NCBI RefSeq assembly: GCF_038443705.2
Contig: NZ_CP151767.2
Location: 1,798,001-1,862,000, forward strand
From: Yoonia sp. SS1-5
Lineage (GTDB): Bacteria; Pseudomonadota; Alphaproteobacteria; Rhodobacterales; Rhodobacteraceae
Direction of reading: 5' to 3'
DNA length: 64,000 nt
Part shown: positions 1 to 64,000 of the stretch, in pieces
Layout of the letters: each line of letters begins with the position of its first letter
Numbering within the stretch: the stretch's first letter is position 1
Made by a program: the position numbers and the translations under genes
The notes under the pieces: generated by a model
What the model was told of the DNA's origin: nothing
Database searches by the model: none
The model's input: the letters and a program-made list of their open reading frames with translations, nothing else

Positions 1-588
1 GCGCTATCCCTTGTCCGCCGGCCGGATGATGGCAGCGCCATCGTGTTTCATTTTCCAGATGGCGACATCGCCCCGGTCCCGTTTTGGGACGCCCCGGGCG
101 GCGATACTGATCTGGCCTTTCTGCGCCGCAAACGGTTTGGGTTTGTGCCGCAAACGGGCGAATTGCTGCCATTTCTGTCTGTGCGCGAAAATATCATGCT
201 AAGCCAGCAGATGAACGGGATCACCGACACCGATTTTGTGGCCTATCTGCTGGATCGGCTGGACCTGACGCAGGCCATTGACGCTGCCACCAGTCGCCTG
301 TCGGTTGGTGAGCGCCAGCGCGTGGCCATTGCCCGCGCCCTTGCCCATCGCCCGGCCATCATCATTGCCGATGAGCCGACCGCGCCGCTTGACCCGCAGC
401 GCAGCGATGTGGCGGTGCGTCTGCTTGTCGAACTGGCCAAGGCGCAAGATGCGGCATTGATCCTGTCCACGCACGATATGGGAATTGCGCGAGGGCATGG
501 ATTGACCCGCTGGGTCTGTGCCGTTGGCGGAAACGAGGATCACGTGATCAGCCGTCTGATCCCCCATGCCCAATCGGTTGCTGCATGA
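1..588 (+). CDS. ABC transporter ATP-binding protein (5'-truncated by window edge)
   Basis: The reading frame is open from base 1, so the N-terminus and Walker A lie outside the window. What remains is the second half of an ABC ATPase: a Q-loop (GFVPQTGELLPFLSVRENI), the signature LSVGERQRVAIARAL, Walker B (AIIIADEP) with D-loop, and the switch histidine (STHD). The PQTGELLPFLSVREN pattern resembles the LolD/MacB class that works with FtsX-type permeases, and the next gene, overlapping by an ATGA, is such a permease. The role is energising a cytoplasmic-membrane complex, either lipoprotein release or mechanotransmission at the envelope. Substrate unknown. Confidence 0.9.
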   Translation, partial: ALSLVRRPDDGSAIVFHFPDGDIAPVPFWDAPGGDTDLAFLRRKRFGFVPQTGELLPFLSVRENIMLSQQMNGITDTDFVAYLLDRLDLTQAIDAATSRLSVGERQRVAIARALAHRPAIIIADEPTAPLDPQRSDVAVRLLVELAKAQDAALILSTHDMGIARGHGLTRWVCAVGGNEDHVISRLIPHAQSVAA

Positions 589-1781
589 AGGCGCTGGTGC
601 TCAAATTATCCCTGCGGGACATGCTGCATCACCGGCTTGAGCTGCTTTGCAATCTTGCGCTGATCCTTGGGATTGTCGTGCCGTTGCTGGCGGTTCTGGG
701 CGCCAAGAACGGGCTGACCGCAGGGCTGCTTGACCGGCTGAACCAGCAACCTGGCTTGTTGGACATCGAAACCACCGGCAACGAGGCTGTCTCTGACGCG
801 CAGTTTGATGCCGTCGCAGCGCTCGACGGCGTGGCCTTTGCCATCCAAAAAAACCGCAGCCGCAATGATTTCATGATTGCGAAACTGGCAGAGGGCACCC
901 GGTTTTCAAACGCCCGGATTATTCCGACCCGCGCCGGTGATCCGCAACTGGGGGCGTTGGCGGCACCAACCATGACCAACGTGATTGTCAGCGCTGGTCT
1001 GGCAGCAGCCCTTGGCGCAGAAACCGGCGACAGCCTGACCGTGGCAACCGACGCGCCCGGCCGATCCAGACAGGCCCGGACCAGCCTGATCATCGACGCG
1101 GTCTTGCCCGAGGCTGCGCTGGACGGCGTCGCCATCCTTGTCCCCCTCACATTCGCCGAACAGCTCGAGGCTTTTGCCGAGGGTTTTGCGATCCCTGATT
1201 TCGGGATCACCGAAGGGCGGGACCTGTCGCAACGGATCACCACATATGAGGGCCTGCGGGTCACGGTCGATCAGCTTACCGATGTGGGACCTGTCGCCAG
1301 CCAGATACAGGCCATGCTGAACCGCAATACAAATTCCAAGGCCGCACAGATCGCAGGCACCTTGCTGACCGTCCAATATCTGGCCAGGGCCTTTGCAATC
1401 ATCGCGCTGGTCGGGGCGGTGGGGGTGACAGCCGCACTTGCCGCGTCGCTGGTGAACGCGGTTGTTCGCAAAAGGCGGGCGATTGCCACGGTCATGCTGC
1501 TGGGTGCTGCACGCAAGGACATGGTGCTGTTCCCGGTCGCCCCTGCGCTGATCACGATCATGGTAGGGCTGCTGCTGTCGCTGCTATGCTATGTGGGGCT
1601 GGTCGCATTGGCCAATGCGCTGCAGGCAGGTGGCGGCCCGGGCGTGGCAATGCGGCTGCCGGGTGCAGATATCGCGCTGCTGCTTCTGGGGGGCATCCTG
1701 TTGGCCGGGCTAGTCAGCGCGCTGGCCATCCGAAAACTCTTTTCCGTTGATCCTGCCATCATATTGAGGGACCAGTCATGA
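585..1781 (+). CDS. FtsX-like ABC permease
   Basis: 398 residues with an N-terminal membrane segment (about 20-42), a large periplasmic domain (about 45-255) and three C-terminal membrane segments (about 265-290, 308-340, 360-385). This is the MacB/LolC/FtsX topology. The start overlaps the upstream ATPase stop as ATGA, and the stop overlaps the next start in the same way, so the three genes are translationally coupled. The family usually drives extraction or export of periplasmic substrates or transmits force to periplasmic partners rather than importing solutes. The following genes encode exported or lipid-anchored proteins, which fits an envelope function. Substrate not predictable. Confidence 0.82.
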   Translation: MKALVLKLSLRDMLHHRLELLCNLALILGIVVPLLAVLGAKNGLTAGLLDRLNQQPGLLDIETTGNEAVSDAQFDAVAALDGVAFAIQKNRSRNDFMIAKLAEGTRFSNARIIPTRAGDPQLGALAAPTMTNVIVSAGLAAALGAETGDSLTVATDAPGRSRQARTSLIIDAVLPEAALDGVAILVPLTFAEQLEAFAEGFAIPDFGITEGRDLSQRITTYEGLRVTVDQLTDVGPVASQIQAMLNRNTNSKAAQIAGTLLTVQYLARAFAIIALVGAVGVTAALAASLVNAVVRKRRAIATVMLLGAARKDMVLFPVAPALITIMVGLLLSLLCYVGLVALANALQAGGGPGVAMRLPGADIALLLLGGILLAGLVSALAIRKLFSVDPAIILRDQS

Positions 1782-3349
1782 TCAGATTTGCACTTGCCTT
1801 GGCCTGCCTGGCCAGTCCGGTTGCGGCAGACATCACCTGGCAGCCGAATTTCTATGACCGGGGGCGCAGTCTGTCGCAGGCCGATGAACCCGATCTGATC
1901 CTGCCGATGCCCTGCGGCGGCGCGATGGCATTTCAACGGGTTGATGTTTTTGTCGATGGGAATGACCGGCTGAGTGACAAGGCGCTCCGCCACGGGGAAT
2001 CCAGCACGCAATACGGCTATCGGAATTATTTGCGGCGCGAGCATTTGCGCGGACCATTCCAGGGGAATGAGCCGACGAAAACCTACTTCTTTCTGGCCCG
2101 GTACGAGCTGACGGAACTGCAATACAGCGCTCTGACCGACCCCGATTGCGGCTTCCGGCCATCCGCGATCATGACTGTGCCCAAAACCGGCGTGTCCTGG
2201 TTCGAGGCGCAGGATATCAGCCGGATCTATACCGAATGGCTCTTGGCCAATGCGCCCGACAGCCTGCCAGAGCCGCGCGATGGCGGCCTGTCATATCTGC
2301 GCCTGCCAACCGAGGCCGAATGGGAGTTTGCGACCCGTGGGGGCGAGACAGTTGACGACCTCGACTATACGGGCCTACGGCATCCGATGGACGAGAATCT
2401 GTCATTCTACGCCCAGTTCGGGGGCGACGGTACAGCACCGGTCGGGACGCGCGCACCGAACCCGCTTGGGCTTTTTGACATGCTTGGCAATGTTGAAGAG
2501 ATGATGCTGGAACCATTTCGGCTGAATGCGCTGGGGCATACCCATGGCCAGATCGGTGGTATGGTCACGCGCGGCGGGTCCTACCTGTCGGAACCCGGTG
2601 ATTTGACCAGCGCCGCCCGCACCGAATGGTCGTTCTACAACACCCGCCGCGGCACCGCACAGGCCCCCGAAACCGTCGGGTTCCGGTTGGTGATCGGGGC
2701 AACCGCATTGGGCCGCACCGGGGCAGAGCAGATCGGCGAAGACTGGCGTGCCCGGTTTGAAGGTGATCCTGACGAGGTCGACTCGCCCATTACAATCCTG
2801 ATCGACATGATCGACGAAAGCATTGACCCGACCCAGACAGAGGCGCTTGAAACTGTCGTACTGGACCTTGCAACAGCCGAGGACGCGGCGCGCACCGCGC
2901 GGGCAAGTCAGCTGAATGCAACGCTGGAACTTGCCACGACCACCTTGTCGATGATCCGATTTCAGGGACGGCGGGCCGTCTCGATCCAGGACAGGATCGA
3001 CAAGGACCTCGCCGATATTGCGTTTCTGGAGGGCAAGACCGATCAGGTATCAATTGACGCGCGCGATCAGATCATCGCCAGCATGCCGCAATTCGAGGCG
3101 CTGTTGGCCGATGTCACCCAATCCATCCGCAACCAGGTTGGTGCCTATGCGCGGGGCTTGAACCTGCTGGCCGATGCGCAACCCGCAGAGGTTGAAACCG
3201 CATTCACCATCTACCGATCCGAACTGGAAAGCCGCAATGGGGATGAATTTCTGGACCTGCTGGTCAAATTACGCGATCATTTGGATGTATTGATTGAGAA
3301 TCAGGGCCTTTCCGCCGACGCGCTTATCGAGTTGGCATTGCGGCCATAG
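1778..3349 (+). CDS. Secreted FGE-sulfatase (SUMF1/PvdO-like) domain protein with helical C-terminus
   Basis: 523 residues. A signal peptide (about 1-17, cut after VAA) is followed by an FGE-sulfatase fold at about 60-310, recognisable from YELTELQYSAL, the LPTEAEWEFATRGG block, FDMLGNVEEMM, GGMVTRGGSY and ETVGFRLV. Genuine formylglycine-generating enzymes carry two active-site cysteines after the GGS block; here that stretch reads GGSYLSEPGDLTSAAR and has none, so sulfatase activation is unlikely. Residues 330-523 are predicted helical and coiled-coil-like and fall outside the family. The start is preceded by GAGGGAC and overlaps the permease stop. Pseudomonas PvdO, a periplasmic relative acting near an ABC exporter, is a loose analogy only. 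Confidence 0.75.
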   Translation: MIRFALALACLASPVAADITWQPNFYDRGRSLSQADEPDLILPMPCGGAMAFQRVDVFVDGNDRLSDKALRHGESSTQYGYRNYLRREHLRGPFQGNEPTKTYFFLARYELTELQYSALTDPDCGFRPSAIMTVPKTGVSWFEAQDISRIYTEWLLANAPDSLPEPRDGGLSYLRLPTEAEWEFATRGGETVDDLDYTGLRHPMDENLSFYAQFGGDGTAPVGTRAPNPLGLFDMLGNVEEMMLEPFRLNALGHTHGQIGGMVTRGGSYLSEPGDLTSAARTEWSFYNTRRGTAQAPETVGFRLVIGATALGRTGAEQIGEDWRARFEGDPDEVDSPITILIDMIDESIDPTQTEALETVVLDLATAEDAARTARASQLNATLELATTTLSMIRFQGRRAVSIQDRIDKDLADIAFLEGKTDQVSIDARDQIIASMPQFEALLADVTQSIRNQVGAYARGLNLLADAQPAEVETAFTIYRSELESRNGDEFLDLLVKLRDHLDVLIENQGLSADALIELALRP

Positions 3350-3369
3350 GTATTTGTTTTGAGGGTTTT

Positions 3370-4104
3370 ATGTTTCGCATGACCGGCATCGCATTGGCAT
3401 TGACCGCCACAATTGCATGCGCCCCGAACGCATATGACGAAAGTGGCGCGGTCATTGCGCCGCCGACAGCGCGCGCCGCACAGGTCCCGACACCCGCCCT
3501 GATTGACCGCGAGTTGCGCAATCTGGCCACGTCACTGGACGAGACACAAGCGCTCAAGACCGTTGCGGCGTTTACCGCAGCGGCCATCATTGCATGCCAG
3601 ATACGTGACTGCCCAAAGGGTTTCGAGGCGCAGGTGATGCTGAATGGCACGCAATCATCCCTGCAGAACACATCACCGGTCAATCCGGATATCGCCAATT
3701 CGCGCGGGCAGGCCTTGCGTGGTTTTGAATATGCCCAAAAGCAAACCGTGCAGATGGAACAGCTGGCATCCGTCGCACAGGCGATGGCCTTTATCGCCCG
3801 GCGGGATGCGGATGCTTTGACAGGCACGCAGCCCCCCGCGACCACCGCGCAAAGGGCTGCCTGGGCCGACCTCTATGCAGATCGCGAGGCCCGGCTGTTC
3901 ACGCTTGTTCCCGTGGTCGCGCGTAAGGCTGACAATATGCGCCGCACTGCCCAAGGCGTCGCGGCCCGCATCCCGGATCCGCAATTGGCAATCAACTACC
4001 GCAATCTGGCCCAGCGCCAGACCGCAGCCGCCCGCGACACGCTGCGCTATGCATCAGGTGTTCGCGCCGCAACGAAACGGCTGCGCAGCGAAACAACGCA
4101 ATAA
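3370..4104 (+). CDS. Exported protein of unknown function, possible lipoprotein
   Basis: 244 residues. The N-terminus is a hydrophobic signal (about 1-16) ending in TIACAPN, where the cysteine could be lipidated, although the lipobox is weak. The rest is Ala/Arg/Gln-rich and mostly helical, with a CQIRDCPKG motif near residue 77 that is echoed in the next gene (CQIRGCTNE). This suggests that the two proteins are distant paralogues sharing a small disulfide element. A GAGGG ribosome site lies 7 bases before ATG. It is 20 bp downstream of the FGE-like gene and so belongs to the operon. No family recognised. Confidence 0.7.
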   Translation: MFRMTGIALALTATIACAPNAYDESGAVIAPPTARAAQVPTPALIDRELRNLATSLDETQALKTVAAFTAAAIIACQIRDCPKGFEAQVMLNGTQSSLQNTSPVNPDIANSRGQALRGFEYAQKQTVQMEQLASVAQAMAFIARRDADALTGTQPPATTAQRAAWADLYADREARLFTLVPVVARKADNMRRTAQGVAARIPDPQLAINYRNLAQRQTAAARDTLRYASGVRAATKRLRSETTQ

Positions 4105-4142
4105 TCAATGAAACATATAAATAGTTCATAATGGGGATAGAA

Positions 4143-4889
4143 ATGAGAAAATTCAGGATATTAGGCGCAGGCCTTGCGCTGACTGCGATGCTGGCTGCCT
4201 GTGCGCCCGATGGTCAGGGTGGCACGAATAATCTTGCGTCTGATCTTGTCACGCTCAGCGGCGGGTCGGCGGGGCAATCACCACAACAACGCGAATTGTC
4301 AGCCCGGCAGCGCGACTATGCCAAGGCGCGCGTTCAGGCCGTTGGCGTATCGGTCGCAACCGTGCTGATCGGCTGCCAGATCAGGGGCTGCACCAATGAA
4401 CAACGCAACCAACTATTGGCGACGGCGGTTGTTGGTGGGTATCTTGTCGGTGGCTATCTGACGAACCGTGACGCGGAATTCCAGGGCACCCAAGAGACCC
4501 TGCGCAAGGATATTCAGGTCGCGCGCGAGGACAATGCCCGCCTCAGCCGCAGTGTCAGTGCCGCCAAAAGCGTTGTCAGCTATCAGCGCCAGGAGATAGC
4601 GACCCTGAACCAGGGCCTTGCGAATGGCTCAGTCACGACTGCAAACTACAAGGCCAAGCTTGCCGGTATGCAGCAGGATGTTGCCGCAACCCGCAATATC
4701 CGCCGTGATGCGGAACAGAACGTGCAAGCGCTGAACAACTCGATCCAGCGTCACCAGCAAGCAGGGCTGAGCACTGCGCAGCTTCGCCAGGAACGTGCGC
4801 GACAGCAGGCCCGGATCAACGAATTGCGGTCCGAAGAAAACCGGATGCTGGCCAATATCGCCCGCGCACCAGCCGAGGTGCGGGCATGA
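4143..4889 (+). CDS. Coiled-coil lipoprotein of unknown function
   Basis: About 248 residues from the ATG at 4143, chosen over the ATG at 4131 because GGGGAT sits just upstream and the lipoprotein signal then starts cleanly (MRKFRILGAG). Lipobox LAAC at about residues 17-20. A CQIRGC motif and a glycine-rich hydrophobic stretch (VVGGYLVGGYL, about 95-110) precede a long Gln/Arg/Ala-rich coiled coil (about 115-245). Such a layout suits a periplasmic spacer or scaffold anchored in a membrane. The stop overlaps the next start by ATGA. Function not identified. It shares the two-cysteine element with the preceding gene. Confidence 0.7.
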   Translation: MRKFRILGAGLALTAMLAACAPDGQGGTNNLASDLVTLSGGSAGQSPQQRELSARQRDYAKARVQAVGVSVATVLIGCQIRGCTNEQRNQLLATAVVGGYLVGGYLTNRDAEFQGTQETLRKDIQVAREDNARLSRSVSAAKSVVSYQRQEIATLNQGLANGSVTTANYKAKLAGMQQDVAATRNIRRDAEQNVQALNNSIQRHQQAGLSTAQLRQERARQQARINELRSEENRMLANIARAPAEVRA

Positions 4890-5398
4890 GCATTATTGGC
4901 ATCAAGGGGACAGGCATTGTTGCCGCGTTCGTTCTGACAGGGCTTGCCGCCTGCACAGACCCAAATCAGGACGCTTGCGGAAACGCCAATCGCTCTGCCT
5001 CTTTAGGTAATCTGGCGGGCAATGCGCTCAGCGGGTCCTATGGCGATTGCATCGACAGCCTGCAGCAGGAATTGCAGGGGCTGCGCCTGGAAGGCCGGCA
5101 GCTTGAGGCCGAGGCAAGCAGGCTGAACAGCTTGTCCGCCAGTCTTAGCGGCGAACGCCGGGCCGCTGCGCAACGGCTTGCCAGCCTGAACGCGGAACAG
5201 GCTAACCTTGTCAGCCAAATCGCACAGGCCGGCCAAAGCGGCAATGCATCCGAGGCGCAGGTCCAATCGGTCATCAATCAGGAACGCAACCTGCGGTCTG
5301 ATATCGCAAGCGCCGGTGACGGGGTTGATCCCGATACAGCAGCCCTGCTGGAACGCAGACAGGCCGAGCTGGATCAATTGGCGCTGGACCTGCTCTAG
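4886..5398 (+). CDS. Small coiled-coil lipoprotein
   Basis: 170 residues with a lipobox at LAAC (about residue 23) after a hydrophobic signal. The mature part begins with two further cysteines (DACGN, YGDCID) and continues as a heptad-rich coiled coil (LQQELQGLRLEGRQLEAE onward) to the C-terminus. It is the last gene of the ABC/FGE-like operon, overlapping the upstream lipoprotein by four bases. A convergent hairpin follows immediately. No family recognised; probably a structural partner of the preceding two exported proteins. Confidence 0.68.
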   Translation: MSIIGIKGTGIVAAFVLTGLAACTDPNQDACGNANRSASLGNLAGNALSGSYGDCIDSLQQELQGLRLEGRQLEAEASRLNSLSASLSGERRAAAQRLASLNAEQANLVSQIAQAGQSGNASEAQVQSVINQERNLRSDIASAGDGVDPDTAALLERRQAELDQLALDLL

Positions 5399-5399
5399 C

Positions 5400-5436
5400 A
5401 CACAAAAGCGGGCCTTGCCGTCAGGCGGCGAGGCCC
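5400..5436 (-). terminator. Rho-independent terminator of the pob/pca operon
   Basis: An 11-bp stem (5410-5420 with 5426-5436, one G-U pair) with a 5-base loop overlaps the stop codon of the minus-strand BKACE gene. On the minus strand it is followed by CGCTTTTGTG. It lies between convergent operons and could act in both directions, but the T-rich tail favours the minus strand. Confidence 0.6.
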
Positions 5437-6248
5437 AGTATGGCCCGGGCCTGTTCCGGGCTGGCAATCGGGCGATCATGGCGGTCGCAGATCTCGACCG
5501 CCCGTTTGACAAGCGCCGCATTGGACGGCGCCAATGTGGTCCGGTCAAGGCGCACGTTATCTTCCAGCCCGGTGCGAACATGCCCGCCCGCAGCGATCGC
5601 CCATTCGTTCAGTTCAATCTGATGCCGCCCGATCCCGGCCGCACACCACGGCGTTCCCGGTGCCAGCCGCTCAAGCGTTTTGATATAGTAGTCAAATACA
5701 TCGCGATCTGCCGGCATCGCATTTTTCACCCCCATGACGAACTGAACATAAAGTTGGCCATAAAGCGCGCCGGCCTTGTGCAGGGCAACCGCTTGATGAA
5801 TGTGGGACAGATCAAAGGCCTCGATCTCGGGCGTAATCCGGTACTTGCGCATTTCACCTGCCAGCCACGTCACAAGATCGGGCGGGTTTTCATAAACCCG
5901 GGTCGGGAAATTATTGGACCCTACCGTCAGTGAGGCCATGTCCGGCTGCAAAGGCAGCATTCCGCCCCGCGCTGCCCCTGCCCCGGACCGGCCGCCTGTC
6001 GAGAACTGAATGATCATCTGGGGACAATGGGCGCGCAGCCCCTCTTGCAGCTGCGCAAACTTGTCGGGATCACTGCTGGGGCTGCCATCATCGTTGCGCA
6101 CATGACAATGTGCGATGGTGGCCCCTGCCTCGAACGCCTCATGGGTGCTTTCAATCTGTTCAGTCACCGTAATCGGGACCGCCGGGTTATGCGCCTTCGT
6201 CGACACTGACCCGGTGATCGCGATGCAAATGATACATGGTTTGCGCAT
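5421..6248 (-). CDS. BKACE-family (3-keto-5-aminohexanoate cleavage enzyme-like, DUF849) protein
   Basis: 275 residues, full length for the beta-keto acid cleavage enzyme family, a Zn-dependent TIM barrel. The family condenses a beta-keto acid with acetyl-CoA and releases acetoacetate plus a new CoA ester. The zinc-binding HxH is visible as HCH in ATIAHCHVR (about residue 48), and a conserved Glu lies in the C-terminal QIELNEWA region. It is the last gene of pobA-pcaC-pcaH-pcaG, which contains no 3-oxoadipate CoA-transferase or thiolase. Acting on 3-oxoadipate to give succinyl-CoA and acetoacetate is therefore a reasonable inference, not shown by sequence. Confidence 0.85.
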   Translation of the reverse strand: MRKPCIICIAITGSVSTKAHNPAVPITVTEQIESTHEAFEAGATIAHCHVRNDDGSPSSDPDKFAQLQEGLRAHCPQMIIQFSTGGRSGAGAARGGMLPLQPDMASLTVGSNNFPTRVYENPPDLVTWLAGEMRKYRITPEIEAFDLSHIHQAVALHKAGALYGQLYVQFVMGVKNAMPADRDVFDYYIKTLERLAPGTPWCAAGIGRHQIELNEWAIAAGGHVRTGLEDNVRLDRTTLAPSNAALVKRAVEICDRHDRPIASPEQARAILGLAA

Positions 6249-6257
6249 CCAAGCCCC

Positions 6258-6860
6258 CTAGATATCCAGAAAAACAGTCTCTGCCGCACCTTGCAGACAG
6301 ATGTCAAACCGGTAGGCATGATCCCCGGTTTTCTTGCAGATCAGTGTACCCCGCCGGTCCGGGTCCACAAGCTGCCCAAGCAGCGGATCACGTTGATGGG
6401 CCGTCTGATCCTGCGGAAAATACATACGCGTATGCAACCCGATATTGATCCCGCGCGCCACAATCCAAAAGGTGATATGGGGCGCATTTTGCGTGCCATC
6501 GGGTAGCGGCCGGGCACCCGGCTTGATCGTCTCAAATTGGAACAGCCCGCTATCAGGGTCGCAGCCGCTGCGCGCCCAGCCCAGAAAGTTCGGATCGGCC
6601 TTGCCCCGCGTCTCAAGGTCCGACGGGTAAAGGCCGGTCGCATCGGCCTGCCACAGCTCGACCATCGCGTCCGTGACCAGCGCCCCCGTCCCGTCGGTGA
6701 TGACCCCTTCGACAGTAATGGGCGGTCCGCTGATCGAACCGCGCCGAACCGTGCTGCCCAAATTAGCGTCGGGGCGCTGGATACCCACCACTTTCGGCAA
6801 ACACCCGATATGCAAGTAGGGACCTGCGGTTTGAGACGGTGTTTCCTTGTGCTGATCCAT
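6258..6860 (-). CDS. pcaG: Protocatechuate 3,4-dioxygenase alpha subunit
   Basis: About 200 residues, usual size for PcaG. The N-terminus (TPSQTAGPYLHIG) and the core VELWQADATGLYP and PHITFWIVARGIN are typical of the alpha chain, which has the dioxygenase fold but keeps few iron ligands. With PcaH it opens the protocatechuate ring between the hydroxyls to give 3-carboxy-cis,cis-muconate in the cytoplasm. A GTG at 6866 overlaps the pcaH stop; the ATG at 6860 is preferred here, but either is possible. It is separated from the BKACE gene by only 9 bp. Confidence 0.95.
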   Translation of the reverse strand: MDQHKETPSQTAGPYLHIGCLPKVVGIQRPDANLGSTVRRGSISGPPITVEGVITDGTGALVTDAMVELWQADATGLYPSDLETRGKADPNFLGWARSGCDPDSGLFQFETIKPGARPLPDGTQNAPHITFWIVARGINIGLHTRMYFPQDQTAHQRDPLLGQLVDPDRRGTLICKKTGDHAYRFDICLQGAAETVFLDI

Positions 6861-6862
6861 CG

Positions 6863-7570
6863 TCACAAACCCGCGGTCCGGTTTTCAAATGGCGTCTGAT
6901 GGCGTCCGCGCAGCGTGATATCAAACCGGTAGGCAAGCATATCCATGGGGACGGCCCTGTCCATATCCAGCCGGGCGGTCAGCCGGTCGACCGCCGCAGG
7001 ATTGCCAAGGCTGTTGACAATGGGGCAAAGCGGGATCAGCGGATCCCCCTCGAAATAGAATTGTGTGATCAGGCGCTGCGCAAAGCTTGGGCCAAGGATG
7101 CTAAGATGAATATGCGCAGGTCGCCACGCATTCGGGCCATTTGGCCACGGGTATGCGCCAGGCTGGATCGTCCGGAATGTGTAAGCCCCGTGCGTGTCGG
7201 TCATCACCCGGCCACAGCCGCCAAAATGTGGATCTAGCGGGGCAAGGTAGCCGTCATTGTGATGCCGGTAGCGCCCCGCAGCATTGGCTTGCCATATCTC
7301 GATCAGGGTGTCGGGCAGCGGCCTGCCATTCTGGTCAGCGACCACACCATGAACCAAAATCCGCGGCCCAATCGCCGCCTGCCCTTCCGCTCCGTAATTC
7401 AGGATCAGATCGTCATCGCGCGGCTGCAGGACGTCATGGCCAAAAACCGGCCCGGTTTCTTCGGGCAGCGCCGTCGGCATGTGCAGAAGTGGCGCATGCG
7501 GGCTGCGCAAGATAGTTGTTTTGTAATCCGGGGTCAGTGCAGCAGGTTGCCAATCACGGTCCCGCGCCAT
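6863..7570 (-). CDS. pcaH: Protocatechuate 3,4-dioxygenase beta subunit
   Basis: About 235 residues. The non-haem Fe(III) ligands expected for the catalytic beta chain are visible: the first Tyr in [10 protein letters not shown], the second Tyr in GAYPWPNG, and the two histidines of [20 protein letters not shown] at the N-terminus is also typical. The ATG at 7570 has AAAGG seven bases upstream, whereas the GTG at 7588 overlaps pcaC but lacks a good ribosome site. Functions with PcaG in the pobA-pcaCHG operon. Confidence 0.95.
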
Positions 7571-7584
7571 GAACGGGCCTTTGG

Positions 7585-7965
7585 TCACGACGGAATTTCC
7601 ATCTCGGCAATGGTTTCCTTGGCGAGGGTGATCGCATGGTTGGCTTTGGGCACCCCGGCATAGACCGCCACATGCAGGAAAGCCTGCATGATATCCTCGG
7701 CCGAGGCGCCTGTGTTGCGGCAGGCGCGGACATGCATCGGAATTTCGGCGTAACTGCCCGTTGCAGCCAGAACCGCCAGGGTCAGCATCGACCTTTCCCG
7801 CCGCGTGATTGTATCATCAGCCCAGACCGTGCCCCAGGCCGCGTCGGTGATCAGGTCCTGAAACGGGGCGTCAAATTCTGTCTTGGTGGCTTCGGCCCGA
7901 TCAACATGTATATCACCCAAAACTTCGCGTCGGATGGCCATTCCGCGTCTTGCCTTGTCGTCCAT
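7585..7965 (-). CDS. pcaC: 4-carboxymuconolactone decarboxylase
   Basis: About 126 residues of the CMD/AhpD-like fold. Typical elements are [27 protein letters not shown] and [16 protein letters not shown]. It decarboxylates 4-carboxymuconolactone to 3-oxoadipate enol-lactone. The ATG at 7965 was chosen because GGAG lies 8 bases upstream; a longer frame from 7995 would overlap pobA without a ribosome site. The intermediate enzymes PcaB and PcaD are not encoded here and must lie elsewhere. Confidence 0.93.
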
Positions 7966-7991
7966 GGATCCGCTCCTTTGTTTGTGGTTCA

Positions 7992-9254
<1,263 letters not shown>

Positions 9255-9276
9255 TTATGATCTGGTCTGGAACGCC

Positions 9277-10290
9277 TCAGATCACCTGATCGTCTGCGTC
9301 AAAGAAATGCACCCGCCCATCTTCACAGATGATGCTCATCGGGTCACCGGGGCCAAGCGTGGTATCCCCCGAGATCCGCACATTGATCTGCACACCATCA
9401 CCGCAATCCATGACCACAAATGTATCCGCGCCCAGATATTCCAGCACATCGACCCGCCCGTCGATATGACCCGCGCCCGGTTCTGCCAGGCGCGCATGTT
9501 CGGGGCGAATGCCCACCTGCACGGCACCATCCGGTGGCGTCAGCCCGGTCATATGCCGGGTTGGCAGAACATTCATCCGGGGCGACCCGATGAACTGGGC
9601 CACAAAAAGGTTCGCAGGGCTTTCATAGAGCTCGCGCGGGCTGCCGACCTGCGCGATCCGGCCCCCTTCCAGCACCACGATCCGATCCGCCAGGGTCATC
9701 GCCTCGACCTGATCATGTGTGACGTAGATCATCGTCGATTTCAGGGTCTGGTGCAGTTTGGCGATCTCGTAGCGCATCTCGACCCGCAAGGCCGCGTCCA
9801 GATTTGACAGCGGCTCGTCAAACAAAAAGGCGGTCGGGTCGCGGACAATGGATCGGCCAATGGCCACCCGCTGACGCTGCCCGCCGGACAGGTCCTTGGG
9901 GCGGCGATCCATATAGGCGTCAAGCTTCAGAACCCGGGCCGCCTCGTCCACCTTTTCGGCGATTTCCGCGGCAGGCAGCCCGGCGGATTTCAGGGGAAAG
10001 CCCACATTGTCGCGCACCGACATATGCGGATAAAGCGCGTAGGACTGAAAGACCATCGCCAGCCCGCGTTTGCTGGGCGGTTCTGCCGTGGCATCCCGAT
10101 CGCCGATCATGATCTGCCCCCGACTGGTTTCTTCCAGCCCTGCGATCATCCGCAGCAACGTCGACTTCCCGCAACCAGACGGCCCGACAAAGATGACAAA
10201 CTCGCCCTCTGCAATCTCCAGATCGACGCCTTTGATTACCTGGATATTGCCAAACCACTTTTCGACATTGCGCAGCGCGATAGAGGACAT
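9277..10290 (-). CDS. Sugar ABC transporter ATPase (UgpC/MalK/MsmX family)
   Basis: 337 residues. Walker A GPSGCGKST, Q-loop MVFQSYALYPHMSV, signature LSGGQRQRVAIGR, Walker B FLFDEPLSNLD and H-loop YVTHDQ are all intact, followed by a TOBE/OB regulatory domain (about 240-337). ATPases of this type energise CUT1 carbohydrate importers. It is the last gene of the lacI-SBP-permease-permease-glycosidase operon, and its start overlaps the glycosidase stop by one base. It supplies the ATPase for the two permeases of the same operon. Confidence 0.93.
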   Translation of the reverse strand: MSSIALRNVEKWFGNIQVIKGVDLEIAEGEFVIFVGPSGCGKSTLLRMIAGLEETSRGQIMIGDRDATAEPPSKRGLAMVFQSYALYPHMSVRDNVGFPLKSAGLPAAEIAEKVDEAARVLKLDAYMDRRPKDLSGGQRQRVAIGRSIVRDPTAFLFDEPLSNLDAALRVEMRYEIAKLHQTLKSTMIYVTHDQVEAMTLADRIVVLEGGRIAQVGSPRELYESPANLFVAQFIGSPRMNVLPTRHMTGLTPPDGAVQVGIRPEHARLAEPGAGHIDGRVDVLEYLGADTFVVMDCGDGVQINVRISGDTTLGPGDPMSIICEDGRVHFFDADDQVI

Positions 10291-11552
10291 CAGGCCGCCC
10301 CTTTCATTTCACTATCGGGTTTATGACGCGCCCAGGTCAGCCAGATTGCAGCGGTCCAGGTGAAATCTGCCCCACCACAAGGGGCCGCATCCAATGGATC
10401 GAAATATTCCCAGAACCCATGTTTCTGCAGCATCATTTCCGTCTCTGCCCGCAGCCTTTCAGCCAGATCCGCACGACCGTTTTCCGTAAAACCAATCGCC
10501 AATAGCGCGTTCAGAAACGGCCAGGACGGCCCGCGCCAGTATTTGCGCGAATGAAAGCTCGGCGCTTCGGGGTCCGCCGAAGGGATACCATAGCTGACCG
10601 CGTCCCAGACCCGCATCAGTTGCGTATCTAGTTCGGTGTTTCCGGCACCGGCCAGATAGGCAAGAAACGCCCCCGACCCCAGGACATTTGCAAACGCGCC
10701 GGTCCGCAGGTTGCGCGCGTCATACGCGCCGAGTGCCGGGTTCCAGATTTGCGGCAGCGCGGATCGCAATGCGGCAGCCCATTCTTCGATCTGCGAGACA
10801 TCATGGCCCAGCGCTTGGCCAAGTACCGCCAGATCCCGGTGGGCCCGCAACAGCACAAAGGTGGTTCCCGGGTCCGACATCAGGAACGGCCCCTCATCCA
10901 CGATGGTCTTGTCATCCCAACCACAGTTTCGGCCAAATTCCACAATGGTGATGTAGCGGTCGTAATCCTCTTTTGTGGGGCGCATGTCGGGATCGACATG
11001 GCCTGTATCCCGGCGGGTATATGGCCCGACCGATGACCCATCGACCCCAGCCATCCCAATATCCCAATCCGGGCAATTGTCGCGCCCACTTTCCCATGGA
11101 TGCACGATTGCCGCAGGGCCGTGGGTGCAGCGGACCTCGTGCCACCAGCGGTGCCAGGCCAGAAGTTTGGGGTAAAGGGCTGCAAGCCTGTCCCGGCCTG
11201 CGTCGGGGTCCATTTCCCAGACAAGCCGCGCCATGGTGGCCGCAACAGGAGGTTGGGTGATCCCCGATGTGGGCGGCGTCTGCCCCGTTCCCCAAACGTC
11301 CGGTCCGGGGAAATAGCCCGGATCAACCTTGTGAAAGATGATGTGGGGAACCATACCGCTGGGCCATTGGCTGGCCATCAGCGTATCAAGTTCATCCCAG
11401 GCACGCGGATTATCGAATGTCGCAAACCCCCATGCGGCAAAGGCGCTGTCCCAGTTCCATTGATAGGGATAAAGCCCGTGAGTTGGCAGCGTATAGCCGC
11501 CTTTGTCATTCAAACGCAGGATCGCGCGGGCCTTGTCATCAAGATCAGTCAT
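10290..11552 (-). CDS. GH63/GH37-type (alpha/alpha)6-barrel glycosidase, MGH1-like
   Basis: 420 residues, cytoplasmic (no signal peptide). The fold is recognised from YPYQWNWDSAFAAWG, WESGRDNCPDWD (the Asp is the presumed general acid), YWRGPSWPFLNALLA and FWEYFDPLDAAPCGGADFTW (the Glu is the presumed base). Related enzymes include glucosylglycerate and mannosylglycerate hydrolases and alpha-glucosidases. Encoded inside an ABC importer operon, it probably hydrolyses the imported glucoside after uptake. A compatible solute such as glucosylglycerate or glucosylglycerol is an attractive but unproven substrate. AAAGG precedes the ATG, and the upstream permease ends 4 bp away. Confidence 0.8.
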   Translation of the reverse strand: MTDLDDKARAILRLNDKGGYTLPTHGLYPYQWNWDSAFAAWGFATFDNPRAWDELDTLMASQWPSGMVPHIIFHKVDPGYFPGPDVWGTGQTPPTSGITQPPVAATMARLVWEMDPDAGRDRLAALYPKLLAWHRWWHEVRCTHGPAAIVHPWESGRDNCPDWDIGMAGVDGSSVGPYTRRDTGHVDPDMRPTKEDYDRYITIVEFGRNCGWDDKTIVDEGPFLMSDPGTTFVLLRAHRDLAVLGQALGHDVSQIEEWAAALRSALPQIWNPALGAYDARNLRTGAFANVLGSGAFLAYLAGAGNTELDTQLMRVWDAVSYGIPSADPEAPSFHSRKYWRGPSWPFLNALLAIGFTENGRADLAERLRAETEMMLQKHGFWEYFDPLDAAPCGGADFTWTAAIWLTWARHKPDSEMKGAA

Positions 11553-11556
11553 ATCG

Positions 11557-12771
11557 TTATCCTTTGACGCTGCCCGCAGTCAGGCCTTTGGTCATAAATC
11601 GTTCCAATCCCAGAAACAGCGCCATGATCGGAACAGTGGCAACCACGGAACCGGCCATCAGGTGCTGCCTTGGAATTTCAGAGGAATTGAGCGAGGCAAT
11701 GCCCCGCGTAAGGGTGAATTTGCTGGGGTCATCCAGCAACATGAAGGCCAGCAGGAACTCATTCCACGCGATCATGAACACATAGAGCGACACTGACGCC
11801 ATGGCAGGCAGCGACAGCGGCAGCGTGATTTTCCAGATCACCTTGAGCCGGGACAAACCATCCATCAGCCCCGCCTCTTCGACCTCGGCCGGTAGCCCGC
11901 GGAAATACCCCTGCAGCATGTATAGCGCGACCGGAATGGTCGTGACCGGGTAGATCATGATGATCCCCACCAGCGAATTGCGCAAACCCGTCATGGAAAA
12001 GGCAATATAGATCGGCAAGGCCAGAACGATCATCGGCACCATGTAGATCAACAGAATAGAGCGCGAGAAGGCCGCCCGCCCCTTGAACCGCAGCCGCGCA
12101 ACCGCATAGGCGCCGGGCACCGCAAACAAAAGCGTGATAAAGACCGTCAGCACGGAAATCAGAAATGAGTTGACCAGATAGGTGCCGAAATTGAACTGGG
12201 TGAACAACTCGTCGTAGGATCGGAACAGATCCCAGCCCTTGGACAGATCAACCGAAAAATCCAGCGGGTTCTGGATAAGCTCTGCCTGATTTTTCAGGCT
12301 CGTCAGCACCATCACATAGAATGGGATCAGCACGATAGCCGTGAAAAAGATATAGCCAAAGCCGGTCAGGAATTTAATCACTGCGCCCTCGAACTCGTGA
12401 CGGGTCAACGCCTTGGCGGGCATATCATCAAGGATCACATGAACCGACCACACAAAAGCCACCGACAGGGCGGTTGCCGCAAAGATCGACGCAAAGGCGC
12501 TGGCCTCTGGCCCGACAACCAACGGCCCAGAGGCCAGCAGGATCAGAATAACAAGCGAGGCCGTGCCCATAACTTCGCCCCAGAAGTCGCCCAGACGCTG
12601 CGAGATCGTATAGCCGATGATCCCGCCCCATAGCAGCGACAGCAGGATATGGGGCCGGAACGCCTCGCCCGTCGAAAAGCTCATCGCGACGGCGACCGTT
12701 GTCGACAGGACAACCATCCACAGCGCGCCCAAAAGCGGGCCGATGACAAAGCCGTAGCGAAGCGCACTCAT
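11557..12771 (-). CDS. CUT1 sugar ABC permease (MalG-like) with extra N-terminal membrane segments
   Basis: 404 residues, longer than the usual 270-300 of MalG proteins. The C-terminal about 270 residues form the standard six-helix permease with the EAA loop EEAGLMDGLSRLKVIWKITLPL. The first about 125 residues add three or four hydrophobic helices (VIGPLLGALWMVVL, LLWGGIIGYTI, ASLVILILLAS, FAATALSVAFVWSV) that are not part of the family core. The start overlaps the upstream permease stop (ATGA). It forms the transmembrane channel with the 12768-14012 product. Confidence 0.88.
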   Translation of the reverse strand: MSALRYGFVIGPLLGALWMVVLSTTVAVAMSFSTGEAFRPHILLSLLWGGIIGYTISQRLGDFWGEVMGTASLVILILLASGPLVVGPEASAFASIFAATALSVAFVWSVHVILDDMPAKALTRHEFEGAVIKFLTGFGYIFFTAIVLIPFYVMVLTSLKNQAELIQNPLDFSVDLSKGWDLFRSYDELFTQFNFGTYLVNSFLISVLTVFITLLFAVPGAYAVARLRFKGRAAFSRSILLIYMVPMIVLALPIYIAFSMTGLRNSLVGIIMIYPVTTIPVALYMLQGYFRGLPAEVEEAGLMDGLSRLKVIWKITLPLSLPAMASVSLYVFMIAWNEFLLAFMLLDDPSKFTLTRGIASLNSSEIPRQHLMAGSVVATVPIMALFLGLERFMTKGLTAGSVKG

Positions 12772-14012
12772 AGCCCTTCCTCCCGACTGATGAATTTGAA
12801 GAAGAAGGCCGAAAACAGCAGCAGGCAGCCAAAGATCACCACCGCCACAGCCGCACCCGCACCGATATTGGACACGGCAAAGGCCTGCTCGTAGACATTG
12901 ACGGTCAATGTCCGTGTCCCTGCATTGCCTCCCGTCAGCAGAAAGATGTCGTCGAACTTGTTAAAGGTCCAGATAAAGCGCAGCAGGAACAGCACCGACA
13001 GGATGCCCAGCAATTGCGGAACGCTCAGCGCCCAGAATTGCTGAAACGGCGAGGCCCCGTCCATATCGGCAGCCTCGTACATGTCGGTATCAATGCTTTG
13101 CATCCGGGCCAGGATGAACAGGAAAGACAGCGGAAAGTACCGCCAGATTTCAAAGATCGTCACCATGATCAGCGCCAGTGGGCGTTGACCGAAAAAGTTG
13201 ATCGCTTCTTGCGTGACGCCCATCTGGATCAGCAACGCATTGGCCGAGCCCGAGAAGGGGTCAAACAGCAATATCCACGCGAATGCGACCGCAATAATCG
13301 GTGAGACATAGGGAAACAGATAAAGGCCCCGCAGAATGCCCTGCCCTTTGAAAGACTTGTTCAACAGCAGCGCCGCGAACAGGCCAAAGAGCAGCGCACC
13401 TATTGTGCCAAAGACGGTGTAGAACATCGTGACCCAAAACACCGACCAGAACTCTGCCCCGTCAAAGACACGCTTGAAATTGTCCAGGGTGAACGTGGCA
13501 TTGGTCAGCACATTGGACGCACTGCCAGTCACGTCAGCGGCGCTGTCTTGCGGCCGCAAGGCGTTGTCGAGATAGGGTTGTGCGACGATCGCCGGGAAGG
13601 TCAGGCTTTCGCGGTATCCACCCTCGATATCGCCAAGGTCACAGCGCAGGGCGCGGTCATCCAGCGTACAACGCGGATCAACCTCGGTGATGGTCAGGCC
13701 TTCGGGGACGGTATCGGCGAAAGTGACCCCAAGGATCGGTTGTTCCTGCGAGGAATTGCGCAAGCGGTATCGGATCGTCGCCTGATCGCCCACGGCCTCG
13801 TCATCACCACGGATATCCTCGCGCAGCACCACCTCGGGGGCGCGCAAATCCGCAAGCGAGACGGGTTTGACGCTGATCCAGAAGATCGCAAGCAATGGCA
13901 GCAGCACCACCAGCGCGACGGCGGTGATCGTGGGGGCCAACAGACCCCAGGCCAGACGCGCCTCTATCCGCGCAAGCGGGCCGGTGCCCTTTGGTGGGGA
14001 TGTCTCAGACAT
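12768..14012 (-). CDS. CUT1 sugar ABC permease (MalF-like) with a periplasmic Ig-like insert
   Basis: 414 residues. The first membrane helix (about 18-45) is followed by about 130 residues of soluble sequence before the next helix (about 190-215). The insert includes ATIRYRLRNSSQEQ, VTFADTVPEGLTI and two cysteines, a pattern resembling DUF11-type beta-sandwich repeats. Its position corresponds to the MalF P2 loop, which contacts the binding protein. The C-terminal half is a normal permease with the EAA-type loop YEAADMDGASPFQQFWALSVP. It lies 72 bp after the binding-protein gene, separated by a strong hairpin. Confidence 0.88.
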   Translation of the reverse strand: MSETSPPKGTGPLARIEARLAWGLLAPTITAVALVVLLPLLAIFWISVKPVSLADLRAPEVVLREDIRGDDEAVGDQATIRYRLRNSSQEQPILGVTFADTVPEGLTITEVDPRCTLDDRALRCDLGDIEGGYRESLTFPAIVAQPYLDNALRPQDSAADVTGSASNVLTNATFTLDNFKRVFDGAEFWSVFWVTMFYTVFGTIGALLFGLFAALLLNKSFKGQGILRGLYLFPYVSPIIAVAFAWILLFDPFSGSANALLIQMGVTQEAINFFGQRPLALIMVTIFEIWRYFPLSFLFILARMQSIDTDMYEAADMDGASPFQQFWALSVPQLLGILSVLFLLRFIWTFNKFDDIFLLTGGNAGTRTLTVNVYEQAFAVSNIGAGAAVAVVIFGCLLLFSAFFFKFISREEGL

Positions 14013-14040
14013 GGCAGATGTCGCATTTCATCGGGAAAGG

Positions 14041-14070
14041 CCCGCCCCGGAATACAATGCCCGGGGCGGG
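14041..14070 (-). terminator. Intercistronic hairpin after the solute-binding protein gene
   Basis: A perfect 10-bp GC-only inverted repeat (14041-14050 with 14061-14070) with a 10-base loop, between the binding-protein and permease genes. There is no T-run, so it is more likely an mRNA-stabilising or partially attenuating hairpin, as in malE-malF, than a full terminator. It would favour higher levels of binding protein than permease. Confidence 0.6.
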
Positions 14071-14084
14071 ATGATTTTCAGCGT

Positions 14085-15437
14085 TTACTCGACACCGGCA
14101 ATAGCCGTGTTCAGCTCTGCCACTGTCGCGGCTGCGTCACGCTCACCATCAATATACTCTCTGACCAGACGATTGATCACTTGGGAGTTGATGATTTTAG
14201 AGGCCGTGGCCAGCTGCCCATCTGCAACGCCCCAGCGCTGTGCGACGTCCAGACCACCAACGATCTCGCCGATCATCGCCGCGTCATACAGATCGCCAAG
14301 CGGCGCCTTGCGGTCCACGCCGACATCAAGGGTCGCCCACAATTCGCTGAACTTGCCGGGCTCGTCCACCGTACCGCGACGGACCGGGAACTTGCCTTCC
14401 GGTGCAATTGCAAGGGTCTGCCCGTAGCCTTCGGTCATCGAGTATTCGACAAATTCCATCGCCGCATCTGTTGACGCATCTGATGTGATCCCGAAATAGC
14501 GCACGTCACCCCAGGCTGCCCCGTCAGGGTTGGATGGCCCCGAGAAGTTCGTCACGATGCCTGTCGCTGCCGCCAGATCGGTGCTGGTTGGGTCATCGTT
14601 GATGGTTGGCGGGGCGCTGTCACGCAGGCCAGCAAGTTCATCCAGAATGAACGGCGACCAGATGATCATCGCCGCATTGCCCGAGAAATAAAGCGACCGC
14701 GACTGATCCCAGTAAAGATCGCCGGGGGGCGAGGCCTCGGCAATGGCCTTGTAGAATTCCAGCACCTCGATTGTCGCGGCTTCATCAAGTTCGGCAATGC
14801 CGTCAGGTCCGACAGGCGAGACGCCATTTGCAAGGAACACATGTTCCAGCACCTGGCTCATGAAGTTTTCATCAATCTTGGTCGCGGCGACAAAGCCATA
14901 CATCTCGGGCGGGTTGTGCAAGGCCTCAACCGCTGCAAGCACGTTGGCATAGGATGTTGGTGGCTCCAGCCCCGCTTCGGCGAATTTATCGGCACGGTAG
15001 ACCAGCATCTGGGTCCAGCCATCGACCGGAACTGACGCATACCCACCATCAGCAGCGGCCATTGAAAGGGCGCCGGGCGCGAAGGTTGACGGATCAAGGT
15101 TTTCCACCACATCCGTTGCCGCGTCAGTGTCGAGGATTCCCGCCTCGGCCCAAGGCAGTGCGTATTGCAGCGGGTGATAGATGATGTCGGGCAGATCGCC
15201 TGCCGCAAATGCGGCTGTGGCCCGTGTGCCCAGATCGGTCTCTGACACCGGGATCACCTCGACCGTGTGGCCCGATGCAGCAGCAAAATCAGCCGCCATC
15301 TGTTCCTGACGTGCCAGACGCTCTGGCTGTTCTTCGGTTGTCCAGAACCGGAGCGTTTCTGCACCGGCTGCAACAGATGACAGCACCAAGGCGGTGGCTG
15401 CCCCCATCAGCAACGCAGATGTTTTATTCAGTTTCAT
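14085..15437 (-). CDS. Sugar ABC transporter periplasmic solute-binding protein
   Basis: 450 residues. A signal peptide (about 1-25, ending VAAGA) precedes a family 1 extracellular binding protein core: LRFWTTEEQPERLARQEQMAADF, LPDIIYHPLQYALPWAEAG, then GGYASVPVDGWTQMLVYR. GGGAGG ribosome site before the ATG. It delivers substrate to the two downstream permeases. The acidic, Trp-containing binding segments are typical of carbohydrate ligands, but the identity (glucoside, glucosylglycerol-type solute or other) cannot be read from sequence. Confidence 0.92.
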   Translation of the reverse strand: MKLNKTSALLMGAATALVLSSVAAGAETLRFWTTEEQPERLARQEQMAADFAAASGHTVEVIPVSETDLGTRATAAFAAGDLPDIIYHPLQYALPWAEAGILDTDAATDVVENLDPSTFAPGALSMAAADGGYASVPVDGWTQMLVYRADKFAEAGLEPPTSYANVLAAVEALHNPPEMYGFVAATKIDENFMSQVLEHVFLANGVSPVGPDGIAELDEAATIEVLEFYKAIAEASPPGDLYWDQSRSLYFSGNAAMIIWSPFILDELAGLRDSAPPTINDDPTSTDLAAATGIVTNFSGPSNPDGAAWGDVRYFGITSDASTDAAMEFVEYSMTEGYGQTLAIAPEGKFPVRRGTVDEPGKFSELWATLDVGVDRKAPLGDLYDAAMIGEIVGGLDVAQRWGVADGQLATASKIINSQVINRLVREYIDGERDAAATVAELNTAIAGVE

Positions 15438-15470
15438 GGTGTTCCTCCCTTTGAGTATCTTGGATTATTC

Positions 15471-16565
15471 TTATTGCGCCATCTGTTTGGACGATGATGG
15501 CCAATTCCGGGCTGGCGGGCCAACGGACCCGCGATTGAGAAAAGTGGCTGGGACCTCTTCGCGCAGCGTATCCAGGGGTTCGCCCTTGATGCGCCGGATC
15601 AGCAATGTGCTTAACCGCTTGCCGGAATTTGTGAAATCAACTGCAAATGTGCTGAGCGGGGGTTGGGCATGCCCGCCATCGGGCGTGCCATCATAGGATA
15701 TGACAGAAACATCCTTGCCGATTGTCAGACCCCGCGCCGCCGCGGCCCGGTAGACACCAAGGGCCGCAAAATCGACAGCACAGACGATTGCCGTTGGCCG
15801 TTGCGGTGTATCAAGCAGGGCGTCGGCTGCGGCGGCCCCTTCATCCACGGTCACGGCATTTTCCTTGATATGTGCAGGATCAACGGGCAATCCCGCTGCG
15901 GCCATCGCCTGCATGAACCCCGTGTGGCGCAAGGCGGCATATGTGTATTGCCGCCCGCCATTGATAAAGCCGATGCGCCGATGCCCCAGCCCCACCAGAT
16001 GCCGCACGGCCTCTTGCATGGCCCCCTCGCCCAGAACATCAAACCACGCGCAGCCGGCCGGATCGGGGTTGCGTCCAAACAGGACAAACGGCACATCCGC
16101 CTGCCGCAACATGGCGACGCGGGCATCATTGATCATCGGGCGCGGCAGGATGAACCCGTCAACCTTGCGGTCCGCGATCATGCTACCAAACATATCCAGC
16201 GTATGCTGCGGGCTGTCAGAGGCGGCGATGGTCAATGTCCAGCCTTCGGCGCTGGCCCCTTGCGACAGGCCGGACAGGAATTCCGCCAGAAAGGGCCGCT
16301 GGGAATCGTGATCGGCCATCTGGATCACCAGGCCCAGCGACTTGGTCAGACCGGTACGAATAGCCTGCGCATGGCTAAGCGGGCGATAACCCATCTTGTC
16401 CGCCATCCGGCGCACACGCAGCTGGGTCGAGGCCGAGATATCCGGATAAGCATTCAGCGCTCGTGAGACAGTGGATTTGGTCACCCCCAAGGCGCGCGAC
16501 ACATCCGCGATGGTCACACGCGGTGACCTTGCCGTCAGATGACCTTGCCGACCGGTTACGCCCAT
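15471..16565 (-). CDS. LacI-family transcriptional regulator
   Basis: 364 residues. An N-terminal helix-turn-helix (VTIADVSRALGVTKSTVSRALNAY, about 17-40) and hinge region are followed by a periplasmic-binding-protein-like effector domain (SLGLVIQMAD to the C-terminus). AGGGGGGA precedes the ATG. It is the first gene of the transporter operon, 33 bp before the binding-protein gene, with a palindromic site directly upstream. It is therefore probably an autoregulated repressor released by the imported sugar. Confidence 0.92.
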   Translation of the reverse strand: MGVTGRQGHLTARSPRVTIADVSRALGVTKSTVSRALNAYPDISASTQLRVRRMADKMGYRPLSHAQAIRTGLTKSLGLVIQMADHDSQRPFLAEFLSGLSQGASAEGWTLTIAASDSPQHTLDMFGSMIADRKVDGFILPRPMINDARVAMLRQADVPFVLFGRNPDPAGCAWFDVLGEGAMQEAVRHLVGLGHRRIGFINGGRQYTYAALRHTGFMQAMAAAGLPVDPAHIKENAVTVDEGAAAADALLDTPQRPTAIVCAVDFAALGVYRAAAARGLTIGKDVSVISYDGTPDGGHAQPPLSTFAVDFTNSGKRLSTLLIRRIKGEPLDTLREEVPATFLNRGSVGPPARNWPSSSKQMAQ

Positions 16566-16596
16566 GATGTCCCCCCTTGGAGAATCAAGATCGGTT

Positions 16597-16612
16597 CCGA
16601 AACCGGTTTCGG
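16597..16612. promoter_or_regulatory. Putative LacI-family operator
   Basis: CCGAAACCGGTTTCGG is a perfect 16-bp palindrome with the central CG and AAnCGnTT core expected of LacI-family operators. It lies about 31 bp upstream of the lacI start, in the only sizeable non-coding gap at the head of the operon. Binding by the adjacent regulator is inferred. Confidence 0.75.
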
Positions 16613-16678
16613 CAAGAAAAATATTAAATTAGTTCCCGCCAAGGCGCCGAAAGACCCGTCATCGCAGCGCATCGCAAG

Positions 16679-18937
16679 CTACGTTTCGGGCGATGACACC
16701 AGTTTTGCGATCGGAAATTCGAAGCCGCCCATCCGCGCAGGCTGGGCGCGCGTGCCGGTCAGAAAGGTCAGCAGCTTGTCACGGTCAATCGGCTTGGCCA
16801 ACAGGCTAAGGCCCGCTGCATTGCAATCCTGCTGCAGCTCCCTGCTGCGATCCGCGGAAATGATCGCTGCAGGCACAGCGCCGAATTTCTGCTGAATATC
16901 GCGGTACAGCATCAGACCGTCTGCGCCTGCCCCAAGCTGATAGTCCAGCAGCAGCACATCCGGCACAAGCTGGATTTCACGCAAAAGCGCCAGCGCCTCG
17001 GCGGCGTTCTGGGCCAGCAGCACCTCGGCCCCGTGGTTTTCGACCATCAGTGACATCGCATGAGCGACCTGTTGATCATTCTCGACCAGCAACACGATCA
17101 TGCCGCGCAGCACATCACCCAGCGCTGCCGGATCATCGGACGGTTTTGGTATGCTCGCGGCATCGACCGTTGCAACCGGCACGTTGATCGAAAAGCAACT
17201 GCCATGCCCCGGACGTGACCAAAGGCTAAGCTCGTGACCAAGCCCCATGGCAGCCCGTTCGACAATGGCAAGCCCCAGACCAAGCCCGTCATTTGTGGCA
17301 ACACCGTCCAGGCGCGCAAATTCCTGAAAGATCGTTTGGGTATCATCTTCGGCAATGCCGGGGCCGGTATCCCAGACCTCGACCCGGGCAGAGCCGCCAT
17401 TGCGCCGCACACCGACAATCACGCGCCCCGTCACCGTGTATTTCACTGCATTGGCAATCAGGTTCTGCAGGATGCGGCGCAGATAGCCCGGATCACTGAT
17501 CACACTCAGACTGCTATCAACAACCGTCAGCTCCAACCCCTTCGCCCGCGCCACCGGCGTCAGTTCATCCCGCAATGGCCCGAGGATGGCCGAAAGCTTG
17601 ACCGCCCGGACATCAAAGACGGCCTTGCCCGCATCAAGTTTCGAGATATCCAGCAGCGCCTCGATTATATTCTCAACCCCGGACAAGGCCGTTTCGGCCT
17701 GTGCCAGCACCTTGCGCGTCTGCGGTTCGGTCAACTGGTCCGACAGCGACGACATGAATAATTTTGCGGCTGACAGGGGCTGCAACAGATCGTGGCTGGC
17801 CGCCGCAACAAAGCGGGATTTGGAGGCATTGGCGCGCTCTGCCTCGGCCAGCGCCTCGCCCAGCTCTTCGGTGCGTTCCATCACGCCGCGTTCCAGCGTT
17901 TCATTGATATCGAACAGCGCCTGGGCCGCTTCGCGTTCGGCGGTCACATCCGTGAAGCTGATCACAAATCCACGATCCGGCATTTCCTGCGCAAACACGC
18001 TCAGGGTCTGGACATCGTTGCGGGTGATCTCGAATGCAATGGGTTTGCGGCGCGACCGGTGATTGGCCCAGCGCGCCAGTCGCGCCCTGTCAAAATCGCC
18101 ATGGAATGTCAGCTCGCTTTCGAGCATGTTCAGCAGGGCGGAAAAGGCAAGGCCACGAATAGCCCTGTCAGGGGCGACCGCAAGGATGCCGTTCATCGTC
18201 TTGTTCCAGCCCACAAGCGTCTTGTTGTGATCAAAGATGCAGACACCCTGATTGAGGTGATCCAGCGTGGCTTGCAGGATGCGGGCCTGCTGGTCCAGCA
18301 TCTCATCGCGCTGCTGTCTTTCGGATCGCATCATCTCGGTCACGTCGGTCTGCAGGATCACCGTTCCGCCGCGCGCGGTGCGATGTTCGCTGATCTGCAG
18401 CCACCTGTTCCACATCAGGCGCACGTTGAACACAACATGGTCGCTGCTATGGCGTGACAGGCGTTTGGCAGCCCAGTCCTGCGGCGTTTCGTCCGAGGAC
18501 AGCGCCAGATGTGTGCTTTGCGACACCAGATCAACGTAATCGGTAAAGTGCAGCCCTTCGGACAGGTGCTGGGTAATGTCGGCGACGTCACGACAGAAAC
18601 GGCTGTTGAACAGAACCAACCGCTCGTCAGGGTCGAACAACGCAAAACCCTCGTTGATGGTTTCAATGGCCTCGGTGATGTTGGCGCGGGCGCGTTCGGT
18701 CTCGGTATGGGCGGCCTCAAGCTGGGCGTTGGATTCCTGCAGCAGATCCAGCGTGCGCTCAAGCTCCTTGGTGCGTTCGCGCACCTGCGTTTCCAGCAAG
18801 GCGGCGCGCTCGAACTGCTGATAGGCCAGCCCGGATTGGTCGTTCTTCTGCTCGACCCGGCGCATCAGCGACTGGGTGATTTGCAGCAGTTTTTCGTTCT
18901 GACGCGACAGGGTATCGTTGGGATTGATGATCGACAT
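16679..18937 (-). CDS. Hybrid sensor histidine kinase with PAS domains and receiver (NahK/ErcS'-like)
   Basis: 752 residues, no membrane segment. Order: N-terminal coiled coil (about 1-95), PAS (about 95-210), second PAS (about 225-345), dimerisation/phosphoacceptor domain with H-box AAASHDLLQPLSAAKLF, then an ATPase domain with N-box LQNLIANAVKYT, G1 DTGPGIAED and G2 GLGLGLAI. A C-terminal receiver follows (phospho-Asp in LLLDYQLG). The HDLLQPL variant is typical of the NahK/ErcS' group. The start overlaps the FIST gene stop by one base (TAATG). Likely role: reversible phosphorylation of the LuxR-type regulator encoded in the same operon, with activity set by the FIST protein. Confidence 0.9.
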   Translation of the reverse strand: MSIINPNDTLSRQNEKLLQITQSLMRRVEQKNDQSGLAYQQFERAALLETQVRERTKELERTLDLLQESNAQLEAAHTETERARANITEAIETINEGFALFDPDERLVLFNSRFCRDVADITQHLSEGLHFTDYVDLVSQSTHLALSSDETPQDWAAKRLSRHSSDHVVFNVRLMWNRWLQISEHRTARGGTVILQTDVTEMMRSERQQRDEMLDQQARILQATLDHLNQGVCIFDHNKTLVGWNKTMNGILAVAPDRAIRGLAFSALLNMLESELTFHGDFDRARLARWANHRSRRKPIAFEITRNDVQTLSVFAQEMPDRGFVISFTDVTAEREAAQALFDINETLERGVMERTEELGEALAEAERANASKSRFVAAASHDLLQPLSAAKLFMSSLSDQLTEPQTRKVLAQAETALSGVENIIEALLDISKLDAGKAVFDVRAVKLSAILGPLRDELTPVARAKGLELTVVDSSLSVISDPGYLRRILQNLIANAVKYTVTGRVIVGVRRNGGSARVEVWDTGPGIAEDDTQTIFQEFARLDGVATNDGLGLGLAIVERAAMGLGHELSLWSRPGHGSCFSINVPVATVDAASIPKPSDDPAALGDVLRGMIVLLVENDQQVAHAMSLMVENHGAEVLLAQNAAEALALLREIQLVPDVLLLDYQLGAGADGLMLYRDIQQKFGAVPAAIISADRSRELQQDCNAAGLSLLAKPIDRDKLLTFLTGTRAQPARMGGFEFPIAKLVSSPET

Positions 18938-20091
18938 TACGGCACCTGCGCCTTGCGATAGAAGGCGACGCCCGTCATCGTCTGATTGACGTGAAGCGGC
19001 CCGATCTGTTCGCCATAGGTCGAAAAGCCGGTCACGTTATATTCCGACAGCAAGGTCGAGATTTCGCGGCTCATCTGGGTTTGTTCAGCCTCGATGCGCC
19101 GCAGAATGCAGTCACACCCGATGATATCCGTGGGGGTGGCATCTGCGGAAAGGACCTCCATCCGCGCCCGCAGATGATCTGCCATATTCTGGGGTTCGGC
19201 CACGGTCAGCACCATCCCCTCGTCAATGGCAGAGAAAAAGACAAGCTCGCCCGCCTCATTGACCTGCTGGATCGCGCGGACATGGTGATCGCCCCCAATC
19301 CGCACCACAACCGGGTGCGAGGCAAATGTAAAACGATCCAGCTGATCGGGGTCCTTGCCGACGATGCGCGCATATTCCCGTGCGGCCGGTTCGGCATTGA
19401 TAGATTTCACGATGCGACGTTCGGGATCCGCATCGGTCACCACCATCTGCGTTTCGGTCGGGATCAGATGATCCAGGCTAAAGACCTGGGTCTGATGTTG
19501 GCTGCGGATCAGCGTCAAAACCGCGCCATTGGTCATGATCTGCCCGTTCAACGCCACCAAAGTGGCCTGAAAATCGGTCCCATCCCCTGCAGATGCCCCG
19601 AAAAGCGGCATATCCCGCAACGCAGGCGAGATCGTGGCCGTCAGCGTGTCTTCCCGCCGGGACAACCCGTCGACAATCAGAAAGGCAAAGCCGGTCTCCA
19701 TGTCCGGGTTGCGATCTTGCAAGGCGACCCGTTCCTGGGCAATGCGGTCTGTTTCGGCCTCGGCCTGAAACCGGTCCAGATTGGCAATCGCCAGTGACGT
19801 GGCCGCAAAATCCGCGCTGGGAAAACCGATGGCGACAATCAGCCCCTCGTCATATCCGCCAGCGCCAATTTCACCGGCTGTGGTGCAGGCCACAACCACG
19901 GTATCGGGGTAAAGCGCGCTGGCCTCACCAACCACCGCTGCAAAGTCAATTTGCGGGGTTACAAACAGGATCAGCAGGCAAAGCGGCGTGTCGCCCAGAC
20001 GGCTGCCAAGTGCGGCAACAGGCGATGTCGTTGAACAACGCACCTCGGCCTTTCGCAAAAGGCCGGATTGCAACGGAAGCTCCGTTGTCAT
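18937..20091 (-). CDS. FIST-domain sensory protein (NosP-like)
   Basis: 384 residues comprising FIST_N (about 35-225) and FIST_C (about 230-365). The latter shows the characteristic CDCILRR and GFSTYGEQIGPLHVNQTMTG segments. Cytoplasmic, no signal peptide. GGGAGG precedes the ATG. In Pseudomonas the FIST protein NosP is encoded next to the NahK kinase and modulates it, binding haem and NO; the same adjacency is seen here. Whether this copy binds haem, NO or another ligand is not readable from the sequence. Confidence 0.88.
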   Translation of the reverse strand: MTTELPLQSGLLRKAEVRCSTTSPVAALGSRLGDTPLCLLILFVTPQIDFAAVVGEASALYPDTVVVACTTAGEIGAGGYDEGLIVAIGFPSADFAATSLAIANLDRFQAEAETDRIAQERVALQDRNPDMETGFAFLIVDGLSRREDTLTATISPALRDMPLFGASAGDGTDFQATLVALNGQIMTNGAVLTLIRSQHQTQVFSLDHLIPTETQMVVTDADPERRIVKSINAEPAAREYARIVGKDPDQLDRFTFASHPVVVRIGGDHHVRAIQQVNEAGELVFFSAIDEGMVLTVAEPQNMADHLRARMEVLSADATPTDIIGCDCILRRIEAEQTQMSREISTLLSEYNVTGFSTYGEQIGPLHVNQTMTGVAFYRKAQVP

Positions 20092-20127
20092 GTCTGATAG
20101 TCCTCCCGGAACAGGAGGATAGGACGT

Positions 20128-20823
20128 TTATTTTGCGTTTGGCAATGTGTTAAAAAACCGCGCCTCTTGGGCCACAAGCACTGCTTGTGTTCGGCGCTGG
20201 ACACCCAACTTGCGCATGATCGCCGTCACATGCGCCTTGACCGTGCCCTCGGCAATCGACAGGTCATAGGCGATCTGCTTGTTCAGTTTACCTTCGCAGA
20301 TCAGTTCCAGAATGCGGCCTTGCTGATTGGTCAGGGATGACAGCCGTGCGAGCGTCCGGGCATAGTCGTCCCCGTCCGGGGCATCGACAAAACCGGCGGG
20401 CTTATAGACCTTGTTTTCGGCGATCTCTGCCAGCGCCTCTTTGAACACGGCGCGTCCCGAATGTTTCGGAACAAAGCCTGATGCGCCAGCGGCAATCGCT
20501 GCGTTGATGATTGCGTTGTCCGTCACGGATGAGACGATCACAACCGGCGACTTGTCGGCGCATCGCTTGATCCGGATCAGGCCGTCCAGCCCGCTGACAT
20601 CCGGCAGATTCAGATCCAGCAGGATCAGTGCAGGGGCAGGCGCGTGCTCTAGCTGTTTGAGCCCGGCCTCCATGCAATCGGCGGTCTTGACGTCATCGAA
20701 CCGGTCAAGCGCGCGCAAGGTCAGTTCCAGCGCATCACAAAAAAGCGGATGATCATCAATGATCAGCGCCCAGCCACGCTGTGCCTGTGTTGTTGCAGAT
20801 GCCGAATGTTCAACCATTGCCAT
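20128..20823 (-). CDS. LuxR/NarL-type response regulator (AgmR/ErbR-like)
   Basis: 231 residues. Receiver domain about 17-135 with acidic pocket (IIDDHP), phospho-Asp in LLDLNLP and Lys in FVPKHS; C-terminal LuxR helix-turn-helix about 165-225 (LTNQQGRILELICEGKLNKQIAYDLSIAEGTVKAHV). First gene of the minus-strand operon with the FIST protein and kinase, and directly downstream of the PQQ dehydrogenase gene. In Pseudomonas, regulators of this kind (ErbR/AgmR, EraR) control PQQ ethanol oxidation. It is the best candidate to bind the TTGGTCG elements of this window, by inference. Confidence 0.9.
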   Translation of the reverse strand: MAMVEHSASATTQAQRGWALIIDDHPLFCDALELTLRALDRFDDVKTADCMEAGLKQLEHAPAPALILLDLNLPDVSGLDGLIRIKRCADKSPVVIVSSVTDNAIINAAIAAGASGFVPKHSGRAVFKEALAEIAENKVYKPAGFVDAPDGDDYARTLARLSSLTNQQGRILELICEGKLNKQIAYDLSIAEGTVKAHVTAIMRKLGVQRRTQAVLVAQEARFFNTLPNAK

Positions 20824-20881
20824 GGGTCAAGCCTAGCAACACCGCGATCAATTTTCCAATTCGCCAAAGGTCCAATACAAT

Positions 20882-20919
20882 AAAAAAGACGCGCCACCGT
20901 GGGGGAGGCGCGCCTTTTC
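20882..20919 (-). terminator. Rho-independent terminator of the PQQ alcohol dehydrogenase gene
   Basis: On the minus strand, a GC-rich stem (GGCGCGCC pairing with GGCGCGTC, flanked by A/T pairs) closes an 11-base loop and ends in TCTTTTTTA. It lies 25 bp after the dehydrogenase stop and separates that gene from the response-regulator operon. Confidence 0.75.
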
Positions 20920-20943
20920 ATCGGCCGTTCGAAGTGTCTAGAC

Positions 20944-22707
20944 CTAGTTTGCGGCCAATTGCTGTGGCAGTCGGAAAGTCCAGAGCAGACCACCCTGATT
21001 GAGGTAGTTGACCGCACTTGCGACCTCACCGCCCCAAAGTGGTACCGCACCACCCCAACCGGAGATGACGGTCACGAACTGTTCGCCATCCTGTTCCCAG
21101 GTCACAGGCTGACCAACGATGCCCGACCCCGTCTGAAAGGACCACAGAACCTCGCCGGTTTCATCGTCAAAGGCAATGAACTCGCCCTCTGGCGTGCCGG
21201 TAAAGACAAGCCCACCTGCCGTTGTCATCACGCCGCCCCACAATGGGCCGGGGTTCTTGAACTCCCAACGAAGCTCGCCAGTATCAGGATCCATTGCCTT
21301 GAGGCTGCCGATGTGATCGGCATAGTTCGGCTTGATCGTGAAGCCCGCGCCAAGATATGCGGCGCCCTGCTTGTAGGTGATCGGCTCGTTCCAGATATCC
21401 ATGCCCCATTCGTTGGAGGGCACGTAGAACAGGCCGGTCTCGGGCGAATGGGCCATTGGCATCCAGTTCTTGCCGCCAAGGAAGGATGGCGAGGCAAAGA
21501 TCACTTCGCCCTTGTTGCCATCGGCCGCCGCGGCCGGATCACCGGGCCGGTTTTCTTCGACAAAGATCGGCCGTCCGGTGTCATCAATCCCTTCTGCCCA
21601 CGAGATGTCTTTGACAAACGGCGTGGCCGAAACAAAGGCACCATCTTCGCGGTTCAGAACGTAGAAGAAGCCGTTTCTGTCGGCGGTGGCAAACCGGTCG
21701 TTTCCGTCCCGGTCGGTATAAGCCACAACCTCGTTCACACCATCATAGTCCCAGCCTTCGCGGGGCGTTGTCTGGAAGTGCCATTTGATCTCGCCGGTGG
21801 CCGGATCAATGCCGATCCGCGATGCAGCATAGAGGTTATCACCCGCATTGCCTTCGGTTGGTGTGCCTGCATTGCGCAGGTGGCTGTTCCACGGTGCAGG
21901 GTTACCCGTACCAAAGACCAGTGTATCGGTATCGGCATCATAAGAGCCGCCAAGCCAGGTGGCCCCACCGCCAGTCTTCCACATATCGCCGGGCCATGTG
22001 GCGTTCAGTTCACCTGTCATGGTGCTTTCTTCGCCGTTCAGGGTGCCCATATGGCCTTCGATCACCGGACGAGTCCAGACCAGATCGCCGGTCTCGGCAT
22101 CGCGCGCCTGAACTTCACCGACAATCCCGAATTCGCCGCCCGAGTTACCGGTGATGATCAGCCCGTTCACAATCAGTGGCGCGGCGGTGTAGCTGTAGCC
22201 GGCCTTGTAATCGGCGATCTTCTTGTTCCAGACCACATCGCCAGTCATCCGGTTCAGGGCGACGATACGTGCGTCCAACGTGCCGAAATAGACGTTGTCA
22301 CCATAGATCGCCGCACCCCGGTTCACCACGTCACAGCACGGCAGAATGCCTTCGGGCAGCCGGGCGTCATATTGCCAGATCTCGCGTCCGGTCTTCACGT
22401 CGATGGCATACATCCGGCTATAGGACCCGGTGATGTACATCATGCCGTCATAGATCAGCGGCTGGGTTTCCTGCCCGCGCTGCTTTTCACCGCCAAGCGA
22501 AAACGCCCAGGCGGGAACAAGGTTTTCCACATTGTCCTTGTTCAGAATATCAAGCGGTGAGTGGCGCTGCAGATTGCGGCCCATGCCGTTGGTCAGCACA
22601 TCCGCGGTGCTGGCGGCATCGTTCAATAGCATTTCTTCGGTGACCTGCGCCAGCGCAAGACTTGCGCTGGCAATTGCGGCGGCCACAACAGTTACGAACC
22701 TTTTCAT
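20944..22707 (-). CDS. PQQ-dependent alcohol dehydrogenase, predicted lanthanide type (PedH/ExaF-like)
   Basis: 587 residues from the ATG at 22707 (GGGAGGAACCAG upstream; signal peptide ending ALAQ). A longer frame from 23013 has no signal or ribosome site. It is an eight-bladed quinoprotein propeller. The vicinal Cys pair is in LPCCDVV (124-125). Metal/PQQ ligands are Glu192 (GGEFG), Asn269 (GTGNP) and catalytic Asp320 in GWDYDG. Asp322, two residues on, is the extra carboxylate that marks lanthanide-dependent enzymes; calcium enzymes usually carry Ala, Ser or Thr there. It oxidises primary alcohols to aldehydes in the periplasm, passing electrons to a c-type cytochrome such as PedF encoded nearby. 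Confidence 0.92.
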
Positions 22708-22807
22708 CTGGTTCCTCCCATTTCCCATTTGAGATCGCAAAGTCCACGCATCGGGCAGACTGATCCGCCGCCAGTAAACGCCCAAAAGGCAAACTGCGCA
22801 TATTGAA

Positions 22808-22825
22808 CCTTGGTCGTACGACCCC
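22808..22825. promoter_or_regulatory. TTGGTCG element (site A) between divergent PQQ-ADH and 22901 genes
   Basis: CCTTGGTCGTACGACCCC contains the perfect 12-bp palindrome GGTCGTACGACC (22812-22823). It sits in the 193-bp divergent gap about 100 bp upstream of the dehydrogenase start and about 80 bp upstream of the plus-strand gene. Related elements occur at 23436, 30299-30350 and 32038. Proposed as a binding site for the response regulator of this island. Confidence 0.55.
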
Positions 22826-22900
22826 TGCGGGCTTGACGGCGGGGGCTGACCCCCGTGCAGAATGCGACTCGCACCAGTTGGCGTGATGGGGGGATAACCG

Positions 22901-23425
22901 ATGGTAAAGTGGCTGCCGGTTTTGATAGTGACGGCACTGGCCAATCCAGCGGCCGCCGAAACCCGCGATGTTTTTCTGCAAGACGCGGACGGCGCCCGGA
23001 TCAAGGTGGCCACGCTGACCCTGGCCGAGAATGACAGCTACACCATCACCATGAACGACGCTGCATTCAGCGATCATTTTCTGTCCATGCGCCCGTTCAA
23101 ATGTCTCGAGGGGCCAGCCAAACATTGGTGCCATGTCCCCTATCCATATGACATCAATCGCAGCCTGTCAGATGACCTGATTGATCTGGAATATGATCTA
23201 TTATTCGTGTGGAAAGGTGCGACCGAATACGGGATCAACATGTGGAACGGGGTCTATTACCAATTGAATACGGTGGACGGAAAACTGCTGGGGACCCTGC
23301 ACGAGATTGATATGGAAGGGCTTGCCGTGCCACCGGGTGCGGGCGTGATGCGCCCGGTCCGCGCCCAGGATTTGCACCCCAGTGACCCCGATGGCCACTG
23401 GTTGCCCTATCTGATTGTCGAATGA
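22901..23425 (+). CDS. Periplasmic protein of unknown function associated with PQQ-ADH
   Basis: 174 residues with a signal peptide (about 1-20, NPAAAE). The mature protein is acidic, has two cysteines (FKCLEG and [10 protein letters not shown]) and the segment [13 protein letters not shown]. No family is recognised. It is transcribed divergently from the dehydrogenase across the site A element, and another element lies just after its stop codon. This points to co-regulation with alcohol oxidation. GGGGGAT lies upstream of the ATG. Confidence 0.7.
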
Positions 23426-23435
23426 CCAAACCCCG

Positions 23436-23455
23436 CCTTTGGTCGTATTCCCGGG
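23436..23455 (+). promoter_or_regulatory. TTGGTCG element (site B)
   Basis: CCTTTGGTCGTATTCCCGGG lies about 45-60 bp upstream of the ATG of the NMT1-like binding protein gene at 23499, a usual position for an activator site. It shares TTGGTCGtAT with the other sites of this island. Confidence 0.5.
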
Positions 23456-23498
23456 CGGTCAGATATCGCTAGTCTAAATGCCGAACAGGGAGGCTTAG

Positions 23499-24470
23499 AT
23501 GACATTTTTCAAAACGCTTGGCGGCGCAGTTGCGGCGGTCTGTTTGGCCACAGCAGCCATTGCCGACACGCCCACATTACGCGCGGCCGTGCTCAAATTC
23601 GGCACCGTCAACTGGGAGCTGAACACGATCAAGCATCATGCGTTGGACACCGAAAATGGCTTTGTGCTTGATGTGCAGGGCGTTGCCGGCGGATCGGCGG
23701 CGAAGGTTGCGTTTCAGGGTGGCGAAGCTGATGTCATCGTATCCGACTGGTTGTGGGTGGCGCGTCAGCGCGCAGCAGGCAAGGATTTTGTGTTCATTCC
23801 GTATTCCAAGGCCGTTGGTGGCATCATGGTCCCCGCTGACAGCCCCGCCCAGACCCTGCCTGATCTGGCCGGCACCAAGATTGGCATCGCCGGTGGTCCA
23901 TTGGACAAAAGCTGGCTGATCCTGCAGGCCTACGCCCAGAAAAACCACGATATGGACCTCGCGGATCAGACTGAACAGGTCTTTGGCGCGCCGCCGCTGA
24001 TCTTCGGGGCGGCCACCTCGGGCGAGGTGGATGCCGCCATCAATTTCTGGCATTTTGGCGCAAAGATGCAGGCCGGTGGCATGCGGACCCTGATGGATGT
24101 CTCGCAAGCCTCTGCCGATCTGGGGCTTGATCCCGAAACGCCCCTTTTGGGCTATGTGGTCAAGGGCGAGCTACTGCGTGACAACCCTGATCTTGTGAAC
24201 GGGTTTGCCCAGGCGTCCCGCAGCGCCAAGGACATGCTGGCCGCTGATGATGCGGAATGGGACCGCCTGCGCCCGAACATGAACGCCAAGACTGATGCGC
24301 AGTTTGACGCCCTTGTTGCGGGGTTCCGGGCCGGCATTCCCGCCCCCGGACCAATTGACGAGGCCGCCGCCGGTCGCATGCTGGAATTGATGTTCCAGCT
24401 GGGCGGCGCGGAACTACTGGGCGAGGCCACAACACTTCCCGACGGTACATTCGTCCAACCAGCAAGCTGA
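23499..24470 (+). CDS. ABC substrate-binding protein, NMT1/SsuA-like
   Basis: 323 residues with a signal peptide (about 1-22). The core resembles nitrate/sulfonate/taurine-type binding proteins: LRAAVLKFGTVNWELN, GGSAAKVAFQGGEADVIVSDWLWVARQR, LAGTKIGIAGGPLDKSWLILQAY. GGGAGG precedes the ATG. It is followed immediately by an ABC ATPase but no permease. The island context suggests a cofactor, metal or substrate linked to alcohol oxidation, but the ligand is unknown. Confidence 0.82.
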   Translation: MTFFKTLGGAVAAVCLATAAIADTPTLRAAVLKFGTVNWELNTIKHHALDTENGFVLDVQGVAGGSAAKVAFQGGEADVIVSDWLWVARQRAAGKDFVFIPYSKAVGGIMVPADSPAQTLPDLAGTKIGIAGGPLDKSWLILQAYAQKNHDMDLADQTEQVFGAPPLIFGAATSGEVDAAINFWHFGAKMQAGGMRTLMDVSQASADLGLDPETPLLGYVVKGELLRDNPDLVNGFAQASRSAKDMLAADDAEWDRLRPNMNAKTDAQFDALVAGFRAGIPAPGPIDEAAAGRMLELMFQLGGAELLGEATTLPDGTFVQPAS

Positions 24471-24471
24471 A

Positions 24472-25137
24472 TTGAACCAGACTGCCACTCACCATGACCA
24501 AAGAACGGGCGCCACGGTGCCCGTTCTTGATTTACGACTGCGCGCATTGGGCTTTGGGGGCAAGCAAATCCTCGGGCCGATCAACCTTCAGCTTCCCCGC
24601 GGGCAAACACTCGCCCTTGTGGGGCCATCGGGCATCGGGAAATCCTCACTTTTGCGCATCTTTGCGGGGCTAGTGCGCCGCTATGAAGGCGATTGCGCCG
24701 TGCATGGCAAAACCGCCATGGTTTTTCAGGAACCCACGCTGCTGCCCTGGCGCAGCGCGCGCGACAACATCACCATTCCAACCGGCGTGACCAGCGATAT
24801 TGCCGATGCCGCATTGGAAAGCGTCGGGTTGGGTCAAAGGGCCGCGGCCTATCCCGCACAGCTTTCACTTGGGCAGCAGCGCCGCCTGTCACTCGCCCGC
24901 GCCTTTGCGGTACAGCCGGACCTGCTGTTGCTGGACGAGCCCTTCGTCTCGCTCGATCCCGCACTGGCCACCGAAATGATGGATTTGTTTTCCGAACTGC
25001 GCGCAGCCCATGGCGTGACCACCGTTCTGGTGACCCATGTCGTGCAGGAAGCCAACCGGCTGGCCGACAGGATCGTCACACTGGCCGGTGATCCGGCTGT
25101 CATTCACGATGACAGGATGGTAAGAACCGGCAGTTGA
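24472..25137 (+). CDS. ABC transporter ATPase, SsuB/TauB-like
   Basis: 221 residues from a TTG start one base after the upstream stop; a GTG at 24517 is an alternative. Walker A GPSGIGKSS, Q-loop MVFQEPTLLPWRSA, a divergent signature LSLGQQRRLSLARA, Walker B LLLLDEPFVSLD and H-loop LVTHV are present. The FQEPTLLPW pattern is typical of the nitrate/sulfonate/taurine class. No cognate permease follows; the only permease of the class in the window is at 44094-44867. Confidence 0.85.
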   Translation: MNQTATHHDQRTGATVPVLDLRLRALGFGGKQILGPINLQLPRGQTLALVGPSGIGKSSLLRIFAGLVRRYEGDCAVHGKTAMVFQEPTLLPWRSARDNITIPTGVTSDIADAALESVGLGQRAAAYPAQLSLGQQRRLSLARAFAVQPDLLLLDEPFVSLDPALATEMMDLFSELRAAHGVTTVLVTHVVQEANRLADRIVTLAGDPAVIHDDRMVRTGS

Positions 25138-25590
25138 CGCCAAAGCGGGAGGATCCCATCGCACCGCCCAAGCCAGGTCTGTCCTTTCAAACGGCATCTG
25201 CGCGATGACAACCTGTTCGCAATCATCGAGGGTGACGGGCCGCATGACCCGCCATGGCAGCATGATTGGATGGATTTTCTGCAAAAATGGGTGCCCGGCG
25301 TGACCGGTGCGCCGCTGTCAACCGACCGTGGCAAGACGATCTGGGACAAGCATCTGCCATATGTCAGGACCACCGATAGCTTCGATCTGATCTCGGACCC
25401 GGTTGTGCAAAGCATTGCCGATTTCGTGCTTTGCCAGCACTCCCGCAACACGTTTGCGCCGTCGAAAATGGGAAACCTGCGGGATCAGTTTGATGCAGAA
25501 CTGGTAGCACTATTGCGGCCCCATGCGGATAGTGCCGGCAATCTGACCTTCCGGTCATCCACCAGGCTGACGCTTGTACAAATCCTCTGA
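25138..25590 (+). pseudogene. Possible gene remnant (sulfotransferase-like C-terminus?)
   Basis: Between the ATPase and the Sel1 gene lie about 465 bp without a convincing intact gene. The frame shared with the ATPase is open from just after its TGA to 25590 and encodes protein-like sequence (CPFKRHLRDDNLFAIIEG, then KWVPGVTGAPLSTDRGKTIW, SKMGNLRDQFDAELVALLR). The internal ATG at 25270 would give 106 residues. The closing segment loosely recalls sulfotransferase C-termini. It lacks a signal, a ribosome site and a recognisable N-terminus, so a decayed gene or chance frame is likely. Confidence 0.3.
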
Positions 25591-25602
25591 CATTCTGCGC
25601 AT

Positions 25603-26139
25603 TCAGAACAATGGCGCGTATTTCCAGTTATCCGCGTCAGGCGTGACCTCGTTCAGGTCATAGTCGGCACCTTGCAGCCGCTGCGCGATCTGCAAACCGG
25701 CACCGGCGGCCTCATCAACCAATTGCCGACCCAGGACCTCGTCACGGGCGACGCCGTGACCGCGCATCAGGTTGATCCCGTAGTTGAATTTGCCCACCGG
25801 ATCCCCCAGATCGGCCGCGCGCCGGTCCCATTCGGCGGCAGCATCAGGGCTGTAGGGCGCCCCAAGACCGTTATTGTCCAGCTGGCTCATCCAGGTCATC
25901 GCGCCGGTATAGCCATCCTCTGCGCAATTGCGAAACAATGTGCGCGCCGTGACGTGATCGCCGGATTTGGTCAACGCGTAGCCCATAGAGCAAAGCACCA
26001 TATCCGTCTCGCCATTTTCGGCCCGTTCCAGATAGCGCTGCCAGGTCATCTCGTCGGGGTTGGTGGTCCCGTATTGGTCAAGATCTTCGGCAAAAGCGGG
26101 TGCAGCCAGCAGGGCAAGAGGCAGGAGTATCTGTTTCAT
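25603..26139 (-). CDS. Periplasmic Sel1-like repeat protein
   Basis: 178 residues with a signal peptide (about 1-17, PAFAED). Two or three Sel1/TPR-like helical hairpins follow (DMVLCSMGYALTKSG, GAMTWMSQLDNNGLGAPYS, GKFNYGINLMRGHGVARDE), giving a protein-interaction scaffold. It lies 59 bp downstream of the ABC-2 permease and in the same direction, so it may be the last gene of the lanthanide-transporter-type operon. Specific role unknown. Confidence 0.72.
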   Translation of the reverse strand: MKQILLPLALLAAPAFAEDLDQYGTTNPDEMTWQRYLERAENGETDMVLCSMGYALTKSGDHVTARTLFRNCAEDGYTGAMTWMSQLDNNGLGAPYSPDAAAEWDRRAADLGDPVGKFNYGINLMRGHGVARDEVLGRQLVDEAAGAGLQIAQRLQGADYDLNEVTPDADNWKYAPLF

Positions 26140-26198
26140 ATGCAGGGCTATAGCATATCCCGCTGGTTACTTCATTGTTCAATTGGTCATAGAATGGG

Positions 26199-26990
26199 TC
26201 AGGATTTGCGACGTATCCCTGTGCCTTCCGGGCTATAGCCCCACAATGCAGCACCGGAAAAGGCAATTGCCGCCAGCAAGGTCCAGCCCAATGCGCTTGG
26301 GTTCACCTGGCCATAAAGCGCAAAACGGATCAGTTCGACCGCATGGGTAAACGGGTTCAGCGCGCAGATATCATGCAAAAGGTCCGAGGATTCCGCCATT
26401 TTCCATAGCGGGTAAAGCGCCGATGACAGAAAAAACATCGGGAAGATCACGAAATTCATCACCCCCGCAAAATTTTCCAACTGTTTGATGAAGCTTGACA
26501 AAAGCAGCCCAAGCGCCCCCAGCATCAGCCCCGCGATCACCAGCGCAGGCAGCACGGCGATATAGCCCAGCGCAGGCATCTTGATCCCGTAAAGCGCGGC
26601 GATCATCAGGAACGCATAGACCTGCAGGATGGAAATCGCCGTTGCCCCCAACAGCTTGCAGGTCAGCAGCCACCAACGCGGCATCGGGCTGGTCAGCAAC
26701 AGCTTCATCGACCCCATTTCCCGGTCGTAGATTAGCGATAGTGACGATTGCATCCCGTTGAACAGCAGGATCATCCCACACAGGCCCGGCACGATATAAG
26801 TCTCGTAGCTGATGTAGGTCTGGTAAGGCGGGATGATCGACAGGCCCAACGCGGCCCGGAACCCTGCTGCGAAAACCAGCAACCAGACCAAGGGACGCAC
26901 CAGTGCCGCAACAAACCGTTCGCGCTGATGAATGAAACGCAAGGCCTCGCGCTTGATGATCGCAATCAGTGCGGTCAGATAACCGGTCAT
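26199..26990 (-). CDS. ABC-2 type permease, PQQ-ADH-associated (PedC/LutF-like)
   Basis: 263 residues with six hydrophobic segments and the ABC-2 signature region (LIYDREMGSMKLLLTSPMPR, then LNPFTHAVELIRFALYG). This permease subfamily is found with PQQ alcohol dehydrogenases. In Pseudomonas putida the matching PedA1A2BC system supports lanthanide-dependent growth, and in Methylorubrum the Lut genes are needed for lanthanide transport. The start overlaps the ATPase stop. ABC-2 permeases are typically exporters, so the transport direction deserves caution. Confidence 0.85.
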   Translation of the reverse strand: MTGYLTALIAIIKREALRFIHQRERFVAALVRPLVWLLVFAAGFRAALGLSIIPPYQTYISYETYIVPGLCGMILLFNGMQSSLSLIYDREMGSMKLLLTSPMPRWWLLTCKLLGATAISILQVYAFLMIAALYGIKMPALGYIAVLPALVIAGLMLGALGLLLSSFIKQLENFAGVMNFVIFPMFFLSSALYPLWKMAESSDLLHDICALNPFTHAVELIRFALYGQVNPSALGWTLLAAIAFSGAALWGYSPEGTGIRRKS

Positions 26991-27703
26991 GTCAGTGCCC
27001 CGGTCAGGGCCAGAAACGCATCTTGCAGCGGCACATGCCCTTGAATGTCACGCGCATGACCATCTGCGAGGATTTTGGCCTGATGCAGAATGACCAGCCT
27101 GTCATCCGCCCGCACCTCATCCGCCAAATGTGTGGCCCAGAGGATCGTCGTTCCATCCTGTGTCAGATCATGTACATGATCCGTGATGCTGGCCCGCGAC
27201 GCGGCATCAAGACCAACGGTCGGTTCATCCAGCAACAGCACCGCTGGCGCATGCAGCAATGCACGCGCGATTTCCGTGCGACGTTTGTGGCCACCATTCA
27301 GGGTCCGCGCCTTTTCACCAGCCCGATCCGCGATATCCAGCCGGTCCAGCACCGCATCAATCCGCGCGGCCCGCTCGCGGCCCGCAATGCCATGAAGTGC
27401 TGCGAAATAGGACAGGTTTTGCCTGACTGTCAGGTCGAGGTCCAAGGTCGTTTGCTGAAAGACAATCCCAAGGGTCGCAAGTGCCGCACGCGGCTGCGCC
27501 TGCAGGTTTATGCCCCCGATCTCGATATCACCACGCGGGGCCACGAAAAGCCGGGTCAACAGGTTGAACAAAGTGGACTTGCCCGCCCCGTTCGGGCCAA
27601 GAAGGGCGCAGAAATCCCCTGTCCCTACCTCAAAACTGATATCATCAAGGGCCTTTTTCGCGCCGTAGCTGTAGGACAGGTCTGCGACGCGAATGCCTGT
27701 CAT
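26987..27703 (-). CDS. ABC ATPase, PQQ-ADH-associated (PedB/LutE-like)
   Basis: 238 residues. Walker A GPNGAGKST, Q-loop IVFQQTTLDLDLTV, signature LNGGHKRRTEIARAL (LSGGQ replaced by LNGGH), Walker B VLLLDEPTVGLD and H-loop ATHLADE. The LNGGHKRR signature is a hallmark of the subfamily encoded beside PQQ alcohol dehydrogenases. It overlaps both neighbours by 4 bases and pairs with the ABC-2 permease. Confidence 0.87.
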   Translation of the reverse strand: MTGIRVADLSYSYGAKKALDDISFEVGTGDFCALLGPNGAGKSTLFNLLTRLFVAPRGDIEIGGINLQAQPRAALATLGIVFQQTTLDLDLTVRQNLSYFAALHGIAGRERAARIDAVLDRLDIADRAGEKARTLNGGHKRRTEIARALLHAPAVLLLDEPTVGLDAASRASITDHVHDLTQDGTTILWATHLADEVRADDRLVILHQAKILADGHARDIQGHVPLQDAFLALTGALT

Positions 27704-28140
27704 TGAATGGTGATCTCAACCCGCTGGGTTTCGCCCGTCGTGCCGGGGATTTTCATGTAATAGGCGCCCGGTTTGATGGCGATAAAGCCGATCTCCATCT
27801 CGCCCGCCTCGTCAAATTCGACGCTGTCCAGACCCAGAGGGCGGATTTCCAGCCCTTCGACCACGATCTCGTCAATCCAGATGGCGCGGAAAAATTCGGG
27901 GCCGACAAGTGCGAGTTCCTGACTACCGTCACCCTGAATTTCGAACTCGTAATAGGTGCCGGATTTCAGAACCCATGGCTCGGCAGAGATCGGTTCACCT
28001 GCGGACAGAATGATGGGTGGCAGGTTTTCCTTGTTGCTGCCGGACAACAGGCCAGCCGCCCCAAAGGATGGGGTGTCGTCGTCATCCGCCACGGCAGAAG
28101 ACGCAAGGGCCAAGGCGGCAAAAAGGGCCAAGTATTTCAT
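27700..28140 (-). CDS. Small periplasmic protein of the PQQ-ADH-associated ABC operon
   Basis: 146 residues with a signal peptide (about 1-18, ASSAVAD), a strongly acidic DDDDT start to the mature chain and a beta-rich body (PWVLKSGTYYEFEIQGDG, GAYYMKIPGTTGETQRVEITI) with no cysteine. The shape is cupredoxin-like, but no copper-ligand set is visible. Its place between the propeller protein and the ATPase matches small exported proteins in lut/ped-type clusters. The acidic residues could bind cations, which is a guess. Confidence 0.72.
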   Translation of the reverse strand: MKYLALFAALALASSAVADDDDTPSFGAAGLLSGSNKENLPPIILSAGEPISAEPWVLKSGTYYEFEIQGDGSQELALVGPEFFRAIWIDEIVVEGLEIRPLGLDSVEFDEAGEMEIGFIAIKPGAYYMKIPGTTGETQRVEITIQ

Positions 28141-28149
28141 ATCAAACCT

Positions 28150-29109
28150 TTATTCTGTTGGACGATAGGCAGCGCCCCATGGGAAGCGGCCAACCTTGAT
28201 GGATTTGATCGCCTCACGCGACGCGACATCAATAACGGTCACATCGCCGGACACACCATTGGTCGTGAACAGCTGTGACTTGTCCCCGTTGAAATCCATG
28301 TGCCAAACACGGCGACCGACGAGGATATAGTCCTCCACCTCGAATGTCTCTGCATTCACCACGGCGATGTGGTTGGACGGGCCAAGGGCGACAAAGGCGG
28401 TTTTTTCATCCGCGGTGAACTCAAAACCGACGGGCTGCACCCGGTCCGGGTGGACGCCCTGTACCTCAAAGTCGATCTTGCCGATCTCCGATTGGTCTTC
28501 GACGTTGAAGATCGTGATCGTGCCGCCGATTTCAGAACTGACCCACATTTGTGTGCCATCCTTGACGAATTCCGCGTGACGCGGGCGGCTATCAACCAGC
28601 GTGTTGGCAAACAGCTCTTGGGTTTCGGTATCAATCCAATGGGCCATATTGGTCGTCTCGGAGGTGGTGATCGCGATCTTTCCATCGGGGGACACGGCCA
28701 TGCCTTCGGGTTCCACCCCTACATCAATCTGCGCGATGACCTTGCGGGTTTCGGTGTCGACCACGGTGGTGATCGCATCATCCTCATTCGCGATATAAAG
28801 ATGCCGGTCATTGGGATGCAGAACGAATTGTTCGGGATCCTCGCCAGAGGGCAGATCATGCAGGATTTCACCCGTGTTCGGGTCCATCACCTGCACCGCG
28901 TCACTGTCAGAGGCACATATATACAGAACACTGTAATCCTTGGAAAAGGTGATGCCGCGCGGGCGTTCGCCGGTCGGATAGGTCTTGATAACTTCCAATG
29001 TCTCGGTCGAGATCACCGAAACAGTGTCATCCTTTTCATTGGTCACCCAGATTTCGCCGGCGGTAACGGGTGATGCCAGACTCGCGGCAAGCAGGGCGGT
29101 GCGGATCAT
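28150..29109 (-). CDS. YVTN beta-propeller protein, PQQ catabolism-associated (PedA2/LutD-like)
   Basis: 319 residues. A signal peptide (about 1-18, PVTAGE) is followed by seven YVTN-type repeats such as WVTNEKDDTVSVISTETLEVIKTYPTG and LYIANEDDAITTVVDTETRKV. It matches the PQQ-dependent catabolism-associated propeller family. The start overlaps the upstream binding-protein stop by 4 bases. Likely a periplasmic partner of the ABC system; ligand unproven. Confidence 0.88.
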   Translation of the reverse strand: MIRTALLAASLASPVTAGEIWVTNEKDDTVSVISTETLEVIKTYPTGERPRGITFSKDYSVLYICASDSDAVQVMDPNTGEILHDLPSGEDPEQFVLHPNDRHLYIANEDDAITTVVDTETRKVIAQIDVGVEPEGMAVSPDGKIAITTSETTNMAHWIDTETQELFANTLVDSRPRHAEFVKDGTQMWVSSEIGGTITIFNVEDQSEIGKIDFEVQGVHPDRVQPVGFEFTADEKTAFVALGPSNHIAVVNAETFEVEDYILVGRRVWHMDFNGDKSQLFTTNGVSGDVTVIDVASREAIKSIKVGRFPWGAAYRPTE

Positions 29110-30272
29110 TCAAAGGCCTCACAATTGCTTTCGGGTTGGTCCAGCCCAAGGGTGTCGAGTTCATTGACCTGATGCAAGAACCCTTCCAACGGGGCCTGCG
29201 CAACCAATGCGCGGGGATGCGCGATGGCGATTGGCTGGCGCAGCTGACCATTCCAACGCCGGTAGGTCAGCGGGCGCCCCTTGAACCCTGCCAACTCGAA
29301 CGCGTCCGACAGGATGTAGGCGCGCAATGTTGCCAGATCAGCGGTATCCGTGCGGGTCACGGCCTCGCCCAATGTGCGGATCGCGGCCCAGGCTGCATAG
29401 TCCTGGCTGGTCATATCGCGGGCATGTTCTTCTTCAAAACGGCTTTGCAATTGGGCGGCACCCCATTGTTCAATCACGGGCGACCAGGTGACCGCCGTCA
29501 GCCCCTCGGACCCTGCAACGGGCCGTGCTTCCCACGTATTATAGAGAACGTAGCGCCCAAAATCGTGCAGCTCGTCAGCGATGACCATCACGTCATAGTC
29601 GCCGAAATCCTGCGTAAACAGCGGCACCTCCTGTGATGCTGCACGCCGCATATCTGCGTCGAAAGCCCATGTTTTTTCGGCCCGCAGATCGAGACCGAAT
29701 TTGGTCAGGCTATCCCGCAGCGCCGCTGCATAGGCCAGATCCTGTGGATGGGTGCCCGCGATCATCACCAGATCGTCCCAGCGTCGGGTCAGAAACATCT
29801 GCGCCAATGCATCGGTGCGCATCGCGTCAGACGGCAGCGTATGCAGCAGATTGGCCCGGCATGCATCATCACGCAAGGTCGTGTCACCCGAGGCCGTATT
29901 GAACAACAGCGCATCTTGCGCTGCAGGCAGGTCGGCTATGGCAAGCAGAATATCTGCCGGGGCATCCAGGATCAGATAAGGCGAGGCTGACAACATCTCG
30001 GTTGCCGCCGCAATCGGATCATCCCCTTCTTCCAGCTGGGTGACTGCCAACGCATAACTGTGCCCCAGAAACCGCCCTGTCGTCAGATTGTCCGACAGGC
30101 CGGTCATCGCGCCAGCCACACCGATATCGGCGGGCTCTGGGTCAAGATTGGACAAGGTCGGGGGCTGTTCCTCGAACACGGACAGGTACCCGACAGACAA
30201 GGTCACCTCGGCACCCGCCAGACTTGCGCTGCAACACAAAGAGCCGACCAAAGACAGAAAAATCCCCCGCAT
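29106..30272 (-). CDS. ABC substrate-binding protein, PQQ-ADH system (PedA1/LutA-like)
   Basis: About 388 residues from the ATG at 30272 (MRGIFLSLVG, signal ending SLAGAE); a frame from 30347 adds 25 residues with no signal. Segments such as LSVGYLSVFEEQPP, GFKGRPLTYRRWNGQLRQPI and AHPRALVAQAPLEGFLHQ are typical of the family encoded with PQQ alcohol dehydrogenases. It opens the operon 30272-26199. Its promoter shares a gap of about 150 bp with divergent pedF, and that gap holds three TTGGTCG-like elements. Periplasmic ligand capture, plausibly a lanthanide complex, is inferred from ped/lut precedents. Confidence 0.88.
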   Translation of the reverse strand: MRGIFLSLVGSLCCSASLAGAEVTLSVGYLSVFEEQPPTLSNLDPEPADIGVAGAMTGLSDNLTTGRFLGHSYALAVTQLEEGDDPIAAATEMLSASPYLILDAPADILLAIADLPAAQDALLFNTASGDTTLRDDACRANLLHTLPSDAMRTDALAQMFLTRRWDDLVMIAGTHPQDLAYAAALRDSLTKFGLDLRAEKTWAFDADMRRAASQEVPLFTQDFGDYDVMVIADELHDFGRYVLYNTWEARPVAGSEGLTAVTWSPVIEQWGAAQLQSRFEEEHARDMTSQDYAAWAAIRTLGEAVTRTDTADLATLRAYILSDAFELAGFKGRPLTYRRWNGQLRQPIAIAHPRALVAQAPLEGFLHQVNELDTLGLDQPESNCEAFE

Positions 30273-30298
30273 GGTAGCCACGCTAACAAAGCGTTTAC

Positions 30299-30358
30299 AC
30301 TTGGTCGAATAAGACCTTGGTCGTGGTTTTGCGGGATACATAACCAAGGTCCTATACC
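30299..30358. promoter_or_regulatory. Cluster of TTGGTCG elements (site C) in divergent promoter
   Basis: Two direct copies (ACTTGGTCGAATAAGACC from 30299, CCTTGGTCGTGG from 30315) and an inverted partial copy (ACCAAGGT at 30343-30350, minus strand ACCTTGGT) lie between the divergent pedA1-type operon and pedF. The first has a GGTC-N6-GACC dyad. Spacing of the first two is 15-16 bp. Likely multi-site control of both operons. Confidence 0.55.
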
Positions 30359-30422
30359 ACCCCGACCGAGGACCTGCCTAAGATCGGCGCAACAGCCAAT
30401 TTGCCCGCCGGGAGACACCGCA

Positions 30423-31121
30423 ATGCAAGCATCGAAATTTCGACATTTTCTGGCCGCCAGCGCCGTCCTGACAACCGCCACATTGGTCAGCGCGCATGGC
30501 GACGTGAACCCACAACCGGTTGATACCGCCGGTCTGCCCGAAACGGGCGAGGAATGGTTGACAGAAAACCCCTACCGCGCCGAAACAGCTGGTGAGGATG
30601 TCTGGCTGAAAGCAGTGCAGGTAGGCGCATCGGGGTATAATCAGAACTGCGCGCGCTGCCACGGGCTGGAAGTTGTTTCAGGCGGGCTTGCCCCCGATCT
30701 GCGTTTTCTGGAGGCCGAGGAATATGGCGACGAATGGTTCATGGAACGGTTTCGCCATGGTTATACCCAGAACGGCACCACCAAGATGCCCGCCTTCGGC
30801 GATCTGCTGGGGCAGGATGCAGCTTGGGCCATCCGGACTTATGTCGAAACCCGCCCGGATGATCTGGTGATGGAAGAATTCACCGACGAACTGGCCAGCC
30901 TGCGCGACGCGATGGACAACTACGCCGTTGATGCAGCCGGCGCGGATGCCGACGCGCTCAAGGCTCGTTTGGCCGAAATTGCCGCTGAAATCCCCACAAT
31001 GTCCGGCGCACCAATCGCCGACAGTGTTGCATTCCGGGCCGTCAGCATCATTGATGGGACAGCCGAGGGCTACAAATCCGCGGCGCAAACGCTCACAATC
31101 GGACTATCTGCAGCACAATGA
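30423..31121 (+). CDS. pedF: Cytochrome c-550 PedF
   Basis: About 232 residues from the ATG at 30423 (GGGAGACACCGC upstream; signal ending VSAHG). The haem site is CARCH (Cys76, Cys79, His80), and the axial Met is probably in TTKMPAFGDLL. The mature N-terminus HGDVNPQPVDT and GEEWLTENPYR match the PedF family, the cytochrome that accepts electrons from quinoprotein ethanol dehydrogenases. The C-terminal about 90 residues are an Ala-rich helical extension. Divergent from the pedA1-type gene across the site C cluster. Confidence 0.9.
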   Translation: MQASKFRHFLAASAVLTTATLVSAHGDVNPQPVDTAGLPETGEEWLTENPYRAETAGEDVWLKAVQVGASGYNQNCARCHGLEVVSGGLAPDLRFLEAEEYGDEWFMERFRHGYTQNGTTKMPAFGDLLGQDAAWAIRTYVETRPDDLVMEEFTDELASLRDAMDNYAVDAAGADADALKARLAEIAAEIPTMSGAPIADSVAFRAVSIIDGTAEGYKSAAQTLTIGLSAAQ

Positions 31122-31131
31122 GGACAACACA

Positions 31132-32025
31132 TTGATCGGCCGCGCACTAACACTGATTGCGGCGCTTTGCGTGGCCGGACAGGCCCACGCGGATGATCCA
31201 TGTGCGGACTACACCCCACAACAGCGCCCGCAGAATGTGGGCCGCGATATTGTCGGGCAGGAAATGGATGTGATCCAGGATCAGGGTCACATGCTGTTCG
31301 CCGTCTACGAAAACTTCCCCCCCTATTCGTGGGAGGAAGGCGGCCAGCCCAAAGGTGTCGATATCGAAATCGCCCGGATCATTGCCGAGGACCTGGGCGT
31401 TGAGGCCCGGTTCAACTTTGTTGATGCCGCCGAAAACCTCGAAGCAGACCTGCGCAACAATATCTGGAAAGGGGCGCTGATCGGGGGCCGGATCGCCAAT
31501 GTGATGATGCGGGTCCCTTACGATTCCGCGTTCAAATGCCGGGTCGAGCAGGTTGTGTTCACCGGGCAATATGCAGGCGAATCCATCGCCATCGCCTATG
31601 ACAAGGCCAGCTATCCGGAGGAAAAGCCCGTACCGGCCTATTTCCGTTTTGACACGGTCGGGGTTGAAAACGATTCGATTGCTGATTTCTACCTGTCGTC
31701 ATTTGCAGGCGGGCAGTTGAATGCGGGCGTTCGCCGGTTTCCCACGATGCAAGGCGCCATGGCGGCGCTCGAAACGGGTGAGGTGATGGCGGCGATGGGG
31801 CCGCTTGGGCAGCTGGAATACGGGATATCTGATAAGGGCGCGGTCCATCAGCCGCCCCTCGCCGGGTTTGCTATCAGTTCCTGGACATTGGGTGTTGCGG
31901 TCAATTTCAGCTACCGCCCGCTGTCTTATGCGGTTGATGATGCGATTAACTTTGCGTTGCAGGATGGACGGATCGCGGAAATTTACGCAAGCTATGGGCT
32001 GAGCTTCCAAGAACCGGAACGGTGA
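31132..32025 (+). CDS. Quinoprotein dehydrogenase-associated ABC substrate-binding protein
   Basis: About 297 residues starting at TTG 31132 (AGGA upstream; signal IGRALTLIAALCVAGQAHAD). The family-3-like binding-protein core is visible in MLFAVYENFPPYSWEEGG, PKGVDIEIARIIAEDLGVEARF and LAGFAISSWTLGVAVNFSYRPL, matching the group encoded with PQQ dehydrogenases (XoxJ/MxaJ-like). Such proteins are thought to help dehydrogenase maturation or cytochrome coupling rather than transport, as no partner permease occurs. It follows pedF by 10 bp. Confidence 0.85.
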   Translation: MIGRALTLIAALCVAGQAHADDPCADYTPQQRPQNVGRDIVGQEMDVIQDQGHMLFAVYENFPPYSWEEGGQPKGVDIEIARIIAEDLGVEARFNFVDAAENLEADLRNNIWKGALIGGRIANVMMRVPYDSAFKCRVEQVVFTGQYAGESIAIAYDKASYPEEKPVPAYFRFDTVGVENDSIADFYLSSFAGGQLNAGVRRFPTMQGAMAALETGEVMAAMGPLGQLEYGISDKGAVHQPPLAGFAISSWTLGVAVNFSYRPLSYAVDDAINFALQDGRIAEIYASYGLSFQEPER

Positions 32026-32037
32026 AAGGCAACTAAG

Positions 32038-32057
32038 CCCTTGGTCGCATATCAGGG
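32038..32057 (+). promoter_or_regulatory. TTGGTCG element (site D)
   Basis: CCCTTGGTCGCATATCAGGG lies about 50-68 bp upstream of the coxG start. It shares spacing and sequence with site B (TTGGTCGtAT, then a C/G-rich end). This suggests that the Cox-type genes belong to the same regulon as the PQQ dehydrogenase. Confidence 0.5.
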
Positions 32058-32062
32058 AATCA

Positions 32063-32085
32063 GACAGGCACTTAGGCTGCCTGTC
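32063..32085 (+). repeat. Inverted repeat upstream of coxG
   Basis: Perfect 8-bp arms GACAGGCA and TGCCTGTC around a 7-base spacer, 20 bp before the coxG ATG. It may be a 5'-UTR hairpin, a second operator or a weak terminator of the upstream operon; no T-run follows. Confidence 0.45.
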
Positions 32086-32105
32086 AGGGAAGATTGGGAT
32101 AAACG

Positions 32106-32621
32106 ATGAAACTCACCGATAGCCGCACGATCAATGCCGATGTGGCCACCGTCTGGGCAGGTTTGCTGGATCCGGACGTTCTGAAAGCCTGCGTGCCGGG
32201 CTGCACAGAGATGAGCGGCTCTGCCGAGGACGGGTTTGAGGCGACGGTTGTCCAGAAAGTCGGGCCGGTAAAGGCCACCTTCAAGGGCGCTGTCGAAATC
32301 AGCGACCGCGTAGAAGGCGAAAGCCTGACAATCAGCGGCGAAGGCAAAGGGGGCCCGGCGGGCTTTGCCAAGGGCGGCGCAGATGTGCGGCTGGAGGTCC
32401 AAGGCGATCAGACGGTGCTGCATTACGAGGTCGAGGCCAAGGTCGGCGGCAAGCTTGCACAATTGGGATCGCGCATCATTGACGGCTTTGCCAAGAAGAT
32501 GGCTGATCAGTTCTTTGCCAATTTTCAGGACGCTGTTGAGCCGCCCGACCCCGAGGCTGACGCGGAAACCGACGAAACGACTGCAAAAAAGGGATGGTTT
32601 GCAAAGCTGCGTGGCGCGTGA
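32106..32621 (+). CDS. coxG: CoxG-like SRPBCC-family protein
   Basis: 171 residues. The START/SRPBCC helix-grip fold of the CoxG family is seen in [33 protein letters not shown], followed by the beta-rich [17 protein letters not shown] and the long C-terminal helix [20 protein letters not shown]. The last about 25 residues are an acidic linker ending KKGWFAKL. CoxG is reported to help membrane attachment of the Mo-hydroxylase or extract menaquinone in CO dehydrogenases. It opens coxG-S-L-M, 35 bp before coxS. Confidence 0.88.
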
Positions 32622-32656
32622 ACCAAACGACAGATTTATCCAAAGGGAGGATATCA

Positions 32657-33142
32657 ATGACCAAAGTCACAATGACAGTGAATGGCAAAGAGATGTCAGG
32701 CGACGTCGAAGGGCGGACGCTCTTGTCGACATTCCTGCGCGAGGATCTGCGCCTGACCGGCACGCATATCGGCTGTGATACCTCGCAATGCGGGGCCTGC
32801 GTGGTTCATGTGGATGGCAAGGCTGTCAAATCCTGCACCATGTTTGCCGCCGAAGCTGACGGCGCAGAGGTGGCAACGATCGAAGGCCAGGCCAATGCAG
32901 ACGGCTCGCTGAATGTCATCCAGCAGGCATTTCAGGACCATCACGGACTGCAATGCGGGTTTTGTACCCCAGGCATGGTGATGTCCGCGGCTGCGTTGCT
33001 CAAGGAAAACCCCAAACCCAGCGAGGCCGAGATCCGCGCCTATCTGGAAGGCAATATCTGCCGCTGTACCGGGTACCACAATATCGTCAAGGCAATCATG
33101 GCCGCCTCTGGTCAGGATGTCGCCGCGATCGCAGCCGAGTAA
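32657..33142 (+). CDS. coxS: Molybdenum hydroxylase (2Fe-2S) small subunit
   Basis: About 161 residues from ATG 32657 (AGGGAGG upstream). Plant-type [2Fe-2S] ligands are in [21 protein letters not shown], shown here as C-x4-C-x2-C and a distant Cys; the second cluster is in LQCGFCTPG and NICRCTGY. The layout is standard for xanthine-oxidase-family small subunits. It transfers electrons from the Mo centre of CoxL to the FAD of CoxM. Gene order S-L-M is the form II arrangement. Confidence 0.93.
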
Positions 33143-33207
33143 TTATTTCGAATAAGATCAGGGGTTCAGGTTTGCTACCCGACCTGCCCCGGTAAGGGAG
33201 GAATGAA

Positions 33208-35577
33208 ATGCCTAAAGATGCCGGAATTGGTGCCGCTACGACGCGCCGCGAAGATGTCCGCTTTCTGACCGGTCGTGGTCAGTATACCGACGATATCCAG
33301 ACACAGGGCGAATGTGCAGCGGTCTTTGCCCGCTCGACAGTCGCGAACGGAAAAATCAAATCAATCGACACCTCAGCCGCCGAAAAGATGCCCGGCGTTC
33401 TGGCCATTTTCACCGGCGATGACTTTGCCGAAGTGGGCGGCAACCCCGCTGGCTGGCTGATCAACAGTCGTGATGGCACCCCGATGCACGAGCCCAAGCG
33501 CCCGGTTCTGGCCCATGGCAAAGTGCGCCATGTGGGCGACGCCTATGCGGCTGTCATCGCCGAAACGGTTGCCCAGGCCCGCGACGCGGTCGAGGCGATT
33601 GAGGCTGACATCGAAGAGCTTCCGGCATTGGTTGATATGAAAGCTGCCCTTGCGGCAGATCACTATGTGCATGACGAAATCGGCACCAACCAATGCTTTG
33701 ACTGGGGCTGGATCGAAGACAACCGCGCCGCCACGGATGAGGCGATCAAGGGCGCGCATCACGTCACGACCCTGGAATTGGTCAATAACCGTCTGGTCCC
33801 CAACGCGATGGAACCGCGCTGTTCCATCGGGCACTACAACCCTGGCACCGACGAATACACCTTGCACACAACCAGTCAGAACCCGCACCTGACCCGGTTG
33901 CTGATTTCGGCCTTTGTGATGGGCATTCCCGAAAACAAGCTGACCGTGATCGCCCCTGATGTGGGTGGCGGCTTTGGGTCCAAGATCTATCACTATGGCG
34001 AAGAGGCATTGGTGCTGGCTGCCGCCAAAAAGCTGGGCCGTACGGTCAAGTGGACAGCAGACCGGACCGAAGCGTTCTTGACTGACGCCCATGGTCGCGA
34101 CCACGTCACCAAAATCGAACTGGCCCTCGACGCAGAAGGCAACTTCCTCGCTTTCCGGACCGAAACCATGGCCAATGTGGGGGCGTATCTGTCGAACTTC
34201 TCGACCGCAACGCCGACATTCCTGCATGGCACCCTCATGGCCGGGAACTACACCGTCCCATTGGTTTATGTGAACGTGAAAGCCGTCTTCACAAACACCG
34301 CACCGGTGGACGCCTATCGCGGCGCTGGCCGGCCCGAGGCCACGTTCTCGCTTGAGCGCGTGATCGACAAGGCCGCGCGCGAACTTGGCATGGACCCGAT
34401 TGAACTGCGCCGGAAGAACTTTGTGAAGCCGGATCAGTATCCCTTCGCATCCGCTGCAGGTCTAGAATATGACAGCGGCAACTATGATGCGCTGATGGAC
34501 CAGATGGAAAAGGTCGCCGACAAGGCCGGGTTTGAGGCCCGCCGCAAGGAATCCGAAGCCAAGGGCCTGCTGCGCGGTTTTGGCGTAAACGCCTATATCG
34601 AGGCTTGCGGCATCGCGCCATCCAACCTTGTGGGTGTGCTGGGGTCACGTGTTGGCCTCTATGACGCCGCCACGGTCCGGGTGAATGCGACTGGCAACCT
34701 TTCGGTCATGGTCGGTGCGCATAGCCACGGACAGGGGCATGAAACCGTGTTCCCGCAGGTTGTCGCCGAAATGCTGGGGATTGATGCATCAAGCATCGAC
34801 ATCGTGCATGGCGATACGTCCAAGATCCCGTTCGGCATGGGAACCTACGGATCCCGGTCGCTGGCCGTCTGTGGCTCTGCGGTTGTCCGGGCCACCGAGA
34901 AAATCATCAACAAGGCCAAGAAGATCGCAGCGCATATGCTGGAAGCCTCCGATGGTGACATTCAGCTGGAAGACGGCGTCTTTAGCGTGGCTGGCACGGA
35001 TAAGTCGGTCAGCTTTGGTGAGGTCGCGTTGAAAGCCTACATTCCGCATGAATTCCCGCTCGAAGATATCGAGCCGGGGCTGGAGGAAACGGCCTTTTAC
35101 GATCCGGCCAACTTTACCTATCCATCAGGCGCCTATTGCGCCGAGGTTGAAGTTGATCCCGACACCGGCAAGGTCCGGGTGGACCGGATGACCGCCGTTG
35201 ATGACTTTGGCAATGTGATCAACCCAATGGTTGTGACCGGTCAGGTGCATGGCGGTCTGGGTCAGGGGATCGGCCAGGCGCTGGTCGAGAACACGACCTA
35301 TGACGAGAATGGTCAGCTTTTGTCGGCAAGCTACATGGATTATGTCATGCCACGGGCCGATGATCTGCCCTTCTACGCGGTTGATCACAGCCAGGGGAAT
35401 GCCTGCACGCATAACCCGCTTGGCGTGAAAGGCTGCGGTGAGGCCGGGGCCATCGGTTCCCCCCCGACGATCGTCAACGCGGTGATCGACGCGTTGCAAT
35501 CCGGGGGCAAGAACGTCACCCATATCGACATGCCAATGACCCCGCATCGCGTGTGGTCGGCAATGAACAACGCATAA
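33208..35577 (+). CDS. coxL: Form II CoxL-like molybdopterin hydroxylase large subunit (probable aldehyde oxidase)
   Basis: 789 residues. The active-site loop reads AYRGAGRPE, the form II signature; true CO dehydrogenases (form I) have AYxCSFR. The Mo-cofactor segments GGGFGSK (in IAPDVGGGFGSKIYHYG), GQGHET and the catalytic Glu of GVKGCGEAGAIGSPP are present. Form II enzymes are not dependable CO oxidisers, and several act as aldehyde or heteroaromatic dehydrogenases. Placed after a PQQ alcohol dehydrogenase and sharing its promoter element, oxidation of the resulting aldehyde to the acid is the best inference. GGGAGGA precedes the ATG. Confidence 0.88.
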   Translation: MPKDAGIGAATTRREDVRFLTGRGQYTDDIQTQGECAAVFARSTVANGKIKSIDTSAAEKMPGVLAIFTGDDFAEVGGNPAGWLINSRDGTPMHEPKRPVLAHGKVRHVGDAYAAVIAETVAQARDAVEAIEADIEELPALVDMKAALAADHYVHDEIGTNQCFDWGWIEDNRAATDEAIKGAHHVTTLELVNNRLVPNAMEPRCSIGHYNPGTDEYTLHTTSQNPHLTRLLISAFVMGIPENKLTVIAPDVGGGFGSKIYHYGEEALVLAAAKKLGRTVKWTADRTEAFLTDAHGRDHVTKIELALDAEGNFLAFRTETMANVGAYLSNFSTATPTFLHGTLMAGNYTVPLVYVNVKAVFTNTAPVDAYRGAGRPEATFSLERVIDKAARELGMDPIELRRKNFVKPDQYPFASAAGLEYDSGNYDALMDQMEKVADKAGFEARRKESEAKGLLRGFGVNAYIEACGIAPSNLVGVLGSRVGLYDAATVRVNATGNLSVMVGAHSHGQGHETVFPQVVAEMLGIDASSIDIVHGDTSKIPFGMGTYGSRSLAVCGSAVVRATEKIINKAKKIAAHMLEASDGDIQLEDGVFSVAGTDKSVSFGEVALKAYIPHEFPLEDIEPGLEETAFYDPANFTYPSGAYCAEVEVDPDTGKVRVDRMTAVDDFGNVINPMVVTGQVHGGLGQGIGQALVENTTYDENGQLLSASYMDYVMPRADDLPFYAVDHSQGNACTHNPLGVKGCGEAGAIGSPPTIVNAVIDALQSGGKNVTHIDMPMTPHRVWSAMNNA

Positions 35578-35589
35578 AGGAGAGCGGTT

Positions 35590-36378
35590 ATGTATGCATT
35601 TGATATCCAACGGCCTTCATCCGTGGCCGACGCTGTGACCGCATTGGCAGCCGAGGACGCACAGGCGCTGGGGGGCGGGCAGACCCTGATCCCCACTCTG
35701 AAACAACGCCTGGCCATGCCAACGGCGCTTGTATCCCTGACGGGGGTGACCGAAATGCAGGGGGTCGCAGCCGAGCGCGGCAGCCTGCGTGTGGGCGGGG
35801 CGACTACGCACGCCACCGTTGCCGAACAGGCAAAGGGTGCATTTCCCGGTCTTGCGGGGCTTGCGGCCCATATCGGTGATCCTGCGGTGCGCAATCGTGG
35901 CACGATTGGCGGCTCATTGGCCAACAATGATCCGGCCGCGTGCTATCCGGCCGGCGCACTTGGCACCGGTGCCACAATCACAACCAACAAGCGCGATATC
36001 GCCGCGGATGACTATTTTCAGGGGATGTTCACGACCGCCCTGGAAGAGGGGGAAATCATCACTGCAGTGTCCTTCCCGATCCCAGAATCGTCAAACTATC
36101 AAAAGTTTGTGCAGCCAGCGTCACGCTTTGCACTGGTGGGGGTCTTTGTGGCGAAATACAGCGACGGTGTCCGGGTTGCTGTGACCGGGGCCTCGAACGA
36201 AGGGGTGCACCGGTGGTCCGAAGCCGAAGCCGCGCTGTCAGCCGACTTTTCTGCGGATGCAATCGCGGGCCTGAGTGTCAGTGCGGACAACCTGATCAGC
36301 GATCTGCATGGGTCGCCCGAATATCGCGCCCACCTGGTCAAGGTCATGACCGGACGCGCGGTTGCCGCTGCAAGCTAG
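35590..36378 (+). CDS. coxM: Molybdenum hydroxylase FAD-binding medium subunit
   Basis: 262 residues. FAD-binding motifs AEDAQALGGGQTLIP (near residue 25) and the NRGTIGGSLANNDPA block (near 100) are typical of CoxM/CutM, followed by the CO-dehydrogenase flavoprotein C-terminal domain. It receives electrons from CoxS and passes them to the respiratory chain. AAGGAGAGC lies before the ATG, 12 bp after coxL. A terminator follows. Confidence 0.92.
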   Translation: MYAFDIQRPSSVADAVTALAAEDAQALGGGQTLIPTLKQRLAMPTALVSLTGVTEMQGVAAERGSLRVGGATTHATVAEQAKGAFPGLAGLAAHIGDPAVRNRGTIGGSLANNDPAACYPAGALGTGATITTNKRDIAADDYFQGMFTTALEEGEIITAVSFPIPESSNYQKFVQPASRFALVGVFVAKYSDGVRVAVTGASNEGVHRWSEAEAALSADFSADAIAGLSVSADNLISDLHGSPEYRAHLVKVMTGRAVAAAS

Positions 36379-36401
36379 GCAGTAGCGATCTCGCAAAAAT
36401 C

Positions 36402-36428
36402 AAGCCCGCCTTTTTGGCGGGCTTTTTC
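36402..36428 (+). terminator. Rho-independent terminator of coxGSLM
   Basis: A perfect GCCCGCC/GGCGGGC stem around TTTTT, preceded by A-rich and followed by TTTTT, 24 bp after the coxM stop. The remaining bases to 36626 show no gene. Confidence 0.9.
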
Positions 36429-36626
36429 GTTGGGGGCTCGCTTTTTTGGCACGCGGCATCTAAAGGCCACTGCGGACCTTTCTGCCGTTTGACGACCACG
36501 TTTGAACGCATCCTTGGCGCCAGAACAACGCGCACAAAAGGCGGAGAACGGCGCCCTAGAGCACCCGGAAAGGATCCGGGTCAACCGCCCGCTGCACCGC
36601 CCCCGGCACCCATTCAATCCCGTTAT

Positions 36627-37094
36627 TCATGTGGCAGGGGCAAAGGTCAGGCTGAGCCCGTTCAAGCAATGACGTTTGCCTGTCGGCTCTGGCCCGTCAT
36701 CAAAAATATGTCCCAGATGGCTGCCGCAACGGCGGCAATGTACTTCGGTGCGGACTTGAAAGATCAACCTGCGATCCTCTTTCGTCCCAACCGCATCCGG
36801 CAGGCTTTCAAAAAAGCTGGGCCAGCCGGTCTCGCTGTCAAACTTCGCGCCAGCGTCATAGACGGGCAGGTCACATCCACGGCAGCGATAGGTGCCGGCG
36901 CGCGTCTCTACATTCAATAGGCTGGTATGGGGATTTTCGGTCGCCTCCTCGCGCAAGACCAGATATTCGTCCTGGCTCAAGCGGTCGCGCCATTCGGCGT
37001 CACTGCGACAGATATCAAAGCCGCATGACGCAGCATGAAGCGGATTGGCGATAGCGGCTGCACCGGTCATCATCAGAAATGCTCTGCGGTTCAT
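36627..37094 (-). CDS. msrB: Peptide-methionine (R)-S-oxide reductase, exported
   Basis: 155 residues. A twin-arginine-like signal (NRRAFLMMTG, about 1-22) is followed by a full MsrB domain: zinc CxxC pairs CRGC and CRRC, substrate-site GWPSFFE, GSHLGHIFDDGP and the catalytic Cys in KRHCLNGLSL. It repairs oxidised methionine in periplasmic proteins. It lies 79 bp after the fasciclin gene, with a hairpin between them, and probably belongs to the ECF regulon. Confidence 0.93.
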   Translation of the reverse strand: MNRRAFLMMTGAAAIANPLHAASCGFDICRSDAEWRDRLSQDEYLVLREEATENPHTSLLNVETRAGTYRCRGCDLPVYDAGAKFDSETGWPSFFESLPDAVGTKEDRRLIFQVRTEVHCRRCGSHLGHIFDDGPEPTGKRHCLNGLSLTFAPAT

Positions 37095-37123
37095 GTGTCA
37101 CCTTTTTTGAAAAGCTTCGGCAC

Positions 37124-37148
37124 GGGCCGGCCATCTGAAGGCCAGCCC
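37124..37148 (-). terminator. Intercistronic hairpin between fasciclin gene and msrB
   Basis: A 9-bp GC-rich inverted repeat (37124-37132 with 37140-37148, one G-T pair in the minus-strand transcript). No clear T-run follows on the minus strand, so partial readthrough into msrB is expected. Confidence 0.45.
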
Positions 37149-37173
37149 ATGCAAGACTTGTTGGTCTGTTTGC

Positions 37174-37725
37174 TTACTTCGGAACGAGTACGGCATCGAC
37201 GACGTGGATCACGCCATTCGACTGATCGACATCCGCGATAGTCACGCGACTGGCGTTGCCGTTTTCGTCGTAGATGTAGACGCTGTCGCCTTTGACTTGT
37301 GCCGACAAGGCGTCACCAGATACGGCATTGAAGTGGTAGAAACCATCGGATGAGGCGCGCGCCTGACGCGCGATCTCTGCAGCGGACCAGTCACCGGCCA
37401 CAACATGCGCAGTCAGCACCTTGACCAGCATGTCCTTGTTTTCTGGCTTCAAGAGCGTATCGACGATGCCCGCAGGCAATGCAGCAAAGGCGTCATTCAC
37501 AGGCGCAAAGACCGTGAAGGGGCCCGGGCTTTGCAGCGTGTCGACAAGGCCAGCTGCCTGAACAGCTGCGACGAGTGTGGTGTGGTCTGCCGAGTTGACC
37601 GCGTTTTCCACGATGTTCTTTGTCTCGAACATGGCTGCACCACCAACCATCGGGTTTTCGGCGTAAGAAGCCGTTGCAATAGTCAGCGCAGCGACTGCGG
37701 TGGCCAGTTTGGATACGATTTTCAT
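37174..37725 (-). CDS. Exported fasciclin (FAS1) domain protein
   Basis: About 183 residues from ATG 37725 (AGAGGAAAG upstream; signal MKIVSKLATAVAALTIATASYA). A single FAS1 domain covers about 45-180, with H1 (DHTTLVAAVQAAGLVDTL...FTVFAPVNDAFAALP) and H2 (GVIHVVDAVLVP). Such secreted proteins mediate adhesion or envelope interactions. A GAAAC-N17-CGTG element lies about 50-75 bp upstream, so control by the nearby ECF sigma is likely. Confidence 0.93.
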   Translation of the reverse strand: MKIVSKLATAVAALTIATASYAENPMVGGAAMFETKNIVENAVNSADHTTLVAAVQAAGLVDTLQSPGPFTVFAPVNDAFAALPAGIVDTLLKPENKDMLVKVLTAHVVAGDWSAAEIARQARASSDGFYHFNAVSGDALSAQVKGDSVYIYDENGNASRVTIADVDQSNGVIHVVDAVLVPK

Positions 37726-37773
37726 ATGTCTTTCCTCTCGTGATTGCCCGCGATCCTTTGCGGTTACGAGAGC

Positions 37774-37799
37774 CACGGCGCGATGCGCAGAAGAGTTTC
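37774..37799 (-). promoter_or_regulatory. Candidate ECF promoter of the fasciclin gene
   Basis: On the minus strand TGAAACT ... CGTGG: GAAAC (37795-37799) and CGTG (37774-37777) separated by 17 bp. The same pair of boxes occurs upstream of the DUF4394 and cupredoxin genes. Confidence 0.6.
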
Positions 37800-38502
37800 A
37801 GCCCGCCTGAAATAAGTCGGCGTCAAAGAATTCGTCGGTCGCAAGAATAGCCCCGGTGGGCGCGCCGGTGGGCGAGCCGCCTTCGGGTTCATCCGAGACG
37901 GCAAGTGTTCCGCCATCCATCAAGACTGCAATCTCGGGCGTAATTTCGAACAGACTTTCGCGATCTGCCGGAATCACACCCAGTGAAACGGGTGCTTGTG
38001 TCTCCGCGCTGATTACCCACAGCTCAAAAACCCGGCCCGCCGCTGGCGCACCTTGTTCAGGTATCACCTTGAACAAGTTGCCGTCTGGGGCGTAGCCCGC
38101 CTCGATATGTATCGCGCCATCTTCGGAGATCAGCGTCGCATGAAGCGTTGGATCGAATGCCGGGCCGCGTAGCATGGGACCAAAGGCGAGAAATGCGGCA
38201 AGGGCCACGGCGGTGAGTGCTGGGAAGGCCAGCCAGCTCCAGCCCCATCCGCGTCTGGAGCTTGTTTTCTCACCACTTACTTCTGCTACCAGCTTCGCCT
38301 TGACAGACGGCGATGGCACTTCTTCGCGTATATCATTGGTCAGGGCCGCAAATCCGCCCTCCCAGAAGTGTACACGCGCACGAAGATCAGGTTCGGCCTG
38401 AAGTCGCAATTCAAAAGCCCGCTCCGCGTCCGCGTCCAGCAGGCGCAAGACGTATTCGGCGGCAAGCGCCTCGTCTTCCGATATGTCCTGTTGATCGCTC
38501 AT
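37798..38502 (-). CDS. Anti-sigma factor, RskA-like
   Basis: About 234 residues from the ATG at 38502, which overlaps the sigma-factor stop (ATGA) and has AAGGAG upstream. Cytoplasmic N-terminal anti-sigma domain (DEALAAEYVLRLLDADAERAFELRL, about 10-80), one membrane helix (about 92-112, LAFPALTAVALAAFLAF) and a periplasmic RskA-type beta domain (FELWVISAETQAPVSLGVI). It holds the ECF sigma factor inactive at the membrane until an envelope signal triggers release. Confidence 0.9.
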   Translation of the reverse strand: MSDQQDISEDEALAAEYVLRLLDADAERAFELRLQAEPDLRARVHFWEGGFAALTNDIREEVPSPSVKAKLVAEVSGEKTSSRRGWGWSWLAFPALTAVALAAFLAFGPMLRGPAFDPTLHATLISEDGAIHIEAGYAPDGNLFKVIPEQGAPAAGRVFELWVISAETQAPVSLGVIPADRESLFEITPEIAVLMDGGTLAVSDEPEGGSPTGAPTGAILATDEFFDADLFQAG

Positions 38503-39041
38503 CGCGACAAGCACTCCTTCAAAGTTATCAGGCTGCGGCGCAGCCAGGTTCGCATGGTGTTCAGCGGCACATCAAAGCGGTCCGCAAGCGCTTGGTAAGT
38601 TGCGCCGTCAAGATAGGCGGCACGGACGGCATCGGCACGATCCGGCGGCAGTTCCTCGAAACAGGCGCTGATCCGGCGCTGATCTGACGCAGCAATACTT
38701 GCGGCCTCGGGTCCGGGGCTCTTTTCGACAAGCTCACCAACGCTGTCGAGGTCAACATTATTGCTGTTCCTGGCGCGCAGCCGATCAATCGACAGGTTTC
38801 GCGCAACCGTGATGAGCCATGTCATCGGCGAATGACCGGTCACCGCATATCTGTCGGCCTTCGCCCAAATCCGAAGATAGACATCCTGCAGCGCATCCTC
38901 GGCTTCTGATCTGTTCTTCAAGACACGCAGGCAGACACTGAAGAGTTTCCCGCTCGTCGCATCGTAAAGCGCGGCCAGCGCAATGCGGTCGCCAAGGGCG
39001 ATCTTGCCGATCAGCTCTTCAATGTCCTTGCGATCCGTCAT
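38499..39041 (-). CDS. ECF RNA polymerase sigma factor
   Basis: 180 residues. Region 2 (ALAALYDATSGKLFSVCLRVLKNRSEAEDALQDVYLRIW) and region 4 (FEELPPDRADAVRAAYLDGATYQALADRFDVPLNTMRTWLRRSL) are typical of RskA-controlled ECF factors (SigK-like). It is coupled to the anti-sigma gene. Its own upstream gap lacks a clear GAAAC/CGTG pair, so it may be transcribed from the DUF4394 promoter. The probable regulon here is the DUF4394, fasciclin/msrB and cupredoxin genes. Confidence 0.93.
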   Translation of the reverse strand: MTDRKDIEELIGKIALGDRIALAALYDATSGKLFSVCLRVLKNRSEAEDALQDVYLRIWAKADRYAVTGHSPMTWLITVARNLSIDRLRARNSNNVDLDSVGELVEKSPGPEAASIAASDQRRISACFEELPPDRADAVRAAYLDGATYQALADRFDVPLNTMRTWLRRSLITLKECLSR

Positions 39042-39093
39042 TCGTGTCTTAAGCCGTTCAAATAACTTCTTTTCTCTGTCTGACTGACAGAGA

Positions 39094-39129
39094 TGGCCCC
39101 AAACGGCAATCTCTTGCCGCTGGGGTCAT
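39094..39129 (-). terminator. Hairpin between DUF4394 gene and sigma factor gene
   Basis: A long inverted repeat (GGCCCC-AAACGGCAA with TTGCCGC-TGGGGTC) with a short loop, 43 bp after the DUF4394 stop. No T-run follows, so it is probably a leaky terminator or attenuator setting sigma levels below those of the DUF4394 protein. Confidence 0.5.
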
Positions 39130-39171
39130 CCTGCACAGGTACCAACCAACTCATTACCTGATCGTCACGGA

Positions 39172-40023
39172 TTACATGCCGATCGACGCCGCAAAGCCCG
39201 TCACGCCGCCCATCCCGAGATCTGCTTTCATCGCGGCCGCGCCCGTTTCGAGGTCGATTTCATAGAGCCCCGCTGACGCAGCGCCTTCCATTTGCAGAAT
39301 TGCAAACGCCATATTCTCGCCTTCCGCGGCCGAGACGATGTCGAAGCCACCCATCGGGGCCAGGTCGACAGCTGCGCCGTCAACGGTGATCTTGGCGATG
39401 GTTTCCAGGGTGCCTGCGTTGTTGGCCAAACTGACAAGGGCGTCGGTTTCAGCATCAAGCGCGTATTGGAATGTCTCGCCCGCAGTCTCGCCGTTGATGG
39501 CGTTCGTGTAGGCGTTGGCAAAGATCATTGGTGTCGTGCCGCTCATCGCGTCACCGTCCGCATAGGCCAAGTCAGTAAAGCGGCGCACGGAACCTGCACG
39601 CTCATCATTGTCGCCAAAGCCGTCAGGGAAATAGACAAGATTATCGCCCGCAGATGTGACGGCGCGCACAGCGTCGATCTTGTTGTTGAAATCAAACGCG
39701 ACCATCTTGCCTTCGCCGATCATCGCATCTTCCATGAACGACGCGCCCAGATCGGTCATCTCGCCCGACATCGGATCAATTGCCGCGATCATGCCGTCAG
39801 AGAAGCCAAGAAGTTCGCCGGTCACCGGACGCCAGGCAATCGCCTTCAGCGGGGATGCCAGATCGTAGGTCATCACGTCGCCGGGGGCGCTTAGGTCGCT
39901 CATCACAACGAGCGTTGCACCGTCATTGACAAGAGCATAGCCAGACATGGGCGCATGACCTGCGGCAAATGCCGGGCTGGCCGCAAGGGCGATCAGTGAT
40001 GTTGCAAAAGCTTGGGTTTTCAT
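39172..40023 (-). CDS. Exported DUF4394-domain protein
   Basis: About 283 residues from ATG 40023 (AAAGGAAAAACG upstream; signal ending PAFAAG). The DUF4394 beta-propeller-like repeats are seen in GYALVNDGATLVVMSDLSAPG, PLKAIAWRPVTGELLGFSDG and FDFNNKIDAVRAVTSAGDNLVYFPDG. Function of the family is unknown; it commonly accompanies secreted fasciclin-type proteins and ECF systems. It heads the minus-strand series DUF4394-sigma-anti-sigma-fasciclin-msrB. Confidence 0.87.
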   Translation of the reverse strand: MKTQAFATSLIALAASPAFAAGHAPMSGYALVNDGATLVVMSDLSAPGDVMTYDLASPLKAIAWRPVTGELLGFSDGMIAAIDPMSGEMTDLGASFMEDAMIGEGKMVAFDFNNKIDAVRAVTSAGDNLVYFPDGFGDNDERAGSVRRFTDLAYADGDAMSGTTPMIFANAYTNAINGETAGETFQYALDAETDALVSLANNAGTLETIAKITVDGAAVDLAPMGGFDIVSAAEGENMAFAILQMEGAASAGLYEIDLETGAAAMKADLGMGGVTGFAASIGM

Positions 40024-40082
40024 CGTTTTTCCTTTCAAGTTGGTCTTGGTGCGCACCCAGCTGGATGCGCTCTACCTCCAAC

Positions 40083-40108
40083 CACGAAAGGCAACGCTGG
40101 ATAGTTTC
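40083..40108 (-). promoter_or_regulatory. Candidate ECF promoter of the DUF4394 operon
   Basis: On the minus strand GAAACTATCC (GAAAC at 40104-40108) and CGTG (40083-40086) are separated by 17 bp, ending 60 bp before the ATG. GAAACTATCC is shared letter for letter with the divergent cupredoxin promoter. Confidence 0.65.
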
Positions 40109-40271
40109 GGCGGGACATAAAAATTTTGAACTGGGCCCCTGACCGAGGGACTTTGGGGGCCGTTGTGTCAATCCGTGGCCAATCTAGGGTCAGGACCCAT
40201 GCGCTTGACGGCGACAATGACGCTCGGGATTTGGAATGCTTTGAGCGATAGTAAAATATTTTGAGTTGATT
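40109..40271. other. Middle of the divergent intergenic region
   Basis: The gap between the DUF4394 and cupredoxin genes (40024-40347) is 324 bp. Apart from the two candidate ECF promoters, nothing beyond an A/T-rich stretch near 40240-40265 was recognised. Confidence 0.5.
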
Positions 40272-40296
40272 GAAACTATCCTGAAAGCAATTCGTG
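40272..40296 (+). promoter_or_regulatory. Candidate ECF promoter of the cupredoxin gene
   Basis: GAAACTATCC (GAAAC at 40272-40276) and CGTG (40293-40296), 16 bp apart, ending 51 bp before the ATG. Same element as for the divergent DUF4394 operon. Confidence 0.65.
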
Positions 40297-40347
40297 ACTT
40301 TCTTCACAGGCCCCGAATGGGCCAATCGCTAGAAAAAGGAATTCAGA

Positions 40348-40692
40348 ATGACCAAGCTAACCCGCCGTGACACGTTTCGCCTTGGTGCAGCCCTTGCTGC
40401 ACTGCCATTGACCGCGACGGTCGCGCGCGCCGATGGACATGCCACGACCCATATCGTGGTGATCAAAGATTTCGCATTTACGCCGGCGGACATTCAAATC
40501 AACGCTGGCGACTCGATCACATGGGTCAACCAGGACACCGCCCGTCACTCTGCGACCGACCTGAACGGCGCGTTTGACACGGGTCTGCTCAGCCAAGGCC
40601 AAGAAGTCACGATGACCTTTGCCGGCGCCGGCAGGTTTGAGTATCGCTGCACACCGCACGCAAAAATGCGCGGTACGATTACGATTTCCTAG
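40348..40692 (+). CDS. Exported cupredoxin (plastocyanin/pseudoazurin-like)
   Basis: 114 residues. A twin-arginine signal (TRRDTFRLGAALAALPL, about 5-29) precedes a type I copper domain with ligands His (ARHSAT), Cys, His and Met (YRCTPHAKM). AAAAAGGAA precedes the ATG. It is a small periplasmic electron carrier or copper-binding protein. Its promoter matches that of the divergent ECF operon. Together with exported MsrB it suggests a response to oxidative or metal damage of the envelope. Confidence 0.92.
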   Translation: MTKLTRRDTFRLGAALAALPLTATVARADGHATTHIVVIKDFAFTPADIQINAGDSITWVNQDTARHSATDLNGAFDTGLLSQGQEVTMTFAGAGRFEYRCTPHAKMRGTITIS

Positions 40693-40714
40693 TACCCGTT
40701 ATTCATTCGCCAGA

Positions 40715-40742
40715 AGGGCCGCCAGTTTGGCGGGCCTTTTTC
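40715..40742 (+). terminator. Probable terminator of the cupredoxin gene
   Basis: An imperfect GGGCCGCC/GGCGGGCC stem with loop AGTTT and a run of T, 22 bp after the stop. The following stretch to 41015 (about 270 bp) shows no supportable gene; the open frames there run into the apbE gene antisense. Confidence 0.6.
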
Positions 40743-41015
40743 CTTATAATCCGGGATAGAATGCCGCGCGGCTATCGTTAGATGCCCATGGTGGTGCGGC
40801 GTGAACCGATCAGCTGGTCGCCCTATGCTTGACGGCAGTTGAACATAAGGTTCGCGCGTTCAAGCGAGCTGACGCGCATGTCGAAGAGCGGACACCGGTG
40901 CATCAAGCTGGATTGTAAAAAAAGGGCGCCTACCGGACCTCGCCACCGTGTCACGGCATCCCGACGGGTAGGCCGGAATGCCGGAGAACTAGCCATGAAA
41001 GGTCCGCGTGAACGT

Positions 41016-41891
41016 CTAGAGGCTGCGCAGATTACCTTCGAAATCCACAAGCGTAATCCGCTGAACCTCGGGCATCTGCCGGACGTCACGGACCAACGAT
41101 ATCGGCGCAAGGCACAGGGCCGTCGACAGGCAATCCGCCATGGCTGCTGTTGTGGCCTCGACCGAAACGGTCGACCATTGCGGGACAGCCCGAGCGTGGA
41201 CGATATGGCTGCCAGCACCCACCGTTTGCGCGGTCGGGCTGGATGTGGCGATGGCCCCGCTCGTCAATGTGCGCAAGCCCATATAGCCGTGTACCGGGTC
41301 GTTGATACCCAGCCGCCAGGGGCCGCCAAGGCCGCGATGCTCACCAATATGGACCAGCATGTCCGTCAGCCCCAGATCGGCAAGCACGTCGGTGATCAGG
41401 TCCGTCGCGTATCCCTGCGCAATCCCGTTCAGCGTTAACGCCTGACCCTCACCCAACATAATCAGATCGTTCGCGACATGCACACGGTCCCAACCAATCA
41501 GCGCCGCAGCGGCGTCGGTATTTTCGCCTGCAGCCTGCGCCAGCCATAGTGGCTGCACGGTCGGGTCAAAAAGCCCCTGCGTTGCGTGATATCCGCGCGC
41601 GGCGGTCCGCAGTAGCGCCACAAATCGGGGATCAGGCCCCACTTGCCTGCCGCGGCTGTTCAACGCCACCAGATCAGAGTGTGGGTCATATAAGCTGAAA
41701 AGCCCTTCGATATCTGCAAGGGCGCGGCGCGCGCGCGACAGCGCCAACGCGGCAATATCTGCTGGTGCGTTGATGGTCAGGCTGACCTCTGCACCCAGCG
41801 CATGACCTTGCCACTGCTGCGCTGTCACGCTGGCCGGCATGGCCGCAGCCGCGGCGCTGATCGTCAGGAAACGGCGGCGGCTTAGCGTCAT
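41016..41891 (-). CDS. apbE: FAD:protein FMN transferase (ApbE/NosX-like)
   Basis: About 291 residues from the ATG at 41891, which overlaps the nosR-like stop (ATGA). Tat signal SRRRFLTISAAAAAMPAS. ApbE features: GHALGAEVSLTI, LYDPHSDLVALNSRG, TQGLFDPTVQPLW, LNGIAQGYATDLI and a C-terminal TAAMADCLSTAL. It transfers FMN from FAD to Thr/Ser of target flavoproteins. The obvious target is the FMN-binding domain of the adjacent NosR-like protein. Confidence 0.92.
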   Translation of the reverse strand: MTLSRRRFLTISAAAAAMPASVTAQQWQGHALGAEVSLTINAPADIAALALSRARRALADIEGLFSLYDPHSDLVALNSRGRQVGPDPRFVALLRTAARGYHATQGLFDPTVQPLWLAQAAGENTDAAAALIGWDRVHVANDLIMLGEGQALTLNGIAQGYATDLITDVLADLGLTDMLVHIGEHRGLGGPWRLGINDPVHGYMGLRTLTSGAIATSSPTAQTVGAGSHIVHARAVPQWSTVSVEATTAAMADCLSTALCLAPISLVRDVRQMPEVQRITLVDFEGNLRSL

Positions 41892-43990
41892 TCTGCGGCA
41901 ACTTTCTGCAACGACCGGCCCCGTTTTGCCGCAAGGATCAGCGGCACGCACAGGTCCGGGCTGTCATGAATGGTCACGCAGTCGAGGCATTGGAAGCATT
42001 CCGAATACTGGATCTCGCCTGTTTTCTTGATAGCCCCATAGTTGCACTTTACCCGGCACAGCTGGCAGGGTGATCCGCAATCCGCGCGCCGTTCGATCCA
42101 TTTGCGCCCGCGCAGCAGACCACCAATCGCCATTGCGGCCCCAAGCGGGCAGACATACCGACAAAACCCCTTGAACAGGACCATGGACAACAGCAGCAGA
42201 CCAGCCGCATAGGCCACGTAATACCATTCCCGGATGAAGAAGGTTGTGATGGCTGTCTTGAAGGGTTCCACCTCAATCGCCTTGTCCAGCCGCGCGGGTG
42301 CGGTGAAAATCAATGCGACCAACCCGGCAAGCACTGCGTATTTCACCCATTTCAGCCGGTCATCCCAGACCTGCGATGGTTCGATCTGCGGCAGCCGCAG
42401 GAAACGGCCGATATGATGTGCAAATTCCTGCATTGCACCAAACGGACACAGCCATCCGCAAAACAATCCACGCCCCCACAAAACAAAACCAAGCAATGTC
42501 ACAGCCCAGATGACCAGCGAGAACGGATCGTATAGCAGGAATGCGTAACTCCCGCCCTCATAGAGCGTTCGGATCACCGCGAGTGGCGTTGCTATGGAAA
42601 GTTGCCCCTGCCCCCACCATCCGACAAAGCCGGTCATCATAGCCAGAATGGTCAGCCGAATAGGGGTGAAGTACCTGTGCCCGGCAAGTCGGTTCATCCC
42701 TAAACCCAACACAGCCACCAGACCGGCAAGAAAGATCACCAGCAGGATCAGGTCCGTTGCCCGATTATAGATCGCATCAACCCATGGCGGGCGCGGCACG
42801 ATCACCGCCGGTTTGGTAAAAAAGCGGGCGTCTGTCGCCATACTGACGTCAAGCGACACGGACCCGATCTCGGGCTGGAACACCCCATGTTCCCGCAGCG
42901 CGCTGACTTTCAGGGTCCATTCGCTTGTCGGGTCAAATCCCAGCCTGCGGTCCGTGCGCAGGATCAAGGCCGCACCGTCATGCAAGGCGTCAGGCAGATC
43001 AGGGTGCAACTGGATATAGATATCGGCGTCGCGAAACGCGATGGGAAATCCGCCCTGTTCTGCGCTGATCAAATCGGGCGAGGTGTTGCGGATGAACTCG
43101 TCAGTGACCAGACCGTGCCGGGCGGTTTCAATCAGCAATATCGGCTCGTCCGTGGTCGAGATTGCCATGAAATCCTGCAGCTCTTCATAGGTCCCCTTTG
43201 ACAGGACGGCCTGCGCGATAGAGGGCGGCCCAAGGTCAACAGCCCAGAGATCGAGGTAGTTACCATCGGGGTTTGATTGCCCCACCGGGTCGTCATCCTC
43301 CCAAACCGTATCTGCGAATTCCGCGTCCATCTGCGCATTTGTCACCGTCAGACGGGTGACAAGCCCCTGTTCGACCAGATCATCCCAGCTCAGATCTTCT
43401 GCATAATCGGGGTTGGGAAAGGCCGGTGGTCCGGTCGCCACACCCCCCATCTTTTCGCGGGCGACTTTCAGGGTGGCCGCCAGCAGGCTTTCATGCGCAA
43501 TCCGGACCGAAGCGGTCGCCTTGGTCACCCCATCCAGATAGACCAGCGACGACCCGTCACTTCCGCCACCATAGGGCGTTCCGACAACAAGACTGTCAGA
43601 AATCGAATGGCCCCGATACTGCTCGAAAAACGCGTGGAATGGTGCCTGCCCCAGACCAGATACAAAAATCGGCTCGTTATGCGAAATCAGCTGCACATCC
43701 AGAAACCGGCCTTCCAGATCAAGCACGACAAGGATATTGATCGACGCGCCTGAAAATCCGGGCAGCGGTGCCATGGGTTCCGTTTCAAACACGAACCCCG
43801 CCTCTGCCCCGCCAGAGTTCAGAAGTTGCCAGACACCTTCATCATTCAGCCGCTCGCCCAGTTCCATGGGCGGCACAATTCGGTCTGCGATCTCTTCCCG
43901 CGCCAGCGGTTCTGCGCGCGCGGATGTGGTTGCGGCCACAACAAAAAACAGCGCACAAATCAGGTTAAGGCACAGGAACACAAAACGCAT
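41888..43990 (-). CDS. nosR: NosR/NirI-family membrane iron-sulfur flavoprotein
   Basis: 700 residues. Signal (about 1-26), periplasmic FMN-binding domain (about 85-185) with the flavinylation motif DGVTKAT, further periplasmic domain to about 410, then several membrane helices. Two CP motifs (CGWLCPFGA, CRYVCPLGAA) and C-terminal ferredoxin-like clusters (CGSPCQLCRVKC, CFQCLDC) follow. NosR feeds electrons to and regulates N2O reductase, but no nosZ or nosDFYL is present in the window. It may serve another periplasmic acceptor, or the nos genes may lie elsewhere. Confidence 0.9.
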   Translation of the reverse strand: MRFVFLCLNLICALFFVVAATTSARAEPLAREEIADRIVPPMELGERLNDEGVWQLLNSGGAEAGFVFETEPMAPLPGFSGASINILVVLDLEGRFLDVQLISHNEPIFVSGLGQAPFHAFFEQYRGHSISDSLVVGTPYGGGSDGSSLVYLDGVTKATASVRIAHESLLAATLKVAREKMGGVATGPPAFPNPDYAEDLSWDDLVEQGLVTRLTVTNAQMDAEFADTVWEDDDPVGQSNPDGNYLDLWAVDLGPPSIAQAVLSKGTYEELQDFMAISTTDEPILLIETARHGLVTDEFIRNTSPDLISAEQGGFPIAFRDADIYIQLHPDLPDALHDGAALILRTDRRLGFDPTSEWTLKVSALREHGVFQPEIGSVSLDVSMATDARFFTKPAVIVPRPPWVDAIYNRATDLILLVIFLAGLVAVLGLGMNRLAGHRYFTPIRLTILAMMTGFVGWWGQGQLSIATPLAVIRTLYEGGSYAFLLYDPFSLVIWAVTLLGFVLWGRGLFCGWLCPFGAMQEFAHHIGRFLRLPQIEPSQVWDDRLKWVKYAVLAGLVALIFTAPARLDKAIEVEPFKTAITTFFIREWYYVAYAAGLLLLSMVLFKGFCRYVCPLGAAMAIGGLLRGRKWIERRADCGSPCQLCRVKCNYGAIKKTGEIQYSECFQCLDCVTIHDSPDLCVPLILAAKRGRSLQKVAAE

Positions 43991-44093
43991 GGGCCGATCC
44001 TATGCGCGGGGTCGCCGGGGGCCTATGCGACTTAGGTATGGGTCGGCAATTTACCCATTGGGATCAGGGCGATTTTCGTGACACTGTGCGACC

Positions 44094-44867
44094 ATGAAGC
44101 AAACCCAACCGCACACTAATGGTCTCGTCGCTGCCGTCTCGCTTGCGGGGCTGCTGGGGTTTTGGGTGGTGTTGTCATGGCTTCGGGCTGATCCAACGGT
44201 CCTGCCCACACCGGTGCAGGTCTGGACCATCATCCGGTCAGAGGCCGCATCAGGGGCGCTGGCCCACCATATGCTGGCCACGATCTGGCGTGTTGCGGCC
44301 GCGTTTGGGCTTGCCATGGGGCTTGGCCTGATCATCGGAATCGCATTGGGTCGGGATGAACGGCTGGATCGCTGGCTGAACCCATGGCTGTTGGTATTTC
44401 TGAACATTCCCGCGCTGGTGGTCATTGTGCTGTGCTATCTGTGGATCGGGCTGAACGAGACTGCAGCCATCGTCGCTGTGGCCCTGAACAAAACCGCGAT
44501 GGTGGCTGTGACCATCAGAGAAGGCACCCGGGCGCTTGATCCAAAACTGGCGGAAATGGCGCAGGCCTTTGGCATGGGGCGCGCTGACAGGTTGCGGCAT
44601 GTGGTCTTGCCGCAGCTGTGGCCGTTTATTGCGTCAAGCACACGTAACGGTCTGGCAATCATATGGAAAATCGTGCTTGTGGTCGAGTTTCTGGGTCGTA
44701 GCGACGGGGTCGGCTTTCAAATTCATCTGTATTTCCAACTTTTCGAAATTGGATATGTGATGGCTTATGCATTCAGCTTTGTTGCGTTCGTCCTGTTTCT
44801 GGAAGGAACGATCATCGCATTAGCCGAGCGGCGGGCCACCCGCTGGCGACCGGCCTCGTCGGCTTAA
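44094..44867 (+). CDS. Orphan ABC permease, SsuC/TauC/NMT1 type
   Basis: 257 residues with about six membrane helices and the EAA loop EMAQAFGMGRADRLRHVVLPQLWPFI, typical of nitrate/sulfonate/taurine-type importers. No ATPase or binding protein adjoins it. The only partners of the same class in the window are at 23499-25137, which lack a permease. It is divergent from the NosR-like gene across a 103-bp gap. Confidence 0.88.
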   Translation: MKQTQPHTNGLVAAVSLAGLLGFWVVLSWLRADPTVLPTPVQVWTIIRSEAASGALAHHMLATIWRVAAAFGLAMGLGLIIGIALGRDERLDRWLNPWLLVFLNIPALVVIVLCYLWIGLNETAAIVAVALNKTAMVAVTIREGTRALDPKLAEMAQAFGMGRADRLRHVVLPQLWPFIASSTRNGLAIIWKIVLVVEFLGRSDGVGFQIHLYFQLFEIGYVMAYAFSFVAFVLFLEGTIIALAERRATRWRPASSA

Positions 44868-44999
44868 ATTAACGTTATATTAACAAGCGGCTTGCAGGCA
44901 GCCTGACGCGTGGTCTACTGTAGGGCTAGTTTGTTTTCCGTGCGCCAGCAGCCAAGCTGCCCAATATCCGACGCACCTTAGGTTTGATGGGGTATCGCT

Positions 45000-45938
45000 A
45001 TGGCCGTAACTTTTTCAAGAAGTCTGGTAATTGTTGCCGGGGCAGCACTTGCCGGATGCGGTGGCGGCGGCGGTGGTGATGGCGGCCCAGCCAACCGGGC
45101 CTTGCCAGGTGCCAATGGTCTTGACTACGGATTTGCGGGCCAACGCCTTGACGAGGCTGAAACGGTCGAAGTTTCGGCCCGTGCTGCCCTGCTGCAGGAT
45201 GGTGCAGATCCCTTTATCGGACCCACCCAGATTACCTTTGGCCCCGGCTTTTTCAGCAACCCGCCCAGCGGTCAGTCCGCCGAGGTGGAAATATTCGGCG
45301 AGCCGGTCACGATTACAAATGGTGAAGGCACGTTGTCGAACGGACAAACCGTTCGGATCAACTTCGACCCGACCGCCGCCGGAACCTATGCCGGCGCCAT
45401 CAGCCTGATATCCTACGGATCACAGCAGCCCGGCCCCCCACCCTTTGCTAATGACGGTGAAGAACATTTCGTCTTTGGGTTCGAAACCAATCCGGACACA
45501 ATAGAGGACTTCCGTGGAATACGCGGCACTGCGGTATATGCGGGAAGCTTTTCGGCCTCCGGTATCGTTTATGACGACGTCGACAACATTGTCGGTGACC
45601 TTGGCACCGAAATGACCGGAACAGTCACATTTGACGTTGGCTTTGATACCGGAACCGTTGGCGGTACGCTGGAAGGGACATATACGACCGGGACGACACC
45701 CGTGGATGTGTCATTGATCCTGGACGAAAATATCACAGACCTGAACAACACGGGCTTTGCCGGCATCCTCGAATGCGGGACGGCGCCGAACTGTTCGTCG
45801 ATATCAACCGTTGAGGGCGATTTCTTTGGACCCAACGCCGAAGAATTGGGTGGAGTGGTTTCGCTGAACGTTATTAACGACGTCGGCGGCGCGGACCTGA
45901 ATTATACCGGCGCGGGGTCGTTTATTGTCACGGAATAA
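45000..45938 (+). CDS. TbpB-like surface lipoprotein
   Basis: 312 residues. Lipobox LAGC (about residue 20) is followed by a poly-Gly linker. The C-terminal half is a beta-rich barrel of transferrin-binding-protein-B type: GTAVYAGSFSASGIVYD, MTGTVTFDVGFDTGTVGGTLEGTYT and LGGVVSLNVINDVGGADLNYTGAGSFIV. A Cys pair occurs in LECGTAPNCSS. Surface-exposed ligand binding is expected, but transferrin itself is improbable for a free-living bacterium. GATGGGGTATC precedes the ATG. Confidence 0.8.
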   Translation: MAVTFSRSLVIVAGAALAGCGGGGGGDGGPANRALPGANGLDYGFAGQRLDEAETVEVSARAALLQDGADPFIGPTQITFGPGFFSNPPSGQSAEVEIFGEPVTITNGEGTLSNGQTVRINFDPTAAGTYAGAISLISYGSQQPGPPPFANDGEEHFVFGFETNPDTIEDFRGIRGTAVYAGSFSASGIVYDDVDNIVGDLGTEMTGTVTFDVGFDTGTVGGTLEGTYTTGTTPVDVSLILDENITDLNNTGFAGILECGTAPNCSSISTVEGDFFGPNAEELGGVVSLNVINDVGGADLNYTGAGSFIVTE

Positions 45939-46051
45939 GGGAACACGTTTACGTTAGGGCACCCAAAAATGCCTTATTGTTGCTGCGATCTCTTGTTAAT
46001 ATTCCGTTAATATAGACACGCTTACCGATTCACCTATACGAAAACCTGTTT

Positions 46052-48052
46052 ATGCCAGATATTCCTGCAAATGCGACAACCACAGCGGTGGTGTCCATGA
46101 ATGAAACTTTTTCCGACAGCCTCGAGGTTGACGGTGACCGTGACTGGATTCGTTTCTCGGTGGACACTGCGCAATATGTGCAGGTGAACCTCGCATCTGA
46201 TCAGATTATTGATACCTATCTTCGCGTATTCGACTCGTCAGGCCGATTGGTGACCGAGGATGACGATATCGTTGACGGTGTTCTACTCGAATCCCAAGTT
46301 ACATTCCTGGCACAACCCGGCGAGCAGTATTTCCTGTCAGCGGCTGCATTTTTTGATGCAGGGGTTGGTGATTACGAGTTAACGGTGACGCCGGGCGCCA
46401 GGCCGCTTTTGCAGACACTCCAGTGGGGGACCCGCTGGAACGACCCAAATATCGCTGTTTACTTCGCGCCTCTGGGAACGACTTACAACGATGCGGGCGG
46501 CTATGTTTCGGATGGTTGGACAGAATACGAACAACAGCAGTTTCAACTTGCTTTTGACGCCCTCGCGGCCGTTGCGAATATCAATTTCGAGGTCACAACA
46601 AACCCGCGCGAAGCCGATTTCCGGATCATTATTGATGATGATCAGGTCCAAAACCGACCGCGCGACGAGGACTTGCTGGGGTTTTTCTACACACCGCTCA
46701 ATGACGAACCGTCGACGGGCATGTTCAACCGCTTAGGCTATGGGTGGGATGATACCCCCGGTGGCGGACTGGAACAGGGCGGTTATGGTTTTGTGACCAT
46801 CCTGCATGAATTGATGCACGGGCTTGGCCTTGCCCATCCGCATGACGATGGGGGCAACTCCCAAATTCTGCGCGATGTGACCTCGGACAGCGGGGACTAT
46901 GGCGCGTACAACCTCAATCAGGGCCTGTATACCGCCATGACCTACAATACGGGCTTTTCAGAGCGTTTTCCGAATGCCGACAATACGGTGGAATACGGTT
47001 TCGAATATCAGCCCATGGCGCTTGATATTGCGACAATGCAGTATCTCTACGGCGCCAATATGGACACAGCCACCGGCGACGACACTTACACACTTGCCAG
47101 CGCAAACGCTTCCGGCACCGGCTGGGCAAGCATATGGGATGCCGGCGGTATTGACGAAATCGTCTCGACCAGCACGGCAAATACCGTGATTGATCTACGC
47201 GCGGCGACGCTTGAATACGAGATCGGCGGCGGCGGCTTCGTGTCGGCGGCGAATGGCATTCGGGGCGGTTTTACCATTGCAATCGGTGTCGTTATCGAAA
47301 ACGCCCGGTCAGGCAACGGCAATGACACCATTACTGGCAATCATGCAGCAAACACCTTGAACGCAGCCGGCGGGAATGATCGGATTGATGGACGCCATGG
47401 CGATGACACCATCAATGGCGGTGCCGGACGCGACCAAATTTCCGGCGGTGCGGGTGTGGACCAGATTGATGGCGGCGTTGGGGCAGATGCGATTTCCGGC
47501 AATGGCGGCCATGACATCATCACCGATACGTCCGGCGCCAATGTCATTCATGGCAATAGCGGCGATGACACAATCACTGCTGGCGGCACGCTATATGGTG
47601 GCACCGGCAATGACACACTGACCGGGCAAGGCAGCCCCGATATCCTATTTGGCGGCCGCGGCGTCGATATTCTGCAAGGCGGCGCAGGCGATGACCGGCT
47701 TGACGGCGGCATGGACGGCGACAGTCTTGAAGGTGGCGCAGGCGCCGACATATTCGTTTTCAGTTTTATCAGCGACAGTTTTGCAACCACCACAGGGCGC
47801 GACACGATCCTCGATTTCGAAATTGGCACTGATCTGATCGACCTCAGCAACATAGACGCCAACCGCGCAGAAGCGGGCGATCAGGCGTTTACGTTTGTTG
47901 ATCTGCCAACACCTGCCCCCGGTGAAATCTGGGTGACCGAAATTGGTATCGACAGCATCGTCGAAGCGGACCGGAACGGCGATGGCATTGCAGATTTGCA
48001 AATTGTCCTCGGGGGCGTCACGGGCATCACCGCCGACGACTTTATCCTGTAG
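46052..48052 (+). CDS. Serralysin-like RTX metalloprotease (type I secreted)
   Basis: 666 residues, no N-terminal signal. Order: pre-peptidase C-terminal-like beta domain (about 15-115), metzincin catalytic domain (about 125-335) with HELMHGLGLAHPH at about 251-263 and the Met-turn TAMTYN, RTX calcium nonapeptides (about 425-575; for example GGNDRIDG, GGAGRDQIS, GGTGNDTLT), and a C-terminal DFxxGxDxIDLS/DDFIL segment that serves as the type I secretion signal. No type I exporter genes are seen nearby. Likely an extracellular protease of a particle-associated lifestyle. Confidence 0.93.
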   Translation: MPDIPANATTTAVVSMNETFSDSLEVDGDRDWIRFSVDTAQYVQVNLASDQIIDTYLRVFDSSGRLVTEDDDIVDGVLLESQVTFLAQPGEQYFLSAAAFFDAGVGDYELTVTPGARPLLQTLQWGTRWNDPNIAVYFAPLGTTYNDAGGYVSDGWTEYEQQQFQLAFDALAAVANINFEVTTNPREADFRIIIDDDQVQNRPRDEDLLGFFYTPLNDEPSTGMFNRLGYGWDDTPGGGLEQGGYGFVTILHELMHGLGLAHPHDDGGNSQILRDVTSDSGDYGAYNLNQGLYTAMTYNTGFSERFPNADNTVEYGFEYQPMALDIATMQYLYGANMDTATGDDTYTLASANASGTGWASIWDAGGIDEIVSTSTANTVIDLRAATLEYEIGGGGFVSAANGIRGGFTIAIGVVIENARSGNGNDTITGNHAANTLNAAGGNDRIDGRHGDDTINGGAGRDQISGGAGVDQIDGGVGADAISGNGGHDIITDTSGANVIHGNSGDDTITAGGTLYGGTGNDTLTGQGSPDILFGGRGVDILQGGAGDDRLDGGMDGDSLEGGAGADIFVFSFISDSFATTTGRDTILDFEIGTDLIDLSNIDANRAEAGDQAFTFVDLPTPAPGEIWVTEIGIDSIVEADRNGDGIADLQIVLGGVTGITADDFIL

Positions 48053-48413
48053 AAATTGCCGCGGTCGAATAGCGAAATACACGCTCTGATTGTTAACCAT
48101 TCGAATCGAAAAATTTTCTGACGGACCGTGATCCGACACGGAAACCGGCCCGCAGGCAGTGTGATCCGGCGCACAGACAGCCCATTTCATGAAAAATGCG
48201 CCACTTTTGCGCGAATAGTTCTGCGGTACGCAACCGCTTGAATTGTGGCGCTTTTTCGAAACGAATCATAATGGTCTAGAGGCAAATCAAGTCAGGAAAA
48301 CCCGACTATGACTTGTCTGTGACCGGGCGCAGCATCGCCGCAATTCAACAATTTATTTCTTTCAGCCGCATTTTTTCTGCGGCGGCGACAATTTTCAAAG
48401 AAAGGCATTATTC
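48053..48413. other. Gene-free spacer before the tail cluster
   Basis: 361 bp without a supportable gene. It holds a terminator-like inverted repeat (listed separately) and then an A/T-richer stretch to the sheath gene, presumably the promoter of the contractile cluster. Confidence 0.6.
48198..48256 (+). terminator. Possible terminator downstream of the RTX protease gene
   Basis: GCGCCAC (48198-48204) pairs with GTGGCGC (48245-48251), with a smaller nested repeat inside, followed by TTTTT. The loop is long and the structure lies 146 bp after the protease stop, so confidence is modest. Confidence 0.4.
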
Positions 48414-49859
48414 ATGCTTACGATTCCCGGCGTTGAAATCACCGTTGTCAAAGAACTCGTCCCGCGCGGCCTTGCTGCAGCGGGCACTTTGGGCATTGTG
48501 GGCCCCTGCGAGATTGCAAACACGGATCAACCTTTGCGGGAATTAAGCACGATCCAGGAGTTCCGCGATTTGTTCGGCGCAGGCTCGATCACCTCGATGC
48601 CCGAGGTTGAGCTGGCCTTTGCCAATGGGCTGCGTGCGGTGATCGTTGCGGCCCTTCCGGCAACGGCTGGCGTGGCAGCCACCGCAACGATCCCGGTTAG
48701 CCAGACCAGCGCTGGCGGCGACACCCGGGTCGAACAGATGGCTGTGACGGCCCGTGCCGCTGGCCGGTGGGGCAATGATCTGCGTGTTCGTTTCCTCTCG
48801 AAGGGTGCAGGCAGCGCGCAGGCGGTTGATGTTTTCATCTACACGTCGGACGCCGCTGTCGCGAATAACCGCGCCGCCGAGACATTCCGCAATCTCTCAA
48901 CCCAGGCCAGCGATCCGCGGTTTTTCATGAGCGTGATCAACGGGGAAAGCGGCCTGATCCGGATGGCCCCCGTCATTCCGGCCTTTATCGCAGGTGGCGG
49001 CAGCGCCATGCCCGAAAACACAAATGCCACCGCTGCCCCGACGCCCCTGATCAACGGGCAAGAAGCAACCGTCGCGGAATATAGCGCCGCGTTGGAGCGC
49101 CTAGAAACACAGCCGCAGATCGACATGGTGATCGCCTCCAACCTGATCAGCTCGACCACAATTGCAACCGAACTCTATTCGACCGTGATCTCGCATTGCG
49201 AGGCGATGAGCCGGAAGGCGCAGAACCGTATCGGCTTTGGCCAGATCGTGCCACATGGTACGGCCCGGCCAGATATCGACGCGGCCCGCACGATGGCCGG
49301 TGTGCTGACATCTGACCGTTTTGTGCTGACCGCACCTTTTGGGACGGTTGGCGCTGTTGCCGGTCTTGTATCCGGGCAGCAATATTTCCGGTCCCCGACC
49401 TACAAGACACTGCGCGGGATTGTGGCGCCAAATTTCGACTTCACCGATGGTGATCTGCGCGCGCTGTTGCGCGCCGGGCTATTGCCAGTGGACAAGCTGC
49501 CGCGCAAAGGGGTTGCCGTGATCAAGGGGATCGCAACCAGTCAGGAACAGATCAACGTGCAGCGCACAGCCGACCGGGCCGTGCGGACCGTTCAGAACAT
49601 CGCCATCGACTATGTCGGTCTGCTGAACAATCAGGCCCAGCGCTCGGCCCTGCGTCAGCGCATTGACGAGGCCTTCAACGCCATGTTCCGCGAGGGTGCG
49701 CTGGTGCCATCAGCCGATGGTCTGTCGCCGCCCTACGAGGTGGAAGTGACCGCAACCAACGCCGAGGCAGCCGCCGGGATCGTTCGGATCGGTATCGCGG
49801 TCCGCCCCGTCCGCGCCATTGATTTCATCTATGCCACTTTGAACGTCAAAGCCTTTTAA
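48414..49859 (+). CDS. Contractile tail sheath protein
   Basis: 481 residues, usual length for phage/CIS sheaths. N-terminal IPGVEITVVKELVPRGLAAAGTLGIVGPC is the sheath handshake region. The C-terminal domain (VQRTADRAVRTVQNIAIDYVGLLNN, then EVEVTATNAEAAAGIVRIGIAVRPVRAIDFIYATL) is the conserved sheath fold. AAAGAAAGG lies upstream. First gene of the cluster; it contracts to drive the inner tube. Confidence 0.9.
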   Translation: MLTIPGVEITVVKELVPRGLAAAGTLGIVGPCEIANTDQPLRELSTIQEFRDLFGAGSITSMPEVELAFANGLRAVIVAALPATAGVAATATIPVSQTSAGGDTRVEQMAVTARAAGRWGNDLRVRFLSKGAGSAQAVDVFIYTSDAAVANNRAAETFRNLSTQASDPRFFMSVINGESGLIRMAPVIPAFIAGGGSAMPENTNATAAPTPLINGQEATVAEYSAALERLETQPQIDMVIASNLISSTTIATELYSTVISHCEAMSRKAQNRIGFGQIVPHGTARPDIDAARTMAGVLTSDRFVLTAPFGTVGAVAGLVSGQQYFRSPTYKTLRGIVAPNFDFTDGDLRALLRAGLLPVDKLPRKGVAVIKGIATSQEQINVQRTADRAVRTVQNIAIDYVGLLNNQAQRSALRQRIDEAFNAMFREGALVPSADGLSPPYEVEVTATNAEAAAGIVRIGIAVRPVRAIDFIYATLNVKAF

Positions 49860-49935
49860 CCAAAGGCCCTGACCACCAACAGCTTCAGCAAGTGACGGCG
49901 CCGCATGATCTGCGGCGCACAGGAAAGGATTGCCC

Positions 49936-50328
49936 ATGCCCAAGATACTTAGCGCCAACCGCTCCAAGGTGCTCATCGACGGAGAACCGATGGAGGGACT
50001 GCAGGATATCAGTTTTGTGACTGACAGGCCCACCGCCGATATCGCGGCGATAGGCGAGGCTGAACGGATCGGGGTCGTCTTTGGAACCACCAAGGTCACC
50101 GGGGTGATCAAGGCCAAGTCGGCGCTTGATACTGTCGAAGAGAAATTCGCCAATAACCAAAGTTTTCAGATCGTTATCTCGACCAATTTTGACGGCCCAG
50201 ATGGCGAGGTCGAGAACGTCATCTCGCTGCAGGAATGCTATGCCCATGGCAAGCGTTTCGCGATGGGCGTCGGTGGCACCGCCGAGACCCTGTATGACTT
50301 TACCGCAACACGCGAGTCCGCAGGCTAA
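49936..50328 (+). CDS. Tail tube protein
   Basis: 130 residues from the ATG at 49936 (AGGAAAGGA upstream; a TTG at 49930 is less likely). Small beta-rich protein (ANRSKVLIDGEPMEGLQDISF, GVVFGTTKVTGVIKAKSALD) directly after the sheath gene, the usual place and size for the hexameric tube protein. The identification rests on order, size and beta character. Confidence 0.75.
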   Translation: MPKILSANRSKVLIDGEPMEGLQDISFVTDRPTADIAAIGEAERIGVVFGTTKVTGVIKAKSALDTVEEKFANNQSFQIVISTNFDGPDGEVENVISLQECYAHGKRFAMGVGGTAETLYDFTATRESAG

Positions 50329-51158
50329 TGGGCAAGGCGGCGATGTCCGAGCCCCGGCAGATCAGCCGCGATGGCATCACCTATGTGATCAGCCTGCCCG
50401 ATTGGGGCGAGTGGCTGACCATCCTTGATCGTGCATCAAGGGGTATGGATGCCGCAGATCAGGCCGACATAACGCGGCTATTACGCCTTTGGATCGCCAG
50501 TTCCGTGACCGTCACAAAAGATGGCCGGACCAGCACGCTGGGTTCCATTGACGACCTGCCCGCCGATCTGGCCGACGACCTGGTCGCAGAAGGCAGCGCA
50601 GCCCTGCAGGATGCAACCGCCGCGCTGGACATCCGGCAGGAAACGGACCCTGCGACAGGCGAAATCACAATCCATTGCCAAATGGGTCAATATCACCTGC
50701 GGCCGCTGTCATTCGGTGAACGCAACGCCTGCCTGTCCCGCAATATGGGCCTGCATCTTGGGCAGCCCGAAATTGACGCCTCGGCCTACGAGGTGGCGCT
50801 TGTTGCCGCATCTGTCACGGTGGGCGACGGGAATCGTCTTCGCCATGCCGACCTGATGGCCCTGCCCCTGGCCTTGGGTGAGGCACTGGTCAATGCCGCC
50901 CGCACCCTGTCGGACGCAGGCAAGGAAGACGAAATCACCGCCTTTGCCCAGGCGGGCAAACCCCATCCGGATCTGGAGCTTGCAACACTTTGCCTGACAT
51001 TCGGGATGACACCCGAACAGGCCATGGCACTGCCTGCAACAACCGCCCGCCGCCTGAATGTCGCCGCAGGCCTGCTGCAAGCAGCGCAACCCGTTGCCAA
51101 TGCTGCCCCGATGCCAGAGGACGACCGCGTCACCCGGATCGTTGTGCATGATGACTGA
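50328..51158 (+). CDS. Probable tail assembly (chaperone-like) protein
   Basis: 276 residues, start overlapping the tube stop (TAATG). Contains WLTILDRASRGMD and the LRPLSFGERNACL block, then a helical region (LALGEALVNAARTLSDAGKEDEI, LATLCLTFGMTPEQAMALP). Position corresponds to the tail assembly chaperone of Mu-like tails. Family not firmly recognised. Confidence 0.5.
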   Translation: MGKAAMSEPRQISRDGITYVISLPDWGEWLTILDRASRGMDAADQADITRLLRLWIASSVTVTKDGRTSTLGSIDDLPADLADDLVAEGSAALQDATAALDIRQETDPATGEITIHCQMGQYHLRPLSFGERNACLSRNMGLHLGQPEIDASAYEVALVAASVTVGDGNRLRHADLMALPLALGEALVNAARTLSDAGKEDEITAFAQAGKPHPDLELATLCLTFGMTPEQAMALPATTARRLNVAAGLLQAAQPVANAAPMPEDDRVTRIVVHDD

Positions 51159-52137
51159 GTTTCGCGCCCATATCCGCGCCCGTTTGGGTCATCGGCTGGC
51201 CCTGAGCCTCGACAGCCTTGTGCCTGTCGCTGCAGCCGGACAAGCCCGCCGTCATTCGGTTGCCTCGGCTGCCGACATACAGGACGGCATGCCGTTTGAT
51301 AGCGCAGTCTTCCAGACGCAGCACGTTCAGCCGCCTGCCCCGTCACCAGAGCGCACGACCCAGACAACACGGACGCAGCCGCCTGCCGACATGCCGGCCC
51401 GCGCCGACAGGTTAACCGGACAAGCCCCACGCCCGCCGGCATTGCGTTTGGTCAGCGATCAGGACGATGCACCGCACCCCCTGCCGCTTGATCGGGATGC
51501 GCCCATGCACCCTGCACCCGCCATCAGCGGCAGCATGGATGCACCAACACAAACTGCGACAACGGGCGCTGATATGCCCGGTGCAACGACGGATGCGGCA
51601 CCATCTCTATTGCAGCAGCGCATGAACGCTGATGCGACGGCCACCACGCCGCGCGTGCCCAATTCACCCGACACCGTCCTCGCAGCCATTTTGCGCAATG
51701 CCCAATCGCGGCGCGCAACGATGACGTATCCGTTTGAAGGCACGTTCCATTTACAGAGGCAATCTGACGCCACCGCTCACGGCACCTCTCACGCGCGATT
51801 GGGTGGTTCGGCCACATCTGATCAGCTGCCTCGGCGCGTGGCCGACCCTACTCTTCCGGTCAGTCCCGTCGGGCAAGCGCCCAGTGTAATGGCGATCCGG
51901 ACCACATCGCCCGATGCAACGTCGTCCCTGTCGCCCATTGCGCAACTGGACGCCTATCTGCCGCGCGAACGGATCCGGCCCAATGCCTCCGTTTCGGCAC
52001 CGGACAAACAATCCGCCGACCGGGCTGAAACCGACGATGACTTTATGTTTGATCAACGGCTTCGCGCCGCACTCTCGCGCATTTTGACGGATGATCTGCG
52101 GCGCCATGGTCTCGGCACCGATGGGGAGGGCTGGTAA
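51148..52137 (+). CDS. Pro/Thr/Ala-rich, largely disordered tail-cluster protein
   Basis: About 329 residues from the ATG at 51148 (or 51151), overlapping the previous gene by about 10 bases. The N-terminal about 50 residues and the C-terminal about 35 (FDQRLRAALSRILTDDLRRHGLG) look helical and structured; about 230 residues between are low-complexity and rich in Pro, Thr, Ala and Asp. It sits in the place of the tape measure protein of Mu-like tails, but a disordered Pro-rich middle is unusual for one. Function unknown. Confidence 0.6.
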   Translation: MMTEFRAHIRARLGHRLALSLDSLVPVAAAGQARRHSVASAADIQDGMPFDSAVFQTQHVQPPAPSPERTTQTTRTQPPADMPARADRLTGQAPRPPALRLVSDQDDAPHPLPLDRDAPMHPAPAISGSMDAPTQTATTGADMPGATTDAAPSLLQQRMNADATATTPRVPNSPDTVLAAILRNAQSRRATMTYPFEGTFHLQRQSDATAHGTSHARLGGSATSDQLPRRVADPTLPVSPVGQAPSVMAIRTTSPDATSSLSPIAQLDAYLPRERIRPNASVSAPDKQSADRAETDDDFMFDQRLRAALSRILTDDLRRHGLGTDGEGW

Positions 52138-52742
52138 TGCAGGAAACCGTTCTTATCGGCGATCTGGAACTCGACAAGGTTCTTGATATCGAGGTCAGTC
52201 AAAGCCGCAAATTGGCCGCACATCCGATCCCCGGATGGGATGGTGACCTGATCCAGGATATGGGCGAGGCCGCCGCCGAAATTACGATCCGCGGTATTGC
52301 CCATGGCGAAGATGCCGGACAACGGCTGGAGGATTTGCGCGCCGCGTTTGGCGATGGGACCCCGCTGGATTTTGTGTCCAGCGCGTCCGTCGCAACAGAG
52401 GTCGAACAAACACTGCTTGCCCGGCTCGATGTGGTCCAGTCGGGGCATCTGAACGGCGGGTATATGTACGCGATGACATTGCGGCGCTACGTCCCCCCGC
52501 CCGAGCCGACAATCGGCGGGTTTTCTGCAGATTTCCTGCAGGATCTGGGTGATCTGAATGTCGCTGACGCGCTGGCGAACACGGGTGCTTTTGCAGATGC
52601 ATTGGGCACCGCGCAAGGGGCGCTCGACTCCGTCAATGCGGCGTTGGACGTGCTCGAAGATGCCAAGAATTTTGTCGAAGGTGCATTAGAACTTGAACCC
52701 CTCCTGAGCGCGATGGGCACCGTCGCATCATCAGCAAAATAG
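52137..52742 (+). CDS. Tail/baseplate protein (Mu gpN-like position)
   Basis: 201 residues, start overlapping the previous stop by one base. The N-terminal half (LIGDLELDKVLDIEVSQSRK, GDLIQDMGEAAAEITIRGIAHG, YMYAMTLRRYVPPP) resembles the beta domain at the start of phage circularisation/gpN or LysM-type baseplate proteins. The C-terminal about 80 residues are helical and Ala/Leu-rich. Assigned mainly by position between tube and hub genes. Confidence 0.55.
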   Translation: MQETVLIGDLELDKVLDIEVSQSRKLAAHPIPGWDGDLIQDMGEAAAEITIRGIAHGEDAGQRLEDLRAAFGDGTPLDFVSSASVATEVEQTLLARLDVVQSGHLNGGYMYAMTLRRYVPPPEPTIGGFSADFLQDLGDLNVADALANTGAFADALGTAQGALDSVNAALDVLEDAKNFVEGALELEPLLSAMGTVASSAK

Positions 52743-52783
52743 TCATTTTAGTACTGGTTTCTCATCAAGAAAGGAATTGAACG

Positions 52784-53395
52784 ATGCCTACCGGAACCGA
52801 ACTTTTCAACCTGCTGGACGCGCGCAGTCAGGCAATATCCAATGCGCTGGACGAGCTGAATATCGTGATCACGGGCGGCAGTTTTGCCCCTACTCTGATC
52901 TGGCCAACGACCGACGTCGCCGATCCGGTCGCGCATGCAGCGGGCATTGCGCCCGCAATGGAGGCACTGGAAGTCACTAACAACCTGGAAGACGCCATCG
53001 ACCGGCTGTTTGACGGGCTGCAGGGCGACGGTGCGATCAATGATGCGATCAAATCGGCAACTGACGCAATCCAGGAGGTCCTGACCGATGCGGCTGCCCT
53101 GAATGACGAGCTTGGGGTGCAGGACCGCGTGGACGCATTCAACGAGTTGAACGAGCCGGCAAGCGGCGGCCGTGACAACCCCAACTTTGGCTTCATCCCG
53201 GCCATTGAAGGGGTCATCAATGCAGCCGCAAATGCCAATGTGGATGCCGATGACGCGCTGGAACCTTTGCGTGCCGTGGGTGCCGCAATTGCGGCTGGCG
53301 GGGCCTATACGGTGTTTGCGGCCTACGCGACCTCATCCATCGAAATGCTCAACAAGGCCCTGACCATCGGTCCTGTGGGAAACAATGACCGCTAA
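52784..53395 (+). CDS. Helical tail-cluster protein of unknown function
   Basis: 203 residues, start preceded by GAAAGGAATTGAACG. Mostly helical and acidic (LLDARSQAISNALDELNIVI, AINDAIKSATDAIQEVLTDAAALNDELG) with an Ala-rich hydrophobic stretch near the C-terminus (AVGAAIAAGGAYTVFAAYA). The end overlaps the hub gene. It could be a short tape measure or a lumen protein; no family recognised. Confidence 0.55.
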   Translation: MPTGTELFNLLDARSQAISNALDELNIVITGGSFAPTLIWPTTDVADPVAHAAGIAPAMEALEVTNNLEDAIDRLFDGLQGDGAINDAIKSATDAIQEVLTDAAALNDELGVQDRVDAFNELNEPASGGRDNPNFGFIPAIEGVINAAANANVDADDALEPLRAVGAAIAAGGAYTVFAAYATSSIEMLNKALTIGPVGNNDR

Positions 53396-54350
53396 GGTCA
53401 CCATAGGTCTGGCGTTTGACGGCGCCAGTGACCCGGTTCCGGTCCGCAGCATGCGGCTGGACCGGGGCCTTGCCCATCCTGTGGGCCGGGCGAATATTGT
53501 CTTGCCCAAAGGGGTCAGCGCCCCGGAACCCGGTGCAATCGTGGATATCAGCATCACCCAGGGCGATGACAGCTTTGCCGTCATGAATGGCTATGTCGCC
53601 TGGCGCGGTACGGGGCAGGATCATACGGCCGTCAGCATTCTGGAACGGGCTGGCCGGATGAATATCCCCATGGTCGCAAAAAGCTATGGCAACACGACCG
53701 CCGGTCAGATCATTTCCGACCTGTGCAGCACCGCAGACGTACCGACCGCCACAATCCTCCCCGGTGCCACGATCCCGCATATGGTTCTGCGTGGTGATGC
53801 CACAATGCTGGATCACGCCAAACGCCTGGCCCGCATGTCCGGCCTTCTGTTGACCAGCCAGACATCCGGCGAACTGGCAACCGTGGCCATTGCGCTACCG
53901 GTTCCCGGCGCGCCTGCATCCCTTGATCGCGCCCGGCAAGCAAGCGTTGATGCGGTTGCCGGTGACGAACCGGGCGATGTCCGCGTGATTGGCGCAGGCG
54001 CCCTTGGGACGGCTGGCCCGGGTGCCAGCACCCTGCCCCTGGCGGATCCGTCCTTGATTGCATCCGGCCCCGATGATGCCCCCCGGACCCATCATATTGC
54101 CGGCATCCGGACCCTTGCCGACACCACGCTGGCGCAACTGGCGGCCAAACAGCGGCGCAGCGCGCGCGGGTCTGGCATCGCAATCACCACCCCTCTTCCC
54201 GAGGATCTGTCACCGAGTGATGTTACCCTGTTGCCGGACGAAAACGGTCTGCCAATCAGGCTGGCCCGGCTTGAAGCGCTGGAGCTTGGCTTTTCCGCCC
54301 ATTCTGGCCTTCTGGCCCAATACCGGTTTTCCGATCTGGAGGCGCTGTGA
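53385..54350 (+). CDS. Tail hub protein, gpD/gp27-like
   Basis: 321 residues. Beta-rich N-terminal barrel (PVPVRSMRLDRGLAHPVGRANIVLP, AIVDISITQGDDSF) followed by the characteristic AGQIISDLCSTADVPTATIL and MVLRGDATMLDHAKRLARMSGLLL region of gpD/VgrG-type hubs. In T6SS VgrG and many eCIS spikes the hub is fused to the gp5-like part; here the gp5-like protein is a separate adjacent gene, as in phages. Start overlaps the previous gene by 11 bases. Confidence 0.75.
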   Translation: MTAKVTIGLAFDGASDPVPVRSMRLDRGLAHPVGRANIVLPKGVSAPEPGAIVDISITQGDDSFAVMNGYVAWRGTGQDHTAVSILERAGRMNIPMVAKSYGNTTAGQIISDLCSTADVPTATILPGATIPHMVLRGDATMLDHAKRLARMSGLLLTSQTSGELATVAIALPVPGAPASLDRARQASVDAVAGDEPGDVRVIGAGALGTAGPGASTLPLADPSLIASGPDDAPRTHHIAGIRTLADTTLAQLAAKQRRSARGSGIAITTPLPEDLSPSDVTLLPDENGLPIRLARLEALELGFSAHSGLLAQYRFSDLEAL

Positions 54351-55069
54351 TGCATGATCTGGTTGGTCTGATCCGGCAAGTCGTGCAAACTGAAATGCGC
54401 GGCCAGACCCAAAGTGCCTTTGGGATCGTCGAGGTTGTGCACCTGCCCGACGCAACCGGGCTGAACCAATATGCCTGTGACATCAAGTTACAGGGCACCG
54501 ACGCGATCTACGAAAAGGTCCCCCTGACCACCGCCTATCTGGGCCATGTCGCCCCGCCCATTGTCGGTGACGTCGTTGTACTGACATTTATCGGCGGCGA
54601 CCCCGACCAGCCGATCATCAGCGGACTGGTCTTTTCAGACGCGGTCAGCCCGCCCGAGATTGCCGCGGGTGAGGCCCTGCTGAAACTGCCTCATGACGGC
54701 GCCGATGATGCCCGGATCGACACCCGCCAGACGGCTGGCCAGAACGGATCGCGCAGTTGGAGCGTGACCCTTCCTTCTGGTCCGGTTCTGACGCTGACCG
54801 ACGGCACAATTTCGGCCACGTTGGACGACCGGACAATGACGTTGGACGGTGACGCAGGCGAGGCAACAATCCAGACGGGCGGCGGGCAGATCACCCTGAC
54901 CGACAGCGGCGATATCACCATCACCGGCGATGGCGCCCTGACGCTTGAAGCGGCCAGCGACATCACCCTCAAGGCTGGTGCCAATCTGGCGGTCGAGGCT
55001 GGCGCAAACGCAGAAATCAAATCCTCGGGCACGATGGACGTCAAAGGCGCCGTCATCAACCTGAACTGA
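54350..55069 (+). CDS. Tail spike/baseplate assembly protein V (gp5-like)
   Basis: 239 residues from the ATG at 54350 (TGATG overlap with the hub gene). The OB-fold domain (GIVEVVHLPDATGLNQYACDIKL, PPIVGDVVVLTFIGGDPDQPIISGLVF) precedes a C-terminal beta-helix of short repeats (GDITITGDGALTLEAASDITL). This is the trimeric needle typical of gpV/gp5/VgrG spikes. It forms the membrane-piercing tip together with the following PAAR protein. Confidence 0.87.
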   Translation: MHDLVGLIRQVVQTEMRGQTQSAFGIVEVVHLPDATGLNQYACDIKLQGTDAIYEKVPLTTAYLGHVAPPIVGDVVVLTFIGGDPDQPIISGLVFSDAVSPPEIAAGEALLKLPHDGADDARIDTRQTAGQNGSRSWSVTLPSGPVLTLTDGTISATLDDRTMTLDGDAGEATIQTGGGQITLTDSGDITITGDGALTLEAASDITLKAGANLAVEAGANAEIKSSGTMDVKGAVINLN

Positions 55070-55084
55070 CAAAGGACGAAACCC

Positions 55085-55477
55085 ATGGGCCAACCCGGCG
55101 CAAAACAAGGTGACCAGATCATCGCGACTGATACCCATATCGTGATGATCCCCTCACCCGGCGGACCGATCCCCACGCCATTGCCGCACCCTTTTGTGGG
55201 CATCATTGATGACGGGCTGTCGTCGGATGTGAATATCGGCGGCATGGCGGCCGCAACGCAAGGGTCCAAGGCCAGCAACACCCCCCCGCATATCCCGCAG
55301 GGCGGGCCGTTCCAGTCGCCCCCGTCCAACAAGGGCGAAATCATCATGGGCAGTGCCACGGTCATGATCAACGGAAAACCTGCGGCACGAACCGGTGACA
55401 GCGCAACCACCTGCAACGACCCCGCCGATCTTCCGGCCGGAACGGTCATGGCCGTCAGCACCGTGTTCATCGGGTAA
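55085..55477 (+). CDS. PAAR-domain spike tip protein
   Basis: 130 residues. PAAR-like motifs include HIVMIPSPGGPIPTPLPHPF, NIGGMAAATQGSKAS, ATVMINGKPAARTGD and the terminal cysteine element TTCNDP. It caps the gp5-like spike and sharpens it. PAAR caps are routine in T6SS and extracellular contractile injection systems and occur in some phages. Preceded by AAAGGACGAAACCC. Confidence 0.87.
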   Translation: MGQPGAKQGDQIIATDTHIVMIPSPGGPIPTPLPHPFVGIIDDGLSSDVNIGGMAAATQGSKASNTPPHIPQGGPFQSPPSNKGEIIMGSATVMINGKPAARTGDSATTCNDPADLPAGTVMAVSTVFIG

Positions 55478-55491
55478 GGAAGGACAAGACC

Positions 55492-55956
55492 ATGCTTCGT
55501 GCCGATCTGGCCCATCAAGAGCTTTCCGATATCCGGCTTGTCCCCGCCCGCAGGGCCGACAGCGTGCTGGTTGTTGACCGCCGTGCAACTGAAACCGGTT
55601 GGGACCTTGATACCGAAAAGGATCTGGATGCGGTGGGGCAGGCAGCCTGGCTGGCGCTTGCGATCCCGCGCGGAACGCTCAGCCAATTGGGCCATCCGCG
55701 GTTCGGCTCGCGGCTGCATTTGCTGATCGGGGAAAACCTGAATGAACAGACGATTGCCCGGGCCCGGGCCTATATCCGCGAAGCACTGCGCAATGATACC
55801 CGGTTTCGCCTGATTGATGTCGATATCCTGCGAAACCCCGCAGATCCCGGCGCGCTTGACGCGCAGATCGTGATTGACCCGGGCGGCGCGCTGACCTTTC
55901 CGCTGGCCGCCCTGATCGCAGGCGAGACCGATGCCGCAGGAGCGATTGCATCATGA
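55492..55956 (+). CDS. Baseplate wedge protein, gpW/gp25-like
   Basis: 154 residues. The gp25/lysozyme-like fold shows in DLDAVGQAAWLALAIPRGTLSQLGHPRFGSRLHLLIG and the helix NEQTIARARAYIREALRNDTRFRLIDVDI. Core wedge component joining sheath to baseplate. AAGGAAGGAC precedes the ATG. Overlaps the baseplate J gene by 4 bases. Confidence 0.85.
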   Translation: MLRADLAHQELSDIRLVPARRADSVLVVDRRATETGWDLDTEKDLDAVGQAAWLALAIPRGTLSQLGHPRFGSRLHLLIGENLNEQTIARARAYIREALRNDTRFRLIDVDILRNPADPGALDAQIVIDPGGALTFPLAALIAGETDAAGAIAS

Positions 55957-57512
55957 CCCCCGATTTCGCCCGCCGCAGTTATCAGGAAGTCGTCGAGCAT
56001 ATCCTCGGCAATCTGACGGCGCAGGGTATCCTGACAGACACCGCCCCCGGATCAGTGACCCGCACATTGGTCGAGGCAACTTCGCGCGAGTTCGCAGAAC
56101 TTTATGCCCGCATGAATGCGGTTTACGAGGCCGGTTTTCTGGATACCGCCACAGGCAGTTCGCTGGACCAGATCGTTGCATTGATCGGCCTGACCCGACT
56201 GGCGGGCGAAACCGATATTGTTGAAATCCGCCTGCAACGCGACAACCGCGTCTCGGCCCGTGTGATCATCCCCGCTGGCGCCCAGATCGTGGTCGAAAGA
56301 CAAGGGCGTGACCGGGTGACCTATGTGGTGCTGGACGGTGACGAATTGCGTGCGGGCGAGGACAGTATCGTCATCACCCTGCGCGCTCTTCCGGCCCCGG
56401 ACGCGCCGGATGCAGAACTTGACATCAACGCAGATGATGTGACCCTGAATGCGGCCACTTTCGTGGCCCCGATTGCAGGCATTGCCAGCCTTGCGCTGGA
56501 ACAACCCTCGGTCCGGCTGGGCACAAACGAGACGGATGAACAGCTGCGCGAACGGGCGCGGATGGCCATCGCCTCGGCCGGTGGTGGCACGGAAAAGGCT
56601 TTGGAACAGGCCCTGCTGGAAGTCGAAGGGGTCGAGGGCGTGCGCCTGCGCGACGCGGGCGATCCGATTGAAGGTGTCCCGCTGAAGCCGGGCGAGATTG
56701 AGGTCATCCTCGATGGCAAGCCGCAAATCCTCGAACAGAACCGCGACGCGATCAAGCAGGCGATTGCCCGCGCCAAGGGGCCGGGCATCGTGGCCCGCCT
56801 GGGCAGCACGCAAAGCGTGGCCCTTGGCGGACGTGTCGTGATCAAACCGGCCAGTCCGGTGCTGTCCGGCGAACAGGCACTGACCCTTGTGCGCGATGTC
56901 GAGGATTTGCTGACCGAAACCGTCAGCGCGCTTGAAATCGGTGCGGGCCTGCAATGGAATCGGTTACTGGCCAACCTGATGGGGGTCGAAAATCTGGGCG
57001 ACGTGCTGGTCAACCAGTCTGAATTTGTGCTGACCAGCCTCGGCACCCCGCAAGCGCAGCCCCTTGCCGATATCACCATCAAGGAAACCGAACGCCTGAT
57101 CCCCGGCACTGACGGCGAGGCGCTTGTTGTCGTGCTTGAGGATCGGCCCGGTCTGGTCGTTTCGGTCCAGTTGGATGCTCAGATCGTGGAACCAACCGGC
57201 CCGCTTGTCGATCAGCTGACCGCTGAATTGACCCAAGGTTTGATCAATTATCTCGAGACATTGGATACTAGCAAACCGGGCGTACAGCTATCGCATGTCG
57301 CACTTGTCGATCTGTTGACCGGTCCGGACGGTGTCACCGTGCTGAAAGGCGAGGTCACGGCGGCCAATCTGACAATATCTGTTCTGGAAACGGATGAGGG
57401 ATCACTGAAAACCCTCACATCCACTGGCACCATCCTTCTGGATTTGCCGCAGAACGGGATCCTGCGCTCTGACGACCCTGCCGCCACCGTCACATGGCAG
57501 GAGCCAAGCTGA
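55953..57512 (+). CDS. Baseplate protein J
   Basis: 519 residues with the gpJ/gp6-like architecture: N-terminal FARRSYQEVVEHILGNLTAQGILTDTAPGSVTRTLVEA, TGSSLDQIVALIGLTR, the GGTEKALEQALLEVEGVEGVRLRD segment and the beta-rich C-terminal half. Forms the baseplate ring with gp25 and gpI-like proteins. Confidence 0.88.
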   Translation: MTPDFARRSYQEVVEHILGNLTAQGILTDTAPGSVTRTLVEATSREFAELYARMNAVYEAGFLDTATGSSLDQIVALIGLTRLAGETDIVEIRLQRDNRVSARVIIPAGAQIVVERQGRDRVTYVVLDGDELRAGEDSIVITLRALPAPDAPDAELDINADDVTLNAATFVAPIAGIASLALEQPSVRLGTNETDEQLRERARMAIASAGGGTEKALEQALLEVEGVEGVRLRDAGDPIEGVPLKPGEIEVILDGKPQILEQNRDAIKQAIARAKGPGIVARLGSTQSVALGGRVVIKPASPVLSGEQALTLVRDVEDLLTETVSALEIGAGLQWNRLLANLMGVENLGDVLVNQSEFVLTSLGTPQAQPLADITIKETERLIPGTDGEALVVVLEDRPGLVVSVQLDAQIVEPTGPLVDQLTAELTQGLINYLETLDTSKPGVQLSHVALVDLLTGPDGVTVLKGEVTAANLTISVLETDEGSLKTLTSTGTILLDLPQNGILRSDDPAATVTWQEPS

Positions 57513-59968
57513 TGGCGCTGGATGCGGAAACCGTCATTGATCTGGCGCCTGCAGGCCAGTTTGGCCTGATCGACAGATACCTGCCCGATCCCTATCGGCG
57601 TGCGCTGAACAATGACGGCGATGCATTGGCCAGCCTGACACGCACCATGCGCGGGACCCTTCGCCGGGCGGGTGCGGAAATCGAGGCTGTCCAGCGTTCG
57701 CGCGCGTTGGCTTTTTTCAATGACCTGACCGATGGCCGCCTGCTTGGCGCATTGCACGATCAGGCCCCCTGGCCCGAAGACGACGTGCCCACATTCCGTG
57801 ATCGGCTGACCCGGGTTGCCGGGCTTGCCATGCGCGGTGCGGCGACATCCGACAGGCTGCTTAATCTGGCGGCCATCGCCTGCGGCGCCGCCCCCCTGAC
57901 ACGCACATCGGGCGCCAACCTGATCCTGCCGGAAACAGATTTCAGCTTTGTCATCACCCGGCAGGGACCCGACAATACAACCGAAACAACCAGTTTCATG
58001 GGCACCACCGGCGAGGCCCAGACCCGCCGCTATTTTGAAAAGGCGGCAAGCGGGCGTGTATTCCCGATTGATGTCTATGATGCCCCGATGCGCCTGCACC
58101 AGCAGGACATCACGCCATTGCCCGGCCCCGAATATCAATTTGTGATCGACAATCCGGCCAGCGAAAATCTCGGTGGGCTGGACGGCACCGATCCGATCCG
58201 CTGGCCTGATCCGATCTTTACGATCACTGCGGGCGCACAGCCCTTTGGCCCATTTGCTTTTGTGAATATCCATCAGGCCCAGGTGGTCATCGTCAATCGG
58301 CGCCTTGCCCCCGGCGCCACGCTAGAGGTCAGCATCCGGGACATGGCCTGGTCACATGCCGAGGCAGGCAGCACCACAATTGATGATTTCACCTGTTTTG
58401 GCACGAAAGAGGCGCTTTATGCGGGCTTTGCCTTGTCAGCCAATGACCACATCATCCCATCAGGCGGACCGGAGGCGGCCATCGGCCCGCTCATGTCCGT
58501 ACGCCGGGCCGAGAACCTGACCTTTACCGGGGCAGAGGCAGATGAGGCCCCCGATATGGGTGATTTTGCCGAAGCAAGCCCGCTGGCCCTGCCATCATTC
58601 CTAGGCGAAGGCCGCACGCAGTGGCGTCTTCTCTCCATTGCGCCAAACGCCCCCTCTGACGTCGAAATTCACAATGCCCAATTTGCTGCAGTGCCAAGTG
58701 ATGCCGATATCACCCTGTCTGCGCGCTGGTTCGGGCGCCGCCCTGGCGAATTCGCCGTCGATCTGCCGCCAAACGCGCTGGCACCGAACAGCGACGGGCC
58801 GCTGACCCACCGCGAGATTTGGCTGGATGCCATGATTGAGCGGTTCAAACTGGGTGGCACTGTCCGCATCGCCCGCGATCAACTGTTTTCACCCATGGCC
58901 GATTTCGTCGGCGCGCTTGAGCTTGATCTGGCCAGCGGCACAACACCTGCAGACATCTTTGAACTGGATAACGCCCTCGTCTTTGAAGACACGCTGGCCC
59001 CGCGCGATAGCGTCAGCATCCTGCCGACGATCAGTTTTGATGGCATATCGGCCCTTGTCCCTACTGACGAGATCGAGGTGATCGACGCGCAGATCAATAC
59101 CGATGTGCTGGTCAGTATCGGGCGGCCCGGCGACGCGATGACGCTGACAGAGGGGCTGCCGCCTGCATTCCGTTCAAACGTGGTGCCAACCGATAGTGTC
59201 AGTATCCTGCCCCGGCTGGAATTTGACGGCACCTCCGCCGCGATACCCGCTGATGAGGTCGATCTGGACCCCACGACCGTCGCCCCGGATGCCCTGATAA
59301 GCACGGTTCAACCAACGGATATTGTCACGGTGACGGTTGGTCTGCCCCCGATCCTCAGCTCTGGGGTGACGCCGACCGACAGCGTCAGCATTCTGCCCCG
59401 GCTGGAATTTGAGGCGACATCCAATGCCGGTCCGCAGGACGGTGTGGATATCGTCGATACAACCCTGCGGCCCGATGATCTGACAAGCGGCACCGCCCCG
59501 AGCGACGCCATTGAGCTGCGTGCCGGATTGCCGCCCGCACTAACGTCAGCTGTTGTGCCGACAGACAGCATCGTCGTTGATCCCGGTGCGGTCCCGCAGC
59601 GGGAACCGGTCGTCTTTCGTTTTGGATCAGCCGTTGTCCCCACCGATACTGTCGGGGTCGATCCCGGCGCGCGGCCCCAGCCCGCACAGCCGGTCAGGTT
59701 CGCCTTTCGGTCCAACCTGCGCACGGGCGATGAGGTCTCAATTGATCCGGGCCGCCGCCCGACGCCGATTGATCCGCGCATTCCCATTCCGGGTCCCGGC
59801 CCCATTTTCGACCCGGTCAGGCCGGTCGTTGATGTCCGGCCCGGACGCGGCGGGATCCTGCGCGGCGGCGGGAACGAGACCCCACAACAACCCATCCGTT
59901 TACGGCTGCAATCCGGCGTCACGCCAGACGATCAAATCCGGGTTCGCCGCCGGCGCAACCGCACATAA
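57512..59968 (+). CDS. Large gpI-like baseplate protein with C-terminal tandem repeats
   Basis: 818 residues from the ATG at 57512 (CAGGAG upstream, TGATG overlap with gpJ gene). The N-terminal about 130 residues (FGLIDRYLPDPYRRALNNDGDALASL, DRLTRVAGLAMRGAATSDRLLNL) occupy the gpI/tail-I place. From about residue 490 to the end it carries at least a dozen copies of a short P-T/S-D-x-V-x-V/L motif. Four of them (PTDSVSILP type) recur at exactly 186-bp intervals (59006, 59192, 59378, 59564); copies then become closer, about 27-28 residues. The tail is Pro/Arg-rich. Much longer than usual gpI (about 200 residues). Confidence 0.7.
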   Translation: MALDAETVIDLAPAGQFGLIDRYLPDPYRRALNNDGDALASLTRTMRGTLRRAGAEIEAVQRSRALAFFNDLTDGRLLGALHDQAPWPEDDVPTFRDRLTRVAGLAMRGAATSDRLLNLAAIACGAAPLTRTSGANLILPETDFSFVITRQGPDNTTETTSFMGTTGEAQTRRYFEKAASGRVFPIDVYDAPMRLHQQDITPLPGPEYQFVIDNPASENLGGLDGTDPIRWPDPIFTITAGAQPFGPFAFVNIHQAQVVIVNRRLAPGATLEVSIRDMAWSHAEAGSTTIDDFTCFGTKEALYAGFALSANDHIIPSGGPEAAIGPLMSVRRAENLTFTGAEADEAPDMGDFAEASPLALPSFLGEGRTQWRLLSIAPNAPSDVEIHNAQFAAVPSDADITLSARWFGRRPGEFAVDLPPNALAPNSDGPLTHREIWLDAMIERFKLGGTVRIARDQLFSPMADFVGALELDLASGTTPADIFELDNALVFEDTLAPRDSVSILPTISFDGISALVPTDEIEVIDAQINTDVLVSIGRPGDAMTLTEGLPPAFRSNVVPTDSVSILPRLEFDGTSAAIPADEVDLDPTTVAPDALISTVQPTDIVTVTVGLPPILSSGVTPTDSVSILPRLEFEATSNAGPQDGVDIVDTTLRPDDLTSGTAPSDAIELRAGLPPALTSAVVPTDSIVVDPGAVPQREPVVFRFGSAVVPTDTVGVDPGARPQPAQPVRFAFRSNLRTGDEVSIDPGRRPTPIDPRIPIPGPGPIFDPVRPVVDVRPGRGGILRGGGNETPQQPIRLRLQSGVTPDDQIRVRRRRNRT
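59006..59755 (+). repeat. Tandem coding repeats in the gpI-like gene
   Basis: Four units of 62 codons begin with the Asp codon at 59006, 59192, 59378 and 59564; shorter units follow at 59645 and 59729. Unit ends differ, so the array is old or under selection, not a recent slippage product. Confidence 0.7.
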
Positions 59969-59992
59969 CCATTACCACCAAAGGAGATTATC

Positions 59993-60457
59993 ATGACCAA
60001 CGAAAACATTCACCCACGCGGACATATGACCCTGATCCTGCGCAATGATGCGGGCAAGGTGATTGAAACCATCAAGCATCCGAACCGTGTTCTTGATGGC
60101 GGGCGCACATTGCTGCTGAACATGCTGCGCGGGAACAGTGCTGCCACAAGCTATGGGCTGATCCTGGGCGCTGAAGGGTTTGAGCCCGAGGCGGACCGCC
60201 CGCTGACGCAGGATACCGCAATTCCGGTCACAACACCGCGGCGCCCGACACTTCGGCTGGCCAATGGCGTTTTGTCCGTGTCGTTCAACGGCAATATCGA
60301 ACGTGAAGGCGTGATTATCGGCGGCGGCATGACGGTGACATCGACGGCCGGGTCAACTGAAACCGTTTCGCTTTACAACTTTGCCCCGACCCCACGCGGT
60401 ATCGAGATGGAGGCCAATCAATCCGTCTCCGTCAATTTCCGCCTGACGATGGAATAA
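59993..60457 (+). CDS. Small tail-cluster protein of unknown function
   Basis: 154 residues, start preceded by AAAGGAGATTATC. Beta-rich, with GHMTLILRNDAGKVIETIKHPNRVLDGGRTLLLNMLRG at the N-terminus and a C-terminal SVNFRLTME. The layout resembles small phage tail or fibre-associated proteins, but no family is recognised. Confidence 0.6.
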   Translation: MTNENIHPRGHMTLILRNDAGKVIETIKHPNRVLDGGRTLLLNMLRGNSAATSYGLILGAEGFEPEADRPLTQDTAIPVTTPRRPTLRLANGVLSVSFNGNIEREGVIIGGGMTVTSTAGSTETVSLYNFAPTPRGIEMEANQSVSVNFRLTME

Positions 60458-60491
60458 ACCGCCACGATCCCGACCCTGAAGGAGCGTTCAG

Positions 60492-62279
60492 ATGCCCGAA
60501 GATATCCCAGAACGGTTTGAAATCGGCGAGTTGCTGTCAAGCGCCGCGCTGAACCGACTGCAGGAGCTGATCCTGCAACGGCTCGCCGATCACGATCATA
60601 CCGGTGGCGACCTGGCTGAGCCGCTGGGAACGGACGGATATACCGATCTGTCGGTCACAGAGCCGAAACTGGCCGATGGTGCAATTTCGGCCCGTACCGT
60701 TGCACCGGGCGCTATCACGGCTGACGGTCTGGCGGATGGGGCTGTCATTCTGGGCAAGATCGCGGCTGATGCAGTGGGCCGTGATAACATCGTTGACGGC
60801 GCAGTGACCGAAGACAAACTATCCCCGGCCGTGCGCGCATTGCTGGGGCGGACCGGAAATGGTGCCTCGTCCGCGTCGCAGGTAATCTGGCGTGATCCCA
60901 TTTTTGTCTATCCGATAGATACCGGTATTTCGATCGTCGATGGTATCATTGATCCCACGGTCTGGACATGGTTCCCGCCGGTTGTCAGCCTTGATGAAAA
61001 TAACATCCCGATCAAATTCAACCCCAACCGGGACCCCGACCTGACGACGATACCTGTCGATTTTGACGATCAGCGCCCCGGACGGGCAGAGTTAGAGGTT
61101 TTCCTCAACGACGCCGTGACCGATACGGCCATCAGCGTCATCGGTGTCGGTGCCGCCGGGCTGCCAGCAGGCGTGATCAACACCGGGGGCGGCGCGCGCG
61201 GCGGCATTGCAGGGCAACCAACAGGTACGTTTGGCACTGGAACCATTGGCACTGGCGGATTTATCGGCGGTGGCGTCAGCGGTCACAATGTCGTCTTCGG
61301 CGGCGGAAACCGTGGTGCCTTGGCCGGTAATGTCGGTGCGGGCACGTTTGCGGCCGGGAATGTCGGCGCTGGCACCCCCGCGGCAGGCAATCTGGGCGCA
61401 GCGGGTCCGGCTGGCGGGGCTTTTGCAGGTGGCCCCGGCGCTGGTGCGCTCTTCCGCGAGGGGATCGCGCGCACAGAAGGCCGCAGCATCGGCACCGAAG
61501 GGGTCTTTTTCGGCGGTCAGGAGGGGCCCGGCATGGCCACCGGCGGTGGCTTTGCGATCAATGAGGCGGGGCAGACCGCAGCAAAGCGCATGCTGGCGAT
61601 TGCAACCGTCGACGCAGAAGGCCGGCCGGTCGAAGCCGATGATGACAATGCCATTGTTGTCAGTTCCGGTTTCGCGGGCAAAGAGACATTTGCAGGCGAC
61701 AATGGCGTTGCCGATTTTCGCGCGCTTGACGGATCAAGCGGTGCGGCCCTGGACGCCGCGGCACGCTCGGCCGGGAAAACCCTTTTCAATCTGGGGATCG
61801 ACAATGAATATCTCGGCGGGATTGACGGGACGGACAATGTACAGGCGCAGGTTGATCTGGCACTGGCCGGTGACAGACGGTTCTTTGATGATGATCAGCC
61901 GCTTTGGGGCGGGGTCAGTATCCTGCCTGATATCTTCAATCTGCCGGAATTGTTGGGGACGGGCTATTCGCTGTCAGGCGGGCGCAACGTCCTGTCTGTC
62001 ACGCGCGAATTTCAAACCGGCGAGGTTTTTGAAACATGGGTCCGGGTCCGGTTTGTGACCCCCTATCGCAACTCGGCCTATGCCGTGACGGTCACGCCCC
62101 GCGTCAACAGCCGGTACGAGATGATCACCGCCAATATCCGCGCAAAGGCCACGGCCTATGTCGATATCAGCTTTACCGGGTTGCGCCAGACACCGACTGC
62201 GGGCCTTCAGTTCGAACAGACCAGCAAGCTTAGCTTTGATCTGGCCGTCTTTGGCGAGTTGGGCGCGCCGACCCGATGA
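60492..62279 (+). CDS. Probable tail fibre/receptor-binding protein
   Basis: 595 residues, start preceded by AAGGAGCG. An N-terminal helical/attachment part (about 1-45) leads to imperfect repeats of the DGAI/V-x-x-x-K/T-I/V type (about 50-110: SVTEPKLADGAISART, DGAVILGKIAADAV, DGAVTEDKLS), common in phage fibre shafts. A Gly/Ala-rich repeat region (about 235-315, such as GNVGAGTFAAGNVGAGT) and a beta-rich C-terminal domain follow. A surface-contacting fibre is the likely role. Confidence 0.65.
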   Translation: MPEDIPERFEIGELLSSAALNRLQELILQRLADHDHTGGDLAEPLGTDGYTDLSVTEPKLADGAISARTVAPGAITADGLADGAVILGKIAADAVGRDNIVDGAVTEDKLSPAVRALLGRTGNGASSASQVIWRDPIFVYPIDTGISIVDGIIDPTVWTWFPPVVSLDENNIPIKFNPNRDPDLTTIPVDFDDQRPGRAELEVFLNDAVTDTAISVIGVGAAGLPAGVINTGGGARGGIAGQPTGTFGTGTIGTGGFIGGGVSGHNVVFGGGNRGALAGNVGAGTFAAGNVGAGTPAAGNLGAAGPAGGAFAGGPGAGALFREGIARTEGRSIGTEGVFFGGQEGPGMATGGGFAINEAGQTAAKRMLAIATVDAEGRPVEADDDNAIVVSSGFAGKETFAGDNGVADFRALDGSSGAALDAAARSAGKTLFNLGIDNEYLGGIDGTDNVQAQVDLALAGDRRFFDDDQPLWGGVSILPDIFNLPELLGTGYSLSGGRNVLSVTREFQTGEVFETWVRVRFVTPYRNSAYAVTVTPRVNSRYEMITANIRAKATAYVDISFTGLRQTPTAGLQFEQTSKLSFDLAVFGELGAPTR

Positions 62280-63331
62280 TTTCTGCATTGCCTCTGTTGC
62301 TGGCCGATCATCTGGCCGCCGAGGTGACCGGGGTCGCCCTGCCGACAGGCCTGTTTACCGATCCCTGTCGCGGTGCGGTTGGTGATGTGACCTTTGCGGC
62401 AGATGCGGACGAGGCTGCGGTTTTTGTGCAGCTTGGTGCGCTGGATCAGGATGCGGGGATTGGGGCGCGCGCAGATGGCGAAGAGATCCGGTTGCCCTTC
62501 ACCGCCGAGGTTGATCTGGCCCTTGCAGGCCCCGAAACGACGGTTGTTGATGGCGCGGACCGCGATCCGGCGGACACCCCCGTGGCTGGCGCTGATCTGA
62601 TGTTGTCGGTTGTCACAGGTCATTTGAACACCGCCCGGGATGCGGGGCGCAATGCGCCCTTGTCACGCGCGGAAACCCGGGCCGAAGGGCGCAAACTGGC
62701 TGCTGAATGGCGGTTTGGCCAGATCGTGTCGATCACGCCTGATCTGGTCGCTGATCGCGTGGTCTGGCGGCTGAAGACACAGTTCGAGGGCGTCCAGACC
62801 CTCAGCCCACTGCCCGCCGAGGGTGGCCACATTGCGCGGGCCGAGATTGCCGGACAATTGGGTGACAACGCCTTTGCCGCTACGATCCAGGGGTCCTCTA
62901 ACCAACTGCCTTTGGCGCTATTTGTTGAAATCGGCCCGGAAAATGCGGAACGGCTGGCTAGTTTCGGGCTGGCCCGTCTTGGTGATCTGATGCGCGTGCC
63001 ACGGCTGGAGATTGCCGGACTGGCCGCGGAAATCGCCCGCGACGACGATGATCTACGCGATGCACTGACCGTCCTGCACGCGGTGTTGATGCTGCGGCTG
63101 GATGCGGTTTTGGCGGGGGTCAACGCGGCGTTTTTGTTCGAGCGGCATGCGGCCCTGACGCTTGATACCGTATGGGATGGGCAGACCCTGACACTACCGG
63201 ATGACATGCGCACCGATCAGCAACTGCGATTTCAGGTTATGGCCGCACAACTGATGCGACTGGTCCGGCCAGAAGACCGGGCGCGTGTCACGCTGGGACA
63301 GCTGACGACACTGGATACAGAGGCCCGGTAA
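62276..63331 (+). CDS. Tail-cluster protein of unknown function
   Basis: 351 residues, overlapping the fibre gene by 4 bases (ATGA). Alpha/beta composition with TAEVDLALAGPETTVVDGADRD and a helical second half (LGDLMRVPRLEIAGLAAEIARDDDDLRDALTVLHAVLMLRLDAVLAG). No family recognised. Its place after the fibre suggests an assembly or baseplate-peripheral role. Confidence 0.6.
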   Translation: MISALPLLLADHLAAEVTGVALPTGLFTDPCRGAVGDVTFAADADEAAVFVQLGALDQDAGIGARADGEEIRLPFTAEVDLALAGPETTVVDGADRDPADTPVAGADLMLSVVTGHLNTARDAGRNAPLSRAETRAEGRKLAAEWRFGQIVSITPDLVADRVVWRLKTQFEGVQTLSPLPAEGGHIARAEIAGQLGDNAFAATIQGSSNQLPLALFVEIGPENAERLASFGLARLGDLMRVPRLEIAGLAAEIARDDDDLRDALTVLHAVLMLRLDAVLAGVNAAFLFERHAALTLDTVWDGQTLTLPDDMRTDQQLRFQVMAAQLMRLVRPEDRARVTLGQLTTLDTEAR

Positions 63332-64000
63332 TGGCAACACGCGAAATCCGAGAATTACAGCAGGAAGTGACCGTTGTCGGCACTGTCGTGCAGGCAGGTA
63401 CGTTCACCGCCGTGTTGGATCAGGGCCTGCAGGGGTTGGCGGATTACGCCAGCACCGTCATCGCCAACACGCACCCCGATACCTATGGCGCCGTGACCGA
63501 AATCAACACGTCGATTGATGCGCTGACATCAACCGGCGCGATAGTGCGGGTTCCCGCAGGGGGCAGCGCCAGCCTGACGATTGAAGGTCTGGCAGATTGG
63601 CATTTTGATGCGGCGGCACTCGACCTTGATCCGCTGGGTCGGAATATGGGGTTGCCCATCGACCTTGGGGAAAGGCAGCCCGGCCCGCCCGCTTATACCT
63701 CTGGTTTCAGCTATGCGCCCAGCCAGCCGCTCTTTATCAATCAAATCGTCTACCGCTACGGGCTGCGCCCGCCAGTGCTGGGACCATTGATCACCCATTC
63801 GCCGCTGAACCTGATTGAACTTGCGCATGGGGGCGATCCGTTACGGTACTTTGTCAGTGCGGCCCAACCGGATAACAGCCAAGACACGCAGCAGGGTTTT
63901 GTCGGCGCCGTCGTGAACAAGATCACCGTCAGCGAGGCAATACAGTATCCGGCTGATCTGCTGCTCACCGCAATTATTCCCAATAAGGGCGACGGGCTAT
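63331..64000 (+). CDS. Tail-cluster protein, 3'-truncated by window edge
   Basis: Open frame from ATG 63331 (one-base overlap TAATG with the previous stop) running off the window after 223 codons. N-terminus MATREIRELQQEVTVVGTVV, then LDQGLQGLADYASTVIANT and a beta-rich part (VRVPAGGSASLTIEGLADW). No family recognised. Confidence 0.6.
   Translation, partial: MATREIRELQQEVTVVGTVVQAGTFTAVLDQGLQGLADYASTVIANTHPDTYGAVTEINTSIDALTSTGAIVRVPAGGSASLTIEGLADWHFDAAALDLDPLGRNMGLPIDLGERQPGPPAYTSGFSYAPSQPLFINQIVYRYGLRPPVLGPLITHSPLNLIELAHGGDPLRYFVSAAQPDNSQDTQQGFVGAVVNKITVSEAIQYPADLLLTAIIPNKGDGL

What the first reader, a model, noticed from the sequence alone, without database searches (positions are those of the whole stretch)
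48414..64000. Mu-order contractile tail cluster with PAAR tip and no phage genes in view
Sheath, tube, assembly protein, hub, gp5-like spike, PAAR, gp25, gpJ, gpI-like and fibre occur in one tightly coupled transcript of more than 15 kb. No capsid, terminase, lysis, integrase or repressor is seen, and the upstream neighbours are ordinary chromosomal genes. It could be a domesticated tailocin or a new type of extracellular contractile injection system in Rhodobacteraceae. Several members (51148, 52784, 59993, 62276, 63331) have no recognisable family.
Basis: partly seen in the sequence, partly recalled or inferred. Interest (0 to 1): 0.8.

Follow-up and report, generated by a model that had tools for sequence, protein, structure and literature searches.

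The report
Headless contractile tail cluster without ATPase
A bacterial chromosome carries a compact 16-gene set for a spring-loaded, virus-tail-like needle with no virus head, no recognisable cell-bursting genes and no motor-protein gene of the kind known injection systems carry; the same set turns up in distantly related bacteria, so it looks like a rare, little-studied kind of bacterial injection device.

Summary
Sixteen co-oriented genes (48414-65040; the last ends 1,040 bases past the window) encode sheath, tube, chaperone-position and tape-measure-position proteins, a DNA_circ_N protein, hub, spike, PAAR, gp25, gpJ, a gpI-position protein, a fibre and three proteins without a family. Chromosomal genes lie on both sides; no capsid, terminase, lysis, integrase or AAA+ ATPase family was found among the 16. 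It is not the edge of a prophage. Gene 15 (62276) has a tail-terminator fold, so the tail is capped without a head. The unit recurs in the same order between chromosomal genes in Cohnella pontilimi and Thiohalocapsa (16 of 16) and a Symbiobacteriaceae MAG (15 of 16); the sheaths form one supported clade across two phyla, so it moves horizontally. Of 71 more distant loci, 48 share at least 7 of 9 core genes. It works like an extracellular contractile injection system or tailocin but fits neither fully: no cluster ATPase, gp19-type tube or DUF4157 cargo found; no lysis cassette, no close phage kin. One loose published rule would still count it as eCIS-related. Target, cargo and release are unknown. 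Verdict: new variant of a known kind.

The parts
48414..49859 (+). g01 tail sheath, 481 aa
   Evidence: PF04984 E 1.1e-9, PHROG_279 E 3.3e-26; profile to solved CIS sheaths 9ezm E 4.5e-8, 8bky E 4.4e-6, Afp3 E 0.0024
49936..50328 (+). g02 tail tube, 130 aa
   Evidence: PF18906 E 0.001, under cut-off; follows the sheath in 5 of 5 close loci; no PDB match
50328..51158 (+). g03, position of a tail assembly chaperone, 276 aa
   Evidence: Position; PHROG_344 E 0.073 only; homologues in the 5 close loci and in 3 of 8 extended distant clusters
51148..52137 (+). g04, position of the tape measure, 329 aa, low in hydrophobic residues
   Evidence: Position; 308-383 aa in 5 members; sequence kinship shown only with Rhodobaculum (E 6e-7), and between Cohnella and Symbiobacteriaceae (E 6e-8)
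52137..52742 (+). g05, DNA_circ_N / gpU-like tail protein, 201 aa
   Evidence: PF07157 E 4.6e-7, PHROG_184 E 1.9e-8
52784..53395 (+). g06, 203 aa, no family
   Evidence: Homologues in close loci only; no convincing PDB match
53385..54350 (+). g07 baseplate hub, Mu gp44 type, 321 aa
   Evidence: Profile to 1wru (Mu gp44) E 2e-5 and to 9gtr_q E 7.8e-5
54350..55069 (+). g08 spike with OB domain, 239 aa
   Evidence: PF04717 E 1.9e-5; TIGR03361 E 4e-8 over part, under cut-off
55085..55477 (+). g09 PAAR tip, 130 aa, no toxin extension
   Evidence: PF05488 E 7.3e-12; 62-69% identical in the 4 close loci that reach it
55492..55956 (+). g10 gp25-type baseplate wedge, 154 aa
   Evidence: PF07409 E 8.4e-7, PHROG_975 E 6.4e-10
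55953..57512 (+). g11 baseplate gpJ, 519 aa
   Evidence: PF04865 E 1.8e-8, PHROG_6 E 2.1e-29
57512..59968 (+). g12, gpI position, 818 aa, C-terminal repeats of about 20 residues
   Evidence: Position; no family match; 12 repeat units
59993..60457 (+). g13, 154 aa, no family, conserved in the wider group
   Evidence: Profile match in 8 of 8 extended distant clusters
60492..62279 (+). g14 tail fibre, 595 aa, glycine-rich middle
   Evidence: PHROG_892 E 1e-11; homologues in Cohnella, Thiohalocapsa and Symbiobacteriaceae
62276..63331 (+). g15 tail terminator (cap), 351 aa, with extra C-terminal helical part
63331..64000 (+). g16, 569 aa, no family; runs on to 65040 (L002:331-2040)
   Evidence: Homologues in Cohnella (E 5e-13), Symbiobacteriaceae (E 2e-9), weakly Thiohalocapsa (E 0.001), as last gene

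Best explanation
The cluster encodes a complete headless contractile injection particle. Inferred working: baseplate proteins g10-g12 assemble round hub g07, spike g08 and PAAR tip g09; tube g02 and sheath g01 grow on it to a length set by g04, helped by g03; g15 caps tube and sheath where a phage would carry neck and head. Fibre g14, with g12 and g13, contacts the target. On contact the sheath contracts and drives the PAAR-tipped tube through the envelope of a neighbouring cell. No toxin family is in the cluster, so it either kills by perforation, as R-tailocins do, or carries cargo encoded elsewhere. With no membrane anchor and no lysis gene in the cluster, particles are probably released when some producers lyse by other means. 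Shown: gene content, order, boundaries, terminator fold of g15, recurrence across phyla. Inferred: assembly path, ruler role of g04, target recognition, extracellular action, killing.
For: Core tail parts in tail order; unit with defined first and last gene between chromosomal genes in own genome, Cohnella, Thiohalocapsa and a Symbiobacteriaceae MAG next to spoIVA; 16 intact frames although the sheath is only 46-50% identical in those hosts, which points to selection; terminator fold; no integrase within 350 kb and no portal within 0.9 Mb; no convincing membrane span; PAAR 62-69% identical across phyla.
Against: No expression or particle data. Tube, g03, g04 and g12 rest on position or weak matches. 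No lysis or effector gene was found, so release and effect are unexplained. An AAA gene lies 24.6 kb downstream; a part encoded there or elsewhere cannot be excluded. The nearest solved sheath is from a membrane-bound archaeal CIS, which would suit a cell-bound mode.
Confidence: 0.7

Rival explanations
1. A true extracellular contractile injection system of the Afp/PVC/Streptomyces CIS kind that lacks, or uses from elsewhere, its ATPase and delivers effectors encoded elsewhere.
For: Nearest solved sheaths are CIS sheaths; separate PAAR gene; a published rule (two of Afp1/5, Afp2/3/4, Afp11, Afp16 domains within 20 genes of a PAAR gene; PMC8651086, passages) is met by sheath plus Baseplate_J.
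Against: No AAA, gp19-type tube, Pvc16_N or DUF4157 match among the 16 proteins at E 1; hub and spike are two genes; best solved hub is Mu gp44.
Confidence: 0.3
2. A domesticated tailocin: the tail of a lost Mu-like phage kept to kill relatives by perforation.
For: Mu-like order (recalled) and hub; fibre; terminator fold shared with the R2 pyocin collar; no toxin family seen.
Against: No lysis or regulator family in the cluster; no phage relative by tblastn for the sheath or g12, and gpJ only below 29% in the listed rows; the same unit in other phyla suggests an old system, not a recent loss; separate PAAR gene.
Confidence: 0.3
3. A remnant of a prophage whose other genes have decayed or moved.
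For: All parts are phage-tail kin; no clean empty site could be read.
Against: Same bounded unit in four genomes of two phyla; 16 intact frames; no head, packaging or integrase gene near.
Confidence: 0.05
4. A cell-bound, T6SS-like injector acting on contact.
For: No lysis genes; nearest solved sheath belongs to a membrane-bound haloarchaeal CIS (PMC11566945, abstract, passages and discussion).
Against: No convincing membrane-span candidate among the 16 proteins (the highest, 1.88 in the sheath, is far under the 2.5 of three membrane controls); a fibre gene is present.
Confidence: 0.1

Closest known systems
Contractile tail of phage Mu and its kin
   Same: Gene order (Mu order recalled), split hub and spike, hub profile to Mu gp44 at E 2e-5, terminator fold also seen in Mu.
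   Different: No head, packaging, lysis or transposition genes; separate PAAR gene; sheath has no tblastn match among 50,697 phage records; tape-measure-position protein short and poor in hydrophobic residues.
eCIS of Afp/PVC/MAC and Streptomyces CIS type
   Same: Sheath profile finds their sheaths; PAAR, gp25, gpJ, cap fold; chromosomal, headless, no phage genes near; horizontal spread.
   Different: No ATPase, gp19-type tube, Pvc16_N or DUF4157 match in the cluster; one tube and one sheath gene; hub and spike separate.
R-type tailocins (pyocin R2, diffocin)
   Same: Headless phage tail with fibre; collar and terminator fold; no visible cargo.
   Different: No lysis or regulator genes found, PAAR gene, no close phage relative, same unit in unrelated phyla.
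Haloarchaeal CIS of Halogeometricum borinquense
   Same: Best solved relative of the sheath (9ezm, E 4.5e-8).
   Different: That cluster has an ATPase in its figure legend and toxin-immunity pairs, and is membrane-bound (PMC11566945).

Membership tests
eCIS | Sheath, Baseplate_J, spike and PAAR genes together, headless, no phage head genes within 10 kb | tested here: met
   10 kb rule from PMC8213781 passages
eCIS | Two of Afp1/5 gp19-type tube, Afp2/3/4 sheath, Afp11 Baseplate_J, Afp16 DUF4255 domains within 20 genes of a PAAR gene (rule of PMC8651086) | tested here: met
   Sheath PF04984 and Baseplate_J PF04865 only
eCIS | AAA+ ATPase (Afp15 type) in the cluster; that this is a hallmark is recalled, the papers read do not define it so | tested here: not met
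   No AAA family at E 1 in the 16 proteins. Nearest genomic AAA gene is 24.6 kb downstream among other genes
eCIS | Tube of T4 gp19 type | tested here: not met
   g02 matches only Phage_tube_2, E 0.001; no PDB match. Fold not predicted
eCIS | Afp16/Pvc16-type cap | tested here: inconclusive
eCIS | At least ten core genes with one of Afp12, 13, 14, 16 (survey rule of PMC8213781) | not tested
   The survey's own profiles were not available here (rule seen)
R-type tailocin | Headless phage tail with fibre | tested here: met
R-type tailocin | Lysis cassette and regulators with the tail genes (recalled) | tested here: not met
   No such family among the 16 proteins
R-type tailocin | Kills bacteria by perforation without cargo | not testable with these tools
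   Needs particles and target cells
Intact prophage | Capsid, portal, terminase and integrase with the tail | tested here: not met
Type VI secretion system | TssJ/L/M membrane complex and ClpV in the cluster | tested here: not met
   No such family among the 16 proteins; the rest of the genome was not searched

The most novel reading that the evidence does not exclude
The window's unit and the other layouts found with it (48 of 71 distant loci with at least 7 of 9 core genes, in many bacterial phyla and in archaea) are an unrecognised superfamily of headless contractile injectors that works without an ATPase, beside eCIS, T6SS and tailocins. Clade A, to which the window belongs, is a 16-gene form with a short, hydrophobic-poor ruler and repeat-bearing baseplate arms, passed whole between Gram-negative and Gram-positive hosts.
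Probability: 0.4. Interest if true: 0.8.

Novelty: new variant of a known kind. Interest (0 to 1): 0.6.

Why it matters
If particles form, a contractile injector can be built, capped and fired from 16 genes without the AAA+ ATPase of known eCIS clusters and without a phage lysis cassette; the role of that ATPase could then be tested by comparison. The wider group is scattered over many phyla, and surveys that require eCIS-specific core genes could miss it. Named isolates (Cohnella pontilimi, Rhodobaculum claviforme) carry the unit or its first 12 genes, so it can be studied in the laboratory.

Tried and rejected
Ordinary prophage: rejected. Gene transfer agent: not tested directly; the only portal match is 0.97 Mb away. 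Empty site: in 7 of 7 relatives fetched, the permease, ureidoglycolate lyase and OHCU decarboxylase block is kept, but the genes on the cluster side differ from the window's, so no insertion ends could be read. g16 model: pLDDT 37, not searched. Profiles of g06, g12 and g16 gave no convincing PDB match. The sigma-70 scan gave no + strand promoter ahead of g01; the one terminator-like site at the 3' end is on the minus strand. The PF14065 genome search is uninformative, since no control rang. Viral sets: single-sequence IMG/VR scans with sheath and gpJ found no relative, the sheath alignment one (L081); plasmids none for the sheath; PAAR one weak phage record.

Results that limit the reading. 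g04 is linked by sequence only in two pairs (window-Rhodobaculum, Cohnella-Symbiobacteriaceae); the Thiohalocapsa one is placed by position alone, and g15 and g16 of the window match Thiohalocapsa only weakly (E 0.0008 and 0.001 in a set of four), though Cohnella links them strongly. The profile of g12 drifted into gpJ proteins on iteration. Gene calls come from my own codon-usage script, which cut or missed g04 in GC-rich genomes. A relaxed P-loop pattern matched the glycine-rich g14 of the window, the 603- and 604-aa proteins of the Blastocatellia and Sedimentitalea clusters and a 1,776-aa Verrucomicrobia protein; a strict one matched structural genes in L021, L023, L055 and L059 and two opposite-strand neighbours in L011. 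I read these as chance but did not test them. Of 71 distant loci, 23 show 4 or fewer core genes; many are cut by contig ends or flank, but L011 and L068 are followed by opposite-strand genes and may not be clusters. The tree left out 4 of 76 loci (L035, L037, L053, L068: sheath call missing or short); B, C and D labels followed a rough rule and are not single groups there; only A is.

Literature: ten searches of the open PMC library found no description of this unit. Preprints and most subscription papers are not held, and the 2019 eCIS survey was not available, so I do not claim that it is unpublished. Seen: PMC11566945 abstract, passages, discussion; PMC8213781, PMC10598620, PMC8651086, PMC10553843 passages only; the rest search listings only.
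Full report
What is there. The 16 genes between 48414 and 65040 (window position = L002 position + 63000) lie on one strand with gaps of -11 to +76 bases. Family searches name the sheath, DNA_circ_N protein, spike, PAAR, gp25-type wedge, gpJ and a fibre repeat; the tube and hub are weak alone, and the hub profile finds Mu gp44 in the PDB at E 2e-5. The genes at 51148, 52784, 59993, 62276 and 63331 have no match better than E 0.016, and the gpI-position protein none at all.

Where it ends. The unit stops with g16 at 65040. The next genes are a convergent permease, ureidoglycolate lyase, an OHCU decarboxylase fusion and an ABC transporter ATPase; further on, to 103000, I read only the frame list by eye and saw no phage gene. 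Directly upstream lie an RTX serralysin-type protease, a TbpB-like protein and an ABC permease; the 42 called genes from 585 to 40689 gave only cellular families at E 1e-10. The nearest integrase match is more than 350 kb away and the only portal match 0.97 Mb away. So this is not the left end of a prophage.

Is it unique? A scan of 84,980 species genomes with a sheath alignment gave 75 loci, and IMG/VR one more. Five share the window's order: Rhodobaculum claviforme (contig ends after g12), a Symbiobacteriaceae MAG, Cohnella pontilimi, a Bacillota MAG (ends in g08) and Thiohalocapsa sp. ML1. I extended three of them. Cohnella and Thiohalocapsa have 16 of 16 parts in the same order; the Symbiobacteriaceae MAG has 15 of 16, with 31 bases and no room for g13 between g12 and g14. 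Each unit starts at the sheath, closes with g16 and is followed by chromosomal genes: amidohydrolase and penicillin amidase in Cohnella, DUF294 and exonuclease in Thiohalocapsa, MntP and spoIVA in the Symbiobacteriaceae MAG. Matches of g13-g16 between these hosts were checked directly; g04 is the weak point. The sheath tree puts the window in a six-row clade (100/100) of Alpha- and Gammaproteobacteria and Bacillota. In genome samples the sheath rings in 2 of 99 relatives, 3 of 390 of the order, 1 of 398 of the phylum, own genome counted each time, the other two only remotely, and in 1 of 296 of Cohnella's order, Cohnella itself. A rare unit with the same content in distant hosts points to transfer of a working whole.

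The wider group. Profiles from clade A find g01, g02, g05, g07, g08, g10, g11, g12 and g13 in 8 of 8 distant clusters that I extended, g09 in 5 and g03 in 3 (the g12 profile had drifted into gpJ). Of the 71 distant loci, 48 show at least 7 of these 9 genes and 23 show 4 or fewer. Layouts: A (window); B (Myxococcus, Zoogloea: hub before the DNA_circ_N protein, no PAAR match); C (Acidobacteriota, Sphingobium, Paracoccus, Sedimentitalea: long sheaths, PAAR, very long last genes); D (archaea). No separate ATPase gene was seen in the clusters read to their end, subject to the pattern matches told under Tried and rejected.

How it would work. Sheath, tube, baseplate, sharp tip, fibre and cap, but no head and no packaging: the anatomy is that of a contractile injector. 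No cluster protein has a convincing membrane span, so a cell-bound mode is less likely. Without lysis genes, release must rely on other lysis; without a toxin family, action is by perforation or by cargo made elsewhere. These last steps are inference.

Known systems. It works like eCIS and R-tailocins. I do not file it as eCIS, because the ATPase, gp19-type tube and DUF4157 cargo were tested in the cluster and not met; that these are hallmarks is partly recalled. Against this, the rule of PMC8651086 would count it as eCIS-related, and the nearest solved sheaths are CIS sheaths. I do not file it as an R-tailocin: no lysis or regulator family, no close phage. The survey of PMC8213781 asked for ten core genes and one of Afp12, 13, 14 or 16; whether this group was inside it I could not test.

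Noticed in passing
window 57512-59968, from about residue 497 of the protein: Twelve copies of a unit of about 20 residues, with a stronger 62-residue super-period, at the C-terminal side of the gpI-position protein; other repeat lengths in Rhodobaculum and Cohnella. It recalls fibre-shaft repeats; function unknown.
   Followed up: partly
window 62276-63331, residues about 205-351 of the protein: Extra C-terminal helical part with a helix-hairpin-helix-like stretch on a tail terminator; such a DNA-binding type motif on a DNA-free tail cap is odd.
   Followed up: partly
L066, L073, L080, L049, L054: Layout-C clusters in Sedimentitalea, Paracoccus, Sphingobium, Verrucomicrobia and Blastocatellia end with proteins of about 1,100 and 1,600-2,200 aa that could be large fibres or cargo.
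   Followed up: no
L012, L013, L028-L031, L043, L081: Archaeal layout D, with a gene of about 120 aa and usually one of 460-760 aa between tube and DNA_circ_N gene; one of them sits on an IMG/VR viral contig. Provirus or injector was not settled.
   Followed up: no
window 9161-65084: In relative G012 the homologues of window genes 6258-9161 lie 5.5 kb from the permease, against 56 kb here: the whole stretch is variable, not only the cluster.
   Followed up: partly
L094 (G042) and L095 (G317): Two other genomes of the order carry remote, partial sheath matches (E 5e-28 and 1e-26), perhaps another layout or a prophage.
   Followed up: no
L003:6093-8033: AAA gene on the minus strand, 24.6 kb beyond the cluster; taken as unrelated by distance and strand only.
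   Followed up: no
window 46052-48052: RTX serralysin-type M10 protease on the same strand, ending 361 bases before the sheath gene; no sign that it belongs to the unit.
   Followed up: no
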